NCBI GenBank assembly: GCA_903879705.1
Contig: CAIRMO010000036.1
Coordinates: 1-64,000 of the forward strand
Direction of reading: 5' to 3'
Origin: an uncultured Candidatus Competibacteraceae bacterium
GTDB lineage: Bacteria; Pseudomonadota; Gammaproteobacteria; Competibacterales; Competibacteraceae
Length of the DNA: 64,000 nt
This document shows positions 1 to 64,000 of this stretch, one piece after another. The notes below the pieces were generated by a model. That model saw only the letters and a list, made by a program, of their open reading frames with translations, made no database searches and had not been told where the DNA came from. Within the stretch, counting starts at the first letter, position 1; each line of letters opens with the position of its first letter. A program made the translations under genes and the position numbers.

Positions 1-161
1 CCGAAACGGCCAGTGTCGGGCATGGCCCGCCATTTCAGCAATGTCGGATGATAGAAACCGTAGGTCGGGCAAAAGCGAAGCGTTGCCCGACAGGTTCAGG
101 GGATGGATGGGGAGATGTCGGGCAACGATAAGGCCGTTGCCCGACCTACCCGGCTGACCGG
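1..161. repeat. REP-like palindrome pair at the 3' side of the Rhs locus
   Basis: Two GC-rich inverted repeats are visible. The first has a 9-bp stem, GTCGGGCAA at 64-72 pairing with TTGCCCGAC at 83-91. The second has a 10-bp stem, GTCGGGCAAC at 117-126 pairing with GTTGCCCGAC at 136-145. The flanks TAGGTC and GACCTA put the two in opposite orientation, as in bacterial interspersed mosaic elements. The same motif recurs at 9543-9608, on the other side of the Rhs gene. No coding sequence is seen here. Confidence 0.7.
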
Positions 162-1085
162 TTATTGGAAGTAACCAATTCCGACCCCGATTCCAGCCGA
201 ACTACTCTCTGAAAATATGGCGTCGGTTATTTGTCTTTTCAGTTTGTCCAACTTAGCTGTTTCCCCCAGTGGCTTTCCAATCACTGTACGTCCGACACCC
301 GGAAGAATATCCAGCTTACGCCCCGCCCATGACCCAATCATGCCTCCAATCCCAGAGCTAATCCCTCCAAATACTGCACCTTTCAATCCAGACTTGGCGA
401 CATCAGACCACGAACACCCTTTTCCCGCCGCGTTTGCCGCATCTTCCACACCTGCTATCAACCCAGTTAACAAAGGACCGGCATTAATAGAACTTGCAAG
501 ACCTGCGAGTAGTGCAGCCCGTGCTATGTCTACCGGATCTCCATTACTCAAGTATGCGGATACTCCACCAAACACCGCACCGATGGCTGCGCCTGCAATA
601 TTCAGAGCAAAGCGCCCATCAGGATCTGAAAAACTAACAGGATTATTGATGGCATATTGGTAAAAATTGGCAGCTCCGCCACTGAAACGAATCGGATCCT
701 TCTCGGTCCACCTCCCGATCTCCGCGTCATAATCCCTGGCTCCAAACCGCACCAGTCCAGTATCCCGGTCATACAACCCGCCGGCAAAACCGAACGGTTG
801 GAAACCGGGATTGCTGTCGGTAAGCACCCGCCCGAACTCGTCATACTCCATCTGTTGTTCAATCGTGCCGGTAGCGGTATTCACCACCAAACGCGGACTG
901 CCGAGATGGTCAGTCAGAATCCGGTAGGTCTGGCCGCCCCTGATCAGGTAATGCGGGACATTGGCGCGACCGGCATAGACGAAGCGGCTGACCACCGCGC
1001 CGGTGGTGTCGAGTTCGGCGATGGGCTGGAGTTGGCCTTGGTACAGGAAGCCTTGCACCAGCGCGCCGCCGATCTTCTTGCCCAC
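162..1085 (-). CDS. Detached C-terminal part of the Rhs/YD-repeat protein
   Basis: This 307-codon frame carries the end of an Rhs core: the [10 protein letters not shown] region, YDEFGRVL, then [14 protein letters not shown] and [10 protein letters not shown], the usual core boundary at about residue 156. About 150 residues follow that are rich in Gly/Ala with hydrophobic stretches and end GVGIGYFQ. This is the variable tail position where polymorphic toxins carry their effector domain, but I recognise no toxin fold. The frame continues upstream of the GTG at 1085 through [11 protein letters not shown] to the MITE. It is therefore the severed 3' end of the gene at 1167-9227 and not an independent gene. 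Removing the MITE and one TTAG joins the two frames exactly ([10 protein letters not shown]). Whether the GTG is used for re-initiation is unknown, and no immunity-like gene follows inside the window. Confidence 0.85.
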
Positions 1086-1105
1086 TCGCCGGTTTTGGCC
1101 GTCGA

Positions 1106-1229
1106 TTAGTTCTACTTTGTCAGATTACGAGCAACCATTTGATTTATAAAGTTTTATCAATTTTACTCACTTTATGTGAATTTTAGCGAAATCAATAGGT
1201 TGTGTTTCAATCTGACAAAGTAGAATTAG
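1106..1229 (+). mobile_element. MITE copy 1, inserted in the Rhs gene
   Basis: A 116-bp AT-rich element lies at 1110-1225, flanked on both sides by TTAG (1106-1109 and 1226-1229). Its ends are 17-bp perfect inverted repeats, TTCTACTTTGTCAGATT and its complement, with a weaker extension inward. It has no coding capacity. TTAG fits the YTAR 4-bp target duplication known for IS5-group transposases, so an IS5-type helper is a reasonable guess. It introduces a TGA after 18 foreign codons into the large Rhs gene. It is identical, in inverse orientation, to the copy at 9255-9370. Confidence 0.92.
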
Positions 1230-4200
1230 GTACTCAATCGCGGTACCGCCGGGCAGAGTGACGTTGCGCAGGTTGCCGAGGGCGTCGTAGCTGTAGGTGG
1301 TGACGAGGGCACCCACCGTTTTGCGCTGCAATTCGCCGTTGGCGGTGTAGGCATAGTTGGCGTTGCCATAGGTCAGCAGCCGATCCTGGGCGTCGTAGGT
1401 GGCGTTGACCGTGCCGCCACTGGTGGTGCTGAGGCGGTTGCCGTTGGCGTCGTAGCTGTAGCGGGCGATGACGGCATGGTCGCGCTTGACTTCAATCAAC
1501 TGGCCGAGGGGGTCATAGCCATAGTCGTAGGTCGTTGCGGCGCTGCCGGCGACGGTTTCCACCTTTTGGGTGATCCGTCCGCCCTGGTCGTAGGTGTATT
1601 GCACCGCTAACCGGGGAGTGGCGACATCGTAGGTGGCGGTGTAGCGGGTGATCTCGCCAAAGCTGTTGTAGGTGTAGCTGTCGCCCACTTTGTCGAGGCT
1701 GGAGCCCGTAAGCAGCCCGTTCTCGGCACTGCGGGCCAGCGTGAGTGCCCCGGCCTGAGTGAGCAGGCTGTCGGCATCGTATTGATAGGCGATGGGATTT
1801 GCGCCGTCGACGGTGATTTCCGCAACCCGGAAGTCGTTGTCGTAGCCGAAGCCAACTTGTCCAGCGATAGCGCCGCTCCAAATCACGCCAGTCAGCAGCG
1901 CCTGGTTGTGGGTGAACGCCAGGGTGAGATTGCCGGGGGCGGTGATGCCACTCAATTGCCCGGCGGCCGTGTAGCTGTAGCCGTAGCCGCCCGTCGGTGT
2001 AGTCAGGGCGCTGAACCGACCGCCGGCGTCATAATCGCTGGTGATCAGCCCACCATCAGGCCGGATGACTTTGACCGGTTGCCGATCCAGGTTGTATTCA
2101 TACTGCGTATTGCCGCCATCGGTGACGGTGGGCGGTTGGTAGGCGGCGGTGAGATCAACCGGGGTGTAGGTGAAGTCGTGCGCCAGCCGGCCCGGGGGCG
2201 TGAGCGCCGTCAGGTTGCTGTTGGCGTCGTAGTCAAAGCTAATGGCGCTGGCGTCGGGCAGCGTTTGGTTCAGGACCCGCCCGACGGCGTCATTGGCGAA
2301 GGTGGTCACCCGCCCCAGCGAATCGGTGGTGCTGGCCAAAAAGCCGCCGGCATCGTAGCTCAAGGTGATGGTGCGCGCTGTGCCGCCACTGCCTTGGGTA
2401 GTGTTGCTCAACCGCCCGCGGGCGTCGTAGCTGTAGTGAACGGCGTCCAGCCCGGTGAGTCCGGTTTCACTGACCCGGCCTTTGGCGTCCAGCACCGAGT
2501 AACTGACCCGTCCGGCGGCGCTGGTGGTGGTGGTGATGCGGCTAGCGGCATGGTAGACGCTGGTGGCAAGCCGACCGTTGAGGGTGGTGTTGGCGATCAG
2601 CGTGGTCAGACTCAGCGGGTCGCCGGGTGTGGTCAGGTCCGCCGTCACTGCGGTGGTCAGGGTTGAGGTCAGGCCGCCGCTGGTCACGGTCTGGCTCTTG
2701 GTGATCGGGGCTTGCATCCCGAAGCGTGGATCGGGGCCTTGAATAGCGACCGTCACCGTGCCGTCCGGGGCGGTGGTTTTCACCGTGCCGTTGGTCTGGG
2801 TCAGTGTTTCAGTTTTGATCCCATCCGGGGCGGTGACGCTGCGCTTTTGGTCGCCAATGGGCAGATTTTCCACGGTATACGTCGTGGTTCGATTCAGCGC
2901 CGTGGTGCGGGTGGCCGCAAAACCGTTCGGGATCGAAGTCCGCGCCAGAGTTTGGCTTCCCCCGGCAGCATCAGCGTCGCGCTGCAAACGGCCCAGCGCG
3001 TCATAGCTGATCTGGGAGGCATGGCCGTTGGGATCGGTGAACTGAGTCAACAAACCCCCACTCGTATAGGTCATCTGGAAGGCTTCACCCGCGGGATTGG
3101 TGACCCGGGCAAGATAGCCGTTCGTGTCCAGCGTCAACCCGGTGCGTTGGCCGAAGGGACCGGCGATGGCGGTGGGTTTGCCGTTGCCGTCGCGTTCGAG
3201 GGTGGTAACGTTGTTATCGGCGTCGGTGATCGTGATCAACCGTCCGGCGCTGTCGTAGGCGAAGGTGTAGAGCGTTGTGCCGGTGAGGGTATCCACCGTG
3301 CGCAGATGCCGTCCGCTGGCATCAAAGCTGTACAGTTGCCGCCCGTCTTCGGAGGCCACCACCAGCTCATTCCCAGTGAAACCAGTTAAGGGCGGCGAAA
3401 GCTTGAGGAGGTGCATGCCGGCATTCTCATTCTTCACTGCGAAAAAGATATTGCCATCAGGTGCGACTGCAACTTGAGTTGGAAGACCCAGACGAGCTTG
3501 GGTTGCGGGAGATCCTTCGGCAAATTCCATGCTGTAATAATAACCACTGACACCACTACCGGTAATCGTGGTGATGATCCCATTGGGCTTCACCAACCGA
3601 ATGCGGTCATTCCTCGAGTCGGTAAACAGCATGCTGCCATTCGGCATCGCGGCTACACTGCCTGGGGCCGCATCCCAGAATTGACCGCCAATACCGGCTT
3701 GCGTGGCTAGGCCGCCATCCCCACAAAAAAGAGGCAGCTTATAAGGATAAGCAGTGTCTTGAGCACATGCCCCGCTGCCAGCCACCGTCGTAATAACACC
3801 GTCTGGGCCGATTCGCCGCAGGCTTGGTCTCAGGTAACGTAACGTCGTGGGACTGCTGCTGTCACCTACTGCTGCGCCGTTGTCGAATACCCAGATGCTG
3901 TTATCCGGGGCGATACCCATTCCGCCTAAACCGCCGAAGAAGGCTTGAGTCGCGGGACCACCGTCGCCATTGCTGGTTGGGTTATAAGCCGGAGGGAGTG
4001 CGCCCGCAATCGTGGTGATGATGCCATCCGGGCCGATCTGACGTATACGAACAGCCTCCGAAATTAGAATGCTGCCATCGGCGGCGACGGCAATCTCATA
4101 AGGACTAGCGAGTCCCGCCTGCAAAGCGGGACCGCCATCGCCACAGGAGTCATTTTTTGAGCGATAGCAAGAAGTTCCGTTGCCCCCGATGGTGGTCACA

Positions 4201-7200
4201 ATGCCATCCCGCCCTATCCGGCGAATCCGCCTATTGCCTAGATCGTTGATCACGATGCTGCCATCCGGCGCTGGGACAATTGAAACAATGTTAGCAAACC
4301 GCGCCTGAAGCGCGGGCCCACCATCACCGCTATAGCCATAGGTGTCGTCAGCGTCCGCAATCGTCACCACCCGGCCATCAGCGCCGACCCGGCGAATCCG
4401 GGAACCGCCATCCCCGAAAAGTACACTGCCATCGGACGTGACCGCTACATCGCGCACTCTCTGTCCCATTAAGCAAGCTTGCGCGATCGGGACGTTTTCA
4501 CCCAAGTCACAGTTACCTCCACCCCCCGCGAAGGTGGTAATAACCGAATTCAAGCTCAGCGCTGCGCGCTGCTGCCCCCCATCACCCCGATAGACCACCT
4601 TGCCGTTCGGGTCATACACATGGTGAACATCCAGCGTCCAGCCGCCGATCCCCTGTACCGCAAAGCTGGGAGCGCCCACGGTTGCGGTATAGCTGCGACT
4701 CAAATAGATTTCCTGACGGGCGCGATCCCCGGTAAACGGTACGCCCGAGGTTCGACCGAAACTACTGGCACCACTGGCGGGCTGCTGGTAAGCGCCATCA
4801 TAGGCATAGCTGAGCGTCACCCGCGCGGTCTGCGATCCACTCAAGGAACGACCATAACCATCCTTGCCGTCCCAAGTAAACCGGGTTTGCGTGGCGTTTC
4901 GATCGAAGCTCCGTTCGATGACGCGCCCGGCGATCGCAATCGCCAGATCAATTCGCTTGAGGCTGGCCGGGACACTGCCGTCGCCGAGCGGAATCACCAA
5001 GGTGCTGGACGAAACGCGGCCCGGCACCCGGTCGCTGCGGTAATTGAGCGAGAACCCGGTGCCCGCGACCGGAATATGCTCGCCCAGCGTCTGATTTTCA
5101 CACTCGATAATCGAGCCACACTGCCGAACCGGATTGGGCGGGTTTTGACCGTCATCATTATCGGGTGGCGGAACGGTCGGGCCTTGAGCATCTGCCGGCG
5201 GTCCAAACGGCCAATTGCAATCCCAAGTCGAGAGGTGGGCCAGTGGCACCCGCCACAGGCTCTTGCCGACCACCGGATAGAGGTTGGCGAGTTGAGTCCG
5301 TTCGGCGTCGGTAATCCCCAGCGCCGTGAGCGCTGCCGCATCCGCTGCTGTCCCACTGCCGGTCACATCAAGATCAGCCTTACCGTTGCTGATGCTCAGA
5401 ATCTTGATAATCCGCCCGTTCGGCGCCGGGATCCACGCCCCTTGGGTGTTGTCGTAGTAACCGACCGGCACCGCGCCGCCAACCGGGAAGTTGAGGAAGT
5501 TATCGACGTAAAACGGCACCGGCTGGTTAAACAGCACATCTTTGCCGTTGAGTTTGGTCGTGGCCTCATCAGTGCTGATTTCGACCGCGTAGGTGTAGCC
5601 GCTGGTCGGCGGCAGCGGCGCGGGCATGGTCTTTGGGCCATTCGCACCTACCGTGTATTCGGTCGCCCGCAGGGTCAGGCTGGAGACGGTCCGGGTGCTG
5701 CCGTCGGGGTTATAGACTTGGGCGGTCGTCCCCGGTGGAATCAGCAAGGTTGCTTGCCGGGTGCCGTCCTGGTCGGTAACTGGAGAACCCTGGGCCACCT
5801 GAACCGCCGACTGGGTCAAATCCACGACCGTCGCCTGCGTATCGCGGGCGATCAGGATGGTGTCCTCCACCACCACAAAATCCTGCCAAGGAACCGCTTC
5901 CTGGCGTTGCGCCGGCAAATACCCGCCCCGGGTATAAACGACGGTCAGCAAGCCGCCACCATTGACCGCCAGATCGAACATCCCATCGGCACGGCTCAAG
6001 GTCTGGCCGAATTCAGGATGACCGAGAATCGTCATCGTTACCCCGGACAACGGCGCATTGCTCTTGTCCAGCACCCGCCCACGCAACACTGCGGTGCGTT
6101 TCGGATCAATGGTGCCGGATGCGACGCCGGTTTGAATCGGATTCGCGCCGCTGTAGAGGAATTGGGTCGCGGCATACGTGGTGGTGGCGACCGTCGGATC
6201 GGGCGGCGGGGCAACCGTGGCCGGATCGGGCGGGGGAGTGCCGCCTGCTGGATTGACGGTGATGGTCACCGTAGCGAACGCGCTCAACGCTCCATCGCTG
6301 GCCGTCAACCGCAGGACGTAAGCCCCCGCAGCGCTGAAGGTGGCGGTCGTGGTTTTAGCATTGGCACTGCCAAACGTGACCGTGCCGGGGCCGCTGTCCT
6401 TCGTCCAAGTGACCGTAACCGAGTTGGGAGGATTGGGCAGGCTGTCATCGGTGACCGTCCCGCTTAACGTGACCTGATTTGCCGGCAGCGTGATGGTCTG
6501 CGGAGTACCGGCATTGACTTGAGGCGCTTGATTGGTAGACGCCGCCGCGACGGTAATCGTGAAGCTCTGCTCATTGAACAGCCCGCCGCCGTCCGTGACC
6601 CGCACCACAACATTGGTTCCGCCCGCTTGACTGGGCGTCCACTGAATCAAACCGGTCGCCGCATCGATGGCCATTCCGTCCGGCTTGGTGGGGAGCGCGT
6701 AGGTCAAGGTGTCGCCCGCGTCCGGGTCGGTCGCCGTAACCTGATAACGGTAAAGCTGCCCGGCGGTGGTCTGGGTGATCGCCGTGGAAGTAATCGTCGG
6801 CGCACGGTTGGTCGGGGGCGGTTCGATCACCGTCACGGTGGCGGTGACCGGCTCGCTATCGACGGTGCCGTCGTTGACGATCAGTTGCACCACGTACGGC
6901 CCGGCCAGATCCGGGACGAAGGTGGGCTTGATCGGGTCGGTCGTACTCAAGCTGGCAGTGCTGCCGTCGGGACGGCTGATGAAGGACCACCGATAGGTGA
7001 GCGAGTCGCCGTCAACATCCTGCGACGCGGAGCCATCCAAAGTAACCGTGGTACCCGTGAGCGGGGGTTGATTTGGCCCGGCGGCGTTCGCCACCGGCTT
7101 GGAATTCTCGGTGCTGATGATGACCGTGTCGGGGTCGCTGTCTATGGCGCCGTCGTTGACGATCAGTTGCGCCGCATAGGCACCGGCCTGGTCGGCGACG

Positions 7201-9227
7201 AACGTCGGATTGACCACGATCTTAGCGGACTCGGACAAGGTCGCGGTGCTGTTGGCTGGCTTGGTCGGCAACGCCCACTGATACGTCAACGGGTCGCCGT
7301 CGGCATCGGTCGAGCCGCTGCCGTCCAAGTACACCACGGCGTTCCGGGCGACGGTCTGCGCCGGACCGGCCTCGGCCACCGGCTTGGTGTTCAGGGTGCT
7401 GATGGTGACGGTGTCGGGGGCGCTGGCGACCGTGCCGTCGAAGACGATCAGTTGCGCGACGTACTGGCCGGGGTTGTCCGCGGTGAATGTGGGCTGGGGC
7501 GCGAACGGATCGGACAGCGTCGCGCCGCTGCCGGCGGGGATACTCGTCAGCGACCATTGGTAAGCGAGGGCATTACCGTCCACATCGGTCGATCCGCTGC
7601 CGTCCAGATGCACCACGGCATTCAACGCCACGCTCTGGTCGAGGCCGGCGTTGGCCACCGGCGGCGAGTTCTCGGTGGTGATCGTGACGCGGTCGGCGGC
7701 GCTGTTGACTTGACCGTCGTTAACGATCAGTTGCGCCTCGTATGGCCCGGCTTGGTCGAGGGTGAAGGTCGGACTGACCGTGGTGGGGTTACTCAGGGTC
7801 GCGGCGCTGCCGGCGGGTTTGCTCGGCAAGGTCCAGGCGTAGGTCAGGGCGTTGCCGTCCACATCGCTCGAACCGCTGCCGTCGAGGGTCACGATCGCGC
7901 TCACCTTCGCGCTCTGGTCGGGGCCGGCGTGCGCCACCGGCGCGGTGTTGCGGGTGCTGATGGCGACGCTGTCGGGCGCGCTATTCGCGGACCCGTCGTT
8001 GACGAGCAGTTGCACCCCATAGGTTCCGGCCTTGTCGAGGACGAACGTGGGGTTAACCGTGGTGGCGCCAGTCAGCGTCGCGGTGCTGCCCGCCGGCCGA
8101 CTGACCAACGACCAAGCATAGGTCAGGCTGTTGCCGTCGACATCGCTGGAGCCGCTGCCATCGAGCGCCACGGTCGTTCCCACCGTGGCGGTCTGATCGG
8201 AACCAGCATTCGCCACTGGCGGGGTGTTGGTGGTAGCGCCCGTTCTGATTGTGACCCGATCGGGAACGCTGAGCGCCCGTCCGTCGAAGACGATCAGTTG
8301 CGCCACATACTGGCCGGACCGGTCAGCGACGAAGGTCGGCTTCGCCGACAGCCGATTCCTCAAAACCGCCCGGCTGTGGAACGGCTTGCTCAGCAGAAAC
8401 CAGCCGTAGCGAAGCTGGTCGCCGTCGGCGTCGCTGGAACCGCCGCCGTCGAGTTGCACGGTCGTCCCCACCGTGGTGGTCTGATCGGGTCCGGCGTTGG
8501 CGACCGGCCGGGTGTTGGCGGTGACGCGGGCTTTGATCTCGACCCTGTCCGGAGCGCTGTCCGCCCGCCCGTCGTTAACGATCAATTGCGCGACGTACTC
8601 GCCCGCCACATCGGCGACGAAAGTGGGCTTCGCCGTTTGTGGGCTGTTCAACACGGCCCGGCTGCCGGACGGCTTCGTCCGCAGGGACCAGCGGTAACTG
8701 AGCGGATTGCCATCGGGATCGCGGGAGGCACCGCCATCGAGTTGCACCGTACTCTGGATCGGCACGGTCTGATCGGGTCCGGCGTTGGCGACGGGGGGCG
8801 TATTGCCACTGACGGGACAGACGACCGAGGCGCGGATGAAACTGCCTGGTTTGCCGTTGAGTTCGACGATCAGGGTGTTTTGCGGTTGGAGCGAAACCGG
8901 CTTATCGATCCGGGTGACCGTTCTCTTGAAATCCGCCGGGCTGACCACGACAGCACCATTGAGCTGGAGGGTGGCGCTGGTGACGCGGGTTTTGCTGCTG
9001 TCGCCGTTCTGGACGGTCAGCGTGCATTGGCTGCCCGCCTGCGGTGGCAACGCGAAGGTCCGGGTGATGCGCTGGGGAGCGCCGGCCCCCCGGACGAACT
9101 GTTCCGGGCCGAACACGGTCTCCGGCTCGGCGGTGAACGAGGCTAAACTGAACAGCAGCAGCAGGCTGAGTCCAATCCATAACCCTAAACCGGAACGGCT
9201 CTGAATCACAGCACGCAGTGTCGACAT
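1167..9227 (-). CDS. Giant exported teneurin-like PKD/NHL/YD-repeat (Rhs) protein, truncated by a MITE
   Basis: The frame has 2686 codons. Residues 1-33 form a signal peptide (basic start, hydrophobic core LGLWIGLSLLLLFSLASFTA). Residues from about 141 to 800 hold seven tandem PKD-type Ig repeats of about 92 residues, each opening with a variant of NTPPVANAGPDQ. A cadherin-like Ig domain (TDPDAGDTLTYALPTKPDG) and another PKD-like domain follow, then a carboxypeptidase-regulatory-like domain (LRGRVLDKSNAPLSGVTMTI). Next come about five NHL repeats (GDGGPALQA, IRRIGRDGIVTTI) and a long run of YD repeats (YDALGRL, YDANGNRLS). This order resembles teneurins and Tc-toxin-like shells: a beta-propeller next to a YD shell. 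The last 18 residues (LLCQIETQ onward) are encoded by the MITE, so the native C-terminus lies at 162-1105. The product is probably secreted or surface-anchored, and its role is unknown. Confidence 0.88.
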   Translation of the reverse strand: MSTLRAVIQSRSGLGLWIGLSLLLLFSLASFTAEPETVFGPEQFVRGAGAPQRITRTFALPPQAGSQCTLTVQNGDSSKTRVTSATLQLNGAVVVSPADFKRTVTRIDKPVSLQPQNTLIVELNGKPGSFIRASVVCPVSGNTPPVANAGPDQTVPIQSTVQLDGGASRDPDGNPLSYRWSLRTKPSGSRAVLNSPQTAKPTFVADVAGEYVAQLIVNDGRADSAPDRVEIKARVTANTRPVANAGPDQTTTVGTTVQLDGGGSSDADGDQLRYGWFLLSKPFHSRAVLRNRLSAKPTFVADRSGQYVAQLIVFDGRALSVPDRVTIRTGATTNTPPVANAGSDQTATVGTTVALDGSGSSDVDGNSLTYAWSLVSRPAGSTATLTGATTVNPTFVLDKAGTYGVQLLVNDGSANSAPDSVAISTRNTAPVAHAGPDQSAKVSAIVTLDGSGSSDVDGNALTYAWTLPSKPAGSAATLSNPTTVSPTFTLDQAGPYEAQLIVNDGQVNSAADRVTITTENSPPVANAGLDQSVALNAVVHLDGSGSTDVDGNALAYQWSLTSIPAGSGATLSDPFAPQPTFTADNPGQYVAQLIVFDGTVASAPDTVTISTLNTKPVAEAGPAQTVARNAVVYLDGSGSTDADGDPLTYQWALPTKPANSTATLSESAKIVVNPTFVADQAGAYAAQLIVNDGAIDSDPDTVIISTENSKPVANAAGPNQPPLTGTTVTLDGSASQDVDGDSLTYRWSFISRPDGSTASLSTTDPIKPTFVPDLAGPYVVQLIVNDGTVDSEPVTATVTVIEPPPTNRAPTITSTAITQTTAGQLYRYQVTATDPDAGDTLTYALPTKPDGMAIDAATGLIQWTPSQAGGTNVVVRVTDGGGLFNEQSFTITVAAASTNQAPQVNAGTPQTITLPANQVTLSGTVTDDSLPNPPNSVTVTWTKDSGPGTVTFGSANAKTTTATFSAAGAYVLRLTASDGALSAFATVTITVNPAGGTPPPDPATVAPPPDPTVATTTYAATQFLYSGANPIQTGVASGTIDPKRTAVLRGRVLDKSNAPLSGVTMTILGHPEFGQTLSRADGMFDLAVNGGGLLTVVYTRGGYLPAQRQEAVPWQDFVVVEDTILIARDTQATVVDLTQSAVQVAQGSPVTDQDGTRQATLLIPPGTTAQVYNPDGSTRTVSSLTLRATEYTVGANGPKTMPAPLPPTSGYTYAVEISTDEATTKLNGKDVLFNQPVPFYVDNFLNFPVGGAVPVGYYDNTQGAWIPAPNGRIIKILSISNGKADLDVTGSGTAADAAALTALGITDAERTQLANLYPVVGKSLWRVPLAHLSTWDCNWPFGPPADAQGPTVPPPDNDDGQNPPNPVRQCGSIIECENQTLGEHIPVAGTGFSLNYRSDRVPGRVSSSTLVIPLGDGSVPASLKRIDLAIAIAGRVIERSFDRNATQTRFTWDGKDGYGRSLSGSQTARVTLSYAYDGAYQQPASGASSFGRTSGVPFTGDRARQEIYLSRSYTATVGAPSFAVQGIGGWTLDVHHVYDPNGKVVYRGDGGQQRAALSLNSVITTFAGGGGNCDLGENVPIAQACLMGQRVRDVAVTSDGSVLFGDGGSRIRRVGADGRVVTIADADDTYGYSGDGGPALQARFANIVSIVPAPDGSIVINDLGNRRIRRIGRDGIVTTIGGNGTSCYRSKNDSCGDGGPALQAGLASPYEIAVAADGSILISEAVRIRQIGPDGIITTIAGALPPAYNPTSNGDGGPATQAFFGGLGGMGIAPDNSIWVFDNGAAVGDSSSPTTLRYLRPSLRRIGPDGVITTVAGSGACAQDTAYPYKLPLFCGDGGLATQAGIGGQFWDAAPGSVAAMPNGSMLFTDSRNDRIRLVKPNGIITTITGSGVSGYYYSMEFAEGSPATQARLGLPTQVAVAPDGNIFFAVKNENAGMHLLKLSPPLTGFTGNELVVASEDGRQLYSFDASGRHLRTVDTLTGTTLYTFAYDSAGRLITITDADNNVTTLERDGNGKPTAIAGPFGQRTGLTLDTNGYLARVTNPAGEAFQMTYTSGGLLTQFTDPNGHASQISYDALGRLQRDADAAGGSQTLARTSIPNGFAATRTTALNRTTTYTVENLPIGDQKRSVTAPDGIKTETLTQTNGTVKTTAPDGTVTVAIQGPDPRFGMQAPITKSQTVTSGGLTSTLTTAVTADLTTPGDPLSLTTLIANTTLNGRLATSVYHAASRITTTTSAAGRVSYSVLDAKGRVSETGLTGLDAVHYSYDARGRLSNTTQGSGGTARTITLSYDAGGFLASTTDSLGRVTTFANDAVGRVLNQTLPDASAISFDYDANSNLTALTPPGRLAHDFTYTPVDLTAAYQPPTVTDGGNTQYEYNLDRQPVKVIRPDGGLITSDYDAGGRFSALTTPTGGYGYSYTAAGQLSGITAPGNLTLAFTHNQALLTGVIWSGAIAGQVGFGYDNDFRVAEITVDGANPIAYQYDADSLLTQAGALTLARSAENGLLTGSSLDKVGDSYTYNSFGEITRYTATYDVATPRLAVQYTYDQGGRITQKVETVAGSAATTYDYGYDPLGQLIEVKRDHAVIARYSYDANGNRLSTTSGGTVNATYDAQDRLLTYGNANYAYTANGELQRKTVGALVTTYSYDALGNLRNVTLPGGTAIEYLILLCQIETQPIDFAKIHIK
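6827..8807 (-). repeat. Tandem array of seven PKD-type repeat modules
   Basis: Seven modules of about 275 bp lie head to tail inside the giant gene. In the protein each has the N-[ST]-x-P-V-A-x-A-G-x-x-Q opening, a middle L-D-G-[SG]-x-S-x-D-[VAP]-D-G, an aromatic-containing strand and a closing P-T-F-x-x-D-x-x-G-x-Y-x-x-Q-L-[IL]-V-x-D-G. The modules are diverged but alignable, which indicates growth by unequal recombination followed by drift. Known PKD arrays act as extended stalks on exported proteins. Confidence 0.8.
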
Positions 9228-9250
9228 GGCGGGACCTTATAGCGGGTTGA

Positions 9251-9374
9251 TTAGTTCTACTTTGTCAGATTGAAACACAACCTATTGATTTCGCTAAAAT
9301 TCACATAAAGTGAGTAAAATTGATAAAACTTTATAAATCAAATGGTTGCTCGTAATCTGACAAAGTAGAATTAG
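9251..9374 (-). mobile_element. MITE copy 2, upstream of the Rhs gene
   Basis: A 116-bp element at 9255-9370 is the exact reverse complement of the copy at 1110-1225, base for base on reading. It is again flanked by TTAG on each side (9251-9254 and 9371-9374). It sits 24 bp upstream of the ATG at 9227, so it lies in the leader or promoter region of the giant gene. It may have displaced the native promoter or supplied new signals. The central part is very AT-rich. Confidence 0.92.
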
Positions 9375-9542
9375 TCAGGTAGGGCGAGCATGGCCCGCCA
9401 TTCGCGGGGCGGCGGATGGTCGGAGAAGGCGGGCAGTGGAGGAGAATTCTAGGGGGGATTTGTAAAGCGAAGATTAACTGGATGTGAATTTTTGTAACCC
9501 GATCACTGTGTTTTCGTTAGTTTAAGCCAGGTAGCCAAGTAG

Positions 9543-9608
9543 GTCGGGCACAGGACGTGCCCGACATTGGCTCTGAACCCGTCGGGCAACGCTGCGCTTT
9601 TGCCCGAC
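9543..9608. repeat. REP-like palindrome pair at the 5' side of the Rhs locus
   Basis: Two inverted repeats are seen: GTCGGGCA (9543-9550) with TGCCCGAC (9558-9565), and GTCGGGCAA (9581-9589) with TTGCCCGAC (9600-9608). The outer TAGGTC/GACCTA flanks match those at 64-145. The stretch 9375-9540 between the MITE and this pair holds a CATGGCCCGCC motif, also found at 18-31, and nothing coding that I can support. Confidence 0.7.
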
Positions 9609-9632
9609 CTACGAAAACTACGAAAACAGCCG

Positions 9633-9782
9633 TTATGGACAATCACCCCGCAGCGCGATGACCCGCTCCCGCAACAGCGCCCGTTGTTGGTAGTGTTGAG
9701 TACGTTCCATTTCCGGTTCATCGCTCAACAGTTGCCGGGCATCCGGTATTAAATTGGCCATTTGTGGCGCGGTTGCATACAT
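9633..9782 (-). CDS. Small protein of 49 residues behind the hydrogenase maturation protease
   Basis: The frame begins at ATG 9782 and ends with TAA at 9633. The start has a near-perfect ribosome binding site, GGAGGTGA, five bases upstream, which is the main reason to accept the gene. The product is hydrophilic and probably helical: it opens MYATAPQMANLIPDARQLLS, continues with DEPEMERTQHYQQR and ends in RVIALRGDCP. I do not recognise a family. It lies 25 bp behind the hydrogenase-maturation-protease gene on the same strand, and the SD overlaps the end of the intergenic gap, so co-expression is likely. A truncated relative of its N-terminal part (PDARQLLSGEPE) is found at 13433-13516, so the family is repeated in this genome. 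Confidence 0.6.
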   Translation of the reverse strand: MYATAPQMANLIPDARQLLSDEPEMERTQHYQQRALLRERVIALRGDCP

Positions 9783-9807
9783 GATAGTCACCTCCAGAAT
9801 GGCTGGA

Positions 9808-10320
9808 TTATTTCGGTGAAAAGATTTCGTATTGTCGCGCTAGTCGATTCCAGGTTTCAATTTCGGGCATCATCAATAACTGGTGGGTAAACTCCAGTGC
9901 CGAGGCTAGATTGACTTGCGCCACTGCGCTTAATGATTCGCCAAGTTCAAAACTTTCACCACGAATCGCCAGTTGAAAGGCCGGTGGCGGCGGATCAGTA
10001 TTGATTTGTCGATAAACCTGCAAGACTACTGCAGGCGACAAGGCATGACTGGTATAGCCAACGTCTTCAGCCGGTTGCAAGCGGGTAAACTCGAAGGGCG
10101 ACCGGCAAGAAACACTGGCATCTACAAACAGCGCCAGTGTCCGGTTTTCCAAATCCACCGCATGTTCAATCTGCAACTGAAAATCAGTCAGCAGTTCAAT
10201 ATCATCCGATTTATGCAATGGCTCCTGCAATTCCACCAAGCGTTCCAAAAACGACGGCCCTAAAGCGTCATCGCCTCGACTGGGATTGCCGACGGCGATA
10301 ATCAACAGCGATTTATTCAA
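9808..10320 (-). CDS. Hydrogenase maturation protease (HyaD/HycI family)
   Basis: The product has about 170 residues. It shows the family signature near its N-terminus, VGNPSRGDDALGP, where the acidic residues bind nickel. A second acidic position follows in FVDAS, and the histidine motif SHALSP lies at about residue 90. These proteases clip the C-terminal tail of the NiFe-hydrogenase large subunit after nickel insertion. I chose the TTG at 10320 because AAGGAG lies nine bases upstream. A TTG at 10341 would add seven residues. No hydrogenase structural gene is in the window, so the substrate must be encoded elsewhere. The gene shares a strand with the 49-residue gene downstream. Confidence 0.8.
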   Translation of the reverse strand: MNKSLLIIAVGNPSRGDDALGPSFLERLVELQEPLHKSDDIELLTDFQLQIEHAVDLENRTLALFVDASVSCRSPFEFTRLQPAEDVGYTSHALSPAVVLQVYRQINTDPPPPAFQLAIRGESFELGESLSAVAQVNLASALEFTHQLLMMPEIETWNRLARQYEIFSPK

Positions 10321-10437
10321 AACTGGTAACTCCTTCAGCAATTCCCGCTCTCTATTATTTACGGTGCTTTAGCAACCTATATCAATCGGTTGTAAGATCA
10401 CGACGGTCTGGCTGACCTCGCGATCCACCGTTATCAC

Positions 10438-10471
10438 AGGAAAATTTACACGCAAGGAAAATTTACACGCA
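10438..10471. repeat. 17-bp tandem duplication
   Basis: Two perfect copies of aggaaaatttacacgca occur back to back, followed by a partial third (gaaaaatta). They lie in the gap between the divergent hydrogenase-protease and ABC-permease genes and may affect promoter spacing. Confidence 0.85.
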
Positions 10472-10493
10472 GAAAAATTAAAGGTAAGCTCAG

Positions 10494-10532
10494 TTCAACC
10501 TTCAACCTTCAACCTTCAACCTTGAACCTTCA
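10494..10532. repeat. Heptanucleotide array running into the ABC permease start codon
   Basis: Four perfect TTCAACC units (10494-10521) are followed by TTGAACC and then TTCAATG, whose ATG is the start codon at 10533. The array occupies the place of a Shine-Dalgarno sequence, and no purine-rich site is visible. Related heptamers occur at 15828, 33234, 43674 and 43854. Confidence 0.85.
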
Positions 10533-11669
10533 ATGCCCACTCTTCTCGAACGCCAGAAATATCTAATCGACTATACGCTGGCGGCTCTGTTGCGGCGTAA
10601 GACTCGCACTCTCGGTCTGGTATTAATCTATGCCCTGCTGGTCTTTCTGTTCAGTTCGGTGCTTCTGCTCAGTCAGGGCTTGCGACGGGAAGCGGCGATG
10701 CTGTTGCAGGATGCGCCGGAAGTGATCGTGCAACGATTGAGCGCTGGGCGGCATGATTTATTCCCCGCAAGCTGGCTGGAGTCCTTGCGCCGGATTCGTG
10801 GCGTCAGCGCGGTTCAAGGCCGGTTATGGGGCTATTACTACGACCCGGCGGTCAAGGCCAACTACACCCTGATGGTCACGCCCGACCGAGGATTGGCTGC
10901 CAATGACATCCTCGTCGGCGCAGCGCTGGCCCGGATTCGCCAACTCGGCATCGGCGATTTTCTCAGCTTGCCTACCGCTACGGGCAAGCCACTGCCGCTC
11001 AAAGTCGCCGGCATTCTTGATTCTGCCTCGGAATTGATCAGCGCCGATCTGATGCTGCTGTCTGAGACCAGCTACCGGGTGCTGTTCAATCCACCGCCTG
11101 ATACCTTCACCGACGCAGTTTTGACCGTCCGCAATCCCCGCGAGGCCCGCACTGTGGCGGAAAAAATCGTCTTGGCGCTGCCCGGCAGCCGACCGATTCT
11201 CCGGGCGGAGATTCTGCGAACTTACGATGCGGTCTTCAACTGGCGCGAAGGGATGGTGTTCATCACCTTGGGCGCGGCGCTGCTGGCATTCATGATTCTG
11301 GCCTGGGACAAGGCCGCCGGATTGAGCGCCGAGGAGCAGCGTGAGATCGGTATTCTCAAGGCCATCGGTTGGGAAACGGGCGACATTCTACGGATGAAGC
11401 TGTGGGAAGGCGCGTTATTATCGCTGACCGCCTTTTTAGCCGGCTATGTGTTGGCTTATTGGCAGGTGTTCTATGGCGGCGCCAAGCTGTTTGCGCCGGC
11501 GCTGAAAGGCTGGGCGGTGCTGTATCCCGACTTCCGGCTGACTCCGGCGGTGGATGTGCAGCAAGTGCTGGCCTTGCTGGCAGTGACCGTGCTGCCCTAT
11601 ATCGTCGCGACCCTGATTCCGATCTGGCGGGCAGCGACGACTGATCCCGATGCGGTGATGCGCGGATGA
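10533..11669 (+). CDS. FtsX-like ABC transporter permease
   Basis: The product has 378 residues with the MacB/FtsX permease layout. One membrane segment lies near residues 24-46 (LGLVLIYALLVFLFSSVLLL), followed by a periplasmic domain of about 190 residues. Three membrane segments form the C-terminal half, with the EEQREIGILKAIGWETGDI motif at about residue 270 that contacts the ATPase. The family moves lipoproteins, peptides or other hydrophobic substrates, or drives periplasmic mechanics, rather than importing nutrients. The stop overlaps the start of the ATPase gene by four bases, so the two are translationally coupled. The leader lacks a normal ribosome binding site and carries a heptamer array instead. 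The substrate is unknown. Confidence 0.85.
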   Translation: MPTLLERQKYLIDYTLAALLRRKTRTLGLVLIYALLVFLFSSVLLLSQGLRREAAMLLQDAPEVIVQRLSAGRHDLFPASWLESLRRIRGVSAVQGRLWGYYYDPAVKANYTLMVTPDRGLAANDILVGAALARIRQLGIGDFLSLPTATGKPLPLKVAGILDSASELISADLMLLSETSYRVLFNPPPDTFTDAVLTVRNPREARTVAEKIVLALPGSRPILRAEILRTYDAVFNWREGMVFITLGAALLAFMILAWDKAAGLSAEEQREIGILKAIGWETGDILRMKLWEGALLSLTAFLAGYVLAYWQVFYGGAKLFAPALKGWAVLYPDFRLTPAVDVQQVLALLAVTVLPYIVATLIPIWRAATTDPDAVMRG

Positions 11670-12349
11670 TTGAATTGACCGAAGTCAGCAAAGTATTCAA
11701 TCAGGGTCGGCCTAACGAATGCCGGGCGCTGCGCGGGGTCAGCCTGACTTTGGATCGTGGCGGGATCACGGTATTCAAAGGGTCCAGCGGGTCTGGCAAG
11801 ACCACGCTATTGACCTTAGTCGGCTGCCTGGCGCGGCCAACCGCCGGGCGGATCACCCTCGACGGTGAGTTGCTTTCCAATCTGCCGGAGCGGTTCCTGA
11901 CCGAGGTGCGGCGACACACTTTCGGCTTCGTATTCCAGCAGTTCAACCTGATTCGGGGGCTGACCGTGCTGGAGAATGTGATGTTGCCGGCTTATCCGCT
12001 GGGCCGGCCTTACCGCGAACTGCGGGCGGCGGCGCAGCTCCTGCTGGAGCGGTTCGGCATTGGCGACAAGGCGGGCAGCCGTATCGAATGGCTGTCGGGT
12101 GGCGAAGCGCAACGCACCGCGCTGGCTCGCGCCCTGATTAATAACCCGGCGATAGTGATCGCCGATGAACCAACCGCCAATCTGGACAGTACCCTGTCAC
12201 GGGAAGTGTTGGCGCTGCTCGGTGAACTGGCGCTACAGGGACGGACCCTTTTTATTAGCAGCCACGATCCGTTGGTGTTTGCCGCAGATCAGGTCAAGCG
12301 GTTGATTGAATTACGCGATGGGCAAATCGTGGGGGACTGCCGATGTTGA
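11666..12349 (+). CDS. ABC transporter ATPase, LolD/MacB type
   Basis: The product has 227 residues and all motifs of an active ATPase: Walker A GSSGSGKTT at about residue 40, a Q-loop FQQFNL, signature LSGGEAQR at about residue 140, Walker B IVIADEPTANLD, and the switch histidine in ISSHD. The spacing is that of the LolD/MacB/FtsE group, which partners FtsX-like permeases such as the upstream gene. Its start overlaps the permease stop by four bases, and its own stop overlaps the next gene by seven. The three genes therefore form one transcription and translation unit. Confidence 0.88.
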   Translation: MIELTEVSKVFNQGRPNECRALRGVSLTLDRGGITVFKGSSGSGKTTLLTLVGCLARPTAGRITLDGELLSNLPERFLTEVRRHTFGFVFQQFNLIRGLTVLENVMLPAYPLGRPYRELRAAAQLLLERFGIGDKAGSRIEWLSGGEAQRTALARALINNPAIVIADEPTANLDSTLSREVLALLGELALQGRTLFISSHDPLVFAADQVKRLIELRDGQIVGDCRC

Positions 12350-13341
12350 TTACCTCGTCCATTGTCGCCCTGCAAGGCATTACCCTGAGTGTTGCCGGGA
12401 CGGTGTTATTAGCCAGTGGCTTTGCCTGGCGGATTCTGCGGCATTGGGATATTAACAATGGCAGTGAATTGCAATTGCGGCTGGAGCGACGCACTTACTT
12501 GATTTCCACGCTATTAGGTTTTGCGCTGGGAGCGGAATTATTATCACTGCTGCTGTTTGTTCACACTGCCGAAAACCTGTCCAGCCAGTTTGTCGGGGCA
12601 ATGTGCGCAACCGGGGTATTGAATATCAACGCCTTTGGATTTCCCACATTACTGTTGAAAATTACAGTTTTTTTCCTGGCGGCGGTGTGGCTATTATTGA
12701 ATCGCGTGGACAACCTGGGCCGTGATTATCCATTGGTGCGGGCGAAATATGGATTGCTGTTGCTCATCGCGCCCCTGACGGTTATTGAACTGGCGTTGCA
12801 GACCGGTTATTTTCTGGGCCTGGAGCCTGAAATCATTACGTCCTGCTGCGGATCGCTGTTCAGTTCCGAGACCCAGAGCGTGGCGGCGGAGTTGGCCGGC
12901 TTGCCGCCGAAGCCAGCCCTAACCGGATTTTATATGGCGGCTGCGTTGATTCTGGCCGTAGGTCTGGCATTTTTGCGCCGGTTGGGGTGGGGACCGCTAT
13001 TCGCCGCTGGCAGTTTGTTGATCTTTGGCGTCGCCATTGTCTCGATCGTCGGTTTTCTATCATTGTATGCGTATGAAAGCCCTAACCACCATTGCCCGTT
13101 CTGTCTACTGAAAGCGGGCCATGACTCGGTAGGTTATGCGCTCTATCTGCCGCTGTTTGCGGCAACCGCCTTTGGACTCGGCGCTGGAATCATTGCGCCA
13201 TTTCGCCGGATCGCCAGTTTGCAAGCAGTGATTCCCAGTGAAGTTCGGCGCTTAACGATACTGGCATTGGTGGGATTTGGACTGTTTTATGGAGTAGCGA
13301 CCTGGCTGGTACTGCGATCCCATCTGATTTTACTGGGCTGA
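12343..13341 (+). CDS. Polytopic membrane protein with paired cysteines, third gene of the ABC unit
   Basis: The product has 332 residues with about eight predicted membrane segments. Cysteine motifs stand out: ATGVLN preceded by MC at about residue 87, TSCCGSLFSSE at about 168, and NHHCPFCLLKAGHDSVGYALY at about 247. The CPFC pair with nearby histidines recalls thiol-redox membrane proteins of the DsbB/VKOR kind or a metal site, but I cannot assign a family. Overlap with the ATPase gene argues for a role tied to the transporter, such as handling a thiol or metal substrate. That function is inference. A weak hairpin (CCAGC/GCTGG plus T run) at about 13357-13387 may end the operon. Confidence 0.65.
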   Translation: MLITSSIVALQGITLSVAGTVLLASGFAWRILRHWDINNGSELQLRLERRTYLISTLLGFALGAELLSLLLFVHTAENLSSQFVGAMCATGVLNINAFGFPTLLLKITVFFLAAVWLLLNRVDNLGRDYPLVRAKYGLLLLIAPLTVIELALQTGYFLGLEPEIITSCCGSLFSSETQSVAAELAGLPPKPALTGFYMAAALILAVGLAFLRRLGWGPLFAAGSLLIFGVAIVSIVGFLSLYAYESPNHHCPFCLLKAGHDSVGYALYLPLFAATAFGLGAGIIAPFRRIASLQAVIPSEVRRLTILALVGFGLFYGVATWLVLRSHLILLG

Positions 13342-13432
13342 AAACATTTAGTGGGTTTCCAGCAAATCACTTAACTCCCCGCTGGTTTTTCGCAAGTTTT
13401 AATTTTCCGTGGGCTAAACACGGGCTGATTTA

Positions 13433-13516
13433 ATGCCGGATGCCCGACAACTGCTGAGCGGTGAACCGGAAGCCGCCGGCAGTTCCCATTTTGCTACTCG
13501 CCGTGACTGGCGATGA
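13433..13516 (+). pseudogene. Truncated relative of the 49-residue small protein
   Basis: The frame MPDARQLLSGEPEAAGSSHF and eight further codons to TGA matches the N-terminal part of the small protein at 9633-9782 (IPDARQLLSDEPEM). The match is also clear at DNA level (ccggatgcccg[ag]caactg[ct]tgagcg[ag]tgaaccggaa). Similarity stops after GEPE and the frame runs into the 3' end of the L,D-transpeptidase gene on the other strand. No ribosome binding site is visible. It is probably a partial copy left by duplication. Confidence 0.45.
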
Positions 13517-13988
13517 GTAGCCGATCGCCTGCGTCAACCCACTCAAACAGGTCCAGCAGATCCTGGTTGCCCATTCGGATACATCCATGCGAAAGCGGCA
13601 TACCCAGCAGCGCGTCCTCCGGGCAACCATGCAGATAAATGAAGCGGCGCAGAGTGTCGCAGACGCCGCCGCGATTAAAGCCTGACTCCAGCCCGGTCAA
13701 CCACAGAATCCGGGTTAGAATCCAATCCCGCTCCGGATAGCGGGCCGCCAGTTCCGGGCTGTAAATCTCGCCGGTTGGACGGCGTCGGACGAACACCGTA
13801 TTCAAAGGCAATCCAGCGCCGATCTTGATGCGGATGCGGTGCCAACCGCGCGGGGTACAACCACTGCCGTGCCGTTCGCCCGGGCCGTTGCGGGCCGTCG
13901 ACACCGGATAAACCCGCGTCGCTCCGTCGCCTTCCAGCAGCGTCAGTTGCTGGCGGACAATGCTAATCCGGATCAGCCGTTCGCTCAT
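13494..13988 (-). CDS. L,D-transpeptidase (YkuD family)
   Basis: The product has 164 residues and consists almost only of the YkuD catalytic domain. The conserved histidine and the cysteine motif are present: YLHGCPEDALLG and PLSHGCIRMGNQD, with Cys at about residue 136. The family crosslinks peptidoglycan stem peptides or links proteins to them. No signal peptide is visible; the protein starts MSERLIRISIVRQQLTLLEG, as in the short cytoplasm-predicted ErfK-like group, so its place of action is uncertain. The start overlaps the stop of the CYTH gene by four bases (ATGA), so the pair is coupled. Confidence 0.88.
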   Translation of the reverse strand: MSERLIRISIVRQQLTLLEGDGATRVYPVSTARNGPGERHGSGCTPRGWHRIRIKIGAGLPLNTVFVRRRPTGEIYSPELAARYPERDWILTRILWLTGLESGFNRGGVCDTLRRFIYLHGCPEDALLGMPLSHGCIRMGNQDLLDLFEWVDAGDRLLIASHGE

Positions 13989-14455
13989 GACCAGGTCGGG
14001 TAGGGGTGGCGGGCCAGTTGCGAATTGTAGTAGCGGTGGTCGTGGGACACGTCTTCGCCCAGCCAGTCAGGCCGCGCAAACGGTTGGTCGGGGCGACTCA
14101 GCTCCAGCTCCGCCACGATCAGTCCAGCATTGGCACCGGCGAATTCGTCGATTTCCCAACAATGCCCGCCGAACGGCACCCGATGACGGGTCTTTTCCAG
14201 AAGCGGCTTCTCGCAGAGGGTTTCAAGAATCTCCTCGGCGTCAGCCAGCGGAATGGGGTATTCATACTCGCTGCGCTGGATGCCGATCGTTCCGCTCTTG
14301 ATGTTCAGAACGCCTTGGCCAGCCGCGATCCGCACCCGCACCGAACTTCGGGCATCGCTGATCAGGTAGCCTTGCCGCATCTCAATCGACCGCTCGACCG
14401 ATTCGCGCCAGCGTTCATCGCGGACCAGAAATTTATGTTCGATTTCGGTAGCCAT
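13985..14455 (-). CDS. CYTH domain protein (triphosphatase/adenylate cyclase-like)
   Basis: From the ATG at 14455 the product has 156 residues and opens with MATEIEHKFLV, the ExExK signature of CYTH proteins that bind triphosphates through divalent metal. Further basic and acidic strands follow (RQGYLI, VRVRIAAGQGVLNIK, YEYPIPLADAEEIL, WEIDEFAG, LIVAELEL). Bacterial short CYTH proteins of this kind are usually inorganic triphosphatases. A longer frame to 14530 exists, but GGAG lies seven bases before the ATG at 14455 and the family always starts at this motif. It is coupled to the L,D-transpeptidase gene. Confidence 0.87.
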   Translation of the reverse strand: MATEIEHKFLVRDERWRESVERSIEMRQGYLISDARSSVRVRIAAGQGVLNIKSGTIGIQRSEYEYPIPLADAEEILETLCEKPLLEKTRHRVPFGGHCWEIDEFAGANAGLIVAELELSRPDQPFARPDWLGEDVSHDHRYYNSQLARHPYPTWS

Positions 14456-14566
14456 AGCTGCTCCAGTCAAGCGGATTTTGTGCGGAACCAGGACGATGAA
14501 ACGCCCGGCGTTGTGTATGCTTTGTGCCATCCAGAATAATCGATTGCTCTACAGGAGAACCGCACC

Positions 14567-14935
14567 ATGAGCGACCCCCAGCTTAACCTGTTGCCGCTGC
14601 TTGATGATGAAATCATCGCTGAATTACGCGAGGTGATGGAGGACGAATTCACCGATCTGATCCGCTCGTTCCTGAATGAGTTGCCGGTTCAAATGGAGAA
14701 TTTACAAACCGCTATTGTCGAGGGTGCCGCACCCGATCTTTACCGGATCGCCCACAAGTTCAAATCCAGTTGTGGCAGCCTCGGCGCGGTTCAGTTAGCG
14801 GAACTGATCCGGCGGCTAGAGCAGGCCGGGCGAGAGAATGCGCTGGACGGAACGGCAGCATTGTTGATGGAAACCCGCAGCGTCGCCCAGGCGACGACCG
14901 TCGGGCTAACTGCCGAGATGGGTCGCACGGGCTGA
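14567..14935 (+). CDS. Stand-alone histidine phosphotransfer (Hpt) protein
   Basis: The product has 122 residues and a single Hpt four-helix domain. The phosphoacceptor histidine lies in IAHKFKSSCGSLGA at about residue 64. AGGAG sits nine bases before the ATG. Such proteins relay phosphate from the receiver of a hybrid kinase to a response regulator. No kinase or regulator is adjacent. The hybrid kinase at 23344-26034 has two receivers and no Hpt of its own, so it is a possible partner, on inference only. Confidence 0.87.
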   Translation: MSDPQLNLLPLLDDEIIAELREVMEDEFTDLIRSFLNELPVQMENLQTAIVEGAAPDLYRIAHKFKSSCGSLGAVQLAELIRRLEQAGRENALDGTAALLMETRSVAQATTVGLTAEMGRTG

Positions 14936-14971
14936 ACCGGCCAGATTCGCCTGGACGGGCAACGGCACCTT

Positions 14972-15817
14972 TCAGGCAGCCATCAGAAACGGATTTAACC
15001 GCCGGGCGCAGCTTTCCGGGTTTTCCAGATGTGGATGGTGACCGCCGGGTACGATTTTGACCGTCAGGTGGGCGACGCGAGCATAGCGATCCTGCATATA
15101 GGCCCGCTTGACCAGATAGCCGGCTTCGCCACAGAGCAGCAGAGCCGGGGCCTGAATCCGCGCCATGTACGCCAGAATTTGCGGCTCGGCCAGATACAGC
15201 GGTGAAACAAAGCGCAGGCGTGGATCGGTGCGCCAGCCGAAACCGTCGCCGACCGGCTTCACCCCGCGCTCTACCAGAATCGTCGCCGCCCGCCACGACA
15301 ATCCGCTGGCCTCACACCGGGTCTGAATCGCCGCCTCCAGACCGGGATAGAGCGGCAGACGCTTGTTGGGCAAGGTGTGCATTTGGGCCAGCGCCTTGCG
15401 AAGATTGATCGGGCTATCGTCCGGATGACTGGTCGGCGGACCAAAACCCTCAATCGCCGCCAACCGGGTGACGCGCTCCGGCAGCACGGCGGCGACGAAA
15501 CTGGCGATGCCGCCGCCGAGCGAATGACCGAGCAGGGCGAAGCGTTGCCAACCAAGCGCATCAGCGGCGGCGGCTACATCGGGAATGAAATCCACAAAGT
15601 GATAATGACTGCCGGGTGGGCGATGGTCGGAATAGCCGTGGCCGGCCAAGTCCAGCGCCACCAGCCGAACCCCTGGTAGCAGTGGAGCCAGAGCGTCGAA
15701 GCTGGCGGCATTATCGAGCCAGCCGTGCAAGGCCAGCACGGGAACGCCGTCTGGCGGCCCCCAGACCCGCGCCGCCAACCGCAAATACGGCGTTTGCAAT
15801 TCCAAATCTTCAACCAT
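14972..15817 (-). CDS. Alpha/beta hydrolase
   Basis: The product has 281 residues with the alpha/beta-hydrolase fold. The oxyanion region is LALHGWLDN at about residue 30, the nucleophile elbow GHSLGGG has its serine at about 97, and the catalytic histidine is in VPGGHHPHLENP near residue 260. The closest known group is the epoxide-hydrolase/serine-hydrolase-like set resembling human SERHL and MEST, with unknown physiological substrate. It is convergent with the Hpt gene and lies 13 bp downstream of the ABM-domain gene on the same strand. Confidence 0.85.
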   Translation of the reverse strand: MVEDLELQTPYLRLAARVWGPPDGVPVLALHGWLDNAASFDALAPLLPGVRLVALDLAGHGYSDHRPPGSHYHFVDFIPDVAAAADALGWQRFALLGHSLGGGIASFVAAVLPERVTRLAAIEGFGPPTSHPDDSPINLRKALAQMHTLPNKRLPLYPGLEAAIQTRCEASGLSWRAATILVERGVKPVGDGFGWRTDPRLRFVSPLYLAEPQILAYMARIQAPALLLCGEAGYLVKRAYMQDRYARVAHLTVKIVPGGHHPHLENPESCARRLNPFLMAA

Positions 15818-15827
15818 GTCCCGTCAG

Positions 15828-15841
15828 CCTTTAACTTTTAA
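15828..15841. repeat. Short heptamer array at the ABM gene stop codon
   Basis: The units CCTTTAA and CTTTTAA lie in direct sequence. Read on the minus strand they give GTTAAAAGTTAAAGG, which encodes the last residues V-K-S and the TAA stop of the upstream ABM-domain gene. Confidence 0.6.
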
Positions 15842-16121
15842 CCTCGACGTATTTCACGCTATTCCGGGGTTCCGCCATCATCTCAGCCACCGCATCGCGC
15901 CATTGGGCGTAATGGGCGGTTTCCTTGTGCCGGGCCGGCGCGTCGGCGTCGCGATAGACTTCTACCAGCACAAAGCGGGTTGGATCATAGGTCTGCTGAA
16001 TCACGTCGAACCGGGCGATTCCGGGTTCCTGGAGGCTGTGCCGGGCATTGTCCAGCGAAGCCGCCGTGAAGGCCGCGACGCAGTCCGTTTTGACGTGAAC
16101 GAAAACATGAACGATCAGCAT
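15831..16121 (-). CDS. Antibiotic-biosynthesis-monooxygenase (ABM) domain protein
   Basis: The product has 96 residues with the dimeric alpha/beta barrel of the ABM/YgiN/LsrG group. It opens [14 protein letters not shown] and has the conserved [12 protein letters not shown] strand, the [13 protein letters not shown] strand and [14 protein letters not shown] helix. Members oxidise quinols or isomerise small molecules without cofactor, and others are regulators. The substrate here is unknown. It follows ubiA by 22 bp on the same strand, so a quinone link is possible but not shown. Its stop codon lies inside a heptamer repeat. Confidence 0.82.
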
Positions 16122-16143
16122 GGGTGAGGCTCCCGATCAAGGT

Positions 16144-17025
16144 TTAGGCGATGCTCTTGGGCAGAAAATCCAGCAGTAATCCACAGAAGATCGCCAGCCC
16201 GAATGGATGGTTGTTGAGAAAGGCTTTGAAACACTCCTCCGGCTGGCGGGCGCGAATCAGGTATTGCTGATAGAGCGCCAGCCAGGCTGCGACCAACAGG
16301 CCGAGATAGTAAAATCCGCCGCGCCCGGTCAGCAGCCCAATCCCAATCAGCAGGATGAGCAGCGCCAGTTGCAGATAGCCAATGATCCGCTTGTCCCACG
16401 CGCCGAAGCGAATGGCGGTCGATTTCAGACCGATCTTGAGATCATCTTCCCGGTCGACCATCGCGTACTCGGTATCGTAGATCGCCGCCCACAGGATATT
16501 GACGATAAACAGCAGCCAGGCGATCGGCGGCAAGGTATTGGTGATGGCGGCATAGGCCATGGGAATTCCCCAGCCAAACGCCGCGCCGAGATGAAATTGC
16601 GGGAAATGGTGGAAGCGCTTCATCAGTGGATAACTGACCGCCAGCGCCAAGCCAACGAAGGAGAGCTGAATGGTGAGCGGGTTTTGAGTCAGGACCAGGG
16701 CGAAGGCCAGGAGGCAAAGTCCACTGGCGAGACCCACCGCTTCACCTAGGCTAACCCGACCCGCTGCCAGCGGTCGGTCGCGGGTGCGCGCAACGTGTGG
16801 GTCAAACGTGCGGTCGGCGATGTCGTTGATCACGCACCCGGCTGAGCGCATCAGCACGACGCCGAGGACGAACACCAGTACGGTTCCCCGTGGCGGTTGG
16901 CCGTTGCCGGCCAGCCACAGCGCCCACAGGGTTGCCCACAGCAGCAGATAGATCCCGATAGGCCGGTGCAGGCGCATCAGCAGGGCGTATTCGCGCAGGC
17001 GGTCTTCAATGCGATCGATAGTCAT
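16144..17025 (-). CDS. ubiA: 4-hydroxybenzoate polyprenyltransferase
   Basis: The product has 293 residues, the normal length, with about eight membrane segments. Both aspartate-rich motifs are present: INDIADRTFDPHVARTRDRP at about residue 68 and DTEYAMVDREDDLKIGLKST at about residue 185. The enzyme joins the polyprenyl tail to 4-hydroxybenzoate in the inner membrane, the first membrane step to ubiquinone. Chorismate lyase, which makes its substrate, is encoded two bases upstream. Ubiquinone is also the precursor of rhodoquinone, for which rquA is found at 31506. Confidence 0.95.
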   Translation of the reverse strand: MTIDRIEDRLREYALLMRLHRPIGIYLLLWATLWALWLAGNGQPPRGTVLVFVLGVVLMRSAGCVINDIADRTFDPHVARTRDRPLAAGRVSLGEAVGLASGLCLLAFALVLTQNPLTIQLSFVGLALAVSYPLMKRFHHFPQFHLGAAFGWGIPMAYAAITNTLPPIAWLLFIVNILWAAIYDTEYAMVDREDDLKIGLKSTAIRFGAWDKRIIGYLQLALLILLIGIGLLTGRGGFYYLGLLVAAWLALYQQYLIRARQPEECFKAFLNNHPFGLAIFCGLLLDFLPKSIA

Positions 17026-17027
17026 GG

Positions 17028-17672
17028 TTAGGAATGGTTAGGATCAGTGTTAGAGTTAAAGTCAGTTCTGGATCGGAAACCGGCCAGATTAACCGGCAAA
17101 TCGGGCAGGAAAACTTCGCAGACCAATAATGGGCGGCGATCCAGCCGGAATACCGAGCGTCGGCCCCAGAGCGTTTCCAGGGGTTCGGCGCAACCGGCCA
17201 CGGCGCGTTGATGCAACCGCTGACCGGCAACGATACGGGCGACTTCGACTGGGCCGCGTTGGACGCCAGGATCGGTGAACAGCGCTTCACCCAGGGGTCG
17301 GGTTCCCAGCCAGGTCAGCCGCCGTCCGCGACCGCGTAGGGTACAGGCCGGGATTACGGTGCGGGCAAAGACCCAGGGCTGTTTATCGCAGCGCAGTTGC
17401 ACCTCGCGAGTCCAGGCCCAAGCATCGAGCCGGAGCTGCAAGGCGCGGGCTTCATCCTGATCTGGACGAATCCAGCCCTGACTCAGCACCTGCACCCGAA
17501 GTTGGCCCGAACAACGCTGGCGCAACCGCCGGGTCAACGAGCCGGCGTCGAACAGCCAGTCGTTCAATTCGGCAGGCCAGTCGCGCTGCCACACCGGCGG
17601 GTGTAAATGCCAGCGCGGCAGCGTATGCAACGAAACAGGAGAATCCGTAGGCAAGGCGGCGAATTCGATCAT
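17028..17672 (-). CDS. ubiC: Chorismate lyase
   Basis: The product has about 214 residues from ATG 17672; a TTG at 17687 would add five. It matches UbiC in its central motifs: ARTVIPACTLRG at about residue 110, GTRPLGEALFTDPGVQRGPVEVAR, and RRSVFRLDRRPLLVCEVFLP near the end. The last residues FRSRTDFNSNTDPNHS lie beyond the domain and are encoded by TAAC-rich repeated sequence, perhaps a recent extension. The enzyme releases 4-hydroxybenzoate and pyruvate from chorismate. It is the first gene of the ubiC-ubiA pair. Confidence 0.92.
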   Translation of the reverse strand: MIEFAALPTDSPVSLHTLPRWHLHPPVWQRDWPAELNDWLFDAGSLTRRLRQRCSGQLRVQVLSQGWIRPDQDEARALQLRLDAWAWTREVQLRCDKQPWVFARTVIPACTLRGRGRRLTWLGTRPLGEALFTDPGVQRGPVEVARIVAGQRLHQRAVAGCAEPLETLWGRRSVFRLDRRPLLVCEVFLPDLPVNLAGFRSRTDFNSNTDPNHS

Positions 17673-17694
17673 GGCTTGAAAGCGCAATTATGGC

Positions 17695-17707
17695 ATGGTT
17701 ACACCAT
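17695..17707. promoter_or_regulatory. Perfect palindrome upstream of ubiC
   Basis: ATGGTTACACCAT reads as ATGGT-TAC-ACCAT, and outer GGC/GCC extend the symmetry. It lies 23 bp upstream of the ubiC ATG in the divergent gap with the antiporter gene. It could be an operator. No known regulator motif is recognised. Confidence 0.35.
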
Positions 17708-17792
17708 AGCCGGGGAATTGGCACGGGCGCGGCCTTATCCACTCGGCAGTTCGCGGAACCGTCCGACATTCTGAATCTGGAATCAACTAACC

Positions 17793-18968
17793 ATGCCAGA
17801 AGCTCATCACTCACTGATATTTTCATTGTTTCTGATTTTTACCGGCGCAGCGCTGTTTGCGACGGTGGCGCTGTTTGCCCGGCAGGCGCTGCCCATCGCC
17901 TACATCGTGCTGGGCATCGTGATCGGCCCTTATGGCTTCGGGCTGATTAACAATGCCTCGGCCATCGAGGAAATGGCCCAGATCGGCATCATGTTCCTGC
18001 TGTTCCTACTAGGCCTGGATTTGTCGCCGCAACGGTTATTGCAAATGCTGCGCAAGGCCACCCTGATTACTCTCGGCACGTCGTTGACGTTTGCGGCGCT
18101 GGGCGGTGGGGTCGCCTGGCAGTTCGGCTACACCTTGGGCGAGAGCCTGCTGGTCGGGGTGGCGATGACTTTTTCCAGCACCATCATTGGCTTGAAGCTG
18201 CTGCCCACACGCACACTGCATCATCAGCACACCGGCGAGATCATCATCAGCATCCTGTTGTTGCAGGATTTACTGGCGATTGCCGTGTTGCTGCTGGTGG
18301 ATGGACTGGGTGGGCGCGGGTCGTCGCTGCAAGGTCTGGGATTGCTGATCATTACCTTGCCGTTGCTGTTGGGCTTCGCTTATCTGGCCTCGCGCTATGT
18401 ACTGATACCGCTGATTGCTCGCTTCGACAAAATCCGCGAATACATTTTCCTCATCGCCATTGGCTGGTGTCTGGGTATTTCCCAAATCGCGGACATGCTC
18501 GGTCTGTCCTACGCGATTGGCGCGTTTATTGGCGGCGTGGCGCTGGCGACCAGTCCGATTTCGCTGTACATCGCCGACAGCCTCAGGCCGCTGCGCGATT
18601 TTTTTCTAGTGCTGTTTTTCTTTTCGCTGGGGGCCGGATTTGACACCGGGATGCTGGGCGCGGTCTTCGCGCCGACGCTGTTGCTGGGTGGGTTGTTGAT
18701 GATCGCTAAACCGTGGGTGTTTCGCGGTTTTCTGCAATGGGCGGGAGAGCGGCCCCGGATTGCGATGGAGGTGGGGGTGCGGTTGGGCCAGGTCAGCGAG
18801 TTCGCCCTGCTGATCGCGGTGCTGGCGCAACAGAATGAGTTGATCAGTCGGGAGGCGTCCTACCTGGTGCAGGCGACCACGCTATTGACCTTCATCGCCT
18901 CCACCTACTATCTGGTCCTCAAATACCCGACGCCGGTCGCCATTTCCGACAGTCTGCGGCGGGATTGA
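17793..18968 (+). CDS. Cation:proton antiporter, CPA2/KefB-like membrane domain
   Basis: The product has 391 residues with about twelve membrane segments of the Na+/H+ exchanger fold. Typical stretches are IAYIVLGIVIGPYGFGLI at about residue 33, IGIMFLLFLLGLDLSP, and the discontinuous-helix region with LLQDLLAIAVLLLV at about residue 157. The protein ends after the membrane domain and lacks the C-terminal TrkA-N/RCK domain that gates KefB/KefC. It is therefore a short CPA2 antiporter of unknown ion choice. The following permease gene begins one base after its stop. Confidence 0.85.
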   Translation: MPEAHHSLIFSLFLIFTGAALFATVALFARQALPIAYIVLGIVIGPYGFGLINNASAIEEMAQIGIMFLLFLLGLDLSPQRLLQMLRKATLITLGTSLTFAALGGGVAWQFGYTLGESLLVGVAMTFSSTIIGLKLLPTRTLHHQHTGEIIISILLLQDLLAIAVLLLVDGLGGRGSSLQGLGLLIITLPLLLGFAYLASRYVLIPLIARFDKIREYIFLIAIGWCLGISQIADMLGLSYAIGAFIGGVALATSPISLYIADSLRPLRDFFLVLFFFSLGAGFDTGMLGAVFAPTLLLGGLLMIAKPWVFRGFLQWAGERPRIAMEVGVRLGQVSEFALLIAVLAQQNELISREASYLVQATTLLTFIASTYYLVLKYPTPVAISDSLRRD

Positions 18969-18969
18969 G

Positions 18970-19788
18970 TTGGATACCAACCAAAGCAGTCGATTGAAGG
19001 ATCGCTGGCGACCGGCATTCGATATGCTGGCGTTTCTGGCGGTGCTGACCGGGTTGGGCTGGATCGTCGTCGAAGGCGCGGGTCACTTGCATTACAACTG
19101 GCAGTGGTACCGAATCCCGCCCTATTTCTACCGCATCGAGGCTGGCGGGTTTTACGCCGGCCCACTGTTGCGCGGACTGGCAGTAACGCTGGAACTGACC
19201 GGCTGGAGCTTGTTGCTGACCCTGGGGCTCGGTCTGACCGCGGCGCTGCTGCAACGATCTTCGTCCTGGGCGGGCCATGCTTTGGCGCGGCTTTATGTCG
19301 AAATGGTCCGCAATACCCCGCTGCTGGTGCAGCTTTATCTGGTCTATTTTATCCTCGCGCCGATTCTGGACCTGGACCGATTTATGGCGGCGGTGCTGGC
19401 GCTGGCGATCTTTGAGGGCGCATTTGCGGCAGAAATTTTCCGTGCCGGGATCGAGGCGATTCCTCGCGGTCAATGGGAGGCGGGATGCGCGTTGGGATTG
19501 TCGCCGTATGCCGTTTATCGCCAGGTGATTCTGCCGCAAGCCATCCGCCTGGTCTTGCCGCCGCTGACCGGGCTGGGGGTTTCACTCATCAAGCACTCGG
19601 CGCTGGTCAGCGTGATTGCGGTGGCTGACCTGACCACTGAAGGGCGTAATCTCATCGCCGACACGTTTATGACCTTTGAACTGTGGTTCACCATCGCGGC
19701 GCTGTATCTGGCCCTGACTACCAGTTTGTCGCTGCTGGTGAGCTGGCTGGAACACCGCCTGCCGGCTTCCGGCACAGGACCGGGTTGA
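18970..19788 (+). CDS. Polar amino acid ABC transporter permease
   Basis: The product has 272 residues with about five membrane segments. It carries the permease signature with the EAA loop, EIFRAGIEAIPRGQWEAGCALGLSPYAVYRQVILPQAIR, at about residues 156-195, and the N-terminal RNTPLLVQLYLVYF motif of the His/Glu/Gln/Arg family. The apparent start is a TTG at 18970; the next in-frame ATG is 19024. The gene directly precedes a second permease with no gap, so they probably form a heterodimer. No ATPase or binding-protein gene is adjacent. Confidence 0.87.
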   Translation: MDTNQSSRLKDRWRPAFDMLAFLAVLTGLGWIVVEGAGHLHYNWQWYRIPPYFYRIEAGGFYAGPLLRGLAVTLELTGWSLLLTLGLGLTAALLQRSSSWAGHALARLYVEMVRNTPLLVQLYLVYFILAPILDLDRFMAAVLALAIFEGAFAAEIFRAGIEAIPRGQWEAGCALGLSPYAVYRQVILPQAIRLVLPPLTGLGVSLIKHSALVSVIAVADLTTEGRNLIADTFMTFELWFTIAALYLALTTSLSLLVSWLEHRLPASGTGPG

Positions 19789-20670
19789 ATGGGGACTCCG
19801 CGCAAGCTGCGGTTCGGCTGGCTGGATGTCGTCATTCTGGCCGTCGGGTTCGGGCTGATCGGCTATGTGCTGTATCGGGCGCAAAGCCATTTCTATTATC
19901 AGTGGGACTGGCGGCTCATTCCCGGCTATTTCATCCGCTATGACGCCGCGCAGGGTCATTGGGTACTGAATCTGCTGGGTCAGGGCTTTCTGGCAACGGT
20001 GCGATTGGCCGTGTGGGGAAGTCTGCTGGCGGCAGTGATCGGCGGCGTTATGGGTATCTGTCGAGTCTCGCGTAGTCTGTTTCTGCGGTTGATCAGCCGG
20101 ACTTATGTCGAATTGATCCGCAACATTCCGCCGCTGGTGTTTATTTTCATCTTCTATTTCTTCATCAGCAGTCAATTGACGTTCCTGCTGGACTTGGAGA
20201 ACCCGCTCATCACTGCCAGCCCGCTCGTGTTGCGGGTAGTGGCGTTGCTGTTCGGTCCGCCGGAACTGCTGCCGAATTTTCTGTCCGGGCTGATTTGCCT
20301 GGCGCTGTTCGAGGGTGCTTATGTCACTGAAATTGTCCGGGCCGGGATCGAGGCAATTCCGAAAGGGCAGTGGGAAGCGGCTTGGGCCTTGGGTCTGCAT
20401 TCATGGCGGGTGTTGACCGAGGTGATTCTGCCACAGGCGATGCAGAAAGTACTTCCGCCGTTGGCTGGACAGTTTATTTCGCTGATTAAGGATTCGTCGC
20501 TGATTTCGCTGATTTCCATTCAGGAACTGACCTTCACGGGTACGGAACTGGCGGTGTCATCAGGACGGGTCTTCGAGGTCTGGCTGACCATAGCGGCGCT
20601 GTATTTTCTACTGTGCTTCGGACTGGCGCGAGTGTTTCGACGGCTGGAATGGCGGTTGAGAGAGAGGTAG
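19789..20670 (+). CDS. Polar amino acid ABC transporter permease, second subunit
   Basis: The product has 293 residues with the same family plan as the preceding gene. It has IRNIPPLVFIFIFYFFI at about residue 107 and the EAA loop EIVRAGIEAIPKGQWEAAWALGLHSWRVLTEVILPQAMQ at about residue 180. A periplasmic stretch of about 25 residues follows the first membrane segment (FYYQWDWRLIPGYFIRYDAAQG). A similar stretch (HYNWQWYRIPPYFYRIEAGG) is found in the first permease, so the two arose by duplication. The ATG follows the previous TGA directly. The rest of the transporter must be encoded elsewhere. Confidence 0.87.
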   Translation: MGTPRKLRFGWLDVVILAVGFGLIGYVLYRAQSHFYYQWDWRLIPGYFIRYDAAQGHWVLNLLGQGFLATVRLAVWGSLLAAVIGGVMGICRVSRSLFLRLISRTYVELIRNIPPLVFIFIFYFFISSQLTFLLDLENPLITASPLVLRVVALLFGPPELLPNFLSGLICLALFEGAYVTEIVRAGIEAIPKGQWEAAWALGLHSWRVLTEVILPQAMQKVLPPLAGQFISLIKDSSLISLISIQELTFTGTELAVSSGRVFEVWLTIAALYFLLCFGLARVFRRLEWRLRER

Positions 20671-20750
20671 GGATGGCGGGAGACAGAGTACAAAGTATAG
20701 AAACAGAGTACAGAGTACACAGACAGGACTTTTGCGTGCCTACCCTTTTC

Positions 20751-20822
20751 CGTCATTCCCGCGTCAGCGGGAATCCAGTCGGTCACGGGGAAAACTGGAT
20801 ACCCGCCTTTGCGAGTATGACG
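20751..20822. repeat. Nested palindromic repeat, copy A
   Basis: CGTCATTCCCGCG...GCGGGAATCCAG, a short spacer, then CTGGATACCCGC...GCGAGTATGACG. Two small hairpins sit inside one outer inverted repeat of about 72 bp. It lies between the convergent permease and fba genes and may also end transcription. It is preceded by an acagagtac-type direct repeat at about 20682-20720. Other copies are at 23244, 32936, 43776 (half) and 53930. Confidence 0.8.
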
Positions 20823-20844
20823 AATTTGGATTAATCGCTAATCC

Positions 20845-21915
20845 TTACAGAGCCAGCGACTTGCCCTTGGAGCCAAGGTCGATAAACGCCTCATTCAACC
20901 GGGCCACCATGTTCTGCTCGGCCAGCCGCAGATACTTGCGCGGGTCATAGAACTTCTTGTACGGCTTGTCGGTTTCCGGGTCAACCTGATACAGGAAAGC
21001 CTTTGGATTTTCCGTAACGAACTTGCCAATCGCTTCCGAATAGGCGAATTGCAGGTCGGTGTCGATGTTCATCTTGAACACGCCATAACCCACGGCTTCA
21101 GTGATCTTTTCCTTTTCCGAGCCGGAGCCGCCGTGGAACACCAGATTCAGCGGTTTGGCGCCGGTGGCCCGCATCTGCTCAATCAGCGCCTGCGAGTTCT
21201 TGAGAATCTCCGGGCGCAATTGCACATTGCCGGGCTTGTAGACGCCATGCACATTGCCAAACGAAGCGGCCACCGAGAAATGCCCAATCGGGTTCAGCCG
21301 CTCGTAGGCTTGCAGCACATCTTCCGGTTGAGTGTAGAGATGGGAATTGTCGGCGCTTTCATCCATTTCCTTTCCGATGCCGTCTTCCTCGCCGCCCGTC
21401 ACGCCGAGTTCAATCTCCAGGCTCATGTTCAGCGGAGCCATCCGGGCCAGCACCCGAGCGCACTCATCCAGGTTGAATTCCATGCTGTCCTCGGACAGGT
21501 CCAGCATATGCGAACTGAACAGCGGCTTGCCGTGTTGCTTGAAGTGCTTTTCGCCTTCGTCCAGCAGCGCGTCCACCCAGGGAATCAGCGCCTTGTTGGC
21601 GTGATCGGTGTGTAACACTACGCACACCCCATAGTGTTCGGCCAGCAGGTGAACGTGCAGCGCCGCCGCTACCGCGCCCAGCACTTTGGCCTTGAAACTG
21701 TCCTTCAGGCCCTGGCCCGCGTAGAACTGGGCGCCGCCGTTGGAAAGCTGGACGATCACATCGCCCTGGTTTTTAGCCGCCGCTTCCAGCACCGCGTTGG
21801 TGGTGCTGCTGCTGGAGACGTTGACCGCCGGCAGCGCGTAGCCGCCAGCCTTCGCCGCCGCGACCAGGGTCAAATAATCTTTGCCGGTAACGACTCCGGG
21901 TTTAAGTTGGGCCAT
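20845..21915 (-). CDS. fba: Fructose-bisphosphate aldolase, class II
   Basis: The product has 356 residues from ATG 21915, which matches the length of the E. coli class II enzyme. The frame extends to 22128, but GAGGA eight bases before 21915 and the family start MAQLKPGVVTGKDY support this choice. Zinc ligands are visible in VVLHTDHANK (about residue 107), and the active-site loops in LVFHGGSGSEKEKI and FKMNIDTDLQFAYSEA. The enzyme splits fructose 1,6-bisphosphate in glycolysis and works backwards in gluconeogenesis, the route that would feed glycogen. It is divergent from prfB. Confidence 0.95.
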   Translation of the reverse strand: MAQLKPGVVTGKDYLTLVAAAKAGGYALPAVNVSSSSTTNAVLEAAAKNQGDVIVQLSNGGAQFYAGQGLKDSFKAKVLGAVAAALHVHLLAEHYGVCVVLHTDHANKALIPWVDALLDEGEKHFKQHGKPLFSSHMLDLSEDSMEFNLDECARVLARMAPLNMSLEIELGVTGGEEDGIGKEMDESADNSHLYTQPEDVLQAYERLNPIGHFSVAASFGNVHGVYKPGNVQLRPEILKNSQALIEQMRATGAKPLNLVFHGGSGSEKEKITEAVGYGVFKMNIDTDLQFAYSEAIGKFVTENPKAFLYQVDPETDKPYKKFYDPRKYLRLAEQNMVARLNEAFIDLGSKGKSLAL

Positions 21916-22114
21916 GAATGAATCCTCGTTTGGGGTGAAGGGAAAACCATTTTTCGCCCGCAAAGTATAGCCGTTGCGTCGTTGCCATAACAGCCGCGCC
22001 GCTGCTCGCCAGCCATTATCGGGTAAGCCAGAATGAGCATGATGGTGGGTATGACGCACCCGGCCCCGTCCGTTATTATGCCCTCCCCATTTCAGCGGTA
22101 CGGACGATCCAGCC

Positions 22115-23213
22115 ATGCAGGAACTCAATCCCTATTTCAATCAGATTAGCGACTTGCGGGGGCGCTGCGCGTCTCTTCGGGGGTATCTTTGACTTTGAAA
22201 CCCGGCGCGAACGGCTCATCGAGGTCAACCATGAATTGCAGGAGCCGAATGTCTGGAATAACCCGGAGCGGGCGCAGACACTCGGTAAGGAGCGCGCTCA
22301 ACTGGAAGCGGTGGTCAACCGGCTGGAAAATCTCGACCGGGGTTTCAATGAAGTCGCCGAGCTGCTGATTCTGGCCGGCGAGGAAGACGATGCAGCGGCA
22401 GTCACCGAACTGGTGCGGGATTTGGACGGTTACCGTCGGGTCGTGGCGGATTTGGAGTTTCGGCGAATGTTTGCCGGCGAACTCGATTCCAGCAATGCCT
22501 TTGTCGATATCCAGGCCGGCTCCGGCGGCACCGAGGCCCAGGACTGGGCGGAGATGTTATTGCGGATGTATTTGCGCTGGGGCGAGCGGCGCGGATTCAA
22601 AACCGACTTGCTGGAGGTCTCGCCGGGTGAAGTGGCCGGGATCAAAAGCGCCACTATCGGTTATGAAGGCAGTTATGCCTATGGCTGGCTGCGGACTGAA
22701 ACCGGCGTTCACCGCTTGGTGCGCAAGTCGCCGTTTGATTCCGGCAATCGCCGCCATACCTCATTTGCGGCAGTCTTTGTTTCCCCGGAAATTGACGATA
22801 GCATTCAGGTAGAGATCAATCCGGCGGATTTACGGGTTGACGTTTATCGCGCTTCCGGGGCGGGCGGTCAGCATGTCAATCGCACCGAATCGGCAGTGCG
22901 GATTACCCACTTGCCAACCAATACGGTGGTGCAGTGCCAGAATGACCGTTCACAGCATAAAAACCGCTCTACTGCGATGAAGCAATTGAAAGCCAAGCTG
23001 TATGAACTGGAGATTCAGAAGCGCAACGCCAAGGCGCAGGCGGTGGAAGACACCAAGTCCGATATTGGCTGGGGTAGCCAGATTCGTTCGTATGTGCTGG
23101 ATCAGTCCCGGATCAAGGATTTGCGCACCGGCATTGAGAACAGCAATACCCAGGCGGTATTGGATGGCGATCTGGATGAGTTTATCGAAGCCAGCTTGAA
23201 GAGTGGTTTTTGA
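22115..23213 (+). CDS. prfB: Peptide chain release factor 2, with programmed +1 frameshift
   Basis: The gene starts at ATG 22115. It runs 25 codons to an in-frame TGA at 22190-22192, skips one base, and continues from GAC at 22191 to 23213, giving 365 residues, the same as E. coli RF2. The join is 22115-22189 plus 22191-23213. The stop-codon-reading SPF tripeptide is in [15 protein letters not shown], and the peptide-release motif GGQ is in [17 protein letters not shown]2 ends translation at TGA and TAA. The TGA inside its own gene makes its synthesis self-limiting. It is divergent from fba. Confidence 0.95.
22175..22193 (+). promoter_or_regulatory. prfB +1 programmed frameshift site
   Basis: The site reads CTT CGG GGG TAT CTT TGA C. 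The CTT TGA C slippery stretch is preserved, and an internal Shine-Dalgarno-like GGGGG lies three bases before CTT. In E. coli the codon before GGG is AGG; here it is CGG, which still leaves the G run that pairs with 16S rRNA. Confidence 0.95.
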
Positions 23214-23243
23214 AGTCAGGACTTTTGCTGGCAATCCTTAAGC

Positions 23244-23315
23244 CGTCATTCCCGCGAATGCCGGTATCCCGTCTTTTTAGCGATGTACTGGATTCCCGCT
23301 TGCGCGGGTATGACG
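23244..23315. repeat. Nested palindromic repeat, copy B
   Basis: CGTCATTCCCGCG...CGGTATCCCG, a spacer, then TACTGGATTCCCGC...GCGGGTATGACG. It lies between the convergent prfB and hybrid-kinase genes. Confidence 0.8.
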
Positions 23316-23343
23316 GAAAGCGAATTCTTCGTCTGCCCGTCGC

Positions 23344-26034
23344 CTAACGCAGAAAAGACTGCAAGGCGGCCAGAAAAATCCCCTTGCGGATCGGCTTGGT
23401 TAAATGACCGGTGCAACCGGCATCCAGGCTGCGCTGCTCGTCTTCCTTCAGAGCGTTGGCAGTCAGCGCCAGGATCGGGGTCGGCGGCTGACCGCGTTCG
23501 CGCTCCCATTCGCGGATTAGCCGGGTGGCGGTATAGCCATCCATCACCGGCATCTGCACGTCCATCAGCACCAGATCGTATTCGCCCTGTTTGAACGACT
23601 CGACCGCGACCGCGCCATTGTCGGCGATATTCAGCCGGTGGGAGGTCTTCTTCAGATAAGCCTGGATCAGCGTAATGTTGTCTTGGGCGTCATCGGCGAT
23701 CAGAATCGACAAGCCCTTGCGGTCCACCGGATCATTTAAAAGATGCTGGGTCTGGGTGGCTGGATCGAGGCGCAGATCGTTCCGACCCTGGCCAGCAACC
23801 AACTGGTTCAAGGCGGTCCACAACCCCCGGCGCTTGATCGGCTTTGTCAGGCACACGATGTGTCCAGCGCTGGTTTCCGCCAGTTCGTGACAGTGCCGTT
23901 CGCCGGAATGGAACAGCACGACCGGCAATCTGCTGTAACCCGGCTCCTGAGCCAGCGCCGCCAGCCAATCCAGACTGCTCCCCTCCCGCAACCGTGAATC
24001 CAGCGCCAGCAATTGCGCCGGCTGACCGTTACTGCGCCATTCCCGCAACTGCGCCAGCGCGGCAACGACCGTGTCGGTCGTTGCAATACGCGCCCCAGCC
24101 TGTTCGAGTAATTCCGCGATCAGCCGCTGGTTGATGGCGACATCATCCACGATCAAGGCCCGCCAGCCGGCAATCGGCGGCAGCTCAACTGGCGGCTTGG
24201 CGAGCGACGCAACGCCCAGTTGAACGGTGAAGTAGAACGTGCTGCCTTGACCGGGATCGCTCGTCAAGCCGATCTGGCCGCCCATCAGCTCCACCAGGCG
24301 CCGGCTGATGGTCAGGCCCAGACCGGTGCCGCCATACTTGCGAGTAATGGCGCCGTCAGCCTGAGTGAAGGCGCTGAACACCAGATTCTGCTTTTCCGGC
24401 GCAATGCCGATGCCGGTATCGGTGACGGCAAACCGCAAATAACCGGGTGCCGGCGGATCAGGAGAATGATCGACCGTCACGATGATTTGGCCGCGTTCGG
24501 TAAATTTAATCGCGTTGCCAATTAAATTGGTCAGCACTTGGTGCAACCGGTGCGAATCGCCTTCCACCATGATCGGGACATCCGGGTGGAGATACAGGAT
24601 CAATTCAAGGCCCTTGTTCTGCGCCCGCATCGCCATTAAATCGACCTGTTCGTTGAGCAGGGTTTCCAGGTCAAACGGTTCATGGTTAATAATCAGCTTG
24701 TCCGCCTCAATCTTTGACAAATCGAGAATGTCTTCAATCAACATCAGCAGGGTTTCACCGGCGCTTTTAAAGACATCGACATAATTGCGCTGTTCTTGGG
24801 TCAATCGGGTTTCGGCCAGCAAATCAGCCATGCCGATAATCGCATTCATCGGTGTGCGGATTTCATGACTCATATTGGCCAGGAATTCACTCTTGGCGTA
24901 ATTGGCGCTATCGGCGGCTTCTTTGGCGTTTTTGAGTTCTTCGGTGCGCTCCTCGACCAGTTTCTCCAGGTTATTCTGGTAGGCGGTCAACCGGGCATTG
25001 TTTTTCTCGATGGTGCCGAGCATCTGGTTGATGGCGAACCCCAGTTGCGCAATCTCGTCGCTATCGTCGGAGAAAAACCGCGAACCGAACTGGCCGGACT
25101 GAACCTGGCGGGCGACTTCGGAAATCTTCCGGATCGGCCAGATGATCTTGCGGGCCATTGCATAAAGCAGGATGCCAAACAGCACGATCATGACCAGGGC
25201 GGACAGTTGCAGGGAACGCTCGATGTGGGCGCGAATGTCGTGGCCCGCCTGAAATTCCTGCTGGTAGGTGTTAATAGCCTGGGCGGAAATATCCGACAGT
25301 AGCACGGTCAGATTCAGCGTCAGATCGTCGAACTTGCGGTTGAGGTGACGAATCTCGGCTTCCATCTCAAAATCCTGCCGCAGCATCAACGGGTAGCGCT
25401 CGAGGTAGGAGCGAAAGCGGGCATCATTATGCAATGACGACGTTTCGATATTGCGCAACAGGGATTCAAAGGCGATATTCAGGCTGCGGTACTTGACATC
25501 AGAGCGGATGAAAAAATAACTTTCCTGGAAGTGATTGACATTGAACAATGGCTTATAAAGGTCATTGGCGTCGGCCACAAAAAAGATGGCCGAGGCCAGT
25601 ACCTGATAATTAGAATCGAAACGGGTTTTATTCAACCGCTGCTGGGTTTTAAGCTGCATCAACTGGCTGAAGACGTTTTCATATTCCGCCAGCAGCGTTT
25701 CAATTTGATCAACCGTGGGCTGAGTCAGCACATTAGCCGTTTGAGGGGCCAACTGGCGGACATGAGCCTTGGCTTCATTGAGCAACACCGCAAACCGCTG
25801 CTCGGCATCCGTTCGGTTTTGCCACAGCGCCGCCTGTTCCCAGAACCGGATTTCCCAGAACTGTTGCTCGAGGCCACGGGTCTCCCGGTCGGTCAGGGTG
25901 GCCCGCTCGCCCCGTCCGGCGCTCGACGACAATTGCTCCAGGAACAGAATCACGCCGAAATAGCCAATGCCGGACAGAATGAGCATCAGTCCGGCCATGA
26001 GATAAAAACGCTGTTTTACGGTGTTGCCGAACAT
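23344..26034 (-). CDS. Hybrid sensor histidine kinase with two receiver domains
   Basis: The product has 896 residues. A membrane segment at about residues 12-33 is followed by a periplasmic helical sensor of about 235 residues and a second membrane segment ([20 protein letters not shown]) at about 270-290. Then come a HAMP linker, a short coiled coil ([23 protein letters not shown]) and HisKA with the phosphoacceptor in [19 protein letters not shown] at about residue 390. An HATPase domain with N, G1 and G2 boxes follows ([32 protein letters not shown]). Two receivers end the protein, with Asp in LLALDSRL and in [14 protein letters not shown], and both keep the switch Ser/Thr and Lys. There is no Hpt domain. 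It lies 12 bp behind the double sugar-binding protein, a likely signal receptor. Confidence 0.93.
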
Positions 26035-26046
26035 GCTATTCCCCCG

Positions 26047-27816
26047 TTACCGAGAGGCTTCGATCAAGTCGAGTTCGACGGCGATTGTGGGCGGCGGTGA
26101 TTCTCCCCGTAGGACCCTGATCGCCGTCTCCACCGCCAACGCCCCCATCCGATCCGGCCTTTGGGCCACCGTGGCCGCGATTTTGCCCTCGTGCAACGCT
26201 TGCAGGGCTTCGGGAATCGCGTCGAACCCAACCAGCAGTGGGCGCTGCTGATCAGGATGGGCGTGGAACGCATCCATGATGCCCAGGATCATGGTGTCAT
26301 TGTGGGCAAAAATGGCGGCGAAGCGCTGGTTCTGGGTCAGCAACTGGGTCATGGCGGCACGAGCGTCATCGCGGTTGAAATTGGCAATTTCGCGCGTTGC
26401 GACCCGCAGATTCTTGTGGTCAGCAAGATCATCGTTAAACCCCTTACCCCGTTCGTAACTGGCTGAGGCACCAGGAATCCCCTCGAATTCGGCGATAGCG
26501 CCGCCGTTGTCCAGCTTGCGGACCAGATACTCCCCGACCAGCCGGCCTCCGGCGACATTGTCGGAGGCGATGTGCGAAACCACCTGCCCGCCGTAGGCCT
26601 TGCGATCCACCGTGATGACCGGAATCCGGGCGCGATTGGCGAGATCAATGCCGGGCCGTACTGCTTGGGAATTGGTAGGATTGATGATGATCAAATCGGC
26701 CTTCTTGTCCACGAAGTTCTGGAGGGTCAGCAACTGCTGGGAGTCATCGTTGCCGGCGTCGGCGTAGGACAAATCCACCCCGTGAACTTCCGCCTGGGTC
26801 TGGGCGCCCTTGAGCATGGCGGCGAAAAATGGATTTTTCAGATCGGACAACGTCAAGGCGATCCGCTTACCGAAGCTTTCGTGCGTGATCAAAGCGAGTG
26901 GCGTTTCCTGATAGGTCGGGATTTTTTTACCCTGCATCGCCTGAGCCGCCAGCGCTACGCCATAGCGCCCCATCAGTTCCGGGTGCTGCTCAACGGTAGC
27001 GTCCACCCGACCATTGCGAAGTTCATTGCGGATCGCTTCGATATTGTCATAGCCGCCGACCCGCACCTTCCCGGTCAGATTGCGCAAATCCAGCGCATGC
27101 AGCACTCCTAGCGCCATCTGGTCGTTGGCGCAAAACACCGCGTCCACCGAGCCATGTTTTTCCAGCAGGTTCGACATCACGGCAAAGGCGTCTTCGGTCT
27201 GCCAGTTGGCGCTGACCGAATCGACGATCTCGATACCGCCGCCGGCGGTGACCGCCTGGATGAACCCCGACTTGCGCAAGTCACCATTCTGGGCGCCGGG
27301 AATGCCCTCAATGACAATCAGGCGACCCCTGCCCTGCAACTGGCGGCGGAAGTAATCACCAACCAGCGCCGCACCCTTGGCGTTGTCGGAACCAACAAAG
27401 GGAATGTCCAAGCCCTGTTCCGCCTGGGCGGTTTTGTCCAGGGGATTGTCGATATTGATCACTACGATCCCCTGATCCACCGCTTTTTTGAGGATCGGGT
27501 CCAGTGTGCGCGAATCCGCCGGGGCGATCACGATCGCGCCATAACCACGCGAAATCAGGTTGTTGAGGATACTGGCCTGATGCGCGAGATCAGTTTCCAG
27601 TTCGGTGCCGAAGACTTCCAGCGTGAGGTGATTTTCGCGGGCGTAGTCCTTGGCGCCCGATTCCATCTTGAAGAAGAATGGGTTGGATAGCGCCTTCATC
27701 ACCAGGGCGATCTTGTCCTTGTTGGGCGTGTCCGGCTGGGCAAGGGCGATGAGCGGGATCCAGGCGATCAACCCGCAGAAAACCAGAAAAAACCAGCGAT
27801 TCAGCATGAGTTTCAT
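26047..27816 (-). CDS. Tandem-fused periplasmic sugar-binding protein (two RbsB-like domains)
   Basis: The product has 589 residues. Residues 1-26 are a signal peptide ending ALAQ. Domain 1 (about 33-310) and domain 2 (about 315-585) are each a complete type 1 periplasmic binding fold. Both repeat the same landmarks: KIALVMKALSNPFFFKMESG against RIALTLSDLKNPFFAAMLKG, then I(I)NPTNS/IAPADSRTL, EGIPGAQNGDLRKSGF against EGIPGASASYERGKGF, and VFCANDQMALGV against IFAHNDTMILGI. A normal ribose-binding protein has one such unit of about 300 residues. There is no transport ATPase or permease beside it. The hybrid kinase gene follows by 12 bp, so it is probably a sensory receptor for a sugar or AI-2-like ligand. 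Confidence 0.9.
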   Translation of the reverse strand: MKLMLNRWFFLVFCGLIAWIPLIALAQPDTPNKDKIALVMKALSNPFFFKMESGAKDYARENHLTLEVFGTELETDLAHQASILNNLISRGYGAIVIAPADSRTLDPILKKAVDQGIVVINIDNPLDKTAQAEQGLDIPFVGSDNAKGAALVGDYFRRQLQGRGRLIVIEGIPGAQNGDLRKSGFIQAVTAGGGIEIVDSVSANWQTEDAFAVMSNLLEKHGSVDAVFCANDQMALGVLHALDLRNLTGKVRVGGYDNIEAIRNELRNGRVDATVEQHPELMGRYGVALAAQAMQGKKIPTYQETPLALITHESFGKRIALTLSDLKNPFFAAMLKGAQTQAEVHGVDLSYADAGNDDSQQLLTLQNFVDKKADLIIINPTNSQAVRPGIDLANRARIPVITVDRKAYGGQVVSHIASDNVAGGRLVGEYLVRKLDNGGAIAEFEGIPGASASYERGKGFNDDLADHKNLRVATREIANFNRDDARAAMTQLLTQNQRFAAIFAHNDTMILGIMDAFHAHPDQQRPLLVGFDAIPEALQALHEGKIAATVAQRPDRMGALAVETAIRVLRGESPPPTIAVELDLIEASR

Positions 27817-28172
27817 CCTCTTGAAGAGCTTTCGTGGAGCAGGCTCAATAGGCGTCCGTCAATAGCGACAGAAAGCAGGGCCGAACTGGGCGTCGTCCAG
27901 CAAAACAGTCGGTCAATTCTATACTCTAACGGCGTTGAAAATTGCCGGAAATTTCCTCCATCCCGCCACTTCAGGCCCGCCGAAGACGCATGGATCGTTT
28001 CCGGCCTGGCGCAAAATCGTTGCTATAGCCTGAGTCCATTCCGGATTGAAGGCGATCGCCGGTGACCCATAACCCGGTAACCGGCAGGGTATATTTCGGC
28101 GATCAATCCGATATGATTACCCTTGCATGACTTGAATCATTAATCGAGGCATTAAGCCGAGGAGCGGGAAGA
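27817..28172. other. Divergent intergenic region between the sensor operon and frdABCD
   Basis: The 356 bp hold the leaders of two divergent operons. An AT-rich TATAGAAT on the minus strand near 27920 could be a -10 for the binding-protein gene, but no convincing -35 is seen. On the frd side the last 40 bases are AT-rich (TTGAATCATTAATC). I looked for an FNR box of the TTGAT-N4-ATCAA form and found none that fits. No small gene or RNA can be supported. Confidence 0.5.
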
Positions 28173-29933
28173 GTGGAGATCATTAAGACCGATATCGCAA
28201 TCGTCGGTGCGGGGGGCGCGGGGCTGCGAGCCGCCATCGCCCTGGCTGAAGCTGATCCAAAACTTCGCATTGCACTGATTTCAAAAGTTTATCCCATGCG
28301 CAGCCACACTTGTGCGGCGGAAGGTGGGGCCGCCGGGGTCATCAAGTCTGATGACAGCATGGCCCTGCATTTTGGCGACACGGTGGGCGGCGGCGACTGG
28401 CTGTCCGATCAGGACGCGGTCGAATACTTCATCCACGAAGCCCCCAAGGAACTGACCCAGCTTGAACATTGGGGCTGTCCGTGGAGCCGCGAACCCGATG
28501 GCTCAGTCGCGGTACGGCCCTTTGGCGGGATGAAAATCAAGCGCACCTGGTTCGCCGCTGACAAATCCGGCTTCCATATTCTGCACACCCTGTTTCAGAC
28601 CTCGCTCAAGTATCCGAGCATCCAGCGCTTCGATGAGTATTACGCCACCGATCTGCTGGTCGAGGACGGACACTGCCAGGGCCTCACCGCGCTGGAAATT
28701 CGCAGCGGCCAGATGAAACAGTTCCAGGCCAGGGCGGTGATCATTGCCGGCGGCGGCGGCGGACGGATGTTCCCGTTCACCACCAATGGCGCAGTCAAGA
28801 CCGGCGACGGGATGGCGCTGGCTTATCGCGCCGGGGTGCCGCTCAAGGATATGGAGTTCGTGCAGTACCATCCGACCGGGCTGCCCAATAACGGCATTCT
28901 GTTGACCGAAGGCTGCCGTGGTGAAGGCGGGGTGCTGTTCAACAAGGATGGTCGCCGCTATTTGCAGGATTACGGGATGGGGCCGGAAACACCCATCGGT
29001 CAGCCGGTGCTGAAAACTATGGAACTCGGCCCCCGCGACCGGGTAAGCCAGGCTTTCTGGCACGAACAGAAGAAGGGCAATACCGTCTCGACCCCGTGGG
29101 GCGACTGCGTGTTGCTGGATATGCGCCATCTCGGCGAAAAGAAGATCGACGAGCGGTTGCCGCTGGTCCGCGATCTGTGCATCAGCTACCTCGGCAAAGA
29201 CCCGGTTAAGGAACCGATTCCGATCCGCCCGGTGGTGCATTACATGATGGGAGGGATTCACACCAATATTAAAGCCGCGACCCCGCTGCCGGGATTGTTC
29301 GCCGCGGGCGAATGCGCTTGCGTCAGCATCAACGGTGCCAATCGGCTCGGTTCCAACTCGCTGACTGAATTGCTGGTGTTTGGCAAGCGGGCAGCGTTGA
29401 GCGCCATTGAGCATGTCCAGTCCGGCTTGTCGGCCAGCAAGGATGCGGCGTTGACGGGTCAGGCCCAGGCTTCGGAGACGCGGATTGGCACACTGATGAA
29501 GAAGAGTGCCGGCACCGAAACTATTGCCGGGCTGCGAAAAGAGATGATGGAGACGATGGAAACCAATGTCGGCATTTACCGCACCGGTTCGGAACTGGCG
29601 ACGGCCTGCGACAAGATTTCCGAACTGCGCCAGCGTTACGCCCACATTGCCCTGCACGACAAGACCCACGTCTACAACACCGACCTGATGCAGGCGCTGG
29701 AACTGGGATCGATGCTCGATTGCGCCGAAGCAGTCACGGTCGGGGCGCGGGATCGCAAGGAATCGCGGGGCGCGCACCAGCGGCTCGACTTCACCGAACG
29801 GGATGATGTGAACCTGCTCAAGCATACCCTGGCCTATTACCATCCCACCGAACCGCCCCGCCTTGACTATCTCGATGTGGTGATTACCCAATCACAACCT
29901 GGGGTGCGCGATTACTCAGGAGCCAAGAAATGA
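28173..29933 (+). CDS. frdA: Fumarate reductase flavoprotein subunit
   Basis: The product has 586 residues and follows E. coli FrdA closely along its length. The FAD site is IAIVGAGGAGLRAAIALAEA at the N-terminus and the FAD-linked histidine is in YPMRSHTCAAEGG at about residue 43. Active-site segments are FVQYHPTGLPNNGILLTEGCRGEGG and RPVVHYMMGGIHTN, and NRLGSNSL closes the capping region. The start is a GTG with GGAG eight bases upstream. The subunit reduces fumarate to succinate on the cytoplasmic face. It is first in the overlapping frdABCD operon. The four-subunit layout with two small anchors points to fumarate reduction rather than the SdhCDAB oxidative enzyme. Confidence 0.95.
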   Translation: MEIIKTDIAIVGAGGAGLRAAIALAEADPKLRIALISKVYPMRSHTCAAEGGAAGVIKSDDSMALHFGDTVGGGDWLSDQDAVEYFIHEAPKELTQLEHWGCPWSREPDGSVAVRPFGGMKIKRTWFAADKSGFHILHTLFQTSLKYPSIQRFDEYYATDLLVEDGHCQGLTALEIRSGQMKQFQARAVIIAGGGGGRMFPFTTNGAVKTGDGMALAYRAGVPLKDMEFVQYHPTGLPNNGILLTEGCRGEGGVLFNKDGRRYLQDYGMGPETPIGQPVLKTMELGPRDRVSQAFWHEQKKGNTVSTPWGDCVLLDMRHLGEKKIDERLPLVRDLCISYLGKDPVKEPIPIRPVVHYMMGGIHTNIKAATPLPGLFAAGECACVSINGANRLGSNSLTELLVFGKRAALSAIEHVQSGLSASKDAALTGQAQASETRIGTLMKKSAGTETIAGLRKEMMETMETNVGIYRTGSELATACDKISELRQRYAHIALHDKTHVYNTDLMQALELGSMLDCAEAVTVGARDRKESRGAHQRLDFTERDDVNLLKHTLAYYHPTEPPRLDYLDVVITQSQPGVRDYSGAKK

Positions 29934-30673
29934 GCGAACGCCAAATTCAGTTGGAGGTTCTCCGCTACAACCCGGAGACCGACAGCGAACCCCGCTATCA
30001 GACATATTCCGTGCCGTGCATGAATGAGTGGGTGGTGCTGGACGCCCTGAACTACGTCAAGGACAACCTTGATCCGACCCTGAGCTATCGCTGGTCGTGC
30101 CACATGGCGGTTTGCGGCAGTTGCGGGATGATGATCAATGGCGAACCGAAGCTGGCGTGCAAGGCGTTTATCCATGAATACACCGATCAGGTTCGAGTCG
30201 AGCCGATGGCCAATTTCCCCATCGAGCGCGACCTGGTCACGTCGGTCGAAGACTTCATCGCTAAACTGGCCTGCGTCAAGCCGTACCTGATTCCCAAGAG
30301 CGATCAGCCGGTCAGTGCTGGCGCGTTCCAGCAGAGTCCGGCGGAACTGAAGAAATTCAAGCAATACACCCTCTGCATTAACTGCATGTTGTGTTACGCC
30401 GCCTGTCCGCAATATGGGCTGGTGCCGGAATTCCTTGGCCCGGCAGCGATTTCCATGGCGCACCGCTATAACCAGGATTCCCGCGATGGCGGGCGGGATC
30501 AGCGTCAGGAAGTGATCGCTTCGGACGAGGGGGTATGGGAATGCTCGTTTGTCGGAGCCTGCTCCGAAGTGTGTCCCAAGCACGTTGACCCGGCAGGCGC
30601 GTTGCAGCAGGTCAAGGTCGCCAGCACCCTCGACTGGTACAAAGAACACTTGATGCCGTGGATGAAAAAATGA
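29930..30673 (+). CDS. frdB: Fumarate reductase iron-sulfur subunit
   Basis: The product has 247 residues. The 2Fe-2S ligands are in SCHMAVCGSCGMMINGEPKLAC, of which CGSCG and the later Cys are clear at about residues 57-77. The 4Fe-4S and 3Fe-4S ligands are in CINCMLCYAACPQYG at about 148 and CSFVGACSEVCPKHVDP at about 205. It carries electrons from the membrane quinol site to FrdA. Its start overlaps the frdA stop by four bases and its stop overlaps frdC by four bases (ATGA), so the operon is tightly coupled. Confidence 0.95.
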   Translation: MSERQIQLEVLRYNPETDSEPRYQTYSVPCMNEWVVLDALNYVKDNLDPTLSYRWSCHMAVCGSCGMMINGEPKLACKAFIHEYTDQVRVEPMANFPIERDLVTSVEDFIAKLACVKPYLIPKSDQPVSAGAFQQSPAELKKFKQYTLCINCMLCYAACPQYGLVPEFLGPAAISMAHRYNQDSRDGGRDQRQEVIASDEGVWECSFVGACSEVCPKHVDPAGALQQVKVASTLDWYKEHLMPWMKK

Positions 30674-31062
30674 ACAAACCCTATGTTCGCCCCTTGTCCA
30701 AAACCTCCTGGTTTCTGACTCAGCCCCGTTATAAGCGGTATATGCTGCGGGAAGTGACCTGCCTGTTTATCTTCGCCTACACCTTCCTGCTGATTTGGGG
30801 TCTCAAGCGGCTTTCCGAAGGGCCGGACGCTTTTCAGGGCTTCCTGAATGCGCTGCACAGTCCGTGGAGCGTACTGTTCAATCTGGCGGTGCTGATTGCC
30901 GCGGTCTACCATAGCACCACTTGGTTCAACGTCACCCCGCAGGCGATGCCGATCCAGCGCGGCGAAGAGTTTGTGCCGGGCAATATTATTATCGGTGCCC
31001 ACTATGCCGTCTGGGCGGTGGTCTCGCTGATCATCCTGATTATTGGCATTCGGGGAATGTAA
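30670..31062 (+). CDS. frdC: Fumarate reductase membrane anchor subunit C
   Basis: The product has 130 residues with three membrane helices (residues about 28-48, 65-87 and 107-128). The N-terminus MNKPYVRPLSKTSWFLTQPRYKRYMLREVT matches the FrdC pattern, with a conserved Arg/Tyr-rich segment before helix 1. The start inside frdB at the ATGA overlap is preferred to the frame opening at 30658. Together with FrdD it forms the quinone pocket. There is no heme-ligand pattern, as expected for the type D complex. Confidence 0.9.
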   Translation: MNKPYVRPLSKTSWFLTQPRYKRYMLREVTCLFIFAYTFLLIWGLKRLSEGPDAFQGFLNALHSPWSVLFNLAVLIAAVYHSTTWFNVTPQAMPIQRGEEFVPGNIIIGAHYAVWAVVSLIILIIGIRGM

Positions 31063-31064
31063 TC

Positions 31065-31406
31065 ATGGCCAAATCCAACAAACCGATTTTCTGGGGATTA
31101 TTTGCGGCTGGCGGCACGGTGACCGCGTTTGTGACTCCGGCGCTGGCACTGGTGACGCTGATCGCCGCGATGCGCTACTCGCCGGATATGTTTACTTATG
31201 ACGCGATCCATGTTTTTGCTGCCCACTGGCTGGGCAAACTGGTGATTTTCGGCATCATCCTGCTGTCGCTGTGGCACGCTGCACACCGGACCCGGGTCAC
31301 CGTTCATGACTTCGGGGTTCGCGCCGACAGTCTGGTGGCCATTGTGGTCTACGCGCTGGCCGGTATCGGGACGCTGCTGACCCTGGTTTACCTGTTGCGT
31401 ATCTGA
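31065..31406 (+). CDS. frdD: Fumarate reductase membrane anchor subunit D
   Basis: The product has 113 residues with three membrane helices. It begins at ATG 31065, two bases after the frdC stop. KSNKPIFWGLFAAGGTVTAFVTPALAL matches the first helix of FrdD, and HVFAAHWLGKLVIFGIILLSLWHAAHR the second. The long frame that starts upstream of it inside frdC is not used. It completes the four-gene frd operon, which ends at the terminator at 31447-31479. Confidence 0.92.
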   Translation: MAKSNKPIFWGLFAAGGTVTAFVTPALALVTLIAAMRYSPDMFTYDAIHVFAAHWLGKLVIFGIILLSLWHAAHRTRVTVHDFGVRADSLVAIVVYALAGIGTLLTLVYLLRI

Positions 31407-31446
31407 CCCATAACCGGGAATTTGCCCGGTTGATTCCTCACCCCAA

Positions 31447-31479
31447 CCCCTCTCCTTCATCGGGAGAGGGGCGTTTTTT
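31447..31479 (+). terminator. Rho-independent terminator after frdD
   Basis: The stem CCCCTCTCC pairs with GGAGAGGGG around a seven-base loop (ttcatcg), followed by CGTTTTTT. The stretch CCTCACCCCAACCCCTCTCC just before it is a sequence often repeated in proteobacterial genomes. A smaller hairpin AACCGGG/CCCGGTT precedes it at about 31412-31433. Confidence 0.85.
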
Positions 31480-31505
31480 GATCCGTCTTGAAGGACATTT
31501 TTGCC

Positions 31506-32324
31506 ATGAGTTCCCAATCTGCACCGTATGCCGCTACCTTGCCCCGTTCTTCGGCACTGGATCAGGTCGCTAGAGTGGAGCCGGCGATGGCCGGTGTTAA
31601 AAACGCTGCTGTTTTTGAGGAAGCCCGCCGGATGGTTGATGGTTCGGCGCACGTTCCATTGCTGCCCGCCTATTTACAGCAAACCTACTGGTGGGCTTAT
31701 CTGCACCCCAACGCGGTGTGGGTGTTTGAACGGCAATGGCTGGTTAACCTGATTCTGTGGGGCAACTTTGCGGAATTGCGCGACGCGGCGCTGGCGGAAA
31801 TGGGCGAGACGATTGACGGGACAGTTTTACAAGTGGCCTGCGTGTACGGAGACTTCACCGAGCGACTGGCACAACGGCTGACTCCGAACGGGCGGCTGGA
31901 TGTGGTGGATGTCGCGCCGGTGCAGTTGGAGAACTTGAAGACCAAGCTCAACGGTGCTGCACAGATCGTTGTTTATCACCAGGATTCTACCGATCTACGC
32001 TTCGTCGACGCTAGTTATGATTGCGTAGTGGTGTTTTTCCTGTTGCACGAACAGCCGGAAGCAACGCGGATTCAGACCATCGCCCAAGCGTTGCGGGTGG
32101 TCAAGCCGGGCGGCAAGGTGGTCTTTGTGGACTACCATCGCCCTGATGCAATTAACCCGTTCCGCTACGTCATGGTGCCGATTTTTAAGTCTCTGGAACC
32201 GTTTGCGATGGATCTGTGGAACAAGGAAATTGCCGATTGGCTGCCCACTTCGGTACGTCTGGCCAGCATCGACAAGCAAACCTTTTTCGGCGGGTTGTAT
32301 CAGAAGGTCGTGATGATCCGGTGA
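31506..32324 (+). CDS. rquA: Rhodoquinone biosynthesis methyltransferase-like protein RquA
   Basis: The product has 272 residues from ATG 31506, with AAGGA nine bases upstream. The hallmark block YLQQTYWWAYLHPNAVWVFE, followed by RQWLVNLILWGNFAELRDAAL, is present at about residues 60-100. The SAM-binding loop is LQVACVYGDFTERLA instead of the DxGxGxG seen in UbiG/UbiE. Both are features of RquA, which converts ubiquinone to rhodoquinone. Rhodoquinone has a lower potential and lets fumarate reductase run towards succinate. Its place directly behind frdABCD, separated only by a terminator, fits this job. A general class I methyltransferase is the alternative. Confidence 0.87.
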   Translation: MSSQSAPYAATLPRSSALDQVARVEPAMAGVKNAAVFEEARRMVDGSAHVPLLPAYLQQTYWWAYLHPNAVWVFERQWLVNLILWGNFAELRDAALAEMGETIDGTVLQVACVYGDFTERLAQRLTPNGRLDVVDVAPVQLENLKTKLNGAAQIVVYHQDSTDLRFVDASYDCVVVFFLLHEQPEATRIQTIAQALRVVKPGGKVVFVDYHRPDAINPFRYVMVPIFKSLEPFAMDLWNKEIADWLPTSVRLASIDKQTFFGGLYQKVVMIR

Positions 32325-32331
32325 AAGCCCA

Positions 32332-32796
32332 TTAGCCGATAAGAACGTCGGGCGGCGGCGCCAGGGCGATTTGTCGCGCCCGCTGCACGAAGGCATTCAC
32401 CATGCTCAGCGCCATTGGCCGAACCAGCACCTCGCTGATCGGCTTGAACCAGATCGAGCGTACTTCACAATCCAGGGCGAAATCGATTCGGCACTGACCT
32501 TCGGGAGTAGGCGCAAACGTCCAGCAAATGTCGAAGCGGCGGAAAATGTGGTCTGCCGAAGTCACCACAATCGAGCGCGGCGAATCGAGTTCGGTACGGG
32601 TGCGGAATCGCCGTTGCAGCAGCCCTAGCGCCAGCACCTGTTCGGTCTCATAACCGCGATCATATCGCCGAATGATCCGCGCCTCCCGCATCAACGGGAT
32701 GAATTCCGGGTAGCGTTCCACGTCCGCGACCAGCGCGAACAACCGCTCGGCGGAAATGGCGACTACGCGGCTTTCGTGATGGGATGTCTGGGTCAT
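32332..32796 (-). CDS. Coq10/RatA-like START-domain protein
   Basis: The product has 154 residues from ATG 32796, with GGGAG six bases upstream. The Coq10/polyketide-cyclase fold shows in SAERLFALVADVERYPEFIPLMREARI near the N-terminus, then CRIDFALDCEVRSIWFKPISE and the long C-terminal helix ALSMVNAFVQRARQ. Relatives bind ubiquinone and help its delivery to respiratory complexes (Coq10), or are called RatA in E. coli. Its 3' end meets rquA with only seven bases between, so two quinone-related genes are convergent here. Confidence 0.85.
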   Translation of the reverse strand: MTQTSHHESRVVAISAERLFALVADVERYPEFIPLMREARIIRRYDRGYETEQVLALGLLQRRFRTRTELDSPRSIVVTSADHIFRRFDICWTFAPTPEGQCRIDFALDCEVRSIWFKPISEVLVRPMALSMVNAFVQRARQIALAPPPDVLIG

Positions 32797-33233
32797 GTGT
32801 CGCTCCCGCTGCGTGGGGGAATCCCCGCTCAAGCTCAAGTATAGACGAGTCCTGAACAGGCCGATTGAGCCTGCCTTTCAAAGGTGGCGCCATGTCGATG
32901 GTTACCAGCCCCACTGAATCCCGACTTCCACTTTTTATCATACCCGCGAATGCGGGTATCCAGCTTTTGCAGTGAATCACTGGATTTCCGCTTACGCGGG
33001 AATGATGACTGAAGGATTGTCTTTATGTAAATTTTTCGGTGATAACGATGATTCGTGGAATGGGTCAGACTGTCGTGTCTATTCCAACCCATTGATATAA
33101 TTGATTCGCGCAGGGCGTACTGACCTGACTTGAAGTATCGGGTCACAGGAATAATTCAGAGGAGGAAAAAGGTCCGGTGATAAAGTTTATACCCGGTGAA
33201 GATCGCGCCAGCAGAGCCTTCATGGCATTAAAA
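32797..33233. other. Intergenic region holding repeat copy C
   Basis: There are about 440 bp between the divergent START-domain gene and the 3' end of the transporter gene. It holds a nested palindromic repeat (32936-33008) and otherwise no frame with a ribosome binding site. The stretch 33010-33230 is moderately AT-rich with no recognisable motif. Confidence 0.5.
32936..33008. repeat. Nested palindromic repeat, copy C
   Basis: ATCATACCCGCGAATGCGGGTATCCAG, split here as a hairpin CATACCCGC/GCGGGTAT, is followed by a spacer and CTGGATTTCCGC...GCGGGAATGAT. It has the same plan as copies A, B and E with a few changed bases. Confidence 0.78.
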
Positions 33234-33254
33234 CCAACCTTCAACCTTTAACCC
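33234..33254. repeat. Heptamer array at the transporter stop codon
   Basis: Units CCAACCT, TCAACCT and TTAACCC. Read on the minus strand they give GGGTTAAAGGTTGAAGG, which encodes the last residues R-V-K-G and the TGA stop of the YajR-like gene. Confidence 0.7.
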
Positions 33255-34623
33255 GAATTTCCCGCAACGCCGCCTCATCAAGCGTCCGCCGATCCACCTT
33301 GAGATAAGCCACACCCTCGGCGGCGACCACTACCGCCTCGGCCACCCCTGGCGCTTCACGCAATCGCAGCGCCAGCAGGTGAGCTTCCACTTCATCCAGC
33401 ACCCCCACATTCAGCAGATAACTGCTGAGATAACGGGGATTCTGCATGGTCCAGGCCACCAGCAGCCAAGCCAGCGCTGCCAGTGTGGTCAGTGCGAACA
33501 CGCCCTCAAAGCCGAACTGCCCGCGTAGCCAGCCGCCTAACACGCCGCCCGCGAATGCGCCGAGAAACTGGCTGCTGGAATACACTCCCATCGCCGTACC
33601 TTTGGCATCAGGTGGGGCCAGCTTGACGATCAGCGAAGGCAGGGTTGCTTCCAGCAAATTGAAGGCGGTAAAGAAAACCAATAACAATATGGCGGTTTCC
33701 AGCGCGGTGTCGTGCAGGACCAATAACCCCAGTTCGGTCAGCGCCAAGGTGAAAATGGCACCCAGGAACACCGGTTTGAGTTGCCGGCGTTTTTCCGCGA
33801 GGATGATGAAGGGAACCATCGCCCCCATCGAGAACAGCAGCGCCGGCAGGTAGACTTGCCAGTGCTGATCGCTCGGCAAGCCGGCGCTGCGTAAAGCCAG
33901 CGGTACAGCAACGAAGGTCGCTGTGAGCAGCAGATGCAGGGTGAAAATGCCGAAATTGAGCCGCAGCAATTGCCCATCGGCCAACACCCGCCCGAATTGC
34001 GAAGAGACCGGCTCGGCGTCGCAGTGAATGTGGCTTGCCACCGGATCGGGGACCTTGAACCGCACCACGGCGACGCCCAGCAAGGCCAGCATGCCGGTCA
34101 GCCAAAAAATGCCCGGCACCCCGATCCAGCCGTTCAGCACCGGACCGAGAATCATGGAAGCAGCGAATGAGACGCCAATGGTAACGCCGATGGTCGCCAT
34201 CACCTTAATCCGGTGTTCCTCGCGGGTCAGGTCAGCGGCCAGCGCCATGACCGCCGCCGAAACGGCACCGCCGCCTTGCAGCGCACGGCCCAGGATCACG
34301 CCGTAAATCGAATCGGCCAGCGCCGCGACCACGCTGCCCCCGGCAAAAATCAGCAGGCCGATATAAATCATCCGCTTGCGACCATAACGGTCGGACAGAA
34401 AGCCGAATGGAATCTGAAACAGCGCCTGGCTAAACCCGTAAATTCCAATGGCCAATCCCGCCAGCGCCGGGGTATCGCCGCGCAACTGTTCGGCATACAG
34501 GGCGAATACCGGCAGAATCATGAACAGGCCCAGCATCCGCAGCGAAAATACCCCCGCCAGCCAGAATGCCGCTTGCCGTTCGCTGACCGTCATCTGCTCT
34601 GGCGTTAAACCGGTTGTTTTCAT
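33241..34623 (-). CDS. yajR: MFS transporter, YajR-like, with C-terminal ferredoxin-fold domain
   Basis: The product has 460 residues with twelve membrane segments. The MFS signature is FGFLSDRYGRKRMIYIGL at about residue 73, and LGRALQGGGAVSAAVMALAADLTREEHR is very close to the YajR family. After the last helix (about residue 385) a domain of about 70 residues (SSYLLNVGVLDEVEAHLLALRL and so on) matches the small YAM domain that YajR carries. YajR is a proton-driven drug-efflux-type carrier of unknown natural substrate. The final V-K-G and stop come from heptamer repeats. The ATG at 34623 directly abuts the end of the TnpB remnant. Confidence 0.85.
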   Translation of the reverse strand: MKTTGLTPEQMTVSERQAAFWLAGVFSLRMLGLFMILPVFALYAEQLRGDTPALAGLAIGIYGFSQALFQIPFGFLSDRYGRKRMIYIGLLIFAGGSVVAALADSIYGVILGRALQGGGAVSAAVMALAADLTREEHRIKVMATIGVTIGVSFAASMILGPVLNGWIGVPGIFWLTGMLALLGVAVVRFKVPDPVASHIHCDAEPVSSQFGRVLADGQLLRLNFGIFTLHLLLTATFVAVPLALRSAGLPSDQHWQVYLPALLFSMGAMVPFIILAEKRRQLKPVFLGAIFTLALTELGLLVLHDTALETAILLLVFFTAFNLLEATLPSLIVKLAPPDAKGTAMGVYSSSQFLGAFAGGVLGGWLRGQFGFEGVFALTTLAALAWLLVAWTMQNPRYLSSYLLNVGVLDEVEAHLLALRLREAPGVAEAVVVAAEGVAYLKVDRRTLDEAALREIRVKG

Positions 34624-34757
34624 ACCGTCGCCATTATCCCTTTAACATTCAGGTTCTCGATGCCGATTATGGCCAACTGCCGGGTCAAGTCCGTGGTGGT
34701 TTTGTGCGTCCAGTCCTGACGGACATGGGCAATCCGATGGGTCAAGACGGTTGGCAT
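34620..34757 (-). pseudogene. Collapsed TnpB remnant of an IS607 element
   Basis: The 45-residue frame MPTVLTHRIAHVRQDWTHKT continues into TDLTRQLAIIGIENLNVKGIM. This is an internal piece of TnpB: the helix before the RuvC-II strand and the E-[ND]-L-N-V-K-G-M motif with the catalytic Glu. The usual protein has about 400 residues. The N-terminal half, the zinc ribbon and the last RuvC aspartate are absent. It lies directly behind the TnpA gene with a slight overlap, the normal IS607 order. It cannot be an active nuclease. Confidence 0.75.
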
Positions 34758-35320
34758 GACATCGCCTCCAGCGCCCGTTTGGCGCGATCCGCTGCCGCCC
34801 GCTGGCCGTATAACCGGGTACATAAAGACATAAAAACTTCGGTGACATCTAGCACCAGGTCGTCCTGGACTTCGGCAAAGTCGATGACCACCACCGTCCG
34901 GCCTTGTGCGGTTAGTGCGGCTTCAACGTATTCAAAACCAAACCGCATCAACCGGTCGCGGCGTTCCACCACCACTGTGGTCACGGCGGGCGTCCGCAAT
35001 AACCGCATCAAGTCACGCCGGTGGCCGTTAAGGCCGGAACCGATTTCTTTGACCACCTCCGTCACGCACAAGCTATGTTCAGCGGCATACACCGCTAATC
35101 GCGCCACTTGGCGCTCCAGATCGGGTTTCTGGTCGGCGCTGGACACCCGAGCGTACAGCGCCACTCCGCCATCGGTCGCTGTTACGGGGGGATGCACAAT
35201 GATCGTCCCGGTCAGCAATTGTTCGGCAGGAACCGGCAATCGCCCGGTTTTCCACATTTTCCAGGCCGTTTCGTACCGCAAGCCTTGTGATTTTGCCCAG
35301 ACACTGAGTTTCATGCTCAA
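34742..35320 (-). CDS. tnpA: IS607-family serine recombinase TnpA
   Basis: The product has 192 residues. An N-terminal MerR-like DNA-binding region (LSVWAKSQGLRYETAWKMWKTGRL) precedes the serine recombinase domain. The catalytic serine is in ALYARVSSADQKPDLERQV at about residue 59, with conserved arginines in SGLNGHRRDLMRLL and VVERRDRLMRFGFEYVE. These enzymes move IS607 elements through a circular form with little target preference and no terminal inverted repeats. The gene looks intact, while its TnpB partner is deleted to a stub. The element ends cannot be placed by eye. Confidence 0.9.
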   Translation of the reverse strand: MSMKLSVWAKSQGLRYETAWKMWKTGRLPVPAEQLLTGTIIVHPPVTATDGGVALYARVSSADQKPDLERQVARLAVYAAEHSLCVTEVVKEIGSGLNGHRRDLMRLLRTPAVTTVVVERRDRLMRFGFEYVEAALTAQGRTVVVIDFAEVQDDLVLDVTEVFMSLCTRLYGQRAAADRAKRALEAMSCQPS

Positions 35321-35816
35321 TAGATTACGATAAAAAAATCTAACTCACTGGATTATTTTCAATAGTTTCCCTGATGCCAAGTCGCCCTCCTTCTCCCCTT
35401 GAGGAATCTACCCATGCTGATGTCGGGCCAGGATTACCGCAAATCATTGCGGCGCTATCAGCCACAGCTTCGTCCTTAATAAGGCAACGGAAGCGGTGAA
35501 GCTGGAGCGTGCTGCTGAGCGATGAAACCGGCCCGAAACTGCACGGTCAACCGGGTCGTTGTTGCGCGATGGGCTATCAAATGCCTCCCGCCCCGTCCGC
35601 CGTGGGATCAACCCTCATCCCCAACTAATTCAAGGTATACTTTGCTCCATCGGTACGCCCGGCGCTTGACCCTTCCAATAAAGCAGACGCCCGCCATGAC
35701 CCGATCCCCACCAGGCAAGGCCGCGCCGCTTGCGACAGTGCCCACCGGCCCGCCCCGGTCTCAAGCAACCGTCGCCGGGCATGACCTCAACGTCAACAGA
35801 ACACAGGAACCGCAAC
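35321..35816. other. Gene-remnant region between IS607 and glgB
   Basis: The nearly 500 bp hold no complete gene. Seen in it are a short N-terminal remnant (35414-35479) and, in another frame around 35502-35625, the words WSVLLSDETGPKLHGQPGRC before a TAA. The latter resembles the DE-containing core of IS630-type transposases. Both are too short to prove. The glgB leader follows. It reads as a graveyard of insertions. Confidence 0.45.
35414..35479 (+). pseudogene. N-terminal remnant, HpaB/AbfD-like
   Basis: Twenty-one codons, MLMSGQDYRKSLRRYQPQLR and one more, run to TAA with GAGGA eight bases upstream. The opening MLM[ST]G[QE]xYRxSLRRxxP is typical of the 4-hydroxyphenylacetate 3-monooxygenase / 4-hydroxybutyryl-CoA dehydratase family, whose proteins are about 480 residues long. 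Everything after the first 20 residues is missing. The assignment rests on this short stretch only. Confidence 0.35.
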
Positions 35817-38093
35817 GTGACGAGCCCGAAACTCCAACCCGAACTGCAACGCATCACTGAAGCCCGCCACCATGACCCCTTCGCCGTGCTGGGCCGCCAC
35901 CCCCAGGACAAGAAGATAGTGGTTCGCGCCCACCTGCCCTATGCCCAGGAAGTCCACATCGCCGAGGGCAATCTGGCGATGCAGCGCGTCCCCAACACCG
36001 ATTTGTTTGAATGGCAGGGCAAACCCGATCAAGTTCCGGAACGCTACCGGCTGATTTGGCGCGATTCCGATCACCACGAGCATATTTCCTACGATCCTTA
36101 CTGTTTCCCACCGCAGATCGCCGATTTTGACCTGTACCTGTTCGGCGAAGGCAAACACTGGCACGCCTACCGCTTCCTCGGCGCTCATCCGCACCAGGCC
36201 GATGGCGTTGCCGGAGTGCTGTTCGCAGTCTGGGCGCCCAGCGCCGAACGGGTCAGCGTGGTCGGCAGTTTCAACCGCTGGGATGGTCGGGTTCACTCGA
36301 TGCGGGTGCGCGGCGGCAGCGGGGTCTGGGAACTGTTCATCCCCAATCTCTGCCCCGGCGATCTGTACAAGTTTGAACTACGCCATCGCCACAGTGGCGC
36401 GATTCTGCTCAAGTCCGATCCCTACGGTCAGCACTTCGAGTTACGGCCCAGCACCGCCACCATTGTGGCCAAGACCGACAACTACGCTTGGCGCGACGGC
36501 GAGTGGCTGGTGCAGCGCAAAAACACCGATTGGTTGCACGGATCGATGTCGGTTTATGAAGTCCATCTTGGCTCGTGGCGGCGTGGCAACGAAGGCGAGT
36601 TTATGAATTACAGGGACTTGGCTCACCAACTGGTGGAGTATGTCAAGGACCTGGGTTTCAGTCATATCGAATTGTTGCCGATCACCGAACACCCCTACGA
36701 CGCTTCCTGGGGCTACCAGACCACCGGCTACTACGCCCCGACCAGCCGGTTCGGCACCCCCGACGATTTCCGCTATTTCATCGACTATTGCCACCAGCAC
36801 CACGTTGGAGTGATTCTCGACTGGGTGCCCGCCCACTTCCCCAAGGATGCAGCGGGCTTGGCCCGGTTCGACGGCGAGGCGCTGTATGAACACACCGACC
36901 CCCGTAAAGGCGAGCATCTCGATTGGGGTACGCTGATTTTCAACTTTGGCCGCTACGAGGTGAAAAACTTCCTGTTGTCCAGCGCCTTGTACTGGATCGA
37001 GGAATTTCATCTGGACGGGCTGCGAGTCGATGCGGTCGCCTCGATGCTCTATCTCGACTATTCGCGCAAGGAAGGCGAATGGATTCCCAACAAGTACGGC
37101 GGGCGCGAGAATCTCGAGGCCATTGATTTCCTCCGTGAGCTGAATACGGTCGTCCACAGTGAACATCCTGGCGCATTAGTGATCGCTGAAGAATCGACGT
37201 CCTGGCCGCAAGTCACTCGCCCGACTTATCTGGGCGGCCTCGGCTTTAGCATGAAATGGAACATGGGCTGGATGAACGATACCCTGCGCTATATGGCGCA
37301 GAGTACGGTGCATCGCAAATATCACCACGATCTGCTGACCTTCAGCATGTTGTACTGCTTCACCGAGAACTTCATGTTGCCGTTTTCGCATGATGAAGTG
37401 GTGCATGGCAAAGGCTCGATGATCAACAAGATGCCGGGTGATGAGTGGCAACGCTTCGCCAATCTGCGCCTGCTTTATTTGTACATGTTCACCCATCCCG
37501 GCAAAAAACTGCTGTTCATGGGCACTGAATTCGGCCAGGGCACTGAATGGAAAAGCGCCACAACCCTGGACTGGTATGTGCTGGAATACCCTTTACATCA
37601 GGGCATGTTGCAACTGGTCAAGGATTTGAACCGGCTCTATCACGACAGCCCGGAACTGCATCATTACGAATTCGAGTGGCAGGGTTTTTCCTGGATTGAT
37701 TGCCATGACGCAGAGCAATCCATTCTCAGTTACCTGCGCAAGAAGGACGATGATTTTCTGGTGGTGCTGGTCAATTTCACCCCGGTGCCGCGTCATGGTT
37801 ACCGGATTGGGGTGCCGCGGCCAGGTCGCTATACCGAAGTGCTTAATTCCGATTCACACTTTTATGGCGGCAGCGGAGTCGGCAATGGCGGGCTTGATTT
37901 AATCGCCGAAGAACGGCCATGGATGGACCTGCCCTACTCGATCACTATTACCGTGCCGCCACTGGGTGGATTGGTGCTGCGCCCGGATCCGTTGCCAAAA
38001 CTGGCCTTGTCGGACAAAGAAGCCGTATTAATGGAAGACTTGTCCACCCTGACGGCGGAAGAAGCCGAGGACGTGCTGGCGCAACCGGAATAG
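35817..38093 (+). CDS. glgB: 1,4-alpha-glucan branching enzyme
   Basis: The product has 758 residues from GTG 35817, with AGGA nine bases upstream; the frame stays open to 35730. The order is the normal one: an N1 domain, CBM48 ([25 protein letters not shown], about residues 135-160), then the GH13 barrel. The catalytic aspartate is in [17 protein letters not shown], the glutamate in [11 protein letters not shown] and the third acid in [15 protein letters not shown]. The enzyme makes the alpha-1,6 branches of glycogen. No other glg gene is adjacent. A terminator follows at 38127. Remnants of mobile DNA lie directly upstream, so its promoter region may have been rebuilt. Confidence 0.95.
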
Positions 38094-38126
38094 CGGACAG
38101 CCGTTGGTAGCAGGATTTATCGATAA

Positions 38127-38160
38127 ATCAGGGCGCGGCAATCCCGCGCCCTGATCATTT
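38127..38160 (+). terminator. Terminator-like hairpin after glgB
   Basis: A perfect 12-bp stem, ATCAGGGCGCGG with CCGCGCCCTGAT, around a five-base loop, followed by a short CATTTT. The stem is very strong; the T tract is short. Confidence 0.75.
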
Positions 38161-38171
38161 TGAGAATTTAA

Positions 38172-38354
38172 AACATAGCCGCCGGCAACAAAGTCGCTAC
38201 CCGCTGGATCGCCTACGGCACTCACCGGGGCGCGTTTATGGGCATCGCGCCCAGAGGTCAAAAACTCGCCATCACCGGTATGCGCTTCCATCGCATTGAG
38301 AATGGCCGCATCCAGGAATCCTGGGATGACTGGGATGCGCTGACGGTGTTATGA
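38172..38354 (+). pseudogene. 5'-truncated SnoaL-like (polyketide cyclase/ester cyclase) remnant
   Basis: The frame of 60 codons before TGA reads NKVATRWIAYGTHRGAFMGI, then APRGQKLAITGMRFHRIENGR and IQESWDDWDALTVL. It matches the C-terminal half of SnoaL-like proteins, with the conserved [VA]xRWxxxGTHxGxFMGIxPxG and EEWDxWD patterns. A TAA precedes it in frame and no start or ribosome binding site is seen. The N-terminal half (about 60 residues) is gone. Confidence 0.65.
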
Positions 38355-38508
38355 AACATGATCGGCGATGTGTTCGAGTCGCTGTCCATGCGCATCTGAT
38401 CTCCAGCCTCCCGTGGTTTGCATCGGCTAAAAAGTTTGTCTACTAATAAAACGCTATGGTTGATGCAACGATGGACGCCCACTGCCATTCAATGAATGGC
38501 AGCGTTGC
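38355..38508. other. Non-coding stretch between the SnoaL remnant and the ACP gene
   Basis: The 154 bp, part of the 415-bp gap behind glgB, hold nothing recognisable. A small inverted repeat GCCATTCA/TGAATGGC at about 38482-38499 sits just behind the ACP gene's stop on its strand and could end its transcript. Confidence 0.4.
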
Positions 38509-38766
38509 TCAGGCCCCAGCCCTGAGTTTGTCGCAGACAAATTCATAAACCTTGCCCAACGTCTCAAAGGTTTCAGCGCTGATTTCGTCATCAGCGATAT
38601 GTAAATCAAACCGTTCTTCCAGGGCGCTGATCAGCGCAACAACCGCCATGGAGTCGAATTCCAGGATGCTCCCCAGCAGCGGGGCGTCCGGGCCGAGTTT
38701 CCCCAGCCGGTCGCCCAGTTGCAGCATTTCGCTGATTAGCTGCCGTACTTCGTCGAACTCGACCAT
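38509..38766 (-). CDS. Acyl carrier protein
   Basis: The product has 85 residues from ATG 38766, with GGAG about ten bases upstream. The carrier fold is clear, with the phosphopantetheine serine in ILEFDSMAVVALISALEERFD at about residue 38 and acidic helices around it. It differs from the fatty-acid AcpP, which has DSLDxVEL. It is a specialised carrier with no synthase or ligase gene beside it. The nearest upstream gene is a TPR-methyltransferase 130 bp away. Its pathway cannot be told from the window. Confidence 0.85.
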   Translation of the reverse strand: MVEFDEVRQLISEMLQLGDRLGKLGPDAPLLGSILEFDSMAVVALISALEERFDLHIADDEISAETFETLGKVYEFVCDKLRAGA

Positions 38767-38896
38767 CGAGATCGTCTCCAAGTGTGAAAAAAGCCTTGCA
38801 CGACGCCGGTGCGGGCCATCCGCCGTCATCTGCGCCCAAAGAGCGCCAAGATAACGGCGGCGGCGGACGGAATCCAGCAGTTCATGCGAGGCACTC

Positions 38897-40261
38897 TTAG
38901 CCGTTGGCCAGCGCCGGTTTGTGCGCTGTAGCCAACAGCCCAGCGACCGGCCGTTCGCTTTCCATCCGTGGCGTAACCTGCGTCAGGGTCACCAGCGTCA
39001 AACCGGCATCGCTCAGCGTCTGGCGCAGATAGACCTGGGAATGCCGGTAACGACCGCTGAGTTCGAGGCTGAAACTGGTCGAGGTTTCGGCGTCAGCCAT
39101 TTCCTCCACCGTAAACGCCAGCCAGCCGCCAGGTCGCAAAGCGGCGGCGGCGACGGCAAACAGTGGTCGCAGATCGCCGAAATACACCAGAGTGTCGGCG
39201 GATACGATCAAATCGCAGCTTGCCGGACGTTCCGCCAAAAATGCAGTCAGTTCGGCCACCACCAGTTCATCGTAACCGCCCCGCACTCGCGCCTTGTCGA
39301 CCATCCCCGGCGACAGATCAACGCCGATCAGCCGACGGGCATAGGGGCGCAACAGCGGTCCGCACAGTCCCGTACCGCACCCGGCGTCCAGCACCTCCAG
39401 CGCCCCATTGGGCGACCCCAGCGCAGTAGCGATGGCCTCGGCCAGCAACTCCGGTGCCCGATAGCCCAGACGGTGCAGATGCCGGTCAAAATCCCCGGCC
39501 ATCTCGTCAAACATCGTCTGAACATAACCATCCGTTGCCCGCCCCGGCACATCGCGTCCCGAACTGGCCGCCAGCATGTGCTGAGCGGCCGCATCGTCCG
39601 GGTTCCGCTCCAGCCAGCGCTGGAACAGCGCGGCAGCGTCTTCACGACGGTTCAGCTTGTAAAAGAGCAGGCTCAGCGCCTTGTATGCTCGCGCATGGTC
39701 GGGTTGCAGGCGCACGGTTTCCTGATAGGCCGCCATCGCGCCAACATGATCGCCCTGCGCCAGCAACGCCGTACCCAGATTGAAATGCCCCTCTGCCAGT
39801 CCGGGGGCCAGCGAGGTAGCCTGCCGGCAAGCGGCGATGGCTTCCTCAATTTGGCCAAGCTGGGTCAGGATCACGCCGAGGTTGCCGTAAGCGCCAACAT
39901 GAGCGGGAGAAAGTTCGATGGTCCGGCGGTAAGCGTCTGCCGCCTCTTCAGGTTGCTTCAGCGCCGTCAGGACATTGCCCAGATTATTCCAGGCGTCGGC
40001 GTACTGTGGATTCAGTTCAAGCGCCCGGCGGATGAGATCGGCAGCCGGTTCGTGCTGGTCACGCTGCGCCGCCAGCACCCCGAGAAAATGCAGGGCTTCG
40101 ACCTGCTGCGGATTGCGCTGCAACACTTGCCGGTATAGCGCTTCCGCCTCGGTAAGCTGACCCCGTTGCTGGGCGTGAATAGCTTGTTGCAGCCACTCAG
40201 CCCGTTGTTCCGCGCTGGGGCCGGCCCCACTGGCCAGCGCCCTACGCTGTTTGCGGTTCAT
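38897..40261 (-). CDS. TPR-repeat protein with C-terminal SAM methyltransferase domain
   Basis: The product has 454 residues. A basic start MNRKQRRALASG is followed by about six TPR units (residues about 20-225, for example AEALYRQVLQRNPQQVEALHFLGVLAA split over two helices). A class I methyltransferase follows from about residue 260, with motif I LEVLDAGCGTGLCGPLL, then IGVDLSPGMVDKARVR and LIVSADTLVYFGDL. Fusions of this type methylate unknown small molecules or proteins. Its start overlaps the end of the preceding gene (40242-40928) by 20 bases, so it is coupled to the gene next to clpV. Confidence 0.85.
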   Translation of the reverse strand: MNRKQRRALASGAGPSAEQRAEWLQQAIHAQQRGQLTEAEALYRQVLQRNPQQVEALHFLGVLAAQRDQHEPAADLIRRALELNPQYADAWNNLGNVLTALKQPEEAADAYRRTIELSPAHVGAYGNLGVILTQLGQIEEAIAACRQATSLAPGLAEGHFNLGTALLAQGDHVGAMAAYQETVRLQPDHARAYKALSLLFYKLNRREDAAALFQRWLERNPDDAAAQHMLAASSGRDVPGRATDGYVQTMFDEMAGDFDRHLHRLGYRAPELLAEAIATALGSPNGALEVLDAGCGTGLCGPLLRPYARRLIGVDLSPGMVDKARVRGGYDELVVAELTAFLAERPASCDLIVSADTLVYFGDLRPLFAVAAAALRPGGWLAFTVEEMADAETSTSFSLELSGRYRHSQVYLRQTLSDAGLTLVTLTQVTPRMESERPVAGLLATAHKPALANG

Positions 40262-40928
40262 CAGTGGCTTCCAGCGGAAGGGTTGGCGGACGATGCTCGC
40301 GCTGCAATCGGAACGGCAAACTGCGCCCAGCCGCTCTCAGCCAGCGTAACAGTAGTGAATCGCCGGTAAATTCGATGATCCAGTAGCGCCGGTCTGGTTC
40401 TTCGACTCCTTCCCAGTGCGACCATAATTCCTGCCCATGTAACTCCCACACCCCGGACGCCGTTTCCGTCTGGTCCACCGCCGCCCACTGAAAATTGCCT
40501 CCTGCATCAAACTCCAGGGATTCGCTGGCCGAACTCCAGCGCCCAATCAATTCGCCGGAGGTCGGCAGGCGCAACAGATCTTCCAGCGGATCCCGACAGC
40601 CCAGCAATGGCCTGTGCATCGGCCGCGGTGGCGGTGGCAACGGCGGTTGAGCCGGCACCGGTGGCACTCGCGGGGTCCGGCGCTCGGGCAATGTCCGCAG
40701 GTCGTAGGCCAGATAATGCTCGGCCATGACCTGACCTAAGCGGTGCCCGTCATATTTCCAAATCTGCCCGTCCGGTTCACGCCAACCCAGGTAGCGACCG
40801 AATCGATCATATAAATACTCGCCCTGGAAAAAGCCGGCATAGTCGCCCGTCCACTTGAAAACCGGGATCGCAATCTCGCTACTCTCCGGGTCATCGCCCG
40901 CTTTACCGAATCCACTCGGGATCATCAT
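40242..40928 (-). CDS. Unknown protein beside the T6SS cluster
   Basis: The product has 228 residues from ATG 40928, with GGAG eight bases upstream; the frame stays open to 40979. I do not recognise the family. The N-terminal part (FKWTGDYAGFFQGEYLYDRF, then GRYLGWREPDGQIWKYDGH) looks like a small beta domain that repeats G-x-Y-x-G-x and D-G. A proline-rich linker (RTPRVPPVPAQPPLPPPPRP) lies at about residues 95-115. The C-terminal part (LIGRWSSASESLEFDAGGNF and later YWIIEFTGDSLLLRW) resembles a lipocalin-like barrel. It begins 32 bp behind clpV on the same strand, where HSI-I-type clusters carry vgrG. It could be a T6SS accessory or cargo protein, by position only. Confidence 0.6.
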   Translation of the reverse strand: MMIPSGFGKAGDDPESSEIAIPVFKWTGDYAGFFQGEYLYDRFGRYLGWREPDGQIWKYDGHRLGQVMAEHYLAYDLRTLPERRTPRVPPVPAQPPLPPPPRPMHRPLLGCRDPLEDLLRLPTSGELIGRWSSASESLEFDAGGNFQWAAVDQTETASGVWELHGQELWSHWEGVEEPDRRYWIIEFTGDSLLLRWLRAAGRSLPFRLQREHRPPTLPLEATDEPQTA

Positions 40929-40959
40929 GATTTTATCTCCGCTGATCTCGTGCCGCCGT

Positions 40960-43653
40960 TCACTCAAACCCGTAGGCAAATTCGCCGTCCCGCACCGACA
41001 GTTGCACCCGCACCACCGGTTTGCCTTCCACTATCCGGGCCAAAAATTCCTGGCTGATCGCCGGCAGCACGGTATTGGTCAGAATCGCGTCCACCATCCG
41101 CCCGCCGCTTTCCAGTTCGGTGCAACGGCTAACGATTAGCTTGACCACCTCGTCGTCGTAGCTGAACGGAATCTTGTGATTGTCGAGCATCCGCTTTGCG
41201 ATCCGGCGCAGTTGCAGGCGGACGATGTCGCCGAGCATCTCGTCGCTAAGCGGGTAGTAGGGAATGGTCACCAATCGGCCTAACAACGCCGGCGGAAACA
41301 CTTTCAGCAACGGCTCGCGCAGTGCCTTGCCCAGGCCATCGACCTCCGGCAGCAGCTCCGGGTCTTTGCACATGCCCATGATCAGATCAGTGCCAACATT
41401 GGTGGTCAGCAAAATCAAGGTGTTCTTGAAGTTGATCGGCCGGCCTTCGCCATCCTCCATCCAGCCCTTGTCGAACACCTGGAAGAAAATCTCATGCACG
41501 TCATGGTGCGCTTTCTCGACTTCATCCAGCAGCACCACGCTGTAAGGGCGCCGCCGCACCGCCTCAGTCAGCACCCCGCCTTCGCCATAACCGACATAGC
41601 CGGGGGGCGCGCCTTTCAGCGTCGAAACGGTGTGCGCTTCCTGGAACTCGCTCATATTGATAGTGATGACATTCTGCTCGCCGCCATACAGCGCCTCGGC
41701 CAGCGCCAGCGCGGTCTCGGTCTTGCCCACCCCGGACGGACCCGCCAGCATGAACACCCCAATGGGCTTGTTGGGATTATCGAGCGCGGCGCGGGAGGTT
41801 TGAATCCGCCGGGCGATCAGGTCCAGAGCGTGGCGCTGACCGATGATCCGCCGGTTGAGAATGTCGGCGAGACTCAGCACCGTTTCGATTTCGTTCTTGA
41901 CCATCCGCCCAACCGGAATGCCAGTCCAGTCAGCCACCACCGAAGCGACCGCCTGGGCGTCCACACTGGGCAGAATCAGCGGCGACTCGCCTTGCAGGGT
42001 GTGCAATTGCGCCAGCAATTCCTTGAGTTCCATCAGCCGGGTTTGCCGTTCCGGATCGGCTTCGGCATCGACCGCGATCTCAGCCGGGTCCACCTTGCCA
42101 CCGTCGCCGCGCAATTTGGCCCGCAGCGCCAGAATCCGATCCACCAAGCCTTTTTCTTTCTGCCAACGGGCGTCCAGTTGCGCCAAGCGCGTCTCCTCGA
42201 TCTGCAACTTCTCGCTGGCGTCAGCCTGGCGCTGGGTGGTTTCGATGCCAATGGCGGTTTCGCGGGCGATGATCTCCAGTTCAACCTGCAACCCTTCAAT
42301 CCGGCGGCGGCAGTCTTCCACCTCAGCCGGCACCGCATGGAGGCTAATCGCGACTCTGGCGCTGGCGGTATCGAGCAGGCTGACCGCTTTATCTGGCAAC
42401 TGCCGGGCCGGAATGTAGCGGTGCGACAACTTGACCGCCGCCTCCAGCGCCTCATCGAGAATCTGCACCCGATGATGTTTTTCCATGGTGGAGGCCATGC
42501 CGCGCATCATCAGGATGGTCTTTTCTTCGCTCGGCTCGCCGATCTGCACCACCTGGAAACGGCGGGTCAGGGCCGGGTCTTTTTCGATGTGCTTTTTGTA
42601 TTCCGTCCAGGTTGTGGCGGCGATAGTGCGGAGTTTGCCCCGGGCCAGCGCCGGCTTGAGCAGATTGGCGGCATCGCCGGTGCCCGCCGCGCCGCCCGCA
42701 CCGACCAAGGTATGCGCCTCGTCGATGAATAGAATGATCGGCTTGGGCGAGGACTGCACCTCGTCGATCACTTGCCGCAGCCGATTCTCGAACTCGCCTT
42801 TCATGCTGGCCCCGGCCTGAAGCAAGCCCACGTCCAGCACCCGCAGGGTCACGTCTTTCAACGGCGGCGGCACCTCGCCGGCGGCGATGCGCTGAGCGAA
42901 GCCTTCCACCACCGCCGTTTTACCGACCCCGGCCTCGCCGGTCAGGATCGGATTGTTCTGGCGGCGACGCATCAGAATGTCGATGATCTGGCGGATTTCC
43001 TCATCGCGCCCGACGATCGGATCGAGTTCACCTTTGCGCGCCCGCTCGGTCAAATCCACGGAAAAGCGCTGCAACGCTTCCTGTTTGCCCATTTGCGCCG
43101 GAGCCAGCGCATCGCTGGCCTCGCCGGGAGCTGCGCCACCGCCCACTTGCGAACCGTCGGTCGAACGCAGCCCATTTTCCGGGGAAGCGGCGATGATGTC
43201 GCCGAACCGCTGCATCAGATCATCCAGCTTGATCCGGTCGAACTCGCGGGAAATAGCGAGCAGCGCATTGCGCAAGTCCGGGGTTTTCAACACCCCGACC
43301 AGCAGATGACCGGTGCGAACCTGCGAATCATTGAATAGCAACGTCGCGTAGACCCAGCCTTCTTTCACCGCTGCATCGACGTGAGCCGACAGATCGGAAA
43401 TGGAGGTTGCACCGCGCGGCAGGCGATCCAGCGCCTCAGTGAAATCCTTGGCCAATCGGGACGGATTCAGGCTGAAATGCTGAATCGCCCGGTGCAAATC
43501 TGAATCCGGCAATTGCAGAATCTGGTGCAGCCAATGCACCAGTTCGACATAGGGATTGCCCCGTAACTTGCAGAAAACGGTGGCGCTTTCGATGGCTTTG
43601 TAGCCGAGACTGTTCAGCTTTCCAAACAAGGCGACGCGACTGATTTCGGCCAT
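40960..43653 (-). CDS. tssH: Type VI secretion AAA+ ATPase ClpV
   Basis: The product has 897 residues. A Clp N-terminal domain (about 1-150, binds the TssC helix) leads into AAA-1 with Walker A GEAGVGKTAVVEG at about 233 and DEAHTLVGAGG. A coiled-coil middle domain follows at about 420-540, then AAA-2 with GPSGVGKTETALALAEALYGG at about 635 and VVLLDEVEKAHHDV. ClpV takes apart the contracted TssB/TssC sheath for re-use. GGGAG lies eight bases before the ATG. A gap of 220 bp filled with repeats separates it from tssG. Confidence 0.95.
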   Translation of the reverse strand: MAEISRVALFGKLNSLGYKAIESATVFCKLRGNPYVELVHWLHQILQLPDSDLHRAIQHFSLNPSRLAKDFTEALDRLPRGATSISDLSAHVDAAVKEGWVYATLLFNDSQVRTGHLLVGVLKTPDLRNALLAISREFDRIKLDDLMQRFGDIIAASPENGLRSTDGSQVGGGAAPGEASDALAPAQMGKQEALQRFSVDLTERARKGELDPIVGRDEEIRQIIDILMRRRQNNPILTGEAGVGKTAVVEGFAQRIAAGEVPPPLKDVTLRVLDVGLLQAGASMKGEFENRLRQVIDEVQSSPKPIILFIDEAHTLVGAGGAAGTGDAANLLKPALARGKLRTIAATTWTEYKKHIEKDPALTRRFQVVQIGEPSEEKTILMMRGMASTMEKHHRVQILDEALEAAVKLSHRYIPARQLPDKAVSLLDTASARVAISLHAVPAEVEDCRRRIEGLQVELEIIARETAIGIETTQRQADASEKLQIEETRLAQLDARWQKEKGLVDRILALRAKLRGDGGKVDPAEIAVDAEADPERQTRLMELKELLAQLHTLQGESPLILPSVDAQAVASVVADWTGIPVGRMVKNEIETVLSLADILNRRIIGQRHALDLIARRIQTSRAALDNPNKPIGVFMLAGPSGVGKTETALALAEALYGGEQNVITINMSEFQEAHTVSTLKGAPPGYVGYGEGGVLTEAVRRRPYSVVLLDEVEKAHHDVHEIFFQVFDKGWMEDGEGRPINFKNTLILLTTNVGTDLIMGMCKDPELLPEVDGLGKALREPLLKVFPPALLGRLVTIPYYPLSDEMLGDIVRLQLRRIAKRMLDNHKIPFSYDDEVVKLIVSRCTELESGGRMVDAILTNTVLPAISQEFLARIVEGKPVVRVQLSVRDGEFAYGFE

Positions 43654-43673
43654 GATGCGGACTCCCGAAATGA

Positions 43674-43701
43674 GGTTAAAGGGGAAAGGTTAAAGGTTAA
43701 A
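43674..43701. repeat. Heptamer array upstream of clpV
   Basis: Units GGTTAAA, GGGGAAA, GGTTAAA and GGTTAAA lie 21 bp upstream of the clpV start. It has the same family sequence as the arrays at gene ends elsewhere in the window. Confidence 0.75.
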
Positions 43702-43775
43702 ACTCAGGGGGGCCGTGGTTCTTTAGGCGATTTTCTGAAAAGACTATCCGCAAAGGGTTCGGTCATTTTCTGGTT

Positions 43776-43803
43776 CGTCATACCCGCATACGCGGGAATG
43801 ACG
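43776..43803. repeat. Half copy of the palindromic repeat, copy D
   Basis: CGTCATACCCGC-ATAC-GCGGGAATGACG is a single hairpin, equal to the two outer arms of the full repeat with the inner part missing. It lies between tssG and clpV. Confidence 0.75.
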
Positions 43804-43853
43804 GAAAGCAAAGCCGGGGCGTTATTGGTCTGGCATTTTCTTTGTCGAAAGTC

Positions 43854-43881
43854 GACTTAGCCTTTAGCCTTTAGCCTTTAA
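43854..43881. repeat. Heptamer array at the tssG stop codon
   Basis: GACTTAG, CCTTTAG, CCTTTAG and CCTTTAA lie in tandem. The last unit contains the TAA stop of tssG when read on the minus strand. Confidence 0.75.
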
Positions 43882-44909
43882 CCACAATAAGTGACAGCAT
43901 CCAGCTTCAGATCGTCGGCGTCGCGGGCCAGCGGCTGACTGCTGAGCCAGGTGGTCCAGCCGAGCCGGGTTCCCTCACCCAGTTGCAGCGGCGGAACCTC
44001 TTCTTTCTTTAAAATCAGGTTCACATCCCACAGCAGCTCGTCGCCGACATAGTTCCGCACCCAGGCCACCAACCGCCGCAAGCTGTCACTGCCCGGCAGA
44101 AACCGCTGAAATTCTTCCAGATTCATTGGCCCCATGACGATCCGGAACCGGTGCTGGCAATCCCATACCCGCTCGCCGATCACCGCGGTCATTCCGAGCA
44201 GACCGGTCGCGGGCGTCTCGCCGAGCCGGCACCGGCCCGCTTCATCCAGCGGTAGCCAATGACCCACAAAAGGGTCTACCCGCATCGGCAACTTGAAGAA
44301 ATCGGCCAGAATCGCTTCCAGTCCTTCGGGATTGCGGGTCTGGCAGACCAGCCGGCCCGCGTAATGGAATTTGGCTAGGTCAGGCGCGGCATCGCGGTTC
44401 CACAGCGACGGCATTCCCAGACCGAACTGAGCGCCGAGGTAGACGTTGAAGCGGTCGGTTTCGGGCCGGTCAAAGCTGATCGTCGGTTGGGTATCGGCCC
44501 AAGCCCGGTAGAACAGGCTCAGAATCCGGTGATGAAACAGGTCGGCAAACCGGGCGAAAGTCCGGTCGCCATGCTGCCGCGACCGATCCCGCGCATACTC
44601 GGTCAGATGCACCGGCAACGGCCCATGTGGCCCGAACAGGCCCAGAAAGTATTCGCTCAGGCGCGGTGGCCGGCTACCATCGCCGGGATCAAAGGCGCTC
44701 AGGGTGGCCGGCGCAAAGGCCATCGACGGCTCCTGGGCCAGTCGCACCGGATCATCCGCCAGTCGCGTCGCTTTACCTAACCGGGGCTGGTCACGGTAAC
44801 GGCATTCCAGTCGCCGCAAGGCCTGGAAAAAGTGAAAGGCATACGGTCGCTGCCGCAGCGCTTCGAGCAGATCTACAGGGTCTGCCGTCGTCCGATCCGG
44901 GCTGGCCAT
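43878..44909 (-). CDS. tssG: Type VI secretion baseplate protein TssG
   Basis: The product has 343 residues. It has the TssG opening, PYAFHFFQALRRLECRYRDQPRLG, and the conserved YAGRLVCQTRNPEGLEAILADFF at about residue 180, then WLPLDEAGRCRLGE and the ending LGWTTWLSSQ. TssG forms the baseplate wedge with TssE, TssF and TssK. Its start lies inside the last 37 bases of tssF. The stop codon is part of a heptamer array. Confidence 0.93.
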   Translation of the reverse strand: MASPDRTTADPVDLLEALRQRPYAFHFFQALRRLECRYRDQPRLGKATRLADDPVRLAQEPSMAFAPATLSAFDPGDGSRPPRLSEYFLGLFGPHGPLPVHLTEYARDRSRQHGDRTFARFADLFHHRILSLFYRAWADTQPTISFDRPETDRFNVYLGAQFGLGMPSLWNRDAAPDLAKFHYAGRLVCQTRNPEGLEAILADFFKLPMRVDPFVGHWLPLDEAGRCRLGETPATGLLGMTAVIGERVWDCQHRFRIVMGPMNLEEFQRFLPGSDSLRRLVAWVRNYVGDELLWDVNLILKKEEVPPLQLGEGTRLGWTTWLSSQPLARDADDLKLDAVTYCG

Positions 44910-46750
44910 CGAGTGATCTCGCCCCGCTCGGTCGATTTGACGACCGTTTCGGTGAAGGAATTGATGGAGGCGTATTTGGCGAAGAACTGCTCCAGCACCG
45001 CGCCTAGCAGGAAAATGCCCACCCCCTCGAACGCCGCTTCATCCAAAGTTACCGTAACTTCCAGACCCCGGGCGAAGGCGATCGGGCCAGGAATGGGCGC
45101 TCGCCGGGTAATGGGCGCAGTCCGCACCGAACAAACTCCGTCAATTTGCTTGCGGACGCTCGATTCGGCCAGATCCCCGTACAGCGCCAACAGCTCGCGT
45201 AACGCCCCCGCCCCTTGCCGGGCGTCGGTATCGGCAATCGACAGATAGTTCAGGCTCAGATGGCTGATCAAGCGCCAGGCGGTATCGCCGTGGGCGTGAG
45301 AGGGGCGGGGTTGGGTCGGCCCGGCCAGACAGCGTACTGCGCTGACGGGTGCCCCGGAAGCCAGGGTAAAATCGGTGTCGCCCCGCCCGACCGGCATGTG
45401 CAGCGGCAAATCGCGGTTAGTACACAACGCGGAGACCGCCAGTTGCCGCAGGTCGCCGCGATAGGGCGTCTCATCGGCATCGACCAGCGCCAGATAAACT
45501 TCGCCGCCGATATAACTGGAACGTGGACCCACGCGCCGTTGCCGGTCGGACAACAGGCGGGGCAGACGATGTACGGTATAAAACGACCGCTGGCTGCGTT
45601 GGCTGAGCCGGTCATAGCTGGCGTAAAACGGCAGAAATTCCTGCTCCTCGTTATCAGCGCCGATGCCGGTCACGCCGGTCACCTGGTAAGTCTCAAAATC
45701 CAGCGGTCGGGTCCGATCCGGGATGACATGATGCTCGGCGACCTGATCGCTCAGGTGAATCCGGTCAGCCCGCTTGGGAAACAGATTGATCGCCGGGGTG
45801 CTGAACAGCGCGAAGTTGGCGGCGGCGACTGCATTTTCCAGCGCCGGATCGGCCCGATTGAGCAGAATCAGCAGTTCCAGTTCCGGCCCGGCGCAGCGCC
45901 GCACCACCGGCCCCAGTCCGCTCAGCTCGACAAACAGATAGCGCTGCGGGAAGGCAAAGTATTCATGCAGGAGCCGGTAGCCCTGGAAAGACACCGGCGG
46001 GCAAGGCAACAGCGCCTGGACATCCTCGAATCCCATCCGCTGAATGGACCCGCCCGCCAGCCGCTCGTGCCAAGGCGCAGGACGCTGGCCAGGCCGCGCC
46101 ACCAGCATTACGGTGTTGGTCAGAAGTTGCTCATGCAACCGGCTCGGCAGCGCGTCGCCGCCATGCAGGAACAGTGGCAGACGATCCAGCGCCAGCTTAT
46201 TGAAGGCCAACCCCGGCAACGTGGTTCGCAACCGCAGCCGGATGCCGGCGCGGACTTTGGACAACTCCGGCAGATCCAGTTGGGCGACCGGCTCCTTGCC
46301 GGCGAAATAGTGCGCTTCGGTCAGCTCCAGCGGCCACAACGTCACGTCATGCGCGGTCCGGTATTGGCAGGAGGTTTGCTCGCCCTTGCCGAGTAACCCA
46401 TGCAGTTCGCTACCCCGGGGAATGACGAAACCCGCTTCGAGCGCACCCTCGGTCGGGTCGGGCTGGAACTTGGCGATCAGCATTGAGGGGGTTGGCGCTA
46501 GAAAGTAGGGATAGATGATTTCCAGCAGATGCTGGGTAAAGCGCGGGAACTCGGCATCCATCTTGAGTTGTACCCGCGCCGCCAGAAAGCTGAAACCCTC
46601 CAGCAACCGCTCCACATAAGGATCGGCGCATTCGAAGCCTTCCAACCCCAGCCGCCCGGCGATCTTGGGGAACTCGCGGGCGAATTCGCCACCCAGCTCG
46701 CGCAGGTGTTGCAGCTCCCGGTTGTAATACTCTAACAGGCGAGGATCCAT
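44873..46750 (-). CDS. tssF: Type VI secretion baseplate protein TssF
   Basis: The product has 625 residues, normal for the family. It opens MDPRLLEYYNRELQHLRELG, the standard TssF start, and has FAREFPKIAGRLGLEGFECADPYVERLLEGFSFLAAR at about residues 22-60. The body contains RLPRLLSDRQRR and the C-terminal PARIGRRQ. It is the main wedge component and contacts the membrane complex. The ATG shares one base with the tssE stop (TGATG). Confidence 0.94.
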   Translation of the reverse strand: MDPRLLEYYNRELQHLRELGGEFAREFPKIAGRLGLEGFECADPYVERLLEGFSFLAARVQLKMDAEFPRFTQHLLEIIYPYFLAPTPSMLIAKFQPDPTEGALEAGFVIPRGSELHGLLGKGEQTSCQYRTAHDVTLWPLELTEAHYFAGKEPVAQLDLPELSKVRAGIRLRLRTTLPGLAFNKLALDRLPLFLHGGDALPSRLHEQLLTNTVMLVARPGQRPAPWHERLAGGSIQRMGFEDVQALLPCPPVSFQGYRLLHEYFAFPQRYLFVELSGLGPVVRRCAGPELELLILLNRADPALENAVAAANFALFSTPAINLFPKRADRIHLSDQVAEHHVIPDRTRPLDFETYQVTGVTGIGADNEEQEFLPFYASYDRLSQRSQRSFYTVHRLPRLLSDRQRRVGPRSSYIGGEVYLALVDADETPYRGDLRQLAVSALCTNRDLPLHMPVGRGDTDFTLASGAPVSAVRCLAGPTQPRPSHAHGDTAWRLISHLSLNYLSIADTDARQGAGALRELLALYGDLAESSVRKQIDGVCSVRTAPITRRAPIPGPIAFARGLEVTVTLDEAAFEGVGIFLLGAVLEQFFAKYASINSFTETVVKSTERGEITRWPARIGRRQTL

Positions 46751-47265
46751 CAGCGCTCCCGGGACCGCGTGGATTCTTCGATCAGCACTTGGCCGCTTTC
46801 CAGGTCAATCTCGGTTTTCAGATACAACTGCAAGGGTAGCGGCTGCGCCCACAAATCCCCCTCGATCTCGAAGGTCAAGGCGTTATGGCTCATCCGCTCT
46901 TCGGTCAGTTCAGTACGCACCCGCAGCGACTGCCGGAAAATGCGTGGCTCAAAGTCGACTACTGCCTGGCGCAGACTGTGTTCCAGCGCTTCCATTTCGA
47001 CGCTGCGGGCGGTCGCGCCAGTCAGCGGCGGCAACCCGAAGTTGATCACCGAATGGGCCGCAAATGGGTAACGCTCAACTTCCTCACGCTCTGGCAACCG
47101 GGTCGAGTTGAACAGCCAGCCCAAATCGCGCAGGACGCATTCGCGCAGACGGTTGGCGGACAGCACCCGCTGGTCACGCGACTCGTGCTGCTGATCCGGT
47201 TCATCATCGGTCAGCCGATCCAGCAGCGAGGGTTGCAGACGCTCTTTGGAAGTCAGTTCAGCCAT
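46750..47265 (-). CDS. tssE: Type VI secretion baseplate protein TssE
   Basis: The product has 171 residues from ATG 47265. It is a relative of phage T4 gp25. Typical parts are LQPSLLDRLTDD near the start, CVLRDLGWLFNSTR at about residue 48, and the gp25 strand LRVRTELTEERMSHNALTFEIEG. TssE joins the baseplate wedge and starts sheath assembly. The frame to 47322 overlaps tagJ; the chosen start gives an overlap of only eight bases. Confidence 0.9.
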   Translation of the reverse strand: MAELTSKERLQPSLLDRLTDDEPDQQHESRDQRVLSANRLRECVLRDLGWLFNSTRLPEREEVERYPFAAHSVINFGLPPLTGATARSVEMEALEHSLRQAVVDFEPRIFRQSLRVRTELTEERMSHNALTFEIEGDLWAQPLPLQLYLKTEIDLESGQVLIEESTRSRER

Positions 47266-48082
47266 CGCCGGCTTGGGCCTCCACCCCGTCTGCCCCGGTG
47301 TGCAGATCGATCCGTCGCACATCCAGTAGCGGATATTCGCCTTGGTCAGTAGTCAGAATGCGCTGCCCCAGTCCCAGCCAGATCCCGGCTGCACATTCCT
47401 GCCATTCAGTCTTGCGCCCCAACTGGATCAGCGGATCGGCGCTGTCCGGCGAGCCGGGATAACGGGCCGGAATCAGGCCAACGGCTTCGCCACCATTGGC
47501 CCAGGTGAACTGCGCCGGCATCCAGACGTAATCGCGCAGATCGGTGGGCGGCTCCAGCACAATGGTCTGAATCCGCTGGAAGGGAATCCAGTAATAACGA
47601 CCATTGACGATCGCTTCCAGCACCGGCCCCAAGCGCGGGTCAGCGTCGGCGATCCAGTCAAAGGTTTGTTTATCGAGTACCCCGGTCGTCGCCGGCGCGG
47701 CCTCAAACGCCTGCTCGCGCACCGTTTGGGCCTGGGCATAATGACCGGCAGCGGTCAGCCGCAAGGCTTCCAGCAGCAGCGCCACCCACGGGTCTGGATC
47801 GCCGAACACCAGCGGCGAGCGTCGCCCGGCGAAGACGTCCGCCCGGAACGATTCGCAGCGCAACGCTTCGCGGTAGGTTTGCACCATCGGCAAGGTCGAG
47901 GCGTCCATTTCGCCCAGCACATTTAACTGGTTCAGCGCCCGATCCCAGCGACCCAGCACAGACAGCAACTGGAACAGGAAAATCCGGTGTTTGGGGTTGG
48001 CGGGTTCTTTGCGCACCTGGGCCTGCAACTCGGCCAGGGCATCTGACAGACGACCTTCACGCAGGCTTTGTTCAGCTAACAT
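47258..48082 (-). CDS. tagJ: Type VI secretion accessory protein TagJ (ImpE/SciE family)
   Basis: The product has 274 residues from ATG 48082; a GTG two codons upstream is possible. The N-terminal half is TPR-like (AEQSLREGRLSDALAELQAQVRKEPANPKHRIFLFQLL). The C-terminal half has the family's RYYWIPFQRIQTIVLEPPTDLRDYVWMPA stretch at about residue 165. In Pseudomonas TagJ binds the sheath protein TssB and helps ClpV-driven sheath turnover. It heads the tagJ-tssE-tssF-tssG run, as in HSI-I-type clusters. Confidence 0.88.
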   Translation of the reverse strand: MLAEQSLREGRLSDALAELQAQVRKEPANPKHRIFLFQLLSVLGRWDRALNQLNVLGEMDASTLPMVQTYREALRCESFRADVFAGRRSPLVFGDPDPWVALLLEALRLTAAGHYAQAQTVREQAFEAAPATTGVLDKQTFDWIADADPRLGPVLEAIVNGRYYWIPFQRIQTIVLEPPTDLRDYVWMPAQFTWANGGEAVGLIPARYPGSPDSADPLIQLGRKTEWQECAAGIWLGLGQRILTTDQGEYPLLDVRRIDLHTGADGVEAQAGDG

Positions 48083-48210
48083 GGCCACGCTCTCTCAGTC
48101 CCGGTTGTCGCCAGTAAAAACAATTCCGCGCTTCCAAGAGGGCAACACCCCCCGGAAACGCGGATACTCGTGGCCGGATGACCCACAGAATAGCCATCCA
48201 GCCAGCAGCC

Positions 48211-48705
48211 TCAGGTCTTCTTGTTCAGCTTGATGTCGTAGCCCAGCTTGCCCTTCGACTTCAGGGCACCGTCGGGTCCCTGCACAAAGTACTCCAGCTC
48301 GATCTTGCTGAAATTGAGCGAGCAGCTTTCATGCGGCAATTCCGCGCCCGAACTGCCGGTCTGGTAGGAACTGACCATCACATCGGACATGGTGATTTCC
48401 AGGAACTTTGCCGGCGTCTCCTCACCGACCGATTTACGCTGGGTAAAGATAGCGGTCTTGAAATGCTTGCCCGTCGTACACAGCGTCATCAACGGGGCCG
48501 AAGCCGTGTTCATGCTCATGGTGAAATGGAAATCCTGCATATTCACCGTGCCCGTCCCCATACCGCCACCATGGGATGCAGAACCTGAGTTCGTACAGCC
48601 CCAGCTCCAGGACAGCAACTGGATACAATCTTCATAGCCTTTCTCAGTGGATTCGCCCTTCACATTGCCCGATTTCAGATCCAGAAAAGCATCTAATCTT
48701 GCCAT
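48211..48705 (-). CDS. hcp: Type VI secretion tube protein Hcp
   Basis: The product has 164 residues from ATG 48705, with a strong GAGGTGA five bases upstream. It starts MARLDAFLDLKSGNVKGEST, and the conserved central part is DFHFTMSMNTASAPLMTLCTTGKHFKTAIFTQRK. SLNFSKIELEYFVQGPDG is at the end. Hcp hexamers stack into the inner tube and carry small effectors. The gene stands alone between gaps of about 130 and 245 bp. A sigma-54-like promoter lies 126 bp upstream. Confidence 0.95.
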   Translation of the reverse strand: MARLDAFLDLKSGNVKGESTEKGYEDCIQLLSWSWGCTNSGSASHGGGMGTGTVNMQDFHFTMSMNTASAPLMTLCTTGKHFKTAIFTQRKSVGEETPAKFLEITMSDVMVSSYQTGSSGAELPHESCSLNFSKIELEYFVQGPDGALKSKGKLGYDIKLNKKT

Positions 48706-48830
48706 GACATTCACCTCGCGGTTTGGAAGAAACAGTGGATTGAATGACAATCCAGCATTGAATTAATCGGCACCCTTTCCAGCCTTGGACGCGCTAATCT
48801 TCAGAAAGATTTGCCGATTTGCCTTGCTCC

Positions 48831-48848
48831 AAGCACACTACATGCCAA
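48831..48848 (-). promoter_or_regulatory. Candidate sigma-54 promoter for hcp
   Basis: On the minus strand the sequence is TTGGCATGTAGTGTGCTT, with the invariant GG and GC exactly ten bases apart. This is one or two changes from the TTGGCACG-N4-TTGCA consensus. It is preceded by an AT-rich tract and lies about 126 bp upstream of the hcp start. Sigma-54 control of hcp is known from other T6SS systems. No bacterial enhancer-binding protein gene is in the window. Confidence 0.55.
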
Positions 48849-48949
48849 AAAAAACTTATTGTTTTTATTTAAAATTTCCATGACGCCATCCATGATCGGC
48901 CCACAATGAACTCCTTAAAGCCACTCTGAATCGCCCGTCACTTCTCCGG

Positions 48950-50452
48950 TTAGCCGCCCTTGGCCGAGGGCAACTTGGAAACCAGCCGCAGCGACACCGT
49001 GAGTCCTTCCAACTGGTAATGCGGACGTAAAAAGAACTTCGAGGTGTAATAGCCAGGATTCCCTTCCACCTCCTCGACGATCACTTGCGCATCAGCCAAG
49101 GGTTTCAAGGCTTTGGTTTCTTCGCTGGAAAAAGCCGGGTTGCCGTCCACATACTGATTGATCCAGTTCTGCAACCAGATCTGCATATCGTCGCGTTCCT
49201 TGAACGAACCGATCTTGTCGCGCACCATACATTTAAGGTAGTGCGCAAACCGGCAAACCGCAAATAGATAGGGCCAGCGCGCCGACAGATTGGCGTTGGA
49301 GGTGGCGTCCGGGTCCTCATACTCCGCCGGCTTTTGCAACGACTGAGCGCCGATAAAAGCGGCAAAATCCGAGTTCTTCTTGTGAATCAGCGGCATGAAG
49401 CCGTTTTTGGCCAACTCCGCCTCGCGCCGGTCGCTGATAGCGATCTCGGTCGGACATTTCATATCCACCCCGCCGTCGTCAGTCGGGAAGGTGTGGGTCG
49501 GCAGGTTTTCCACCGCCCCGCCCGATTCAATGCCGCGAATCCGGGTACACCAGCCGTACATTTTGAATGCACGGGTAATGTTGGTCGCCATTGCGTAGGC
49601 CGAATTGGCCCACACATACCGGCTGTGATCCGCCCCTTCGACCTCTTCCTCAAAATCGAAATCCTCGACCGGGTCGGACTTCGCCCCGTAAGGTCGCCGC
49701 GCCAGGAAGCGAGGCATCGCCAACCCGACATAGCGCGAGTCCTCGGAATCGCGCAGCGACCGCCAGGCCGCGTATTCCGGAGTCTGGAAAATCTTGGTGA
49801 GATCACGAGGATTGCTGAGTTCCTGCCAGGAATCCATCTGCATGACGGTCGGCGCGGCGGCAGCCAAAAATGGACAGTGCGCGGCAGCGGCGTTCTGGGA
49901 CATTTCCCGCAGCAGTTCCACGTCAGTTGGGCTGTGATCAAAGTAATAGTCGCCGACCAGACAGCCAAACGGTTCGCCGCCGAACTGGCCGTATTCTTCT
50001 TCGTACATCTTCTTGAAGATCGGACTCTGATCCCAGGCGGTCCCCTTGAACTTCTTGAGGGTCTTGTGCAGATCCTTCTTGGAGATATTCAGCACCCGAA
50101 TCTTCAGCATCTCGTCGGTTTCGGTGTTATTGACGAGATAGTGCAGACCGCGCCAGGCGCTCTCAACCTGCTGAAAATCAGCATGGTGGAGGATCTTGTT
50201 CATCTGCTCGCTGAGCTTGCGGTCAATCGCCGCAATCATGGATTCAATCGACTTGATGACGTCCCGCGAAATCAGCGTGGTGTTCTGCAAGGCCTGCTCG
50301 GCCATGGTGCGAACCGCATTCTCGACCGCTTCCTTGGCCTGATCGGACTTCGGCTTGAATTCCCGTTGCAGCAATGAGGAAAAATCTCCGCCTTCCAGCG
50401 TCTGGGTTTCAGCGCCGGGCTGGACTTGGGTATTGGCATTGAGTTCGGCCAT
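48950..50452 (-). CDS. tssC: Type VI secretion sheath large subunit TssC
   Basis: The product has 500 residues. The family core is intact: WRGLHYLVNNTETDEMLKIRVLNISKKDL at about residue 100, GEPFGCLVGDYYFDHSPTDVELL, and LARRPYGAKSDPVEDFDFEE, plus the C-terminal NPGYYTSKFFLRPHYQLEGL. TssC with TssB builds the contractile sheath. The ATG lies six bases behind the tssB stop. Confidence 0.96.
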   Translation of the reverse strand: MAELNANTQVQPGAETQTLEGGDFSSLLQREFKPKSDQAKEAVENAVRTMAEQALQNTTLISRDVIKSIESMIAAIDRKLSEQMNKILHHADFQQVESAWRGLHYLVNNTETDEMLKIRVLNISKKDLHKTLKKFKGTAWDQSPIFKKMYEEEYGQFGGEPFGCLVGDYYFDHSPTDVELLREMSQNAAAAHCPFLAAAAPTVMQMDSWQELSNPRDLTKIFQTPEYAAWRSLRDSEDSRYVGLAMPRFLARRPYGAKSDPVEDFDFEEEVEGADHSRYVWANSAYAMATNITRAFKMYGWCTRIRGIESGGAVENLPTHTFPTDDGGVDMKCPTEIAISDRREAELAKNGFMPLIHKKNSDFAAFIGAQSLQKPAEYEDPDATSNANLSARWPYLFAVCRFAHYLKCMVRDKIGSFKERDDMQIWLQNWINQYVDGNPAFSSEETKALKPLADAQVIVEEVEGNPGYYTSKFFLRPHYQLEGLTVSLRLVSKLPSAKGG

Positions 50453-50458
50453 GACGCA

Positions 50459-50980
50459 TCACTCCTCGGCAGCGGGCTTGGTGCTGTCTTGCGGCTTGGG
50501 CGCGGCGGCCAGCGCCTGCAACAGACTCGGATCATTGAGGACGTTGGCGATCAGTTCTTCAGCGCCGGTCTTGCCGTCCATGTAGGTCATCAGATTGCTG
50601 AGTTGCTCACGCGCTTGCAACAGCCGGTTCAGGGAATCGACCTTGCGGGCCACCGCCGCCGGGGAGAAATCGTCCATGCTCTCGAAGGTGATGTCCACAC
50701 TCAGATCGCCCTCACCGGTCAGGGTATTGGGCACCCGGAACGCGGCACGCGGTTTCATCGCTTTCAACCGGCTATCGAAGTTGTCCACGTCAATTTCGAG
50801 AAACTTGCGATCAGCGACCGGTGCCAGTGGATCCGCCGGTTTGCCCGACAGATCCGCCATTACTCCCATCACGAACGGCAACTGCACTTTTTTCTGCGAG
50901 CCGTACACCTCGACGTCGTACTCGATCTGGACGCGCGGCGCCCGGTTGCGGGCAATAAATTTCTGGCTGCTCATCGCCAT
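50459..50980 (-). CDS. tssB: Type VI secretion sheath small subunit TssB
   Basis: The product has 173 residues. Landmarks are RAPRVQIEYDVEVYGSQKKVQLPFVMGVMADLSG at the start, RKFLEIDVDNFDSRLKAMKPRAAF in the middle and FESMDDFSPAAVARKVDSLNRLLQAREQL near the end. GAGGTGAG six bases before the ATG at 50980 fixes the start. Together with TssC it forms the sheath, and its N-terminus is the usual TagJ contact. Confidence 0.95.
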   Translation of the reverse strand: MAMSSQKFIARNRAPRVQIEYDVEVYGSQKKVQLPFVMGVMADLSGKPADPLAPVADRKFLEIDVDNFDSRLKAMKPRAAFRVPNTLTGEGDLSVDITFESMDDFSPAAVARKVDSLNRLLQAREQLSNLMTYMDGKTGAEELIANVLNDPSLLQALAAAPKPQDSTKPAAEE

Positions 50981-51061
50981 TGGAACTCACCTCTCTCTGG
51001 AATCACGGTATTGGTAACGCCCAGCGGGAATCGGGACCATACAACCGACCATTATAGTCGG

Positions 51062-52129
51062 TTATTCGGCATTATCCTTCTGCGCCCCAAAAATCAGGTT
51101 GGCCTGCTCGATTCCCCCCGGAGTAAGGTCGAGCAGAATGGCCATAAAATCCTTCTTCGCCAGCCGCTTGGCGCGTTTCAACAGCAATGGCGCCGGGCTG
51201 GATGGTTCATAACGGTCAAAGTATTCGCAGATTTTATCGATCATGCGCAGGGCGTCTTCCCGGCTGGCGATTTCGCCGACGACCCGCCGGGGACCGCTCC
51301 CGCCGACTTCGGGTGTACCGGCGACCGCAGCAAATTCAGCGTTCTCGGCCATTCCCGCGTCGGCCAAGCCTACCCCCTGCCGTTGGAGATAATCGGCCAA
51401 GGGCTGACGCATCTCCTTCAAAACCCCGGTTAATGCGCTCAGATCAGGTGCTTGGCTGACACCGATCTGGTCGGTCAACCCCGCCTCAATCCGCTGGACC
51501 CGGACGATGGCATCGGCAATCGTGGCGGCGATGGCTTGCACTTGTTCCGACCCGACCTCCTGGAACGCACCGTTGATTTTCTCCGGGGTCGGCAATTCCC
51601 CTTCCTTATCCTTGGTCAACGGCGTCAATGCCCCGGATGCAATCTGGACATCGCGCAGGCTGAACCGCCCCAGGCTGCGCGAGTGGACCAGCGGCGTCTC
51701 GCGCAAAGCGTGCAGCGTGGCTTCCGGATCGCACAGCGCCACAATGGTGTTGACCCGCAAGGTCGGATCGTTGTCGTCATCAGGATCCAGTTGCGGGTAA
51801 ACCTGCGCCCAGAACCGTTCGATCAGGCCGTCCACCAGCGCCAAGCCCTCAGCGAACCCCGGCAGGCCGTCGGTATGCAGCAGAGCGCGGGTCAAGTACA
51901 CCGCGACCCGCAAGTCCCGGGTGCGCTCCGACAACGCCAGGGCGGTCTTCTTGACGGTGCGCCAGTCAGCCGGTTCGGCGGGAATGATGGTCTCGCCATA
52001 CTGGCGCTCCGGGGTTTCCTGCGCCTGTTCCTCCATCTGGGCAAACGCCGGGTCGTATTCGAGATCCGCGCCACACGGCGAACCGGCGGCAACCTCGCCC
52101 AGCAAGGCTTCAACATCAATAACACTCAT
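51062..52129 (-). CDS. tssA: Type VI secretion cap/assembly protein TssA
   Basis: The product has 355 residues from ATG 52129. The ImpA N-terminal domain reads MSVIDVEALLGEVAAGSPCG and continues ADLEYDPAFAQMEEQAQ, with VKKTALALSERTRDLRVAVYLTRALLHTDGLPG behind it. The C-terminal region GPRRVVGEIASREDALRMIDKICEYFDRYEPSSPAPLLLKRAKRL is typical of the short TssA class. TssA starts the polymerisation of tube and sheath. An upstream in-frame extension to 52249 lacks the family start. It is divergent from tagH. Confidence 0.92.
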   Translation of the reverse strand: MSVIDVEALLGEVAAGSPCGADLEYDPAFAQMEEQAQETPERQYGETIIPAEPADWRTVKKTALALSERTRDLRVAVYLTRALLHTDGLPGFAEGLALVDGLIERFWAQVYPQLDPDDDNDPTLRVNTIVALCDPEATLHALRETPLVHSRSLGRFSLRDVQIASGALTPLTKDKEGELPTPEKINGAFQEVGSEQVQAIAATIADAIVRVQRIEAGLTDQIGVSQAPDLSALTGVLKEMRQPLADYLQRQGVGLADAGMAENAEFAAVAGTPEVGGSGPRRVVGEIASREDALRMIDKICEYFDRYEPSSPAPLLLKRAKRLAKKDFMAILLDLTPGGIEQANLIFGAQKDNAE

Positions 52130-52295
52130 AGCTGAATGCGCCTCATGCAAAATCGTGGGTTCAAGTATAGTCGGCTTGGCGCGGTGATCCGGGCGGTATA
52201 GACTGAAATTTATAGATTGCAGCGATTGCGCCGAATCAATATCGCTCATCCGCCCGCACGGTCGAAACGGCGTCTCTGCCTACGGAAAGCGCATT

Positions 52296-53861
52296 ATGTC
52301 CCTGAAATTGACCATCACCAGCTACCAGCGGCTCTCTCCGGGCCAGGAAACCACCAAAATCCTGGATCGCGGATCGATCAGCATTGGCCGCGTCGCGCCG
52401 AATGACTGGATCCTGCAAGACCCGGAGCGCATTCTCTCCAGCAAGCATTGCACGGTCCATCACCAGGCGGGTGATTACTTCCTGACCGACATCAGCACCA
52501 CCGGCGTCTACCTGAACGACTCCGAGCAGCGCATGACCCGGAATCAAAAGGTTAGGCTTAAAGACGGCGACCGTTTCGTGCTGGGCGAATACGAGATTGC
52601 GGTCACCCTGCTGCCGGGGGCGGACGAACTGGAAGAATCCCCGTCAGACGGGCCGATCACCGATATCGTGCCGTTTCCGGGGCTGATGGCTGGCGATTCG
52701 ATCATGCCCGGTGATCAGGCGGGGATCGCCAGTGGGGATCGCGATAAACCCTCCTTCTCTGACCTGCTGGCCGATGATCAGGAGTCTTCTCACCTGCCGT
52801 CGCCTGGCCGGAGTCACGTTGCCGGACGAGCCATCACTGAGCCGCCACCCGAGAGTTCAGCGCCCGATCGCGCTTTTTTCGCGCCGCCAGAACTGATTTC
52901 CGAGACCATGCCGCCGCCGCTGGAACGGGCCCCGCCCGTCCCAAAGTCGGAGCGGCACACCGAATTGACACCCCCGGTTTCGCCACAGCCGCTCGAAATT
53001 CCCGAATTGCCCGCGGTAGCGCCGCCGATCATTCCCGATCTTATCCCCGCGGAACCGGCTGGCGAACCCCTCAGCCCCGCGGAAGCTGTGCGGATTCCCG
53101 ATGACTGGTGGCTGGCACCCTCAGCAATGCCGCCAGCGCCGCTGGTTGCCGTACCGACTCCACCGATGCCACCATCGCCACCGGTTGCTGCTCGCGCGGC
53201 GGTGAAAGGGCTGGAACCGCCCCCGCCGAGCGCTGTTGCGCCCTCTCCACTGCCCGCGGAGTCCAGTGACCAGGACGTGCTACGCGCCTTTCTGGAGGGG
53301 GCCGGACTACCCCAGGTGCGGCTGGCCGATGACCGGTTGCCGGAAACCTTGGCTCATCTCGGCGCAATCTTTCGCGAGACCATCCAGGGACTGGCCGAAA
53401 TTCTCCGCGCCCGGGGCGACATCAAGGGTGAATTCCGACTCGACCGGACCACCATGGGCCCGATGGAAAACAACCCGCTCAAGACCCCGCCCGGTCAACC
53501 GCCGCTCCGTACTGAAGAGATCATGGTTCTGCTGCTGGCGCCCCGGCAGAACGCCTATATGTCGCCGGTGCAAGCAGTGCATGAGGCGTTTACCGACATC
53601 AAGGCCCATCAGGTAGCGGTAATGGCCGGGATCCAGGCTGCCCTGAATCGCCTGCTGGAGCGCTTCGATCCCGGCAACCTGGAAACCCGCCTCCAGCACT
53701 CCATTTTCGACAGCATCTTGCCGACAAGCCGTAAAGCCAAATACTGGGATCTGTTTACCTCTGAATATCAGGCCATTGCTCGGGAGGCCGAGGATGATTT
53801 CAATGAACTGTTCGGCGATGAATTCGGCCGCGCTTACCAGGAACGGCTGCGCAACCGGTGA
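52296..53861 (+). CDS. tagH: Type VI secretion FHA-domain protein TagH
   Basis: The product has 521 residues. An FHA domain (about 20-95: SIGRVAPNDWILQDPERILSSKHCTVH and GVYLNDSEQRM) recognises phosphothreonine. A long Pro/Ala-rich disordered stretch spans about residues 105-320, and the conserved TagH C-terminal domain runs from about 325 (DVLRAFLEGAGLPQVRL, MGPMENNPLK, RKAKYWDLFTSEYQAIAREAEDDFNELFG). In Pseudomonas the homologue Fha1 is phosphorylated by PpkA and dephosphorylated by PppA. The phosphatase is encoded at 61392, and the kinase is not in the window. Confidence 0.92.
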   Translation: MSLKLTITSYQRLSPGQETTKILDRGSISIGRVAPNDWILQDPERILSSKHCTVHHQAGDYFLTDISTTGVYLNDSEQRMTRNQKVRLKDGDRFVLGEYEIAVTLLPGADELEESPSDGPITDIVPFPGLMAGDSIMPGDQAGIASGDRDKPSFSDLLADDQESSHLPSPGRSHVAGRAITEPPPESSAPDRAFFAPPELISETMPPPLERAPPVPKSERHTELTPPVSPQPLEIPELPAVAPPIIPDLIPAEPAGEPLSPAEAVRIPDDWWLAPSAMPPAPLVAVPTPPMPPSPPVAARAAVKGLEPPPPSAVAPSPLPAESSDQDVLRAFLEGAGLPQVRLADDRLPETLAHLGAIFRETIQGLAEILRARGDIKGEFRLDRTTMGPMENNPLKTPPGQPPLRTEEIMVLLLAPRQNAYMSPVQAVHEAFTDIKAHQVAVMAGIQAALNRLLERFDPGNLETRLQHSIFDSILPTSRKAKYWDLFTSEYQAIAREAEDDFNELFGDEFGRAYQERLRNR

Positions 53862-53929
53862 GTCTGGCGGTTGCGGCGATCCGCTGCCGTTTTGCCAAGG
53901 ATTCAGGACGTTGGGTTGTCTACTTTTTT

Positions 53930-54001
53930 CGTCATACTTGCGAAAGCGGGTATCCAGTTTTTTCAGCGAGTTACTGGATTCCCGCATCCGCGGGAATGAC
54001 G
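53930..54001. repeat. Nested palindromic repeat, copy E
   Basis: CGTCATACTTGCG...GCGGGTATCCAG, a spacer, then TACTGGATTCCCGC...GCGGGAATGACG. It lies in the 263-bp gap between tagH and tssK, where HSI-I-type clusters usually carry tssJ. No gene is seen in the gap. Confidence 0.8.
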
Positions 54002-54124
54002 GAAAACAAAGTTTTGGCGTTATGGATCAAGCATCACTCCCTTAACTTAATGGCAGTGATGGATTAACCCGGTCTACTATCCTTAAATGATCTCCAACAA
54101 CGCGATGAAGCGAGCGCCGCCGCC

Positions 54125-55483
54125 ATGAGCTGGTACAGCAAGGTCGTATGGTCCGAGGGGATGTTCCTGCGCCCCCAGCATTTCCAGCAGCAGGATCGCT
54201 ATCTCGAAGCCCTGATCCGGCAATCCTGCGGCGATCTCCGCCCCTATTCCTGGGGGATCAGTGCGCTCACGCTGGACCGGGAAGCGCTGACGCTGGGCAA
54301 GATCGCCATCACCGCCGCCCGGGGGTTGTTGCCGGATGGCACCCCGTTCAGCATTCCCGACCATGATCCGCCGCCTACCCCGCTGGACATCGGCGCTGAC
54401 GGGCGCAATACCCGCATCCTGCTGGCGCTGCCGTTGCGGCGGACCGGGATGGCCGACGTGGAACGCGGCGATCTGCAGGACACCGCCGCCCGCTACCGGG
54501 CCGCCGCCCGCGAGGTGCGCGACAACAATATCGACACCGCCAACAACAGCGCCTTTGTCGAGATTGGCGAACGCCGGCTGCGGCTGTTCCCGGATACCCG
54601 CGATTTCAGCGACTACACCTGCATCGGCATTGTCCGAGTGCGCGAGAAACGCACCGATCAAACGGTGGTGGTGGATGACGACTATCTGCCGCCGTGTCTG
54701 GATTGTCGCGGCGTCCCGGCCCTGAATGGCTTCGTCACTGAAGTGCTGGGTCTGCTGCACCAGCGTGGCGATGCACTGGCCGAGCGGGTGTCTGGCGCGG
54801 GGACCGGGCGCGGCGCGGGCGTCGACATCGCCCAGTTCCTGCGGTTGCAAGCCGTCAATCGCTTTGAACCGCTGTTTGCCCATCTGGCGACGATGCAGGG
54901 CCTGCATCCCGAAGCCTTCTACCAGATTGCGGTACAACTGGCCGGCGAAATGACGACCTTCACCGGCAAGACCAAACGCCGCCCGCCCGTATTGCCCGCC
55001 TATGATCATGACGATTTGCAAAAGACCTTTGGCGTGCTGATGACCGAACTGCGCCGGTCACTCAGCCTGGTCGAAGAACAGGCAGCGATCCGGATTCCCA
55101 TCGAGGAGCGGCAGTACGGCATCCGGGTGGCGATCATCACCGACCGCGAGCGCCCGCTACTGACCAAGGCGACCTTCATCCTGGCGGTGCGGGCCGACAT
55201 GGCGACCGATCTGTTGCGCGCCCGTTTTCCCACCCAGGTCAAGATCGGCCCGGTGGAACGAATCGCCCAGTTCGTCAATCATCACTTGCCCGGCATCGGG
55301 GTCAGCGCCCTGCCGGTCGCGCCCCGCGAGATTCCCTACCAGTCCGACTTCATCTACTTCCGGCTGGATCGCAGCAGCGAGTTCTGGAAACAGATCCTCA
55401 GTTCTGGCGGCTTCGCCTTCCATGTTGGCGGCGAATTCCCCGGACTGGACATGGCGTTCTGGGCCATCAAAGAGGCAGAGTAA
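54125..55483 (+). CDS. tssK: Type VI secretion baseplate-membrane connector TssK
   Basis: The product has 452 residues. The start MSWYSKVVWSEGMFLRPQHFQQQDRYLEALI is the strongest TssK signature. LFAHLATMQGLHPEAFYQIAVQLAGEMTTF at about residue 255 and YQSDFIYFRLDRSSEFWKQI at about 400 complete the match. TssK links the baseplate to TssL/TssM in the inner membrane. It is the first gene of the tssK-tssL-tssM-tagF-pppA run. Confidence 0.95.
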   Translation: MSWYSKVVWSEGMFLRPQHFQQQDRYLEALIRQSCGDLRPYSWGISALTLDREALTLGKIAITAARGLLPDGTPFSIPDHDPPPTPLDIGADGRNTRILLALPLRRTGMADVERGDLQDTAARYRAAAREVRDNNIDTANNSAFVEIGERRLRLFPDTRDFSDYTCIGIVRVREKRTDQTVVVDDDYLPPCLDCRGVPALNGFVTEVLGLLHQRGDALAERVSGAGTGRGAGVDIAQFLRLQAVNRFEPLFAHLATMQGLHPEAFYQIAVQLAGEMTTFTGKTKRRPPVLPAYDHDDLQKTFGVLMTELRRSLSLVEEQAAIRIPIEERQYGIRVAIITDRERPLLTKATFILAVRADMATDLLRARFPTQVKIGPVERIAQFVNHHLPGIGVSALPVAPREIPYQSDFIYFRLDRSSEFWKQILSSGGFAFHVGGEFPGLDMAFWAIKEAE

Positions 55484-55489
55484 CGAACC

Positions 55490-56848
55490 GTGACTATTGA
55501 CGACCCGTTTGCGCCCACTGACGGCGACGGCGACCGCACCCTGATCCGGCCCATGCCCGGCGGGCGGCGTTCCGGTTCTGGCGCGCCGCCCGCTCCACCG
55601 CGTCCGGCCAGCCCGCCAGCGATGGAAACTGCGCCCATCTCGCCTGGAGTCGGCCTCAATCCGTTGGAGGCTGCCGCCGCCCCTTTGCTTAGCCTGATCA
55701 TGCGCCTGAAAAATACCGCCTCGCACCCAGAACCAGAGCGGTTGCGTGCGCGGATGATCGACGAAGTCAAGGAGTTCATGGTCAATGCCCGCAACACCGG
55801 CATCCACGAGAAAACGGCATTCCGCGCCCGCTATATCCTTTGCACCACCCTCGACGAGGTAGTGCTGAACACGCCCTGGGGCCGGGCCAGTCAGTGGAGC
55901 GAAAATAGCCTGTTGATCACCTTCCACAATGAAACCTGGGGCGGTGAAAAATTCTTCGAATTGCTGGACGCGATCACTCAGGACCCACGCAAGAATCTGT
56001 ACCTGCTGGAACTGATGTATCTGTGTCTGGCGTTTGGTTTCCAGGGCCGTTACCGGTTGCTGGACAATGGCCGCAGCCGACTGGAGGAACAGCGGGAGCG
56101 GGTCTACAACGCCATTCGCACCGCACGCGGCGAGTTCGAGCGGGAGCTGGCTCCGCACTGGCGGGGCGGCGGCGAACAGCGCAACCCGTTGATCCGTTAT
56201 GTGCCGCTGTGGGTGGTGGCAGCGGTCGCAGCAGCGCTGCTCCTGTTGGCCTATGCGACCTTTAACTGGCTGTTGAACAACGCCTCTGACCCGGTGCTGA
56301 CCGCGCTCGGCAGCATTCGCGAGGAACCGGTCGCGATGGTGCGGCGCGGTGGCGTCGTGGCGCTCCTGGCCACGACGCCAAAACCGCAGGTCAATGCCGG
56401 TTATGCCCAGGTTACCCAAAACCTGCGGACCTTCCTGGACCCGCAAATCCGCGCGGGCAAGGTCTCGGTTCTCGAGGCCGCTGATAAAACCACGGTCCGC
56501 ATCAACGGCGATGGGCTGTTCGACTCGGGCAGCGCCAATGTCAAACCGGAATTTCTGCCGCTACTGGTGCAGATCAGCAAGGAACTCAACACGGTGCAGG
56601 GCAAGGTGCTGGTCACCGGCCACAGCGATAACATTCCGATTCGCACCCTGCAATTTCCGTCCAACTGGCACCTGTCCAAGGCTCGCGCCGACAGCGTGGT
56701 GGCGATTCTGGCCGCCGGCAGCGCCAATCCCGGGCGGTTTTCCAGTGATGGCCGCGCTGAGAACGAATCGATCGCCGCTAACGATACCCCGCAGAATCGG
56801 GCGCTGAACCGCCGGGTCGACATCATCCTGCTGGCCGGCGTCAACTAG
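55490..56848 (+). CDS. tssL: Type VI secretion membrane protein TssL with OmpA-like domain
   Basis: The product has 452 residues from GTG 55490, six bases behind tssK. A Pro-rich start is followed by the cytoplasmic DotU/IcmH domain (about 60-225: NPLEAAAAPLLSLIMRLKN, YILCTTLDEVVLNTPWG). One membrane segment lies at about 240-262 (VPLWVVAAVAAALLLLAYATF). A periplasmic OmpA-type peptidoglycan-binding domain covers about 340-450 (FDSGSANVKPEFLPLL, VTGHSDNIPI, NRALNRRVDIIL). This extended TssL can anchor the complex to peptidoglycan directly, as in HSI-I-type systems. Confidence 0.94.
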   Translation: MTIDDPFAPTDGDGDRTLIRPMPGGRRSGSGAPPAPPRPASPPAMETAPISPGVGLNPLEAAAAPLLSLIMRLKNTASHPEPERLRARMIDEVKEFMVNARNTGIHEKTAFRARYILCTTLDEVVLNTPWGRASQWSENSLLITFHNETWGGEKFFELLDAITQDPRKNLYLLELMYLCLAFGFQGRYRLLDNGRSRLEEQRERVYNAIRTARGEFERELAPHWRGGGEQRNPLIRYVPLWVVAAVAAALLLLAYATFNWLLNNASDPVLTALGSIREEPVAMVRRGGVVALLATTPKPQVNAGYAQVTQNLRTFLDPQIRAGKVSVLEAADKTTVRINGDGLFDSGSANVKPEFLPLLVQISKELNTVQGKVLVTGHSDNIPIRTLQFPSNWHLSKARADSVVAILAAGSANPGRFSSDGRAENESIAANDTPQNRALNRRVDIILLAGVN

Positions 56849-56857
56849 GTCGGGACT

Positions 56858-59800
56858 ATGAACAAAATCCTGCGTTTCCTGAAAAGTCCCTGGTTTATCG
56901 GCGTCAGCGGCCTGTTAGCCGTGGCTGCGCTGATCTGGTATCTCGGTCCGCTGATCGCGATAGCGGGCAACACGCCGCTGGCGACTGATGCCGGCAGGGT
57001 CTGGACCCTGATGACCGTTGGCGGTATGTACGGTCTCTACCAGCTCATTTATTACATCGATGCCCTGAAACGGAACCGCGCCATTCTGACCGACCTGGCC
57101 GGTCAGGCTACCGGCGGGGCCGTCGGCGGCGGGGGAGATTCTGGCGGTGGTGGTGGTTCCGGCGGTGGCGATGGTGGCGGCGGTCAGAACGCCGCCGAGC
57201 AACAGCGCAAGAAGCGCGAGGACGAAGCCGCTTCTTCCGAGGAAATTTCCACGCTCAAGCAAGGGCTGGACGAAGCGCTGGCGACGCTCAAGCGGGCGCG
57301 GCTGGGCGGCAAGTCCGGACGCTTCCAGTACCTCTACCAACTGCCTTGGTACATCATTATTGGCCCGCCCGGCTCCGGCAAAACCACCGCGCTGATCAAC
57401 TCCGGGCTACGATTTCCGCTGGGAGCGGGGAAAGTGCGCGGGGTGGGCGGCACTCGAAACTGTGACTGGTGGTTTACTGACGAGGCGGTCATGATCGACA
57501 CCGCCGGCCGCTACACCACCCAGGACAGCCACGAAGAAGTCGATCGGGCGGCGTGGCGCGGCTTCCTCGACCTGCTCAAGAGGCATCGCAAGCGCCGGCC
57601 AATTAACGGCGCGTTTGTCGCCCTCAGTCTGGCGGATCTGATGCAGCAGACCGAGGAGGAGCGGACGGCCCAGGCGGTAGCGATCCGGCAACGCATCCAG
57701 GAACTGCATGAGCATTTCGGCATTCGTTTTCCGATTTATGTGCTGTTCACCAAGGCCGACCTGATCGCTGGATTTATTGAATTTTTCAACGATCTCGGTC
57801 AGGAAGATCGGGCGCAGGTGTGGGGCGCGACCTTCCCGATGGACGATCCAGCCAATCCGGAGGGCGTGGTCGAACATTTCCGCAGTGAGTTCGAGCGGCT
57901 GGAGCAACGCCTTAACGACCGGCTGGTAGAACGCTTGCAGGATGAACGCGACCCGCAGCGGCGCGATCTGATCTACACCCTGCCCCAGCAGTTTGGCTCG
58001 CTCCGGCAAGTCGCCGAACGGTTCATGGCCGAAGTGTTTCGGCCCAGCCGCTTTGAGGAGCGGGTGCTGCTGCGCGGCTTCTACTTTACCAGCGGCACCC
58101 AGGAGGGCACCCCGATTGACCGGTTGACCAGTGCGCTGGCCTCCACCTTCGGGCTGAACCGGCAAACCCTCAGCACTTTTTCCGGCAAGGGCAAGAGCTA
58201 TTTCATCACCCGCCTGCTGCACGACGTGATCTTTCCGGAAGCCGAGATCGCTGGGGCCAATCTGCGGGTGGAACGGTGGCGGGCCTGGATTCAGCGCGGG
58301 GCCTACGCCGCTGCGGTGCTGCTCACCGCCATCGCCGCCACCCTGTGGCTGGTTAGCTATGCCCGCAACGAAATCTATGTGCGGGCGGTCGAGAAGCAGC
58401 GTCAGGAAGTCGCCCGCCAGATTCAAGCGCTGTTGCCGGATCAAATTGATTTGATGGCGACGTTGCCGGTGTTGAACGCGGCGCGCGCCATTCCGGGCGG
58501 CTACGACGACCGCACCGCCAAAACTCCTTGGCTGATGGGCTTTGGCCTTTACCAGGGCAACAAACTTGGCGGTCAAGCCCAGGTCATCTATCAGCGCTTG
58601 CTGCTACAGGCCCTGCTGCCGCGCATCGTGCTGCGGCTGGAAGATCGACTGCGCCAGAATGCCGGCAATCCGGGCGCGTTGTACGACACGCTCCCGATTT
58701 ATCTGATGCTGAACGATGCCCGGCATTTCGACGCCAAGGCCGTCAAGGATTGGCTGGAGCGGGACTGGCAGACCAACCTGCCGCGCACGGTCACGCGGGA
58801 ACAGCGCGATCAATTGTCGGCGCACCTGGACGCCCTGTTGCAACAGGCCCCGCTGCAATCGCCGATCGCTCTGGATGCCGCCCTGATCCAGAACACCCGC
58901 ACTCTGCTCAACCAGTCCCCGGTCTCACAGCGGATTTACGACCGGCTCCGCCAGCGTCAGCGCAATGCCGGTCAGCCGCCGGACATTGGCCTGATCGCCG
59001 CCGCCGGTCCCGATGCCCCCCGGGTATTCGACCGCAAAAGCAGCCAGCCCATGAGCAGCGGGATTCCAGGCTTGTACAGCTACAACGGCTATTACCAGTT
59101 TTTTCTCAACGAAAATCCGAAACTGGTCGGACAAGTGGCTGATGAAAGCTGGATCCTGGGCACGACCGTCCAGGTCTCCAGCGATCCGACCGATCGGCAA
59201 CAGGTCGCTGACGGGGTATGCCGGCTGTATTTCAACGATTTCCTGAAACAGTGGCAGGATTTACTGGCCGATCTGGCGATCAAGCCGCTCGCCAACCCCG
59301 ACGCGACGCTGGAAATCCTGCAAGTGTTGTCCGCCCAAGCCGATTCACCCTTGCGCAAGCTGTTTGAAGCCATCGCCCGCGAAACTGCACTCAGTCAGCC
59401 GCCGCCCGCCCCGCCGCCGGATGCGGCGAAACCGCCGCCCGACAAATCAATCACCGACAAAATTGCCGGCATTCTCGGCGCGCCCACGCCGACCGCGGTC
59501 CCTATCCTGCAACCCTGTACGCCCGACATCCGGTTGAACGGGTTGAATACCCTATATAGCCGCGAAGTCAAGGGTGCCGAAGGTGTGATTCCGCCGTTGG
59601 ACAAGACCTTGGCTGCGCTTTCTGAACTGTATAGTCAGGTGAACGCTATCGTCCGCGCCAAGGAAACCAGCCCGGACGGGAGCGTGCCGCAAACCATCAA
59701 GGATCAGATTGGAACCGTGGTCAATCAAGTGCAGGTCGATGCGGTGCGCAAACCGCCGCCGTTCAATACCCTGCTCAACAAACTGGCCTTGGACAGTGCG

Positions 59801-60637
59801 GACAGCGTGCGCAGTTTGCGCGATCGGTTGAACGCCCAATGGAAGACCGCGCAAATCACCGCCTTTTTTCAGGACAATCTGAACGGGCGCTATCCGCTGG
59901 TGCGCAGTTCCATTCAGTGGAGCGGTGCCGGACCGAATGCAGCGGGTGGGACCATGCCGACCAACAGCATCCAGTGGGTCGGCCAGGGTCCAGCTACCCC
60001 CATTGCCCACCCCACGGTGCAAGGCCCGCCGGATGCAACGCTGGCTGCCTTTGGCCGGTTCTTCGGTCCGAATGGGCTGATGGACAGCTTTTTCAAGCAG
60101 AACCTGCAAACGTATGTGGATACCACTGGCGGACTCTGGCACTGGCGTGGCCCCACCGCCGGCCCGGAGAGTCTGCCGCCGGAAACCCTGCAAGTCTTCC
60201 AGCGGGCTGCGGTCGTCCGCGATGTGCTGTTCAGCGGTAATACTCAGACGCCGTTGGTTCGGTTTCAACTGGCTCCGGTCGAACTCAGCGGCGACGCCAC
60301 TCAAGTCGTGCTGAACATCGACGGCCACCCGATTAACTATGCCGCCAGCCAGCCGGCGCGAGTCGCCGAGGTACAATGGACCGGCTCCGGGGGCCAGGCG
60401 CGACTGGAGTTCCTGCCCCAAGTCGCCGGCAGCCCGTCGCAACTGAGCGAAACCGGTCCCTGGGCCTGGTTCAGGATTCTCGATCAGGCGCAAATTCAAC
60501 CGCTGAACACCGGTCAGTACCGGATCGTGTTTCAGATCGGTGGCCGGCAAGCTACTTACGAATTACGGACTTCCAGCGGCCTGAATCCGTTCCGCTTGCC
60601 GACGCTGGAGGGGTTCCGGTGTCCGGAGCAACTGTGA
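56858..60637 (+). CDS. tssM: Type VI secretion membrane protein TssM (IcmF)
   Basis: The product has 1259 residues. Two membrane segments lie near the start (about 12-35 and 48-68). A glycine-rich stretch of about 27 residues with Asp and Ser spacers follows at about residues 85-111. The NTPase domain has Walker A IIGPPGSGKTTALINSG at about 168 and DTAGRYTTQD behind it. A third membrane segment is at about 480-500, then a periplasmic domain with the IcmF-related and C-terminal parts (FGRFFGPNGLMDSFFKQNLQTYVD, PLNTGQYRIVFQIGGRQATYELR). TssM spans the periplasm as the core of the membrane complex. The glycine-rich insert is unusual. Confidence 0.95.
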   Translation: MNKILRFLKSPWFIGVSGLLAVAALIWYLGPLIAIAGNTPLATDAGRVWTLMTVGGMYGLYQLIYYIDALKRNRAILTDLAGQATGGAVGGGGDSGGGGGSGGGDGGGGQNAAEQQRKKREDEAASSEEISTLKQGLDEALATLKRARLGGKSGRFQYLYQLPWYIIIGPPGSGKTTALINSGLRFPLGAGKVRGVGGTRNCDWWFTDEAVMIDTAGRYTTQDSHEEVDRAAWRGFLDLLKRHRKRRPINGAFVALSLADLMQQTEEERTAQAVAIRQRIQELHEHFGIRFPIYVLFTKADLIAGFIEFFNDLGQEDRAQVWGATFPMDDPANPEGVVEHFRSEFERLEQRLNDRLVERLQDERDPQRRDLIYTLPQQFGSLRQVAERFMAEVFRPSRFEERVLLRGFYFTSGTQEGTPIDRLTSALASTFGLNRQTLSTFSGKGKSYFITRLLHDVIFPEAEIAGANLRVERWRAWIQRGAYAAAVLLTAIAATLWLVSYARNEIYVRAVEKQRQEVARQIQALLPDQIDLMATLPVLNAARAIPGGYDDRTAKTPWLMGFGLYQGNKLGGQAQVIYQRLLLQALLPRIVLRLEDRLRQNAGNPGALYDTLPIYLMLNDARHFDAKAVKDWLERDWQTNLPRTVTREQRDQLSAHLDALLQQAPLQSPIALDAALIQNTRTLLNQSPVSQRIYDRLRQRQRNAGQPPDIGLIAAAGPDAPRVFDRKSSQPMSSGIPGLYSYNGYYQFFLNENPKLVGQVADESWILGTTVQVSSDPTDRQQVADGVCRLYFNDFLKQWQDLLADLAIKPLANPDATLEILQVLSAQADSPLRKLFEAIARETALSQPPPAPPPDAAKPPPDKSITDKIAGILGAPTPTAVPILQPCTPDIRLNGLNTLYSREVKGAEGVIPPLDKTLAALSELYSQVNAIVRAKETSPDGSVPQTIKDQIGTVVNQVQVDAVRKPPPFNTLLNKLALDSADSVRSLRDRLNAQWKTAQITAFFQDNLNGRYPLVRSSIQWSGAGPNAAGGTMPTNSIQWVGQGPATPIAHPTVQGPPDATLAAFGRFFGPNGLMDSFFKQNLQTYVDTTGGLWHWRGPTAGPESLPPETLQVFQRAAVVRDVLFSGNTQTPLVRFQLAPVELSGDATQVVLNIDGHPINYAASQPARVAEVQWTGSGGQARLEFLPQVAGSPSQLSETGPWAWFRILDQAQIQPLNTGQYRIVFQIGGRQATYELRTSSGLNPFRLPTLEGFRCPEQL

Positions 60638-61395
60638 CGGCCGAATCGACCGGCTTCTTCGGCAAGTTGCCCGGTCGGGGCGACTTTATTAGCCGTCATC
60701 TCGCCAAAACCTTCCTCGAACCCTGGGATGGCTGGCTGCAAGCCGCCATCGCCGCCAGCCGCAACCAGTTGGGAGAATCCTGGCGCGAGTATTACTGCAC
60801 CAGTCCCATTTGGCGATTTGCGCTAAGTCCCGGCTTATGCGGGCCGGCGGCTCATGCCGGGATCCTGATGCCCAGCATGGACCGGGTCGGTCGCTACTAT
60901 CCGCTGGTTATCGCCGCGGCGCTGGATCCGGACTGGCCGTTGTTGACGCTGCCCGTCAGCGCTGACGCCTGGTTCCGGCGGGCGGAGCAACTGGCGCTGG
61001 CGGGTCTCGATAACGATGCGCTGGAACTGGATGATTTTAGCCAGCGGGTGGAAACGCTGGGGCTACCGCCTGCCACCCGCTTCGCCGTGAGCGATGCAAC
61101 AACCAGTCGCGCTTGGTGTTGTCCCTTGCCCGATGCGCTGGACTGGCCGCAAACCCTGCCGGCGTTGGCGACGCATCTGTTGGCGCAAGGGTTTGCTCAA
61201 CCCAGTTTGTGGTGGACGGAAGGATCGGAATGGGTAGCCCGCTGTCTGCTGCTGTGCGAGGGGCTGCCGCCGGTTGAAGGCTTTGCGGCGTTACTGGCCG
61301 GGGATTGGCGAGAACGGGGCTGGAGCGAAAAACCGCTCGCCAGCATTGATGGTAATTCCGGCGAGCCGTTCGCTGCTGGAGAGGACGAAGAATGA
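60634..61395 (+). CDS. tagF: Type VI secretion regulator TagF (ImpM family)
   Basis: The product has 253 residues. The GTG at 60634 overlaps the tssM TGA by four bases and has GGAG five bases upstream, so I prefer it to the longer frame inside tssM. The family start GFFGKLPGRGDFISRHLAKTFLEPWDGWLQAAI is at about residue 7, and WREYYCTSPIWRFALSPGLCG follows. TagF represses T6SS assembly, in part by binding the FHA protein, in parallel with the PpkA/PppA pathway. Confidence 0.93.
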   Translation: MTAESTGFFGKLPGRGDFISRHLAKTFLEPWDGWLQAAIAASRNQLGESWREYYCTSPIWRFALSPGLCGPAAHAGILMPSMDRVGRYYPLVIAAALDPDWPLLTLPVSADAWFRRAEQLALAGLDNDALELDDFSQRVETLGLPPATRFAVSDATTSRAWCCPLPDALDWPQTLPALATHLLAQGFAQPSLWWTEGSEWVARCLLLCEGLPPVEGFAALLAGDWRERGWSEKPLASIDGNSGEPFAAGEDEE

Positions 61396-62222
61396 ACACA
61401 AAAGCACCTTTTCAATGGTCATCCGCCGGGCGCAGCCATGTTGGCATGGTCCGGGCGATCAATGAAGACGCCTGCATTGCCCTGCCGGAATCAGGCCTGT
61501 GGGCGGTCGCTGACGGGATGGGCGGCCATGAAGCGGGCGATGTCGCCAGCCGGTTGATCGTTGAAACCTTGCAGCAGACTCCGCCGCCAACCGACTGGCA
61601 GAGCTTTCTGGACGCAGTACGGGAACGGCTGTGCGAGGTTAATACCCTGTTGCGCGAAGAATCCGCCCTGCGTTACCAGCACCGCACCATTGGCAGCACG
61701 GTGGTAGTGCTGGCAGCCTATGAAAACCAGTCCGCCTGTCTGTGGGTAGGGGATAGCCGGATTTACCGGTTGCGCGATAATCAATTGCAACAATTGACCC
61801 GCGACCACAGCCACGTCCAGGAACTGGTGGATCAGGGCTTGATCGCGCCGGAGGAAGCGCATCGTCACCCGCTATCCAACGTGATCACTCGAGCGGTGGG
61901 TTCGTCCGATGAGTTGCTGATCGATCAAGTCGATCAGCCACTGCGGGCCGGCGATATGTTCCTGCTGTGCAGCGATGGCCTCAACAAAACCGTGAGCGAT
62001 CAAGAAATTGCCCGTCTGTTGGCCCACAGCAATCACAATTGCCAGGAAGCGGTCAAGGCGTTCATTCATCTGGCCCTGATGCGGGACGCTAGCGACAACG
62101 TGACGACGGTTGTGGTCAATATCAGCGAAAGTGTCGAAGCACGGGCGGAGAAGGTTAATGATCCCGAATCCGGTTCGGAAACCCCGGGTAATCCAATTCC
62201 GCCAGACTGGTATTTGCAATAA
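61392..62222 (+). CDS. pppA: PP2C-type protein phosphatase PppA
   Basis: The product has 276 residues. The PPM/PP2C metal-binding motifs are intact: GMVRAINEDACIAL at about residue 18, VADGMGGHEAGDVAS at about 38, GSTVVVLAA, LWVGDSRIYRL, and ASDNVTTVVV at about 235. It removes phosphate from the FHA protein and so switches T6SS off. Its ATG overlaps the tagF stop (ATGA). The last residues DWYLQ and the stop are part of a 16-bp tandem duplication. The partner kinase ppkA, next to pppA in Pseudomonas, is absent here. Confidence 0.93.
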   Translation: MNTKAPFQWSSAGRSHVGMVRAINEDACIALPESGLWAVADGMGGHEAGDVASRLIVETLQQTPPPTDWQSFLDAVRERLCEVNTLLREESALRYQHRTIGSTVVVLAAYENQSACLWVGDSRIYRLRDNQLQQLTRDHSHVQELVDQGLIAPEEAHRHPLSNVITRAVGSSDELLIDQVDQPLRAGDMFLLCSDGLNKTVSDQEIARLLAHSNHNCQEAVKAFIHLALMRDASDNVTTVVVNISESVEARAEKVNDPESGSETPGNPIPPDWYLQ

Positions 62223-62237
62223 CTGGTATTTGCAATA
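62206..62237 (+). repeat. 16-bp tandem duplication over the pppA stop codon
   Basis: ACTGGTATTTGCAATA occurs twice in direct succession (62206-62221 and 62222-62237). The first copy encodes the last residues of PppA, and the junction forms the stop codon. The remaining 256 bp before phaA hold no gene, and no clear terminator is seen. Confidence 0.9.
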
Positions 62238-62493
62238 AACGACGTGATCCTGCAAGTTGTGCCCAACCGCACCAGGCACCATGCTGCACCTGCGGAGTCG
62301 GTTGACAAGGATCGGCGCAACCTTCAATAATGCCTGCCTTACCTTGTGGGGAGCCTTTCCGGTTCCCACTGGGCGATTGAAGGATCAAACGCCCTGGTCG
62401 ACCTTCCCCCGCCCTCGCGTCCTGACGCCTGTTGCGATGCACGGCACTTGATCCGCACCAAAACGGCATTGTCCATAATTGAGGTTAGTCCCG

Positions 62494-63675
62494 ATGGAAG
62501 ACGTGGTTATCGTCGCCGCCACCCGTACCGCTATCGGCAATTTCATGGGTTCCCTATCGGCCATTCCCGCTAATGTTTTGGGGGCCAGGGTCATCCAGGA
62601 TTTGCTGCGAAGAACCGGAATCGATCCGGCCCGGATTGACGAAGTGATCCTCGGCCAGGTGCTAACCGCCGGTACCGGCCAGAATCCCGCCCGCACCGCC
62701 GCCCTTAATGCCGGCCTGCCGATTGAAGTCCCCTGCCTGAATATCAATAAGGTCTGTGGTAGCGGTCTCAAAGCCGTGCATCTGGCCTGTCAGTCGATCC
62801 GCGATGGCGACAACCGGATCGTGATTGCCGGTGGCCAGGAAAACATGAGCCTGTCGCCGCACCTGCTGCTCGGCTCACGGCGAGGCACCACGATGGGCGA
62901 TGCCCGGCTGGCCGATTCGATGCTCAGTGAAGGCTTGCATTGCGCCATCAACCACTACCACATGGGCATTACCGCCGAGAACATCGCCGCCCAGTGGGCC
63001 ATTGCCCGCGAAGAACAGGATGCCTTCTCCGCTGCCTCCCAGATCAAGGCCATCGCCGCCATTGAAGCCGGGCGGTTCAAAGACGAGATCACCCCGATCG
63101 AGATTCCCCAGCGTAAAGGCGCCCCGTTGGTCTTCGCCACCGATGAATTCCCCCGCGCCGGCACCACGGCTGAAAGCCTGGGCAAACTGCGCCCGGCCTT
63201 CAAGCAGGATGGCAGCGTCACTGCCGGCAACGCTTCCGGCATCAACGATGGAGCCGCCGTAGTGCTGGTCATGGCCGCCAGCGTCGCCCGTGACCTCGGC
63301 CTGAAGCCGCTGGCCCGGATCGCGGCCTACGCTAAAGCCGGCGTTGACCCGAAAATCATGGGAGCCGGGCCAATTCCGGCCTCCCGCGCCTGCCTGAAAA
63401 AAGCCGGCTGGACCGTGGATCAACTGGACCTGATCGAAGCCAATGAGGCGTTTGCCTCCCAGGCGATCTGCGTCAACCGCGAAATGAGCTGGGATACCGG
63501 CAAAGTCAATGTCAACGGCGGCGCTATCGCGCTCGGCCACCCGATCGGCGCGTCCGGCTGCCGGATTCTGGTGACCCTGCTGCACGAAATGGCTCGCCGC
63601 GACGCCAAAAAGGGTCTGGCGACCCTGTGTATCGGCGGCGGTCAGGGCGTGGCTCTGGCCGTCGAACGTGATTGA
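62494..63675 (+). CDS. phaA: Acetyl-CoA acetyltransferase (beta-ketothiolase)
   Basis: The product has 393 residues from ATG 62494, with GAGG nine bases upstream; the frame opens at 62479. The acyl-accepting cysteine is in [16 protein letters not shown] at about residue 90, the active-site His in [25 protein letters not shown] at about 350, and the second cysteine in [17 protein letters not shown] at about 380. It condenses two acetyl-CoA to acetoacetyl-CoA, the first step to poly-3-hydroxybutyrate. The acetoacetyl-CoA reductase gene follows by 35 bp, so this is the PHB pathway copy rather than a fatty-acid degradation thiolase. Confidence 0.93.
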
Positions 63676-63710
63676 TTCATCACACCAAATAACCAAATGA
63701 GGAGTTTCTG

Positions 63711-64000
63711 ATGTCTCGAGTTGCAGTCGTTACGGGTGGAATCGGCGGGCTGGGCACCGCTATGTGCAAGGCGCTGACCGAACAAGGGCGGCGGGTCGTT
63801 GCGGTGGATTACAACGGCCTCAAACCCGAAGCCGTGGATAAGTGGAAAGCGGACCGCACTGCGGAAGGCTTTGAAATCCCGGTCTATCTAGCCGATGTCA
63901 CCAATTTTGAATCCTGCGCCGAAGTGTGCAAGAAGATCGAAGCGGAAGTCGGCCCGATTGAAATCCTGGTCAACAACGCGGGTATTACCCGCGACTCCAT
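63711..64000 (+). CDS. phaB: Acetoacetyl-CoA reductase, 5' part (cut by window end)
   Basis: The ATG at 63711 has GAGGAG seven bases upstream. The visible 96 residues are the NADPH-binding half of a short-chain dehydrogenase: VAVVTGGIGGLGTAMCKAL at the start, VVAVDYNG, the VYLADVTNFESC strand and ILVNNAGITRDS. The family normally has about 246 residues. It reduces acetoacetyl-CoA to (R)-3-hydroxybutyryl-CoA, the monomer for PHB synthase. It lies 35 bp behind phaA in the same operon. The gene runs off the end of the window. Confidence 0.93.
   Translation, partial: MSRVAVVTGGIGGLGTAMCKALTEQGRRVVAVDYNGLKPEAVDKWKADRTAEGFEIPVYLADVTNFESCAEVCKKIEAEVGPIEILVNNAGITRDS

Follow-up and report, generated by a model that had tools for sequence, protein, structure and literature searches.

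The operon frdABCD, encoding an Escherichia coli-type quinol:fumarate reductase (FRD), is followed directly by rquA on the plus strand of a contig from an uncultured Candidatus Competibacteraceae bacterium, at positions 28173–32324 of the 64,000-nucleotide stretch analysed here (the window). Together these genes very probably make up a module for anaerobic respiration of fumarate in which rhodoquinone is the quinone. As a rule, E. coli-type fumarate reductases of bacteria are taken to use menaquinol. The pairing with rhodoquinone, which had been put forward in a preliminary description of this DNA, is the likeliest reading of the data: the rquA product scores above the cut-off of its family model, the frd genes adjoin it, and no menaquinone gene of the genome exceeds its cut-off.

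Gene arrangement

Within the operon the frd genes are joined by 4-base overlaps, and 99 bases separate frdD from rquA (Table 1). Between the two lies a terminator-like hairpin, whose palindrome pattern occurs a single time in the window; co-transcription of frd and rquA is therefore not certain. The products of frdC and frdD match PDB entries 1kf6_C (5e-22) and 1kf6_D (2e-15), respectively. Like the heme-less E. coli FrdABCD (PDB 1KF6, 1L0V), the enzyme has four subunits encoded in this order, anchors matching PF02300 and PF02313, and conserved quinol-site residues. FrdA, FrdB and FrdD score above the NCBIfam equivalog cut-offs, and FrdC does not reach its own, so we regard the complex as a divergent relative that has the E. 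coli-type architecture without being orthologous to E. coli FRD.

FNR-like palindromes with at most two mismatches were found upstream of frdA at 6 of 33 loci, compared with 3.5 expected, which is no clear enrichment; the window has no such site upstream of frdA, its best candidate carrying three mismatches. Anaerobic regulation by FNR is thus unsupported. Separately, a relaxed FNR pattern is over-represented in the window as a whole (39 matches vs. 17.7) and has no match in positions 27817–28172 upstream of frdA.

Table 1. Coordinates and profile scores of genes and other features of the window.
Feature	Positions	Strand	Evidence
frdA, flavoprotein subunit of E. coli-type quinol:fumarate reductase	28173..29933 (GTG start)	+	NF006686, 959.9 bits (cut-off 854); TIGR01176, 939.4 (932.7)
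frdB, iron-sulfur subunit	29930..30673	+	NF009051, 376 bits (cut-off 333)
frdC, membrane anchor	30670..31062	+	PF02300, 140 bits (cut-off 24); NCBIfam FrdC equivalog, 106.6 (below cut-off 143)
frdD, membrane anchor	31059..31406	+	NF003977, 88 bits (cut-off 60); PF02313, 101 bits
Terminator-like hairpin (stem-loop 31447–31471) with T-rich tail, between frdD and rquA	31447..31481	+	10-pair stem
rquA, predicted SAM-dependent ubiquinone-to-rhodoquinone amino-transfer enzyme, methyltransferase fold	31506..32324 (ATG start)	+	NF038261, 318.1 bits (cut-off 175)
COQ10/RatA-like START-domain protein, convergent with rquA	32332..32796	-	PF03364, 78.7 bits (cut-off 23.4)
ubiC-like chorismate lyase, ubiquinone pathway	17031..17687 (open frame, start codon not set)	-	PF04345, 135.8 bits (gathering 23.6)
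ubiA, 4-hydroxybenzoate octaprenyltransferase, ubiquinone pathway	16147..17037 (open frame, start codon not set)	-	TIGR01474, 332 bits (cut-off 275); PF01040, 235.4

Identity of RquA

All three motifs by which the methyltransferase had been recognised as RquA (YWWAYLHP, WLVNLILWGNF and VACVYGDF) are present in the rquA product, and the assignment is borne out by the profile scores: the RquA model gives 318 bits and UbiE/MenG-type models at most 59, which contradicts a placement outside RquA. As in RquA of Rhodospirillum rubrum, where the SAM-pocket pair D118/D143 is described as needed for activity (PMC9814641), two aspartates stand 25 residues apart, at 135 and 160 (mapped by spacing and motif, not by alignment). 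The first of these is D in all 81 rows of an RquA alignment; the second is D in 75 and N in 6. In a tree of RquA matches only, the window protein groups with Competibacteraceae RquA, with support of 99 for the grouping with one row and 96 for that with a 21-row set. Unlike the R. rubrum gene, the window rquA stands in a frdABCD neighbourhood.

Conservation of the frd–rquA neighbourhood

The closest named relatives of the genome place it in Competibacteraceae. Among 40 genomes of the order, rquA lies directly downstream of frdD in all 27 that hold both genes above cut-off, and an order kept so uniformly is more than chance. Across 80 named rquA loci, frd adjoins rquA in 43, in four gene orders; in 29 others, each flanked by 1.5 kb or more of sequence on either side, no frd lies close by. 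Further, 9 genomes with RquA above 200 bits in a class sample outside the order had no FrdD above 90 bits. Thus, rquA does not need this FRD.

That rquA pairs with frd or complex II is already known (PMC5953543, PMC8269255). Proximity to complex II genes, within a general linkage to respiratory genes inside 15 genes, was reported in 2018 by Stairs et al. (PMC5953543), whose section on bacterial rquA linkage mentions neither an FRD branch nor a residue signature. For 'Ca. Thiosymbion oneisti', frdABCD and rquA without menaquinone were reported in 2021 (PMC8269255). The window genome resembles that organism in having both functions and in the menaquinone absence stated there; the relevant passages of that account do not state adjacency, whereas here frd and rquA are adjacent across an order.

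Phylogeny and quinol-site residues of the fumarate reductase

In a tree of FRD sequences from which 4 fragments and 2 succinate dehydrogenase (SDH) rows were left out, the rquA-adjacent FRDs fall, with one exception, on their own side of a split from mostly Enterobacterales-type FRDs, with support of 100. As judged from sequence, the window FRD belongs to this branch, most of whose members adjoin rquA. The exception, locus L103, is a counter-example in which rquA adjoins an FRD of the other type; it had been pre-labelled with the Enterobacterales side in this tree because a quick tree had placed it there. L103, L158, L075 and L108 contribute FrdB and little or no FrdA to the FRD trees. The quick tree, which included fragments, nested the Enterobacterales-type sequences within those of the rquA side. 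A more careful tree, from which L103 was removed along with fragments and near-copies (19 of 72 rows in all), makes the two sides sisters with support of 80/83. The root does not settle the direction of change, and we claim neither root.

For the residue comparison, identical rows were dropped, so that FrdC and FrdD were each represented by 40 rows from the rquA side and 51 from the other; the FrdC profile was built from position-checked pairs, and residues were counted in the resulting alignments. The combination K10/A18/A79 in FrdD occurs in 39 of the 40 rquA-side rows vs. none of the 51 mostly Enterobacterales-type rows (a second E. coli copy, left out of this count, raises the other rows to 52 for FrdC and FrdD in the remaining counts, with 49 for FrdB). 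This signature, together with the separate branch of rquA-adjacent FRDs, L103 aside, appears to be new. The 51 comparison rows were taken as menaquinone users. Their men genes were checked in genomes G289, G358 and G401 only, where MenB exceeds its cut-off in all three and MenA of G358 falls below; the remaining rows are presumably menaquinone users, as is established for Enterobacterales and their kin.

Relative to E. coli FrdABCD, the window enzyme carries E10K, G18A, L79A, H83R and H84V in FrdD (E. coli mature numbering), G30V, A32C and L89V in FrdC, and T205S in FrdB. It also differs from the E. coli enzyme in lying across the split, in adjoining rquA and in belonging to a genome with no menaquinone gene above cut-off. 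The quinol-site residues compared in FrdB, FrdC and FrdD were chosen in part from PMC5907181. Conserved proximal quinol-site residues present in the window enzyme are FrdC E29, H82 and W86, FrdD W14, H80 and R81, and FrdB K228.

An FRD beside rquA could also be a generalist that takes any quinol present, its residue differences reflecting ancestry and no adaptation to a quinone, a serious possibility to which we give somewhat less than an even chance. The rquA-adjacent FRDs tested, L103 aside, all lie to the same side of a single branch, so the 39 rows are not independent events; the proximal residues listed above are kept on both sides of the split in nearly all rows; and A79 is shared by some other-side rows and by the frd that adjoins menA in G031, a genome of the same family. 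Against a generalist enzyme, positions that differ between the sides (FrdD 18, 79, 83 and 84; FrdC 30 and 32) adjoin the invariant quinol-site residues, and the menA-adjacent frd of G031 carries mostly other-side residues, including FrdD E10, G18 and H84. The preliminary description had suggested a quinone switch in the enzyme. What stands of this is a set of differences between rquA-adjacent and Enterobacterales FRDs at positions next to the quinol-site residues; the switch itself is plausible and only partly supported, because there is a single deep split whose direction the root (80/83) does not settle, and L103 breaks the rule.

Quinone pathways and succinate dehydrogenase of the genome

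Besides ubiA, the genome carries the oxygen-independent ubiV; the ubiC-like frame gives 112 bits with the NCBIfam chorismate lyase model, under its cut-off of 191. Within the order, 11 of 30 RquA genomes gave no UbiV match, and 8 of them have a listed completeness below 90%. A separate SDH is also present, with SdhA (969 bits; cut-off 727) and SdhC above NCBIfam equivalog cut-offs, SdhD found and SdhB running off the end of the stretch examined.

E. coli-type FRD is reversible, and rquA often occurs with no frd nearby, as in the 29 loci above; the complex might therefore serve chiefly as a ubiquinone-linked succinate dehydrogenase, with RquA supplying other anaerobic enzymes. We consider this very improbable: the genome has its separate SDH, as do most genomes in the order (36 of 40 above the Sdh_cyt cut-off), and frd and rquA remain neighbours across four gene orders.

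We searched the genome for a complete menaquinone pathway and detected none: the profiles gave no match for MenA, MqnA or MqnD, and scores below cut-off for MenB (150 bits vs. 343) and MenD (56 vs. 244). That the organism is a menaquinone user whose genes were missed in an assembly of 148 contigs, with RquA a relic, finds some encouragement in the menA-adjacent frd of G031 and is nevertheless very improbable, given a listed completeness of 100%, the lack of any of these five proteins above cut-off, MenD above cut-off in just one of the order's 40 genomes (which has neither rquA nor frdD above cut-off), and an RquA that is intact and conserved.

The START-domain neighbour

Outside this lineage, too, a COQ10/RatA-like START gene recurs next to rquA or frd, an observation that is new here. 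The window protein shares the PF03364 domain with COQ10/RatA START proteins such as Caulobacter CC1736 (PDB 1T17), its nearest solved sequence, and E. coli RatA/PasT. It differs from these in its RatA equivalog score (64.9 bits; cut-off 258) and in the position of its gene by rquA or frd. Its predicted structure (pLDDT 92) matches START folds; no quinone-bound COQ10 structure was among the matches listed, which is uninformative either way. The protein may bind or deliver quinone. Stairs et al. state that rquA does not appear near candidate quinone biosynthesis enzymes (PMC5953543), whereas in the window a COQ10-like gene adjoins it. The gene is a new candidate partner in rhodoquinone biology, where RquA by itself is described as sufficient in vitro (PMC9814641).

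A DUF2892-like small membrane gene near rquA (13-locus cluster) was rejected, as the cluster consisted mostly of frame-shadow artefacts; a direct search for the real gene gave 14 open frames in few Competibacteraceae loci, several of which represent one place twice.

Proposed mechanism and implications

In the proposed rhodoquinone module, ubiquinone from the organism's own pathway (ubiA, the ubiC-like gene and ubiV) would be converted by RquA to low-potential rhodoquinone, which a putative NADH dehydrogenase would reduce; FrdABCD would then oxidise rhodoquinol and reduce fumarate to succinate. Redox balance would be maintained and a succinate–propionate route fed during anaerobic carbon storage, the separate SDH handling the aerobic direction and the START protein perhaps carrying quinone. 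In Ca. Competibacter, fumarate reductase is reported to generate a membrane potential (PMC9041414).

A bolder extension, which we hold only tentatively and think rather unlikely, is that FRDs with FrdD K10/A18/A79 and V, I or T at position 84 are a rhodoquinol-specific subfamily, sister to the menaquinol enzymes, and make up, with a dedicated START carrier of rhodoquinone or ubiquinone, a portable rhodoquinone respiration cassette of glycogen-accumulating wastewater bacteria. If so, the quinone's maker, carrier and user would be encoded together.

Since the branch mostly stands beside rquA and few residues near the quinol site differ, quinone choice could be tested by a few point swaps. The host looks like a glycogen-storing wastewater bacterium, and rhodoquinone is the likely electron carrier of its FRD; the locus thereby suggests what could carry electrons from NADH to fumarate in Ca. 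Competibacter, a competitor in phosphorus-removal plants.

The frdABCD–rquA locus

The preliminary description placed frdABCD beside rquA at 28173-32324, and gene order together with curated profile scores confirms it. FrdA, FrdB, FrdD and RquA of the window exceed their curated NCBIfam cut-offs; FrdC passes with Pfam but stays under the cut-off of its NCBIfam equivalog model. For RquA the score is 318 bits against a cut-off of 175, and any UbiE/MenG-type model gives the protein at most 59 bits. Its closest named relative, from a Candidatus Competibacteraceae MAG, is 86% identical. Joint replacement of D118 and D143 in R. rubrum RquA is described as abolishing rhodoquinone synthesis (PMC9814641); mapped by motif and spacing, these are residues 135 and 160 of the window protein, and over 81 rows the first Asp is found in all 81 and the second in 75, with Asn in six. 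A terminator-like hairpin lies in the frdD–rquA gap of six of the 29 loci inspected, the window among them (one of the six is weak), so rquA there may be expressed below the level of frd, or separately. The pairing of fumarate reductase with rhodoquinone is very likely real, though already known in kind. Earlier work links rquA with respiratory genes, complex II included (PMC5953543), and describes Ca. Thiosymbion oneisti as having both frdABCD and rquA while lacking menaquinone (PMC8269255). Elsewhere in the window, the stretch around the AAA+ ATPase looks at a glance like a type VI secretion cluster. The resolvase-domain protein is one that we take to be IS607-like.

Features of the window discussed in the text
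Feature	Position	Strand	Remarks
PKD/RHS-repeat protein, very large, teneurin-like domains	1170-9236	-	2689-residue open frame
frdABCD then rquA	28173-32324	+	frd genes overlap by 4 bases; frdD–rquA gap 99 bases
COQ10/RatA-like START-domain gene	32332-32796	-	PF03364 79 bits; convergent with rquA
Resolvase-domain protein	34742-35317	-	between MFS transporter gene and glgB
glgB, glycogen branching enzyme gene	from about 35.8 kb		
AAA+ ATPase, ClpB-type domains	40963-43689	-	909-residue open frame

Quinone genes

The source genome (3.62 Mb in 148 contigs, completeness listed as 100%; the window is on contig 36) has no match to MenA, its MenB and MenD lie below cut-off (149.6 vs 342.7 bits and 55.5 vs 244.2 bits, respectively), and no MqnA/D was found in it. 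A UbiV homologue is present, and the window itself carries two genes of the ubiquinone pathway: ubiA, at 332 bits against a cut-off of 275, and one for a ubiC-like chorismate lyase, which reaches 136 bits with Pfam and 112 with NCBIfam, the latter under the cut-off of 191. The genome also encodes a separate SDH, with SdhC, SdhD and an SdhA of 969 bits (cut-off 727), whose SdhB runs off the end of the stretch examined. Across 40 genomes of the order Competibacterales, RquA is over cut-off in 30, FrdD in 29, MqnA/D in none and MenD in one, G001, where RquA and FrdD both fail to reach their cut-offs. UbiV occurs in 23 of the 40 genomes, 19 of them among the 30 with RquA; eight of the 11 RquA genomes with no UbiV match are <90% complete. 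In a published set of 84 RquA genomes, RQ together with MK is described as rare (5/84) and the O2-independent UQ pathway as usual (73/84) (PMC11707229), and RQ is reported from 24 orders (PMC13386864). The Men and Mqn results make rhodoquinone the only low-potential quinone with genes found here, and we infer its production from these genes.

Linkage of frd and rquA

Both frdD and rquA occur in 27 genomes of the order, in every case on the same contig and strand, with rquA 199-487 bases after frdD as measured between profile matches. Three genomes have RquA only: in G020 and G035 the contig edge lies at rquA or 314 bases upstream, and in G022 no FrdD was found in the genome and RquA is divergent, at 265 bits. 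Two have FrdD only, G031 (considered below) and G028, whose contig stops 172 bases beyond the frdD match. The genome G012, at 1.2 Mb, retains frd and rquA; its completeness is listed as 100%, and the other genomes of its genus in this set have 2.8-3.6 Mb.

A scan with the window RquA provided named loci, the best 80 of 99 relatives, a set biased towards relatives of that protein. Forty-three have an adjacent frd, 29 lack one although each flank reaches 1.5 kb or more, and eight are not assessable. The 43 comprise 28 with frd then rquA on one strand, 11 with rquA then frd (in one of them, L119, the evidence is a partial frdA where the contig ends), three divergent and one convergent. In the 42 loci where frd was measured, open frames are at most 464 bases apart, and in three betaproteobacterial loci 1-4 bases separate frdD from the first ATG of rquA. 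Mapped on the RquA tree, the presence of frd beside rquA requires at least 10 changes on starred branches, a count that may be inflated because loci that were too short were scored as lacking frd. That the order is shuffled while proximity is kept argues for functional coupling of frd and rquA. Two loci from MAGs titled Synechococcaceae and Phycisphaerales (L082, L108) have their frd–rquA nested among Competibacteraceae, and their titles or bins appear to be mistaken.

Among 369 genomes sampled across the class, FrdD exceeds 90 bits in 10 and RquA exceeds 200 bits in 12, and the two coincide in only three, all members of Competibacterales; rquA outside that order must therefore act with other enzymes or with unlinked ones. 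Twenty-five genomes of this sample have RquA-like proteins of 143-183 bits, a range that spans the cut-off (175) and stays below the >200-bit group. One genome, G248, combines an FRD of mixed residues with an RquA-like protein just below cut-off (173 bits), on separate contigs (L263/L271); no menA was found in it, and its MenB is not over cut-off.

A distinct FRD branch

Numbering follows the mature E. coli subunits. The FrdD triad K10/A18/A79 is complete in 39 of 40 rquA-adjacent rows vs none of 51 others, and FrdD 84 is His in 1/40 vs 49/51. On the rquA side FrdC has V30 (32/40) and C32 (31/40), as against G/A30 and S/A32 on the other; FrdB 205 is Ser in 32 of 39 rquA-side rows (Thr in four, Ala in one, a gap in two) and Thr in 49/49 rows of the other set. 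The discriminating positions adjoin near-invariant residues (FrdC E29/H82/W86, FrdD W14/H80/R81 and FrdB K228). A published docking model of the homologous enzyme from M. tuberculosis has FrdD W20/F23/H84/R85/F88 and FrdC S24/R25/E26 among the residues close to the proximal quinol site or in contact with it, and FrdC E26 is given there as E. coli FrdC E29 (PMC5907181). These residues map to E. coli FrdD 14/17/80/81/84 and FrdC 27-29, all but E26 matched by motif. Because F88 corresponds to it, FrdD 84 is a pocket position as well as a discriminating one. FrdC 27 is Ala in 34/40 rquA-side rows and Leu in the window, like E. coli, which counts against a simple residue rule.

A tree built without an outgroup splits 37 rquA-adjacent FRDs from 29 others with a starred support of 100, the latter being 24 Enterobacterales-type sequences and kin, G031, G187, G298, G368 and L103. 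In the SDH-rooted tree, from which L103 was excluded, the rquA side is one clade (80/83, not significant). Because the residue set follows a single deep division, it could reflect nothing more than ancestry. L103, a betaproteobacterial contig, is the one counter-example to the signature: its rquA is convergent with an FRD having A10, G18, A79 and H84, the sole row of the 40 without the FrdD triad, and this FRD falls on the Enterobacterales side. Together with L103, the rows of G031 and G401 carry the most weight. Judged from these sequences, the rquA-adjacent enzymes appear to be a distinct FRD branch with a quinol-site signature, kept through the order Competibacterales, which is new here.

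Among FRDs away from rquA, that of G031, of the same family as the window, has FrdD E10, G18 and H84, but A79. This genome has no RquA over cut-off and carries menA (155 bits, cut-off 102) on its frd contig. The contig is small (L158, contig 112, 6796 bases), completeness and contamination of the genome are given as 88% and 4%, and its MenB, MenD and MqnA/D did not pass cut-offs, so the frd is possibly foreign or the menaquinone pathway incomplete. L158 holds frdBCD, menA and, on the opposite strand, a distinct START-family gene. In G401, a genome of the class, frdD and menB share a strand and are 121 bases apart. FRDs with FrdD K10/S18/Y84 and FrdC N82 (L260, L261) come from genomes of 1.5-2.0 Mb (G187, G298) with menA and a MenB not over cut-off; another (L262) is from a genome (G368) without RquA in a search to E 1e-30, without menA and with menB not over cut-off.

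A START-domain neighbour of rquA

The START gene of the window ends 7 bases from the end of rquA. Its subfamily profile matches in 14 of the 80 named rquA loci, 11 of them bearing frd; 12 matches lie at most 300 bases from rquA, one is beside frdD (L105) and one 1.9 kb off (L092). In L111 the gene sits between frdD and rquA, and in two Rhodospirillaceae, Roseospirillum parvum 930I and Phaeovibrio sulfidiphilus DSM 23193, START loci have no frd within about 8 kb. The lineages are Competibacteraceae (five loci), Rhodospirillaceae, Rhodobacteraceae, Afifella and Chromatiales; no match was found in the shorter stretches of the Enterobacterales-type frd loci. Of the 14 matches, 13 fall inside the frd/rquA block or within 1 kb of it, but that span takes up 34% of the bases, so it is a weak test by itself; closeness to rquA (300 bases) across several orders carries more weight. 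The lineages are not independent.

The structure predicted for the START protein (pLDDT 92) resembles START/aromatase-cyclase folds, with a Z of up to 20.5 and a TM of 0.74 to Caulobacter CC1736 (1T17), which is also the closest by sequence among solved structures (E 1e-9). In the survey of bacterial rquA by Stairs et al. (PMC5953543), rquA seems not to be located close to candidate enzymes of quinone biosynthesis. COQ10 proteins bind ubiquinone, for which reason we read the START protein as a likely quinone carrier. It scores 65 bits against the RatA model (cut-off 258), RatA presumably being PasT. E. coli PasT is described as a homologue of mitochondrial Coq10 (PMC7755781). The START neighbour is also a new part of the finding: neither it nor the signature of the FRD branch is reported among the matches listed from the open-licence literature, although an earlier mention is possible.

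Implications for storage metabolism

Whether gain of a low-potential quinone is accompanied by gain of fumarate reductase has been posed as a question (PMC11707229). A search of open-licence literature found no paper that joins Competibacter and rhodoquinone. For GAO storage metabolism a reductive TCA branch via fumarate reductase is described, and for Ca. Competibacter a membrane potential generated by fumarate reductase is reported (PMC9041414). Defluviicoccus, another GAO, has rquA with no frd within the flanks (L135). Because an E. coli-type FRD does not pump, the force would be supplied by an NADH dehydrogenase upstream of it.
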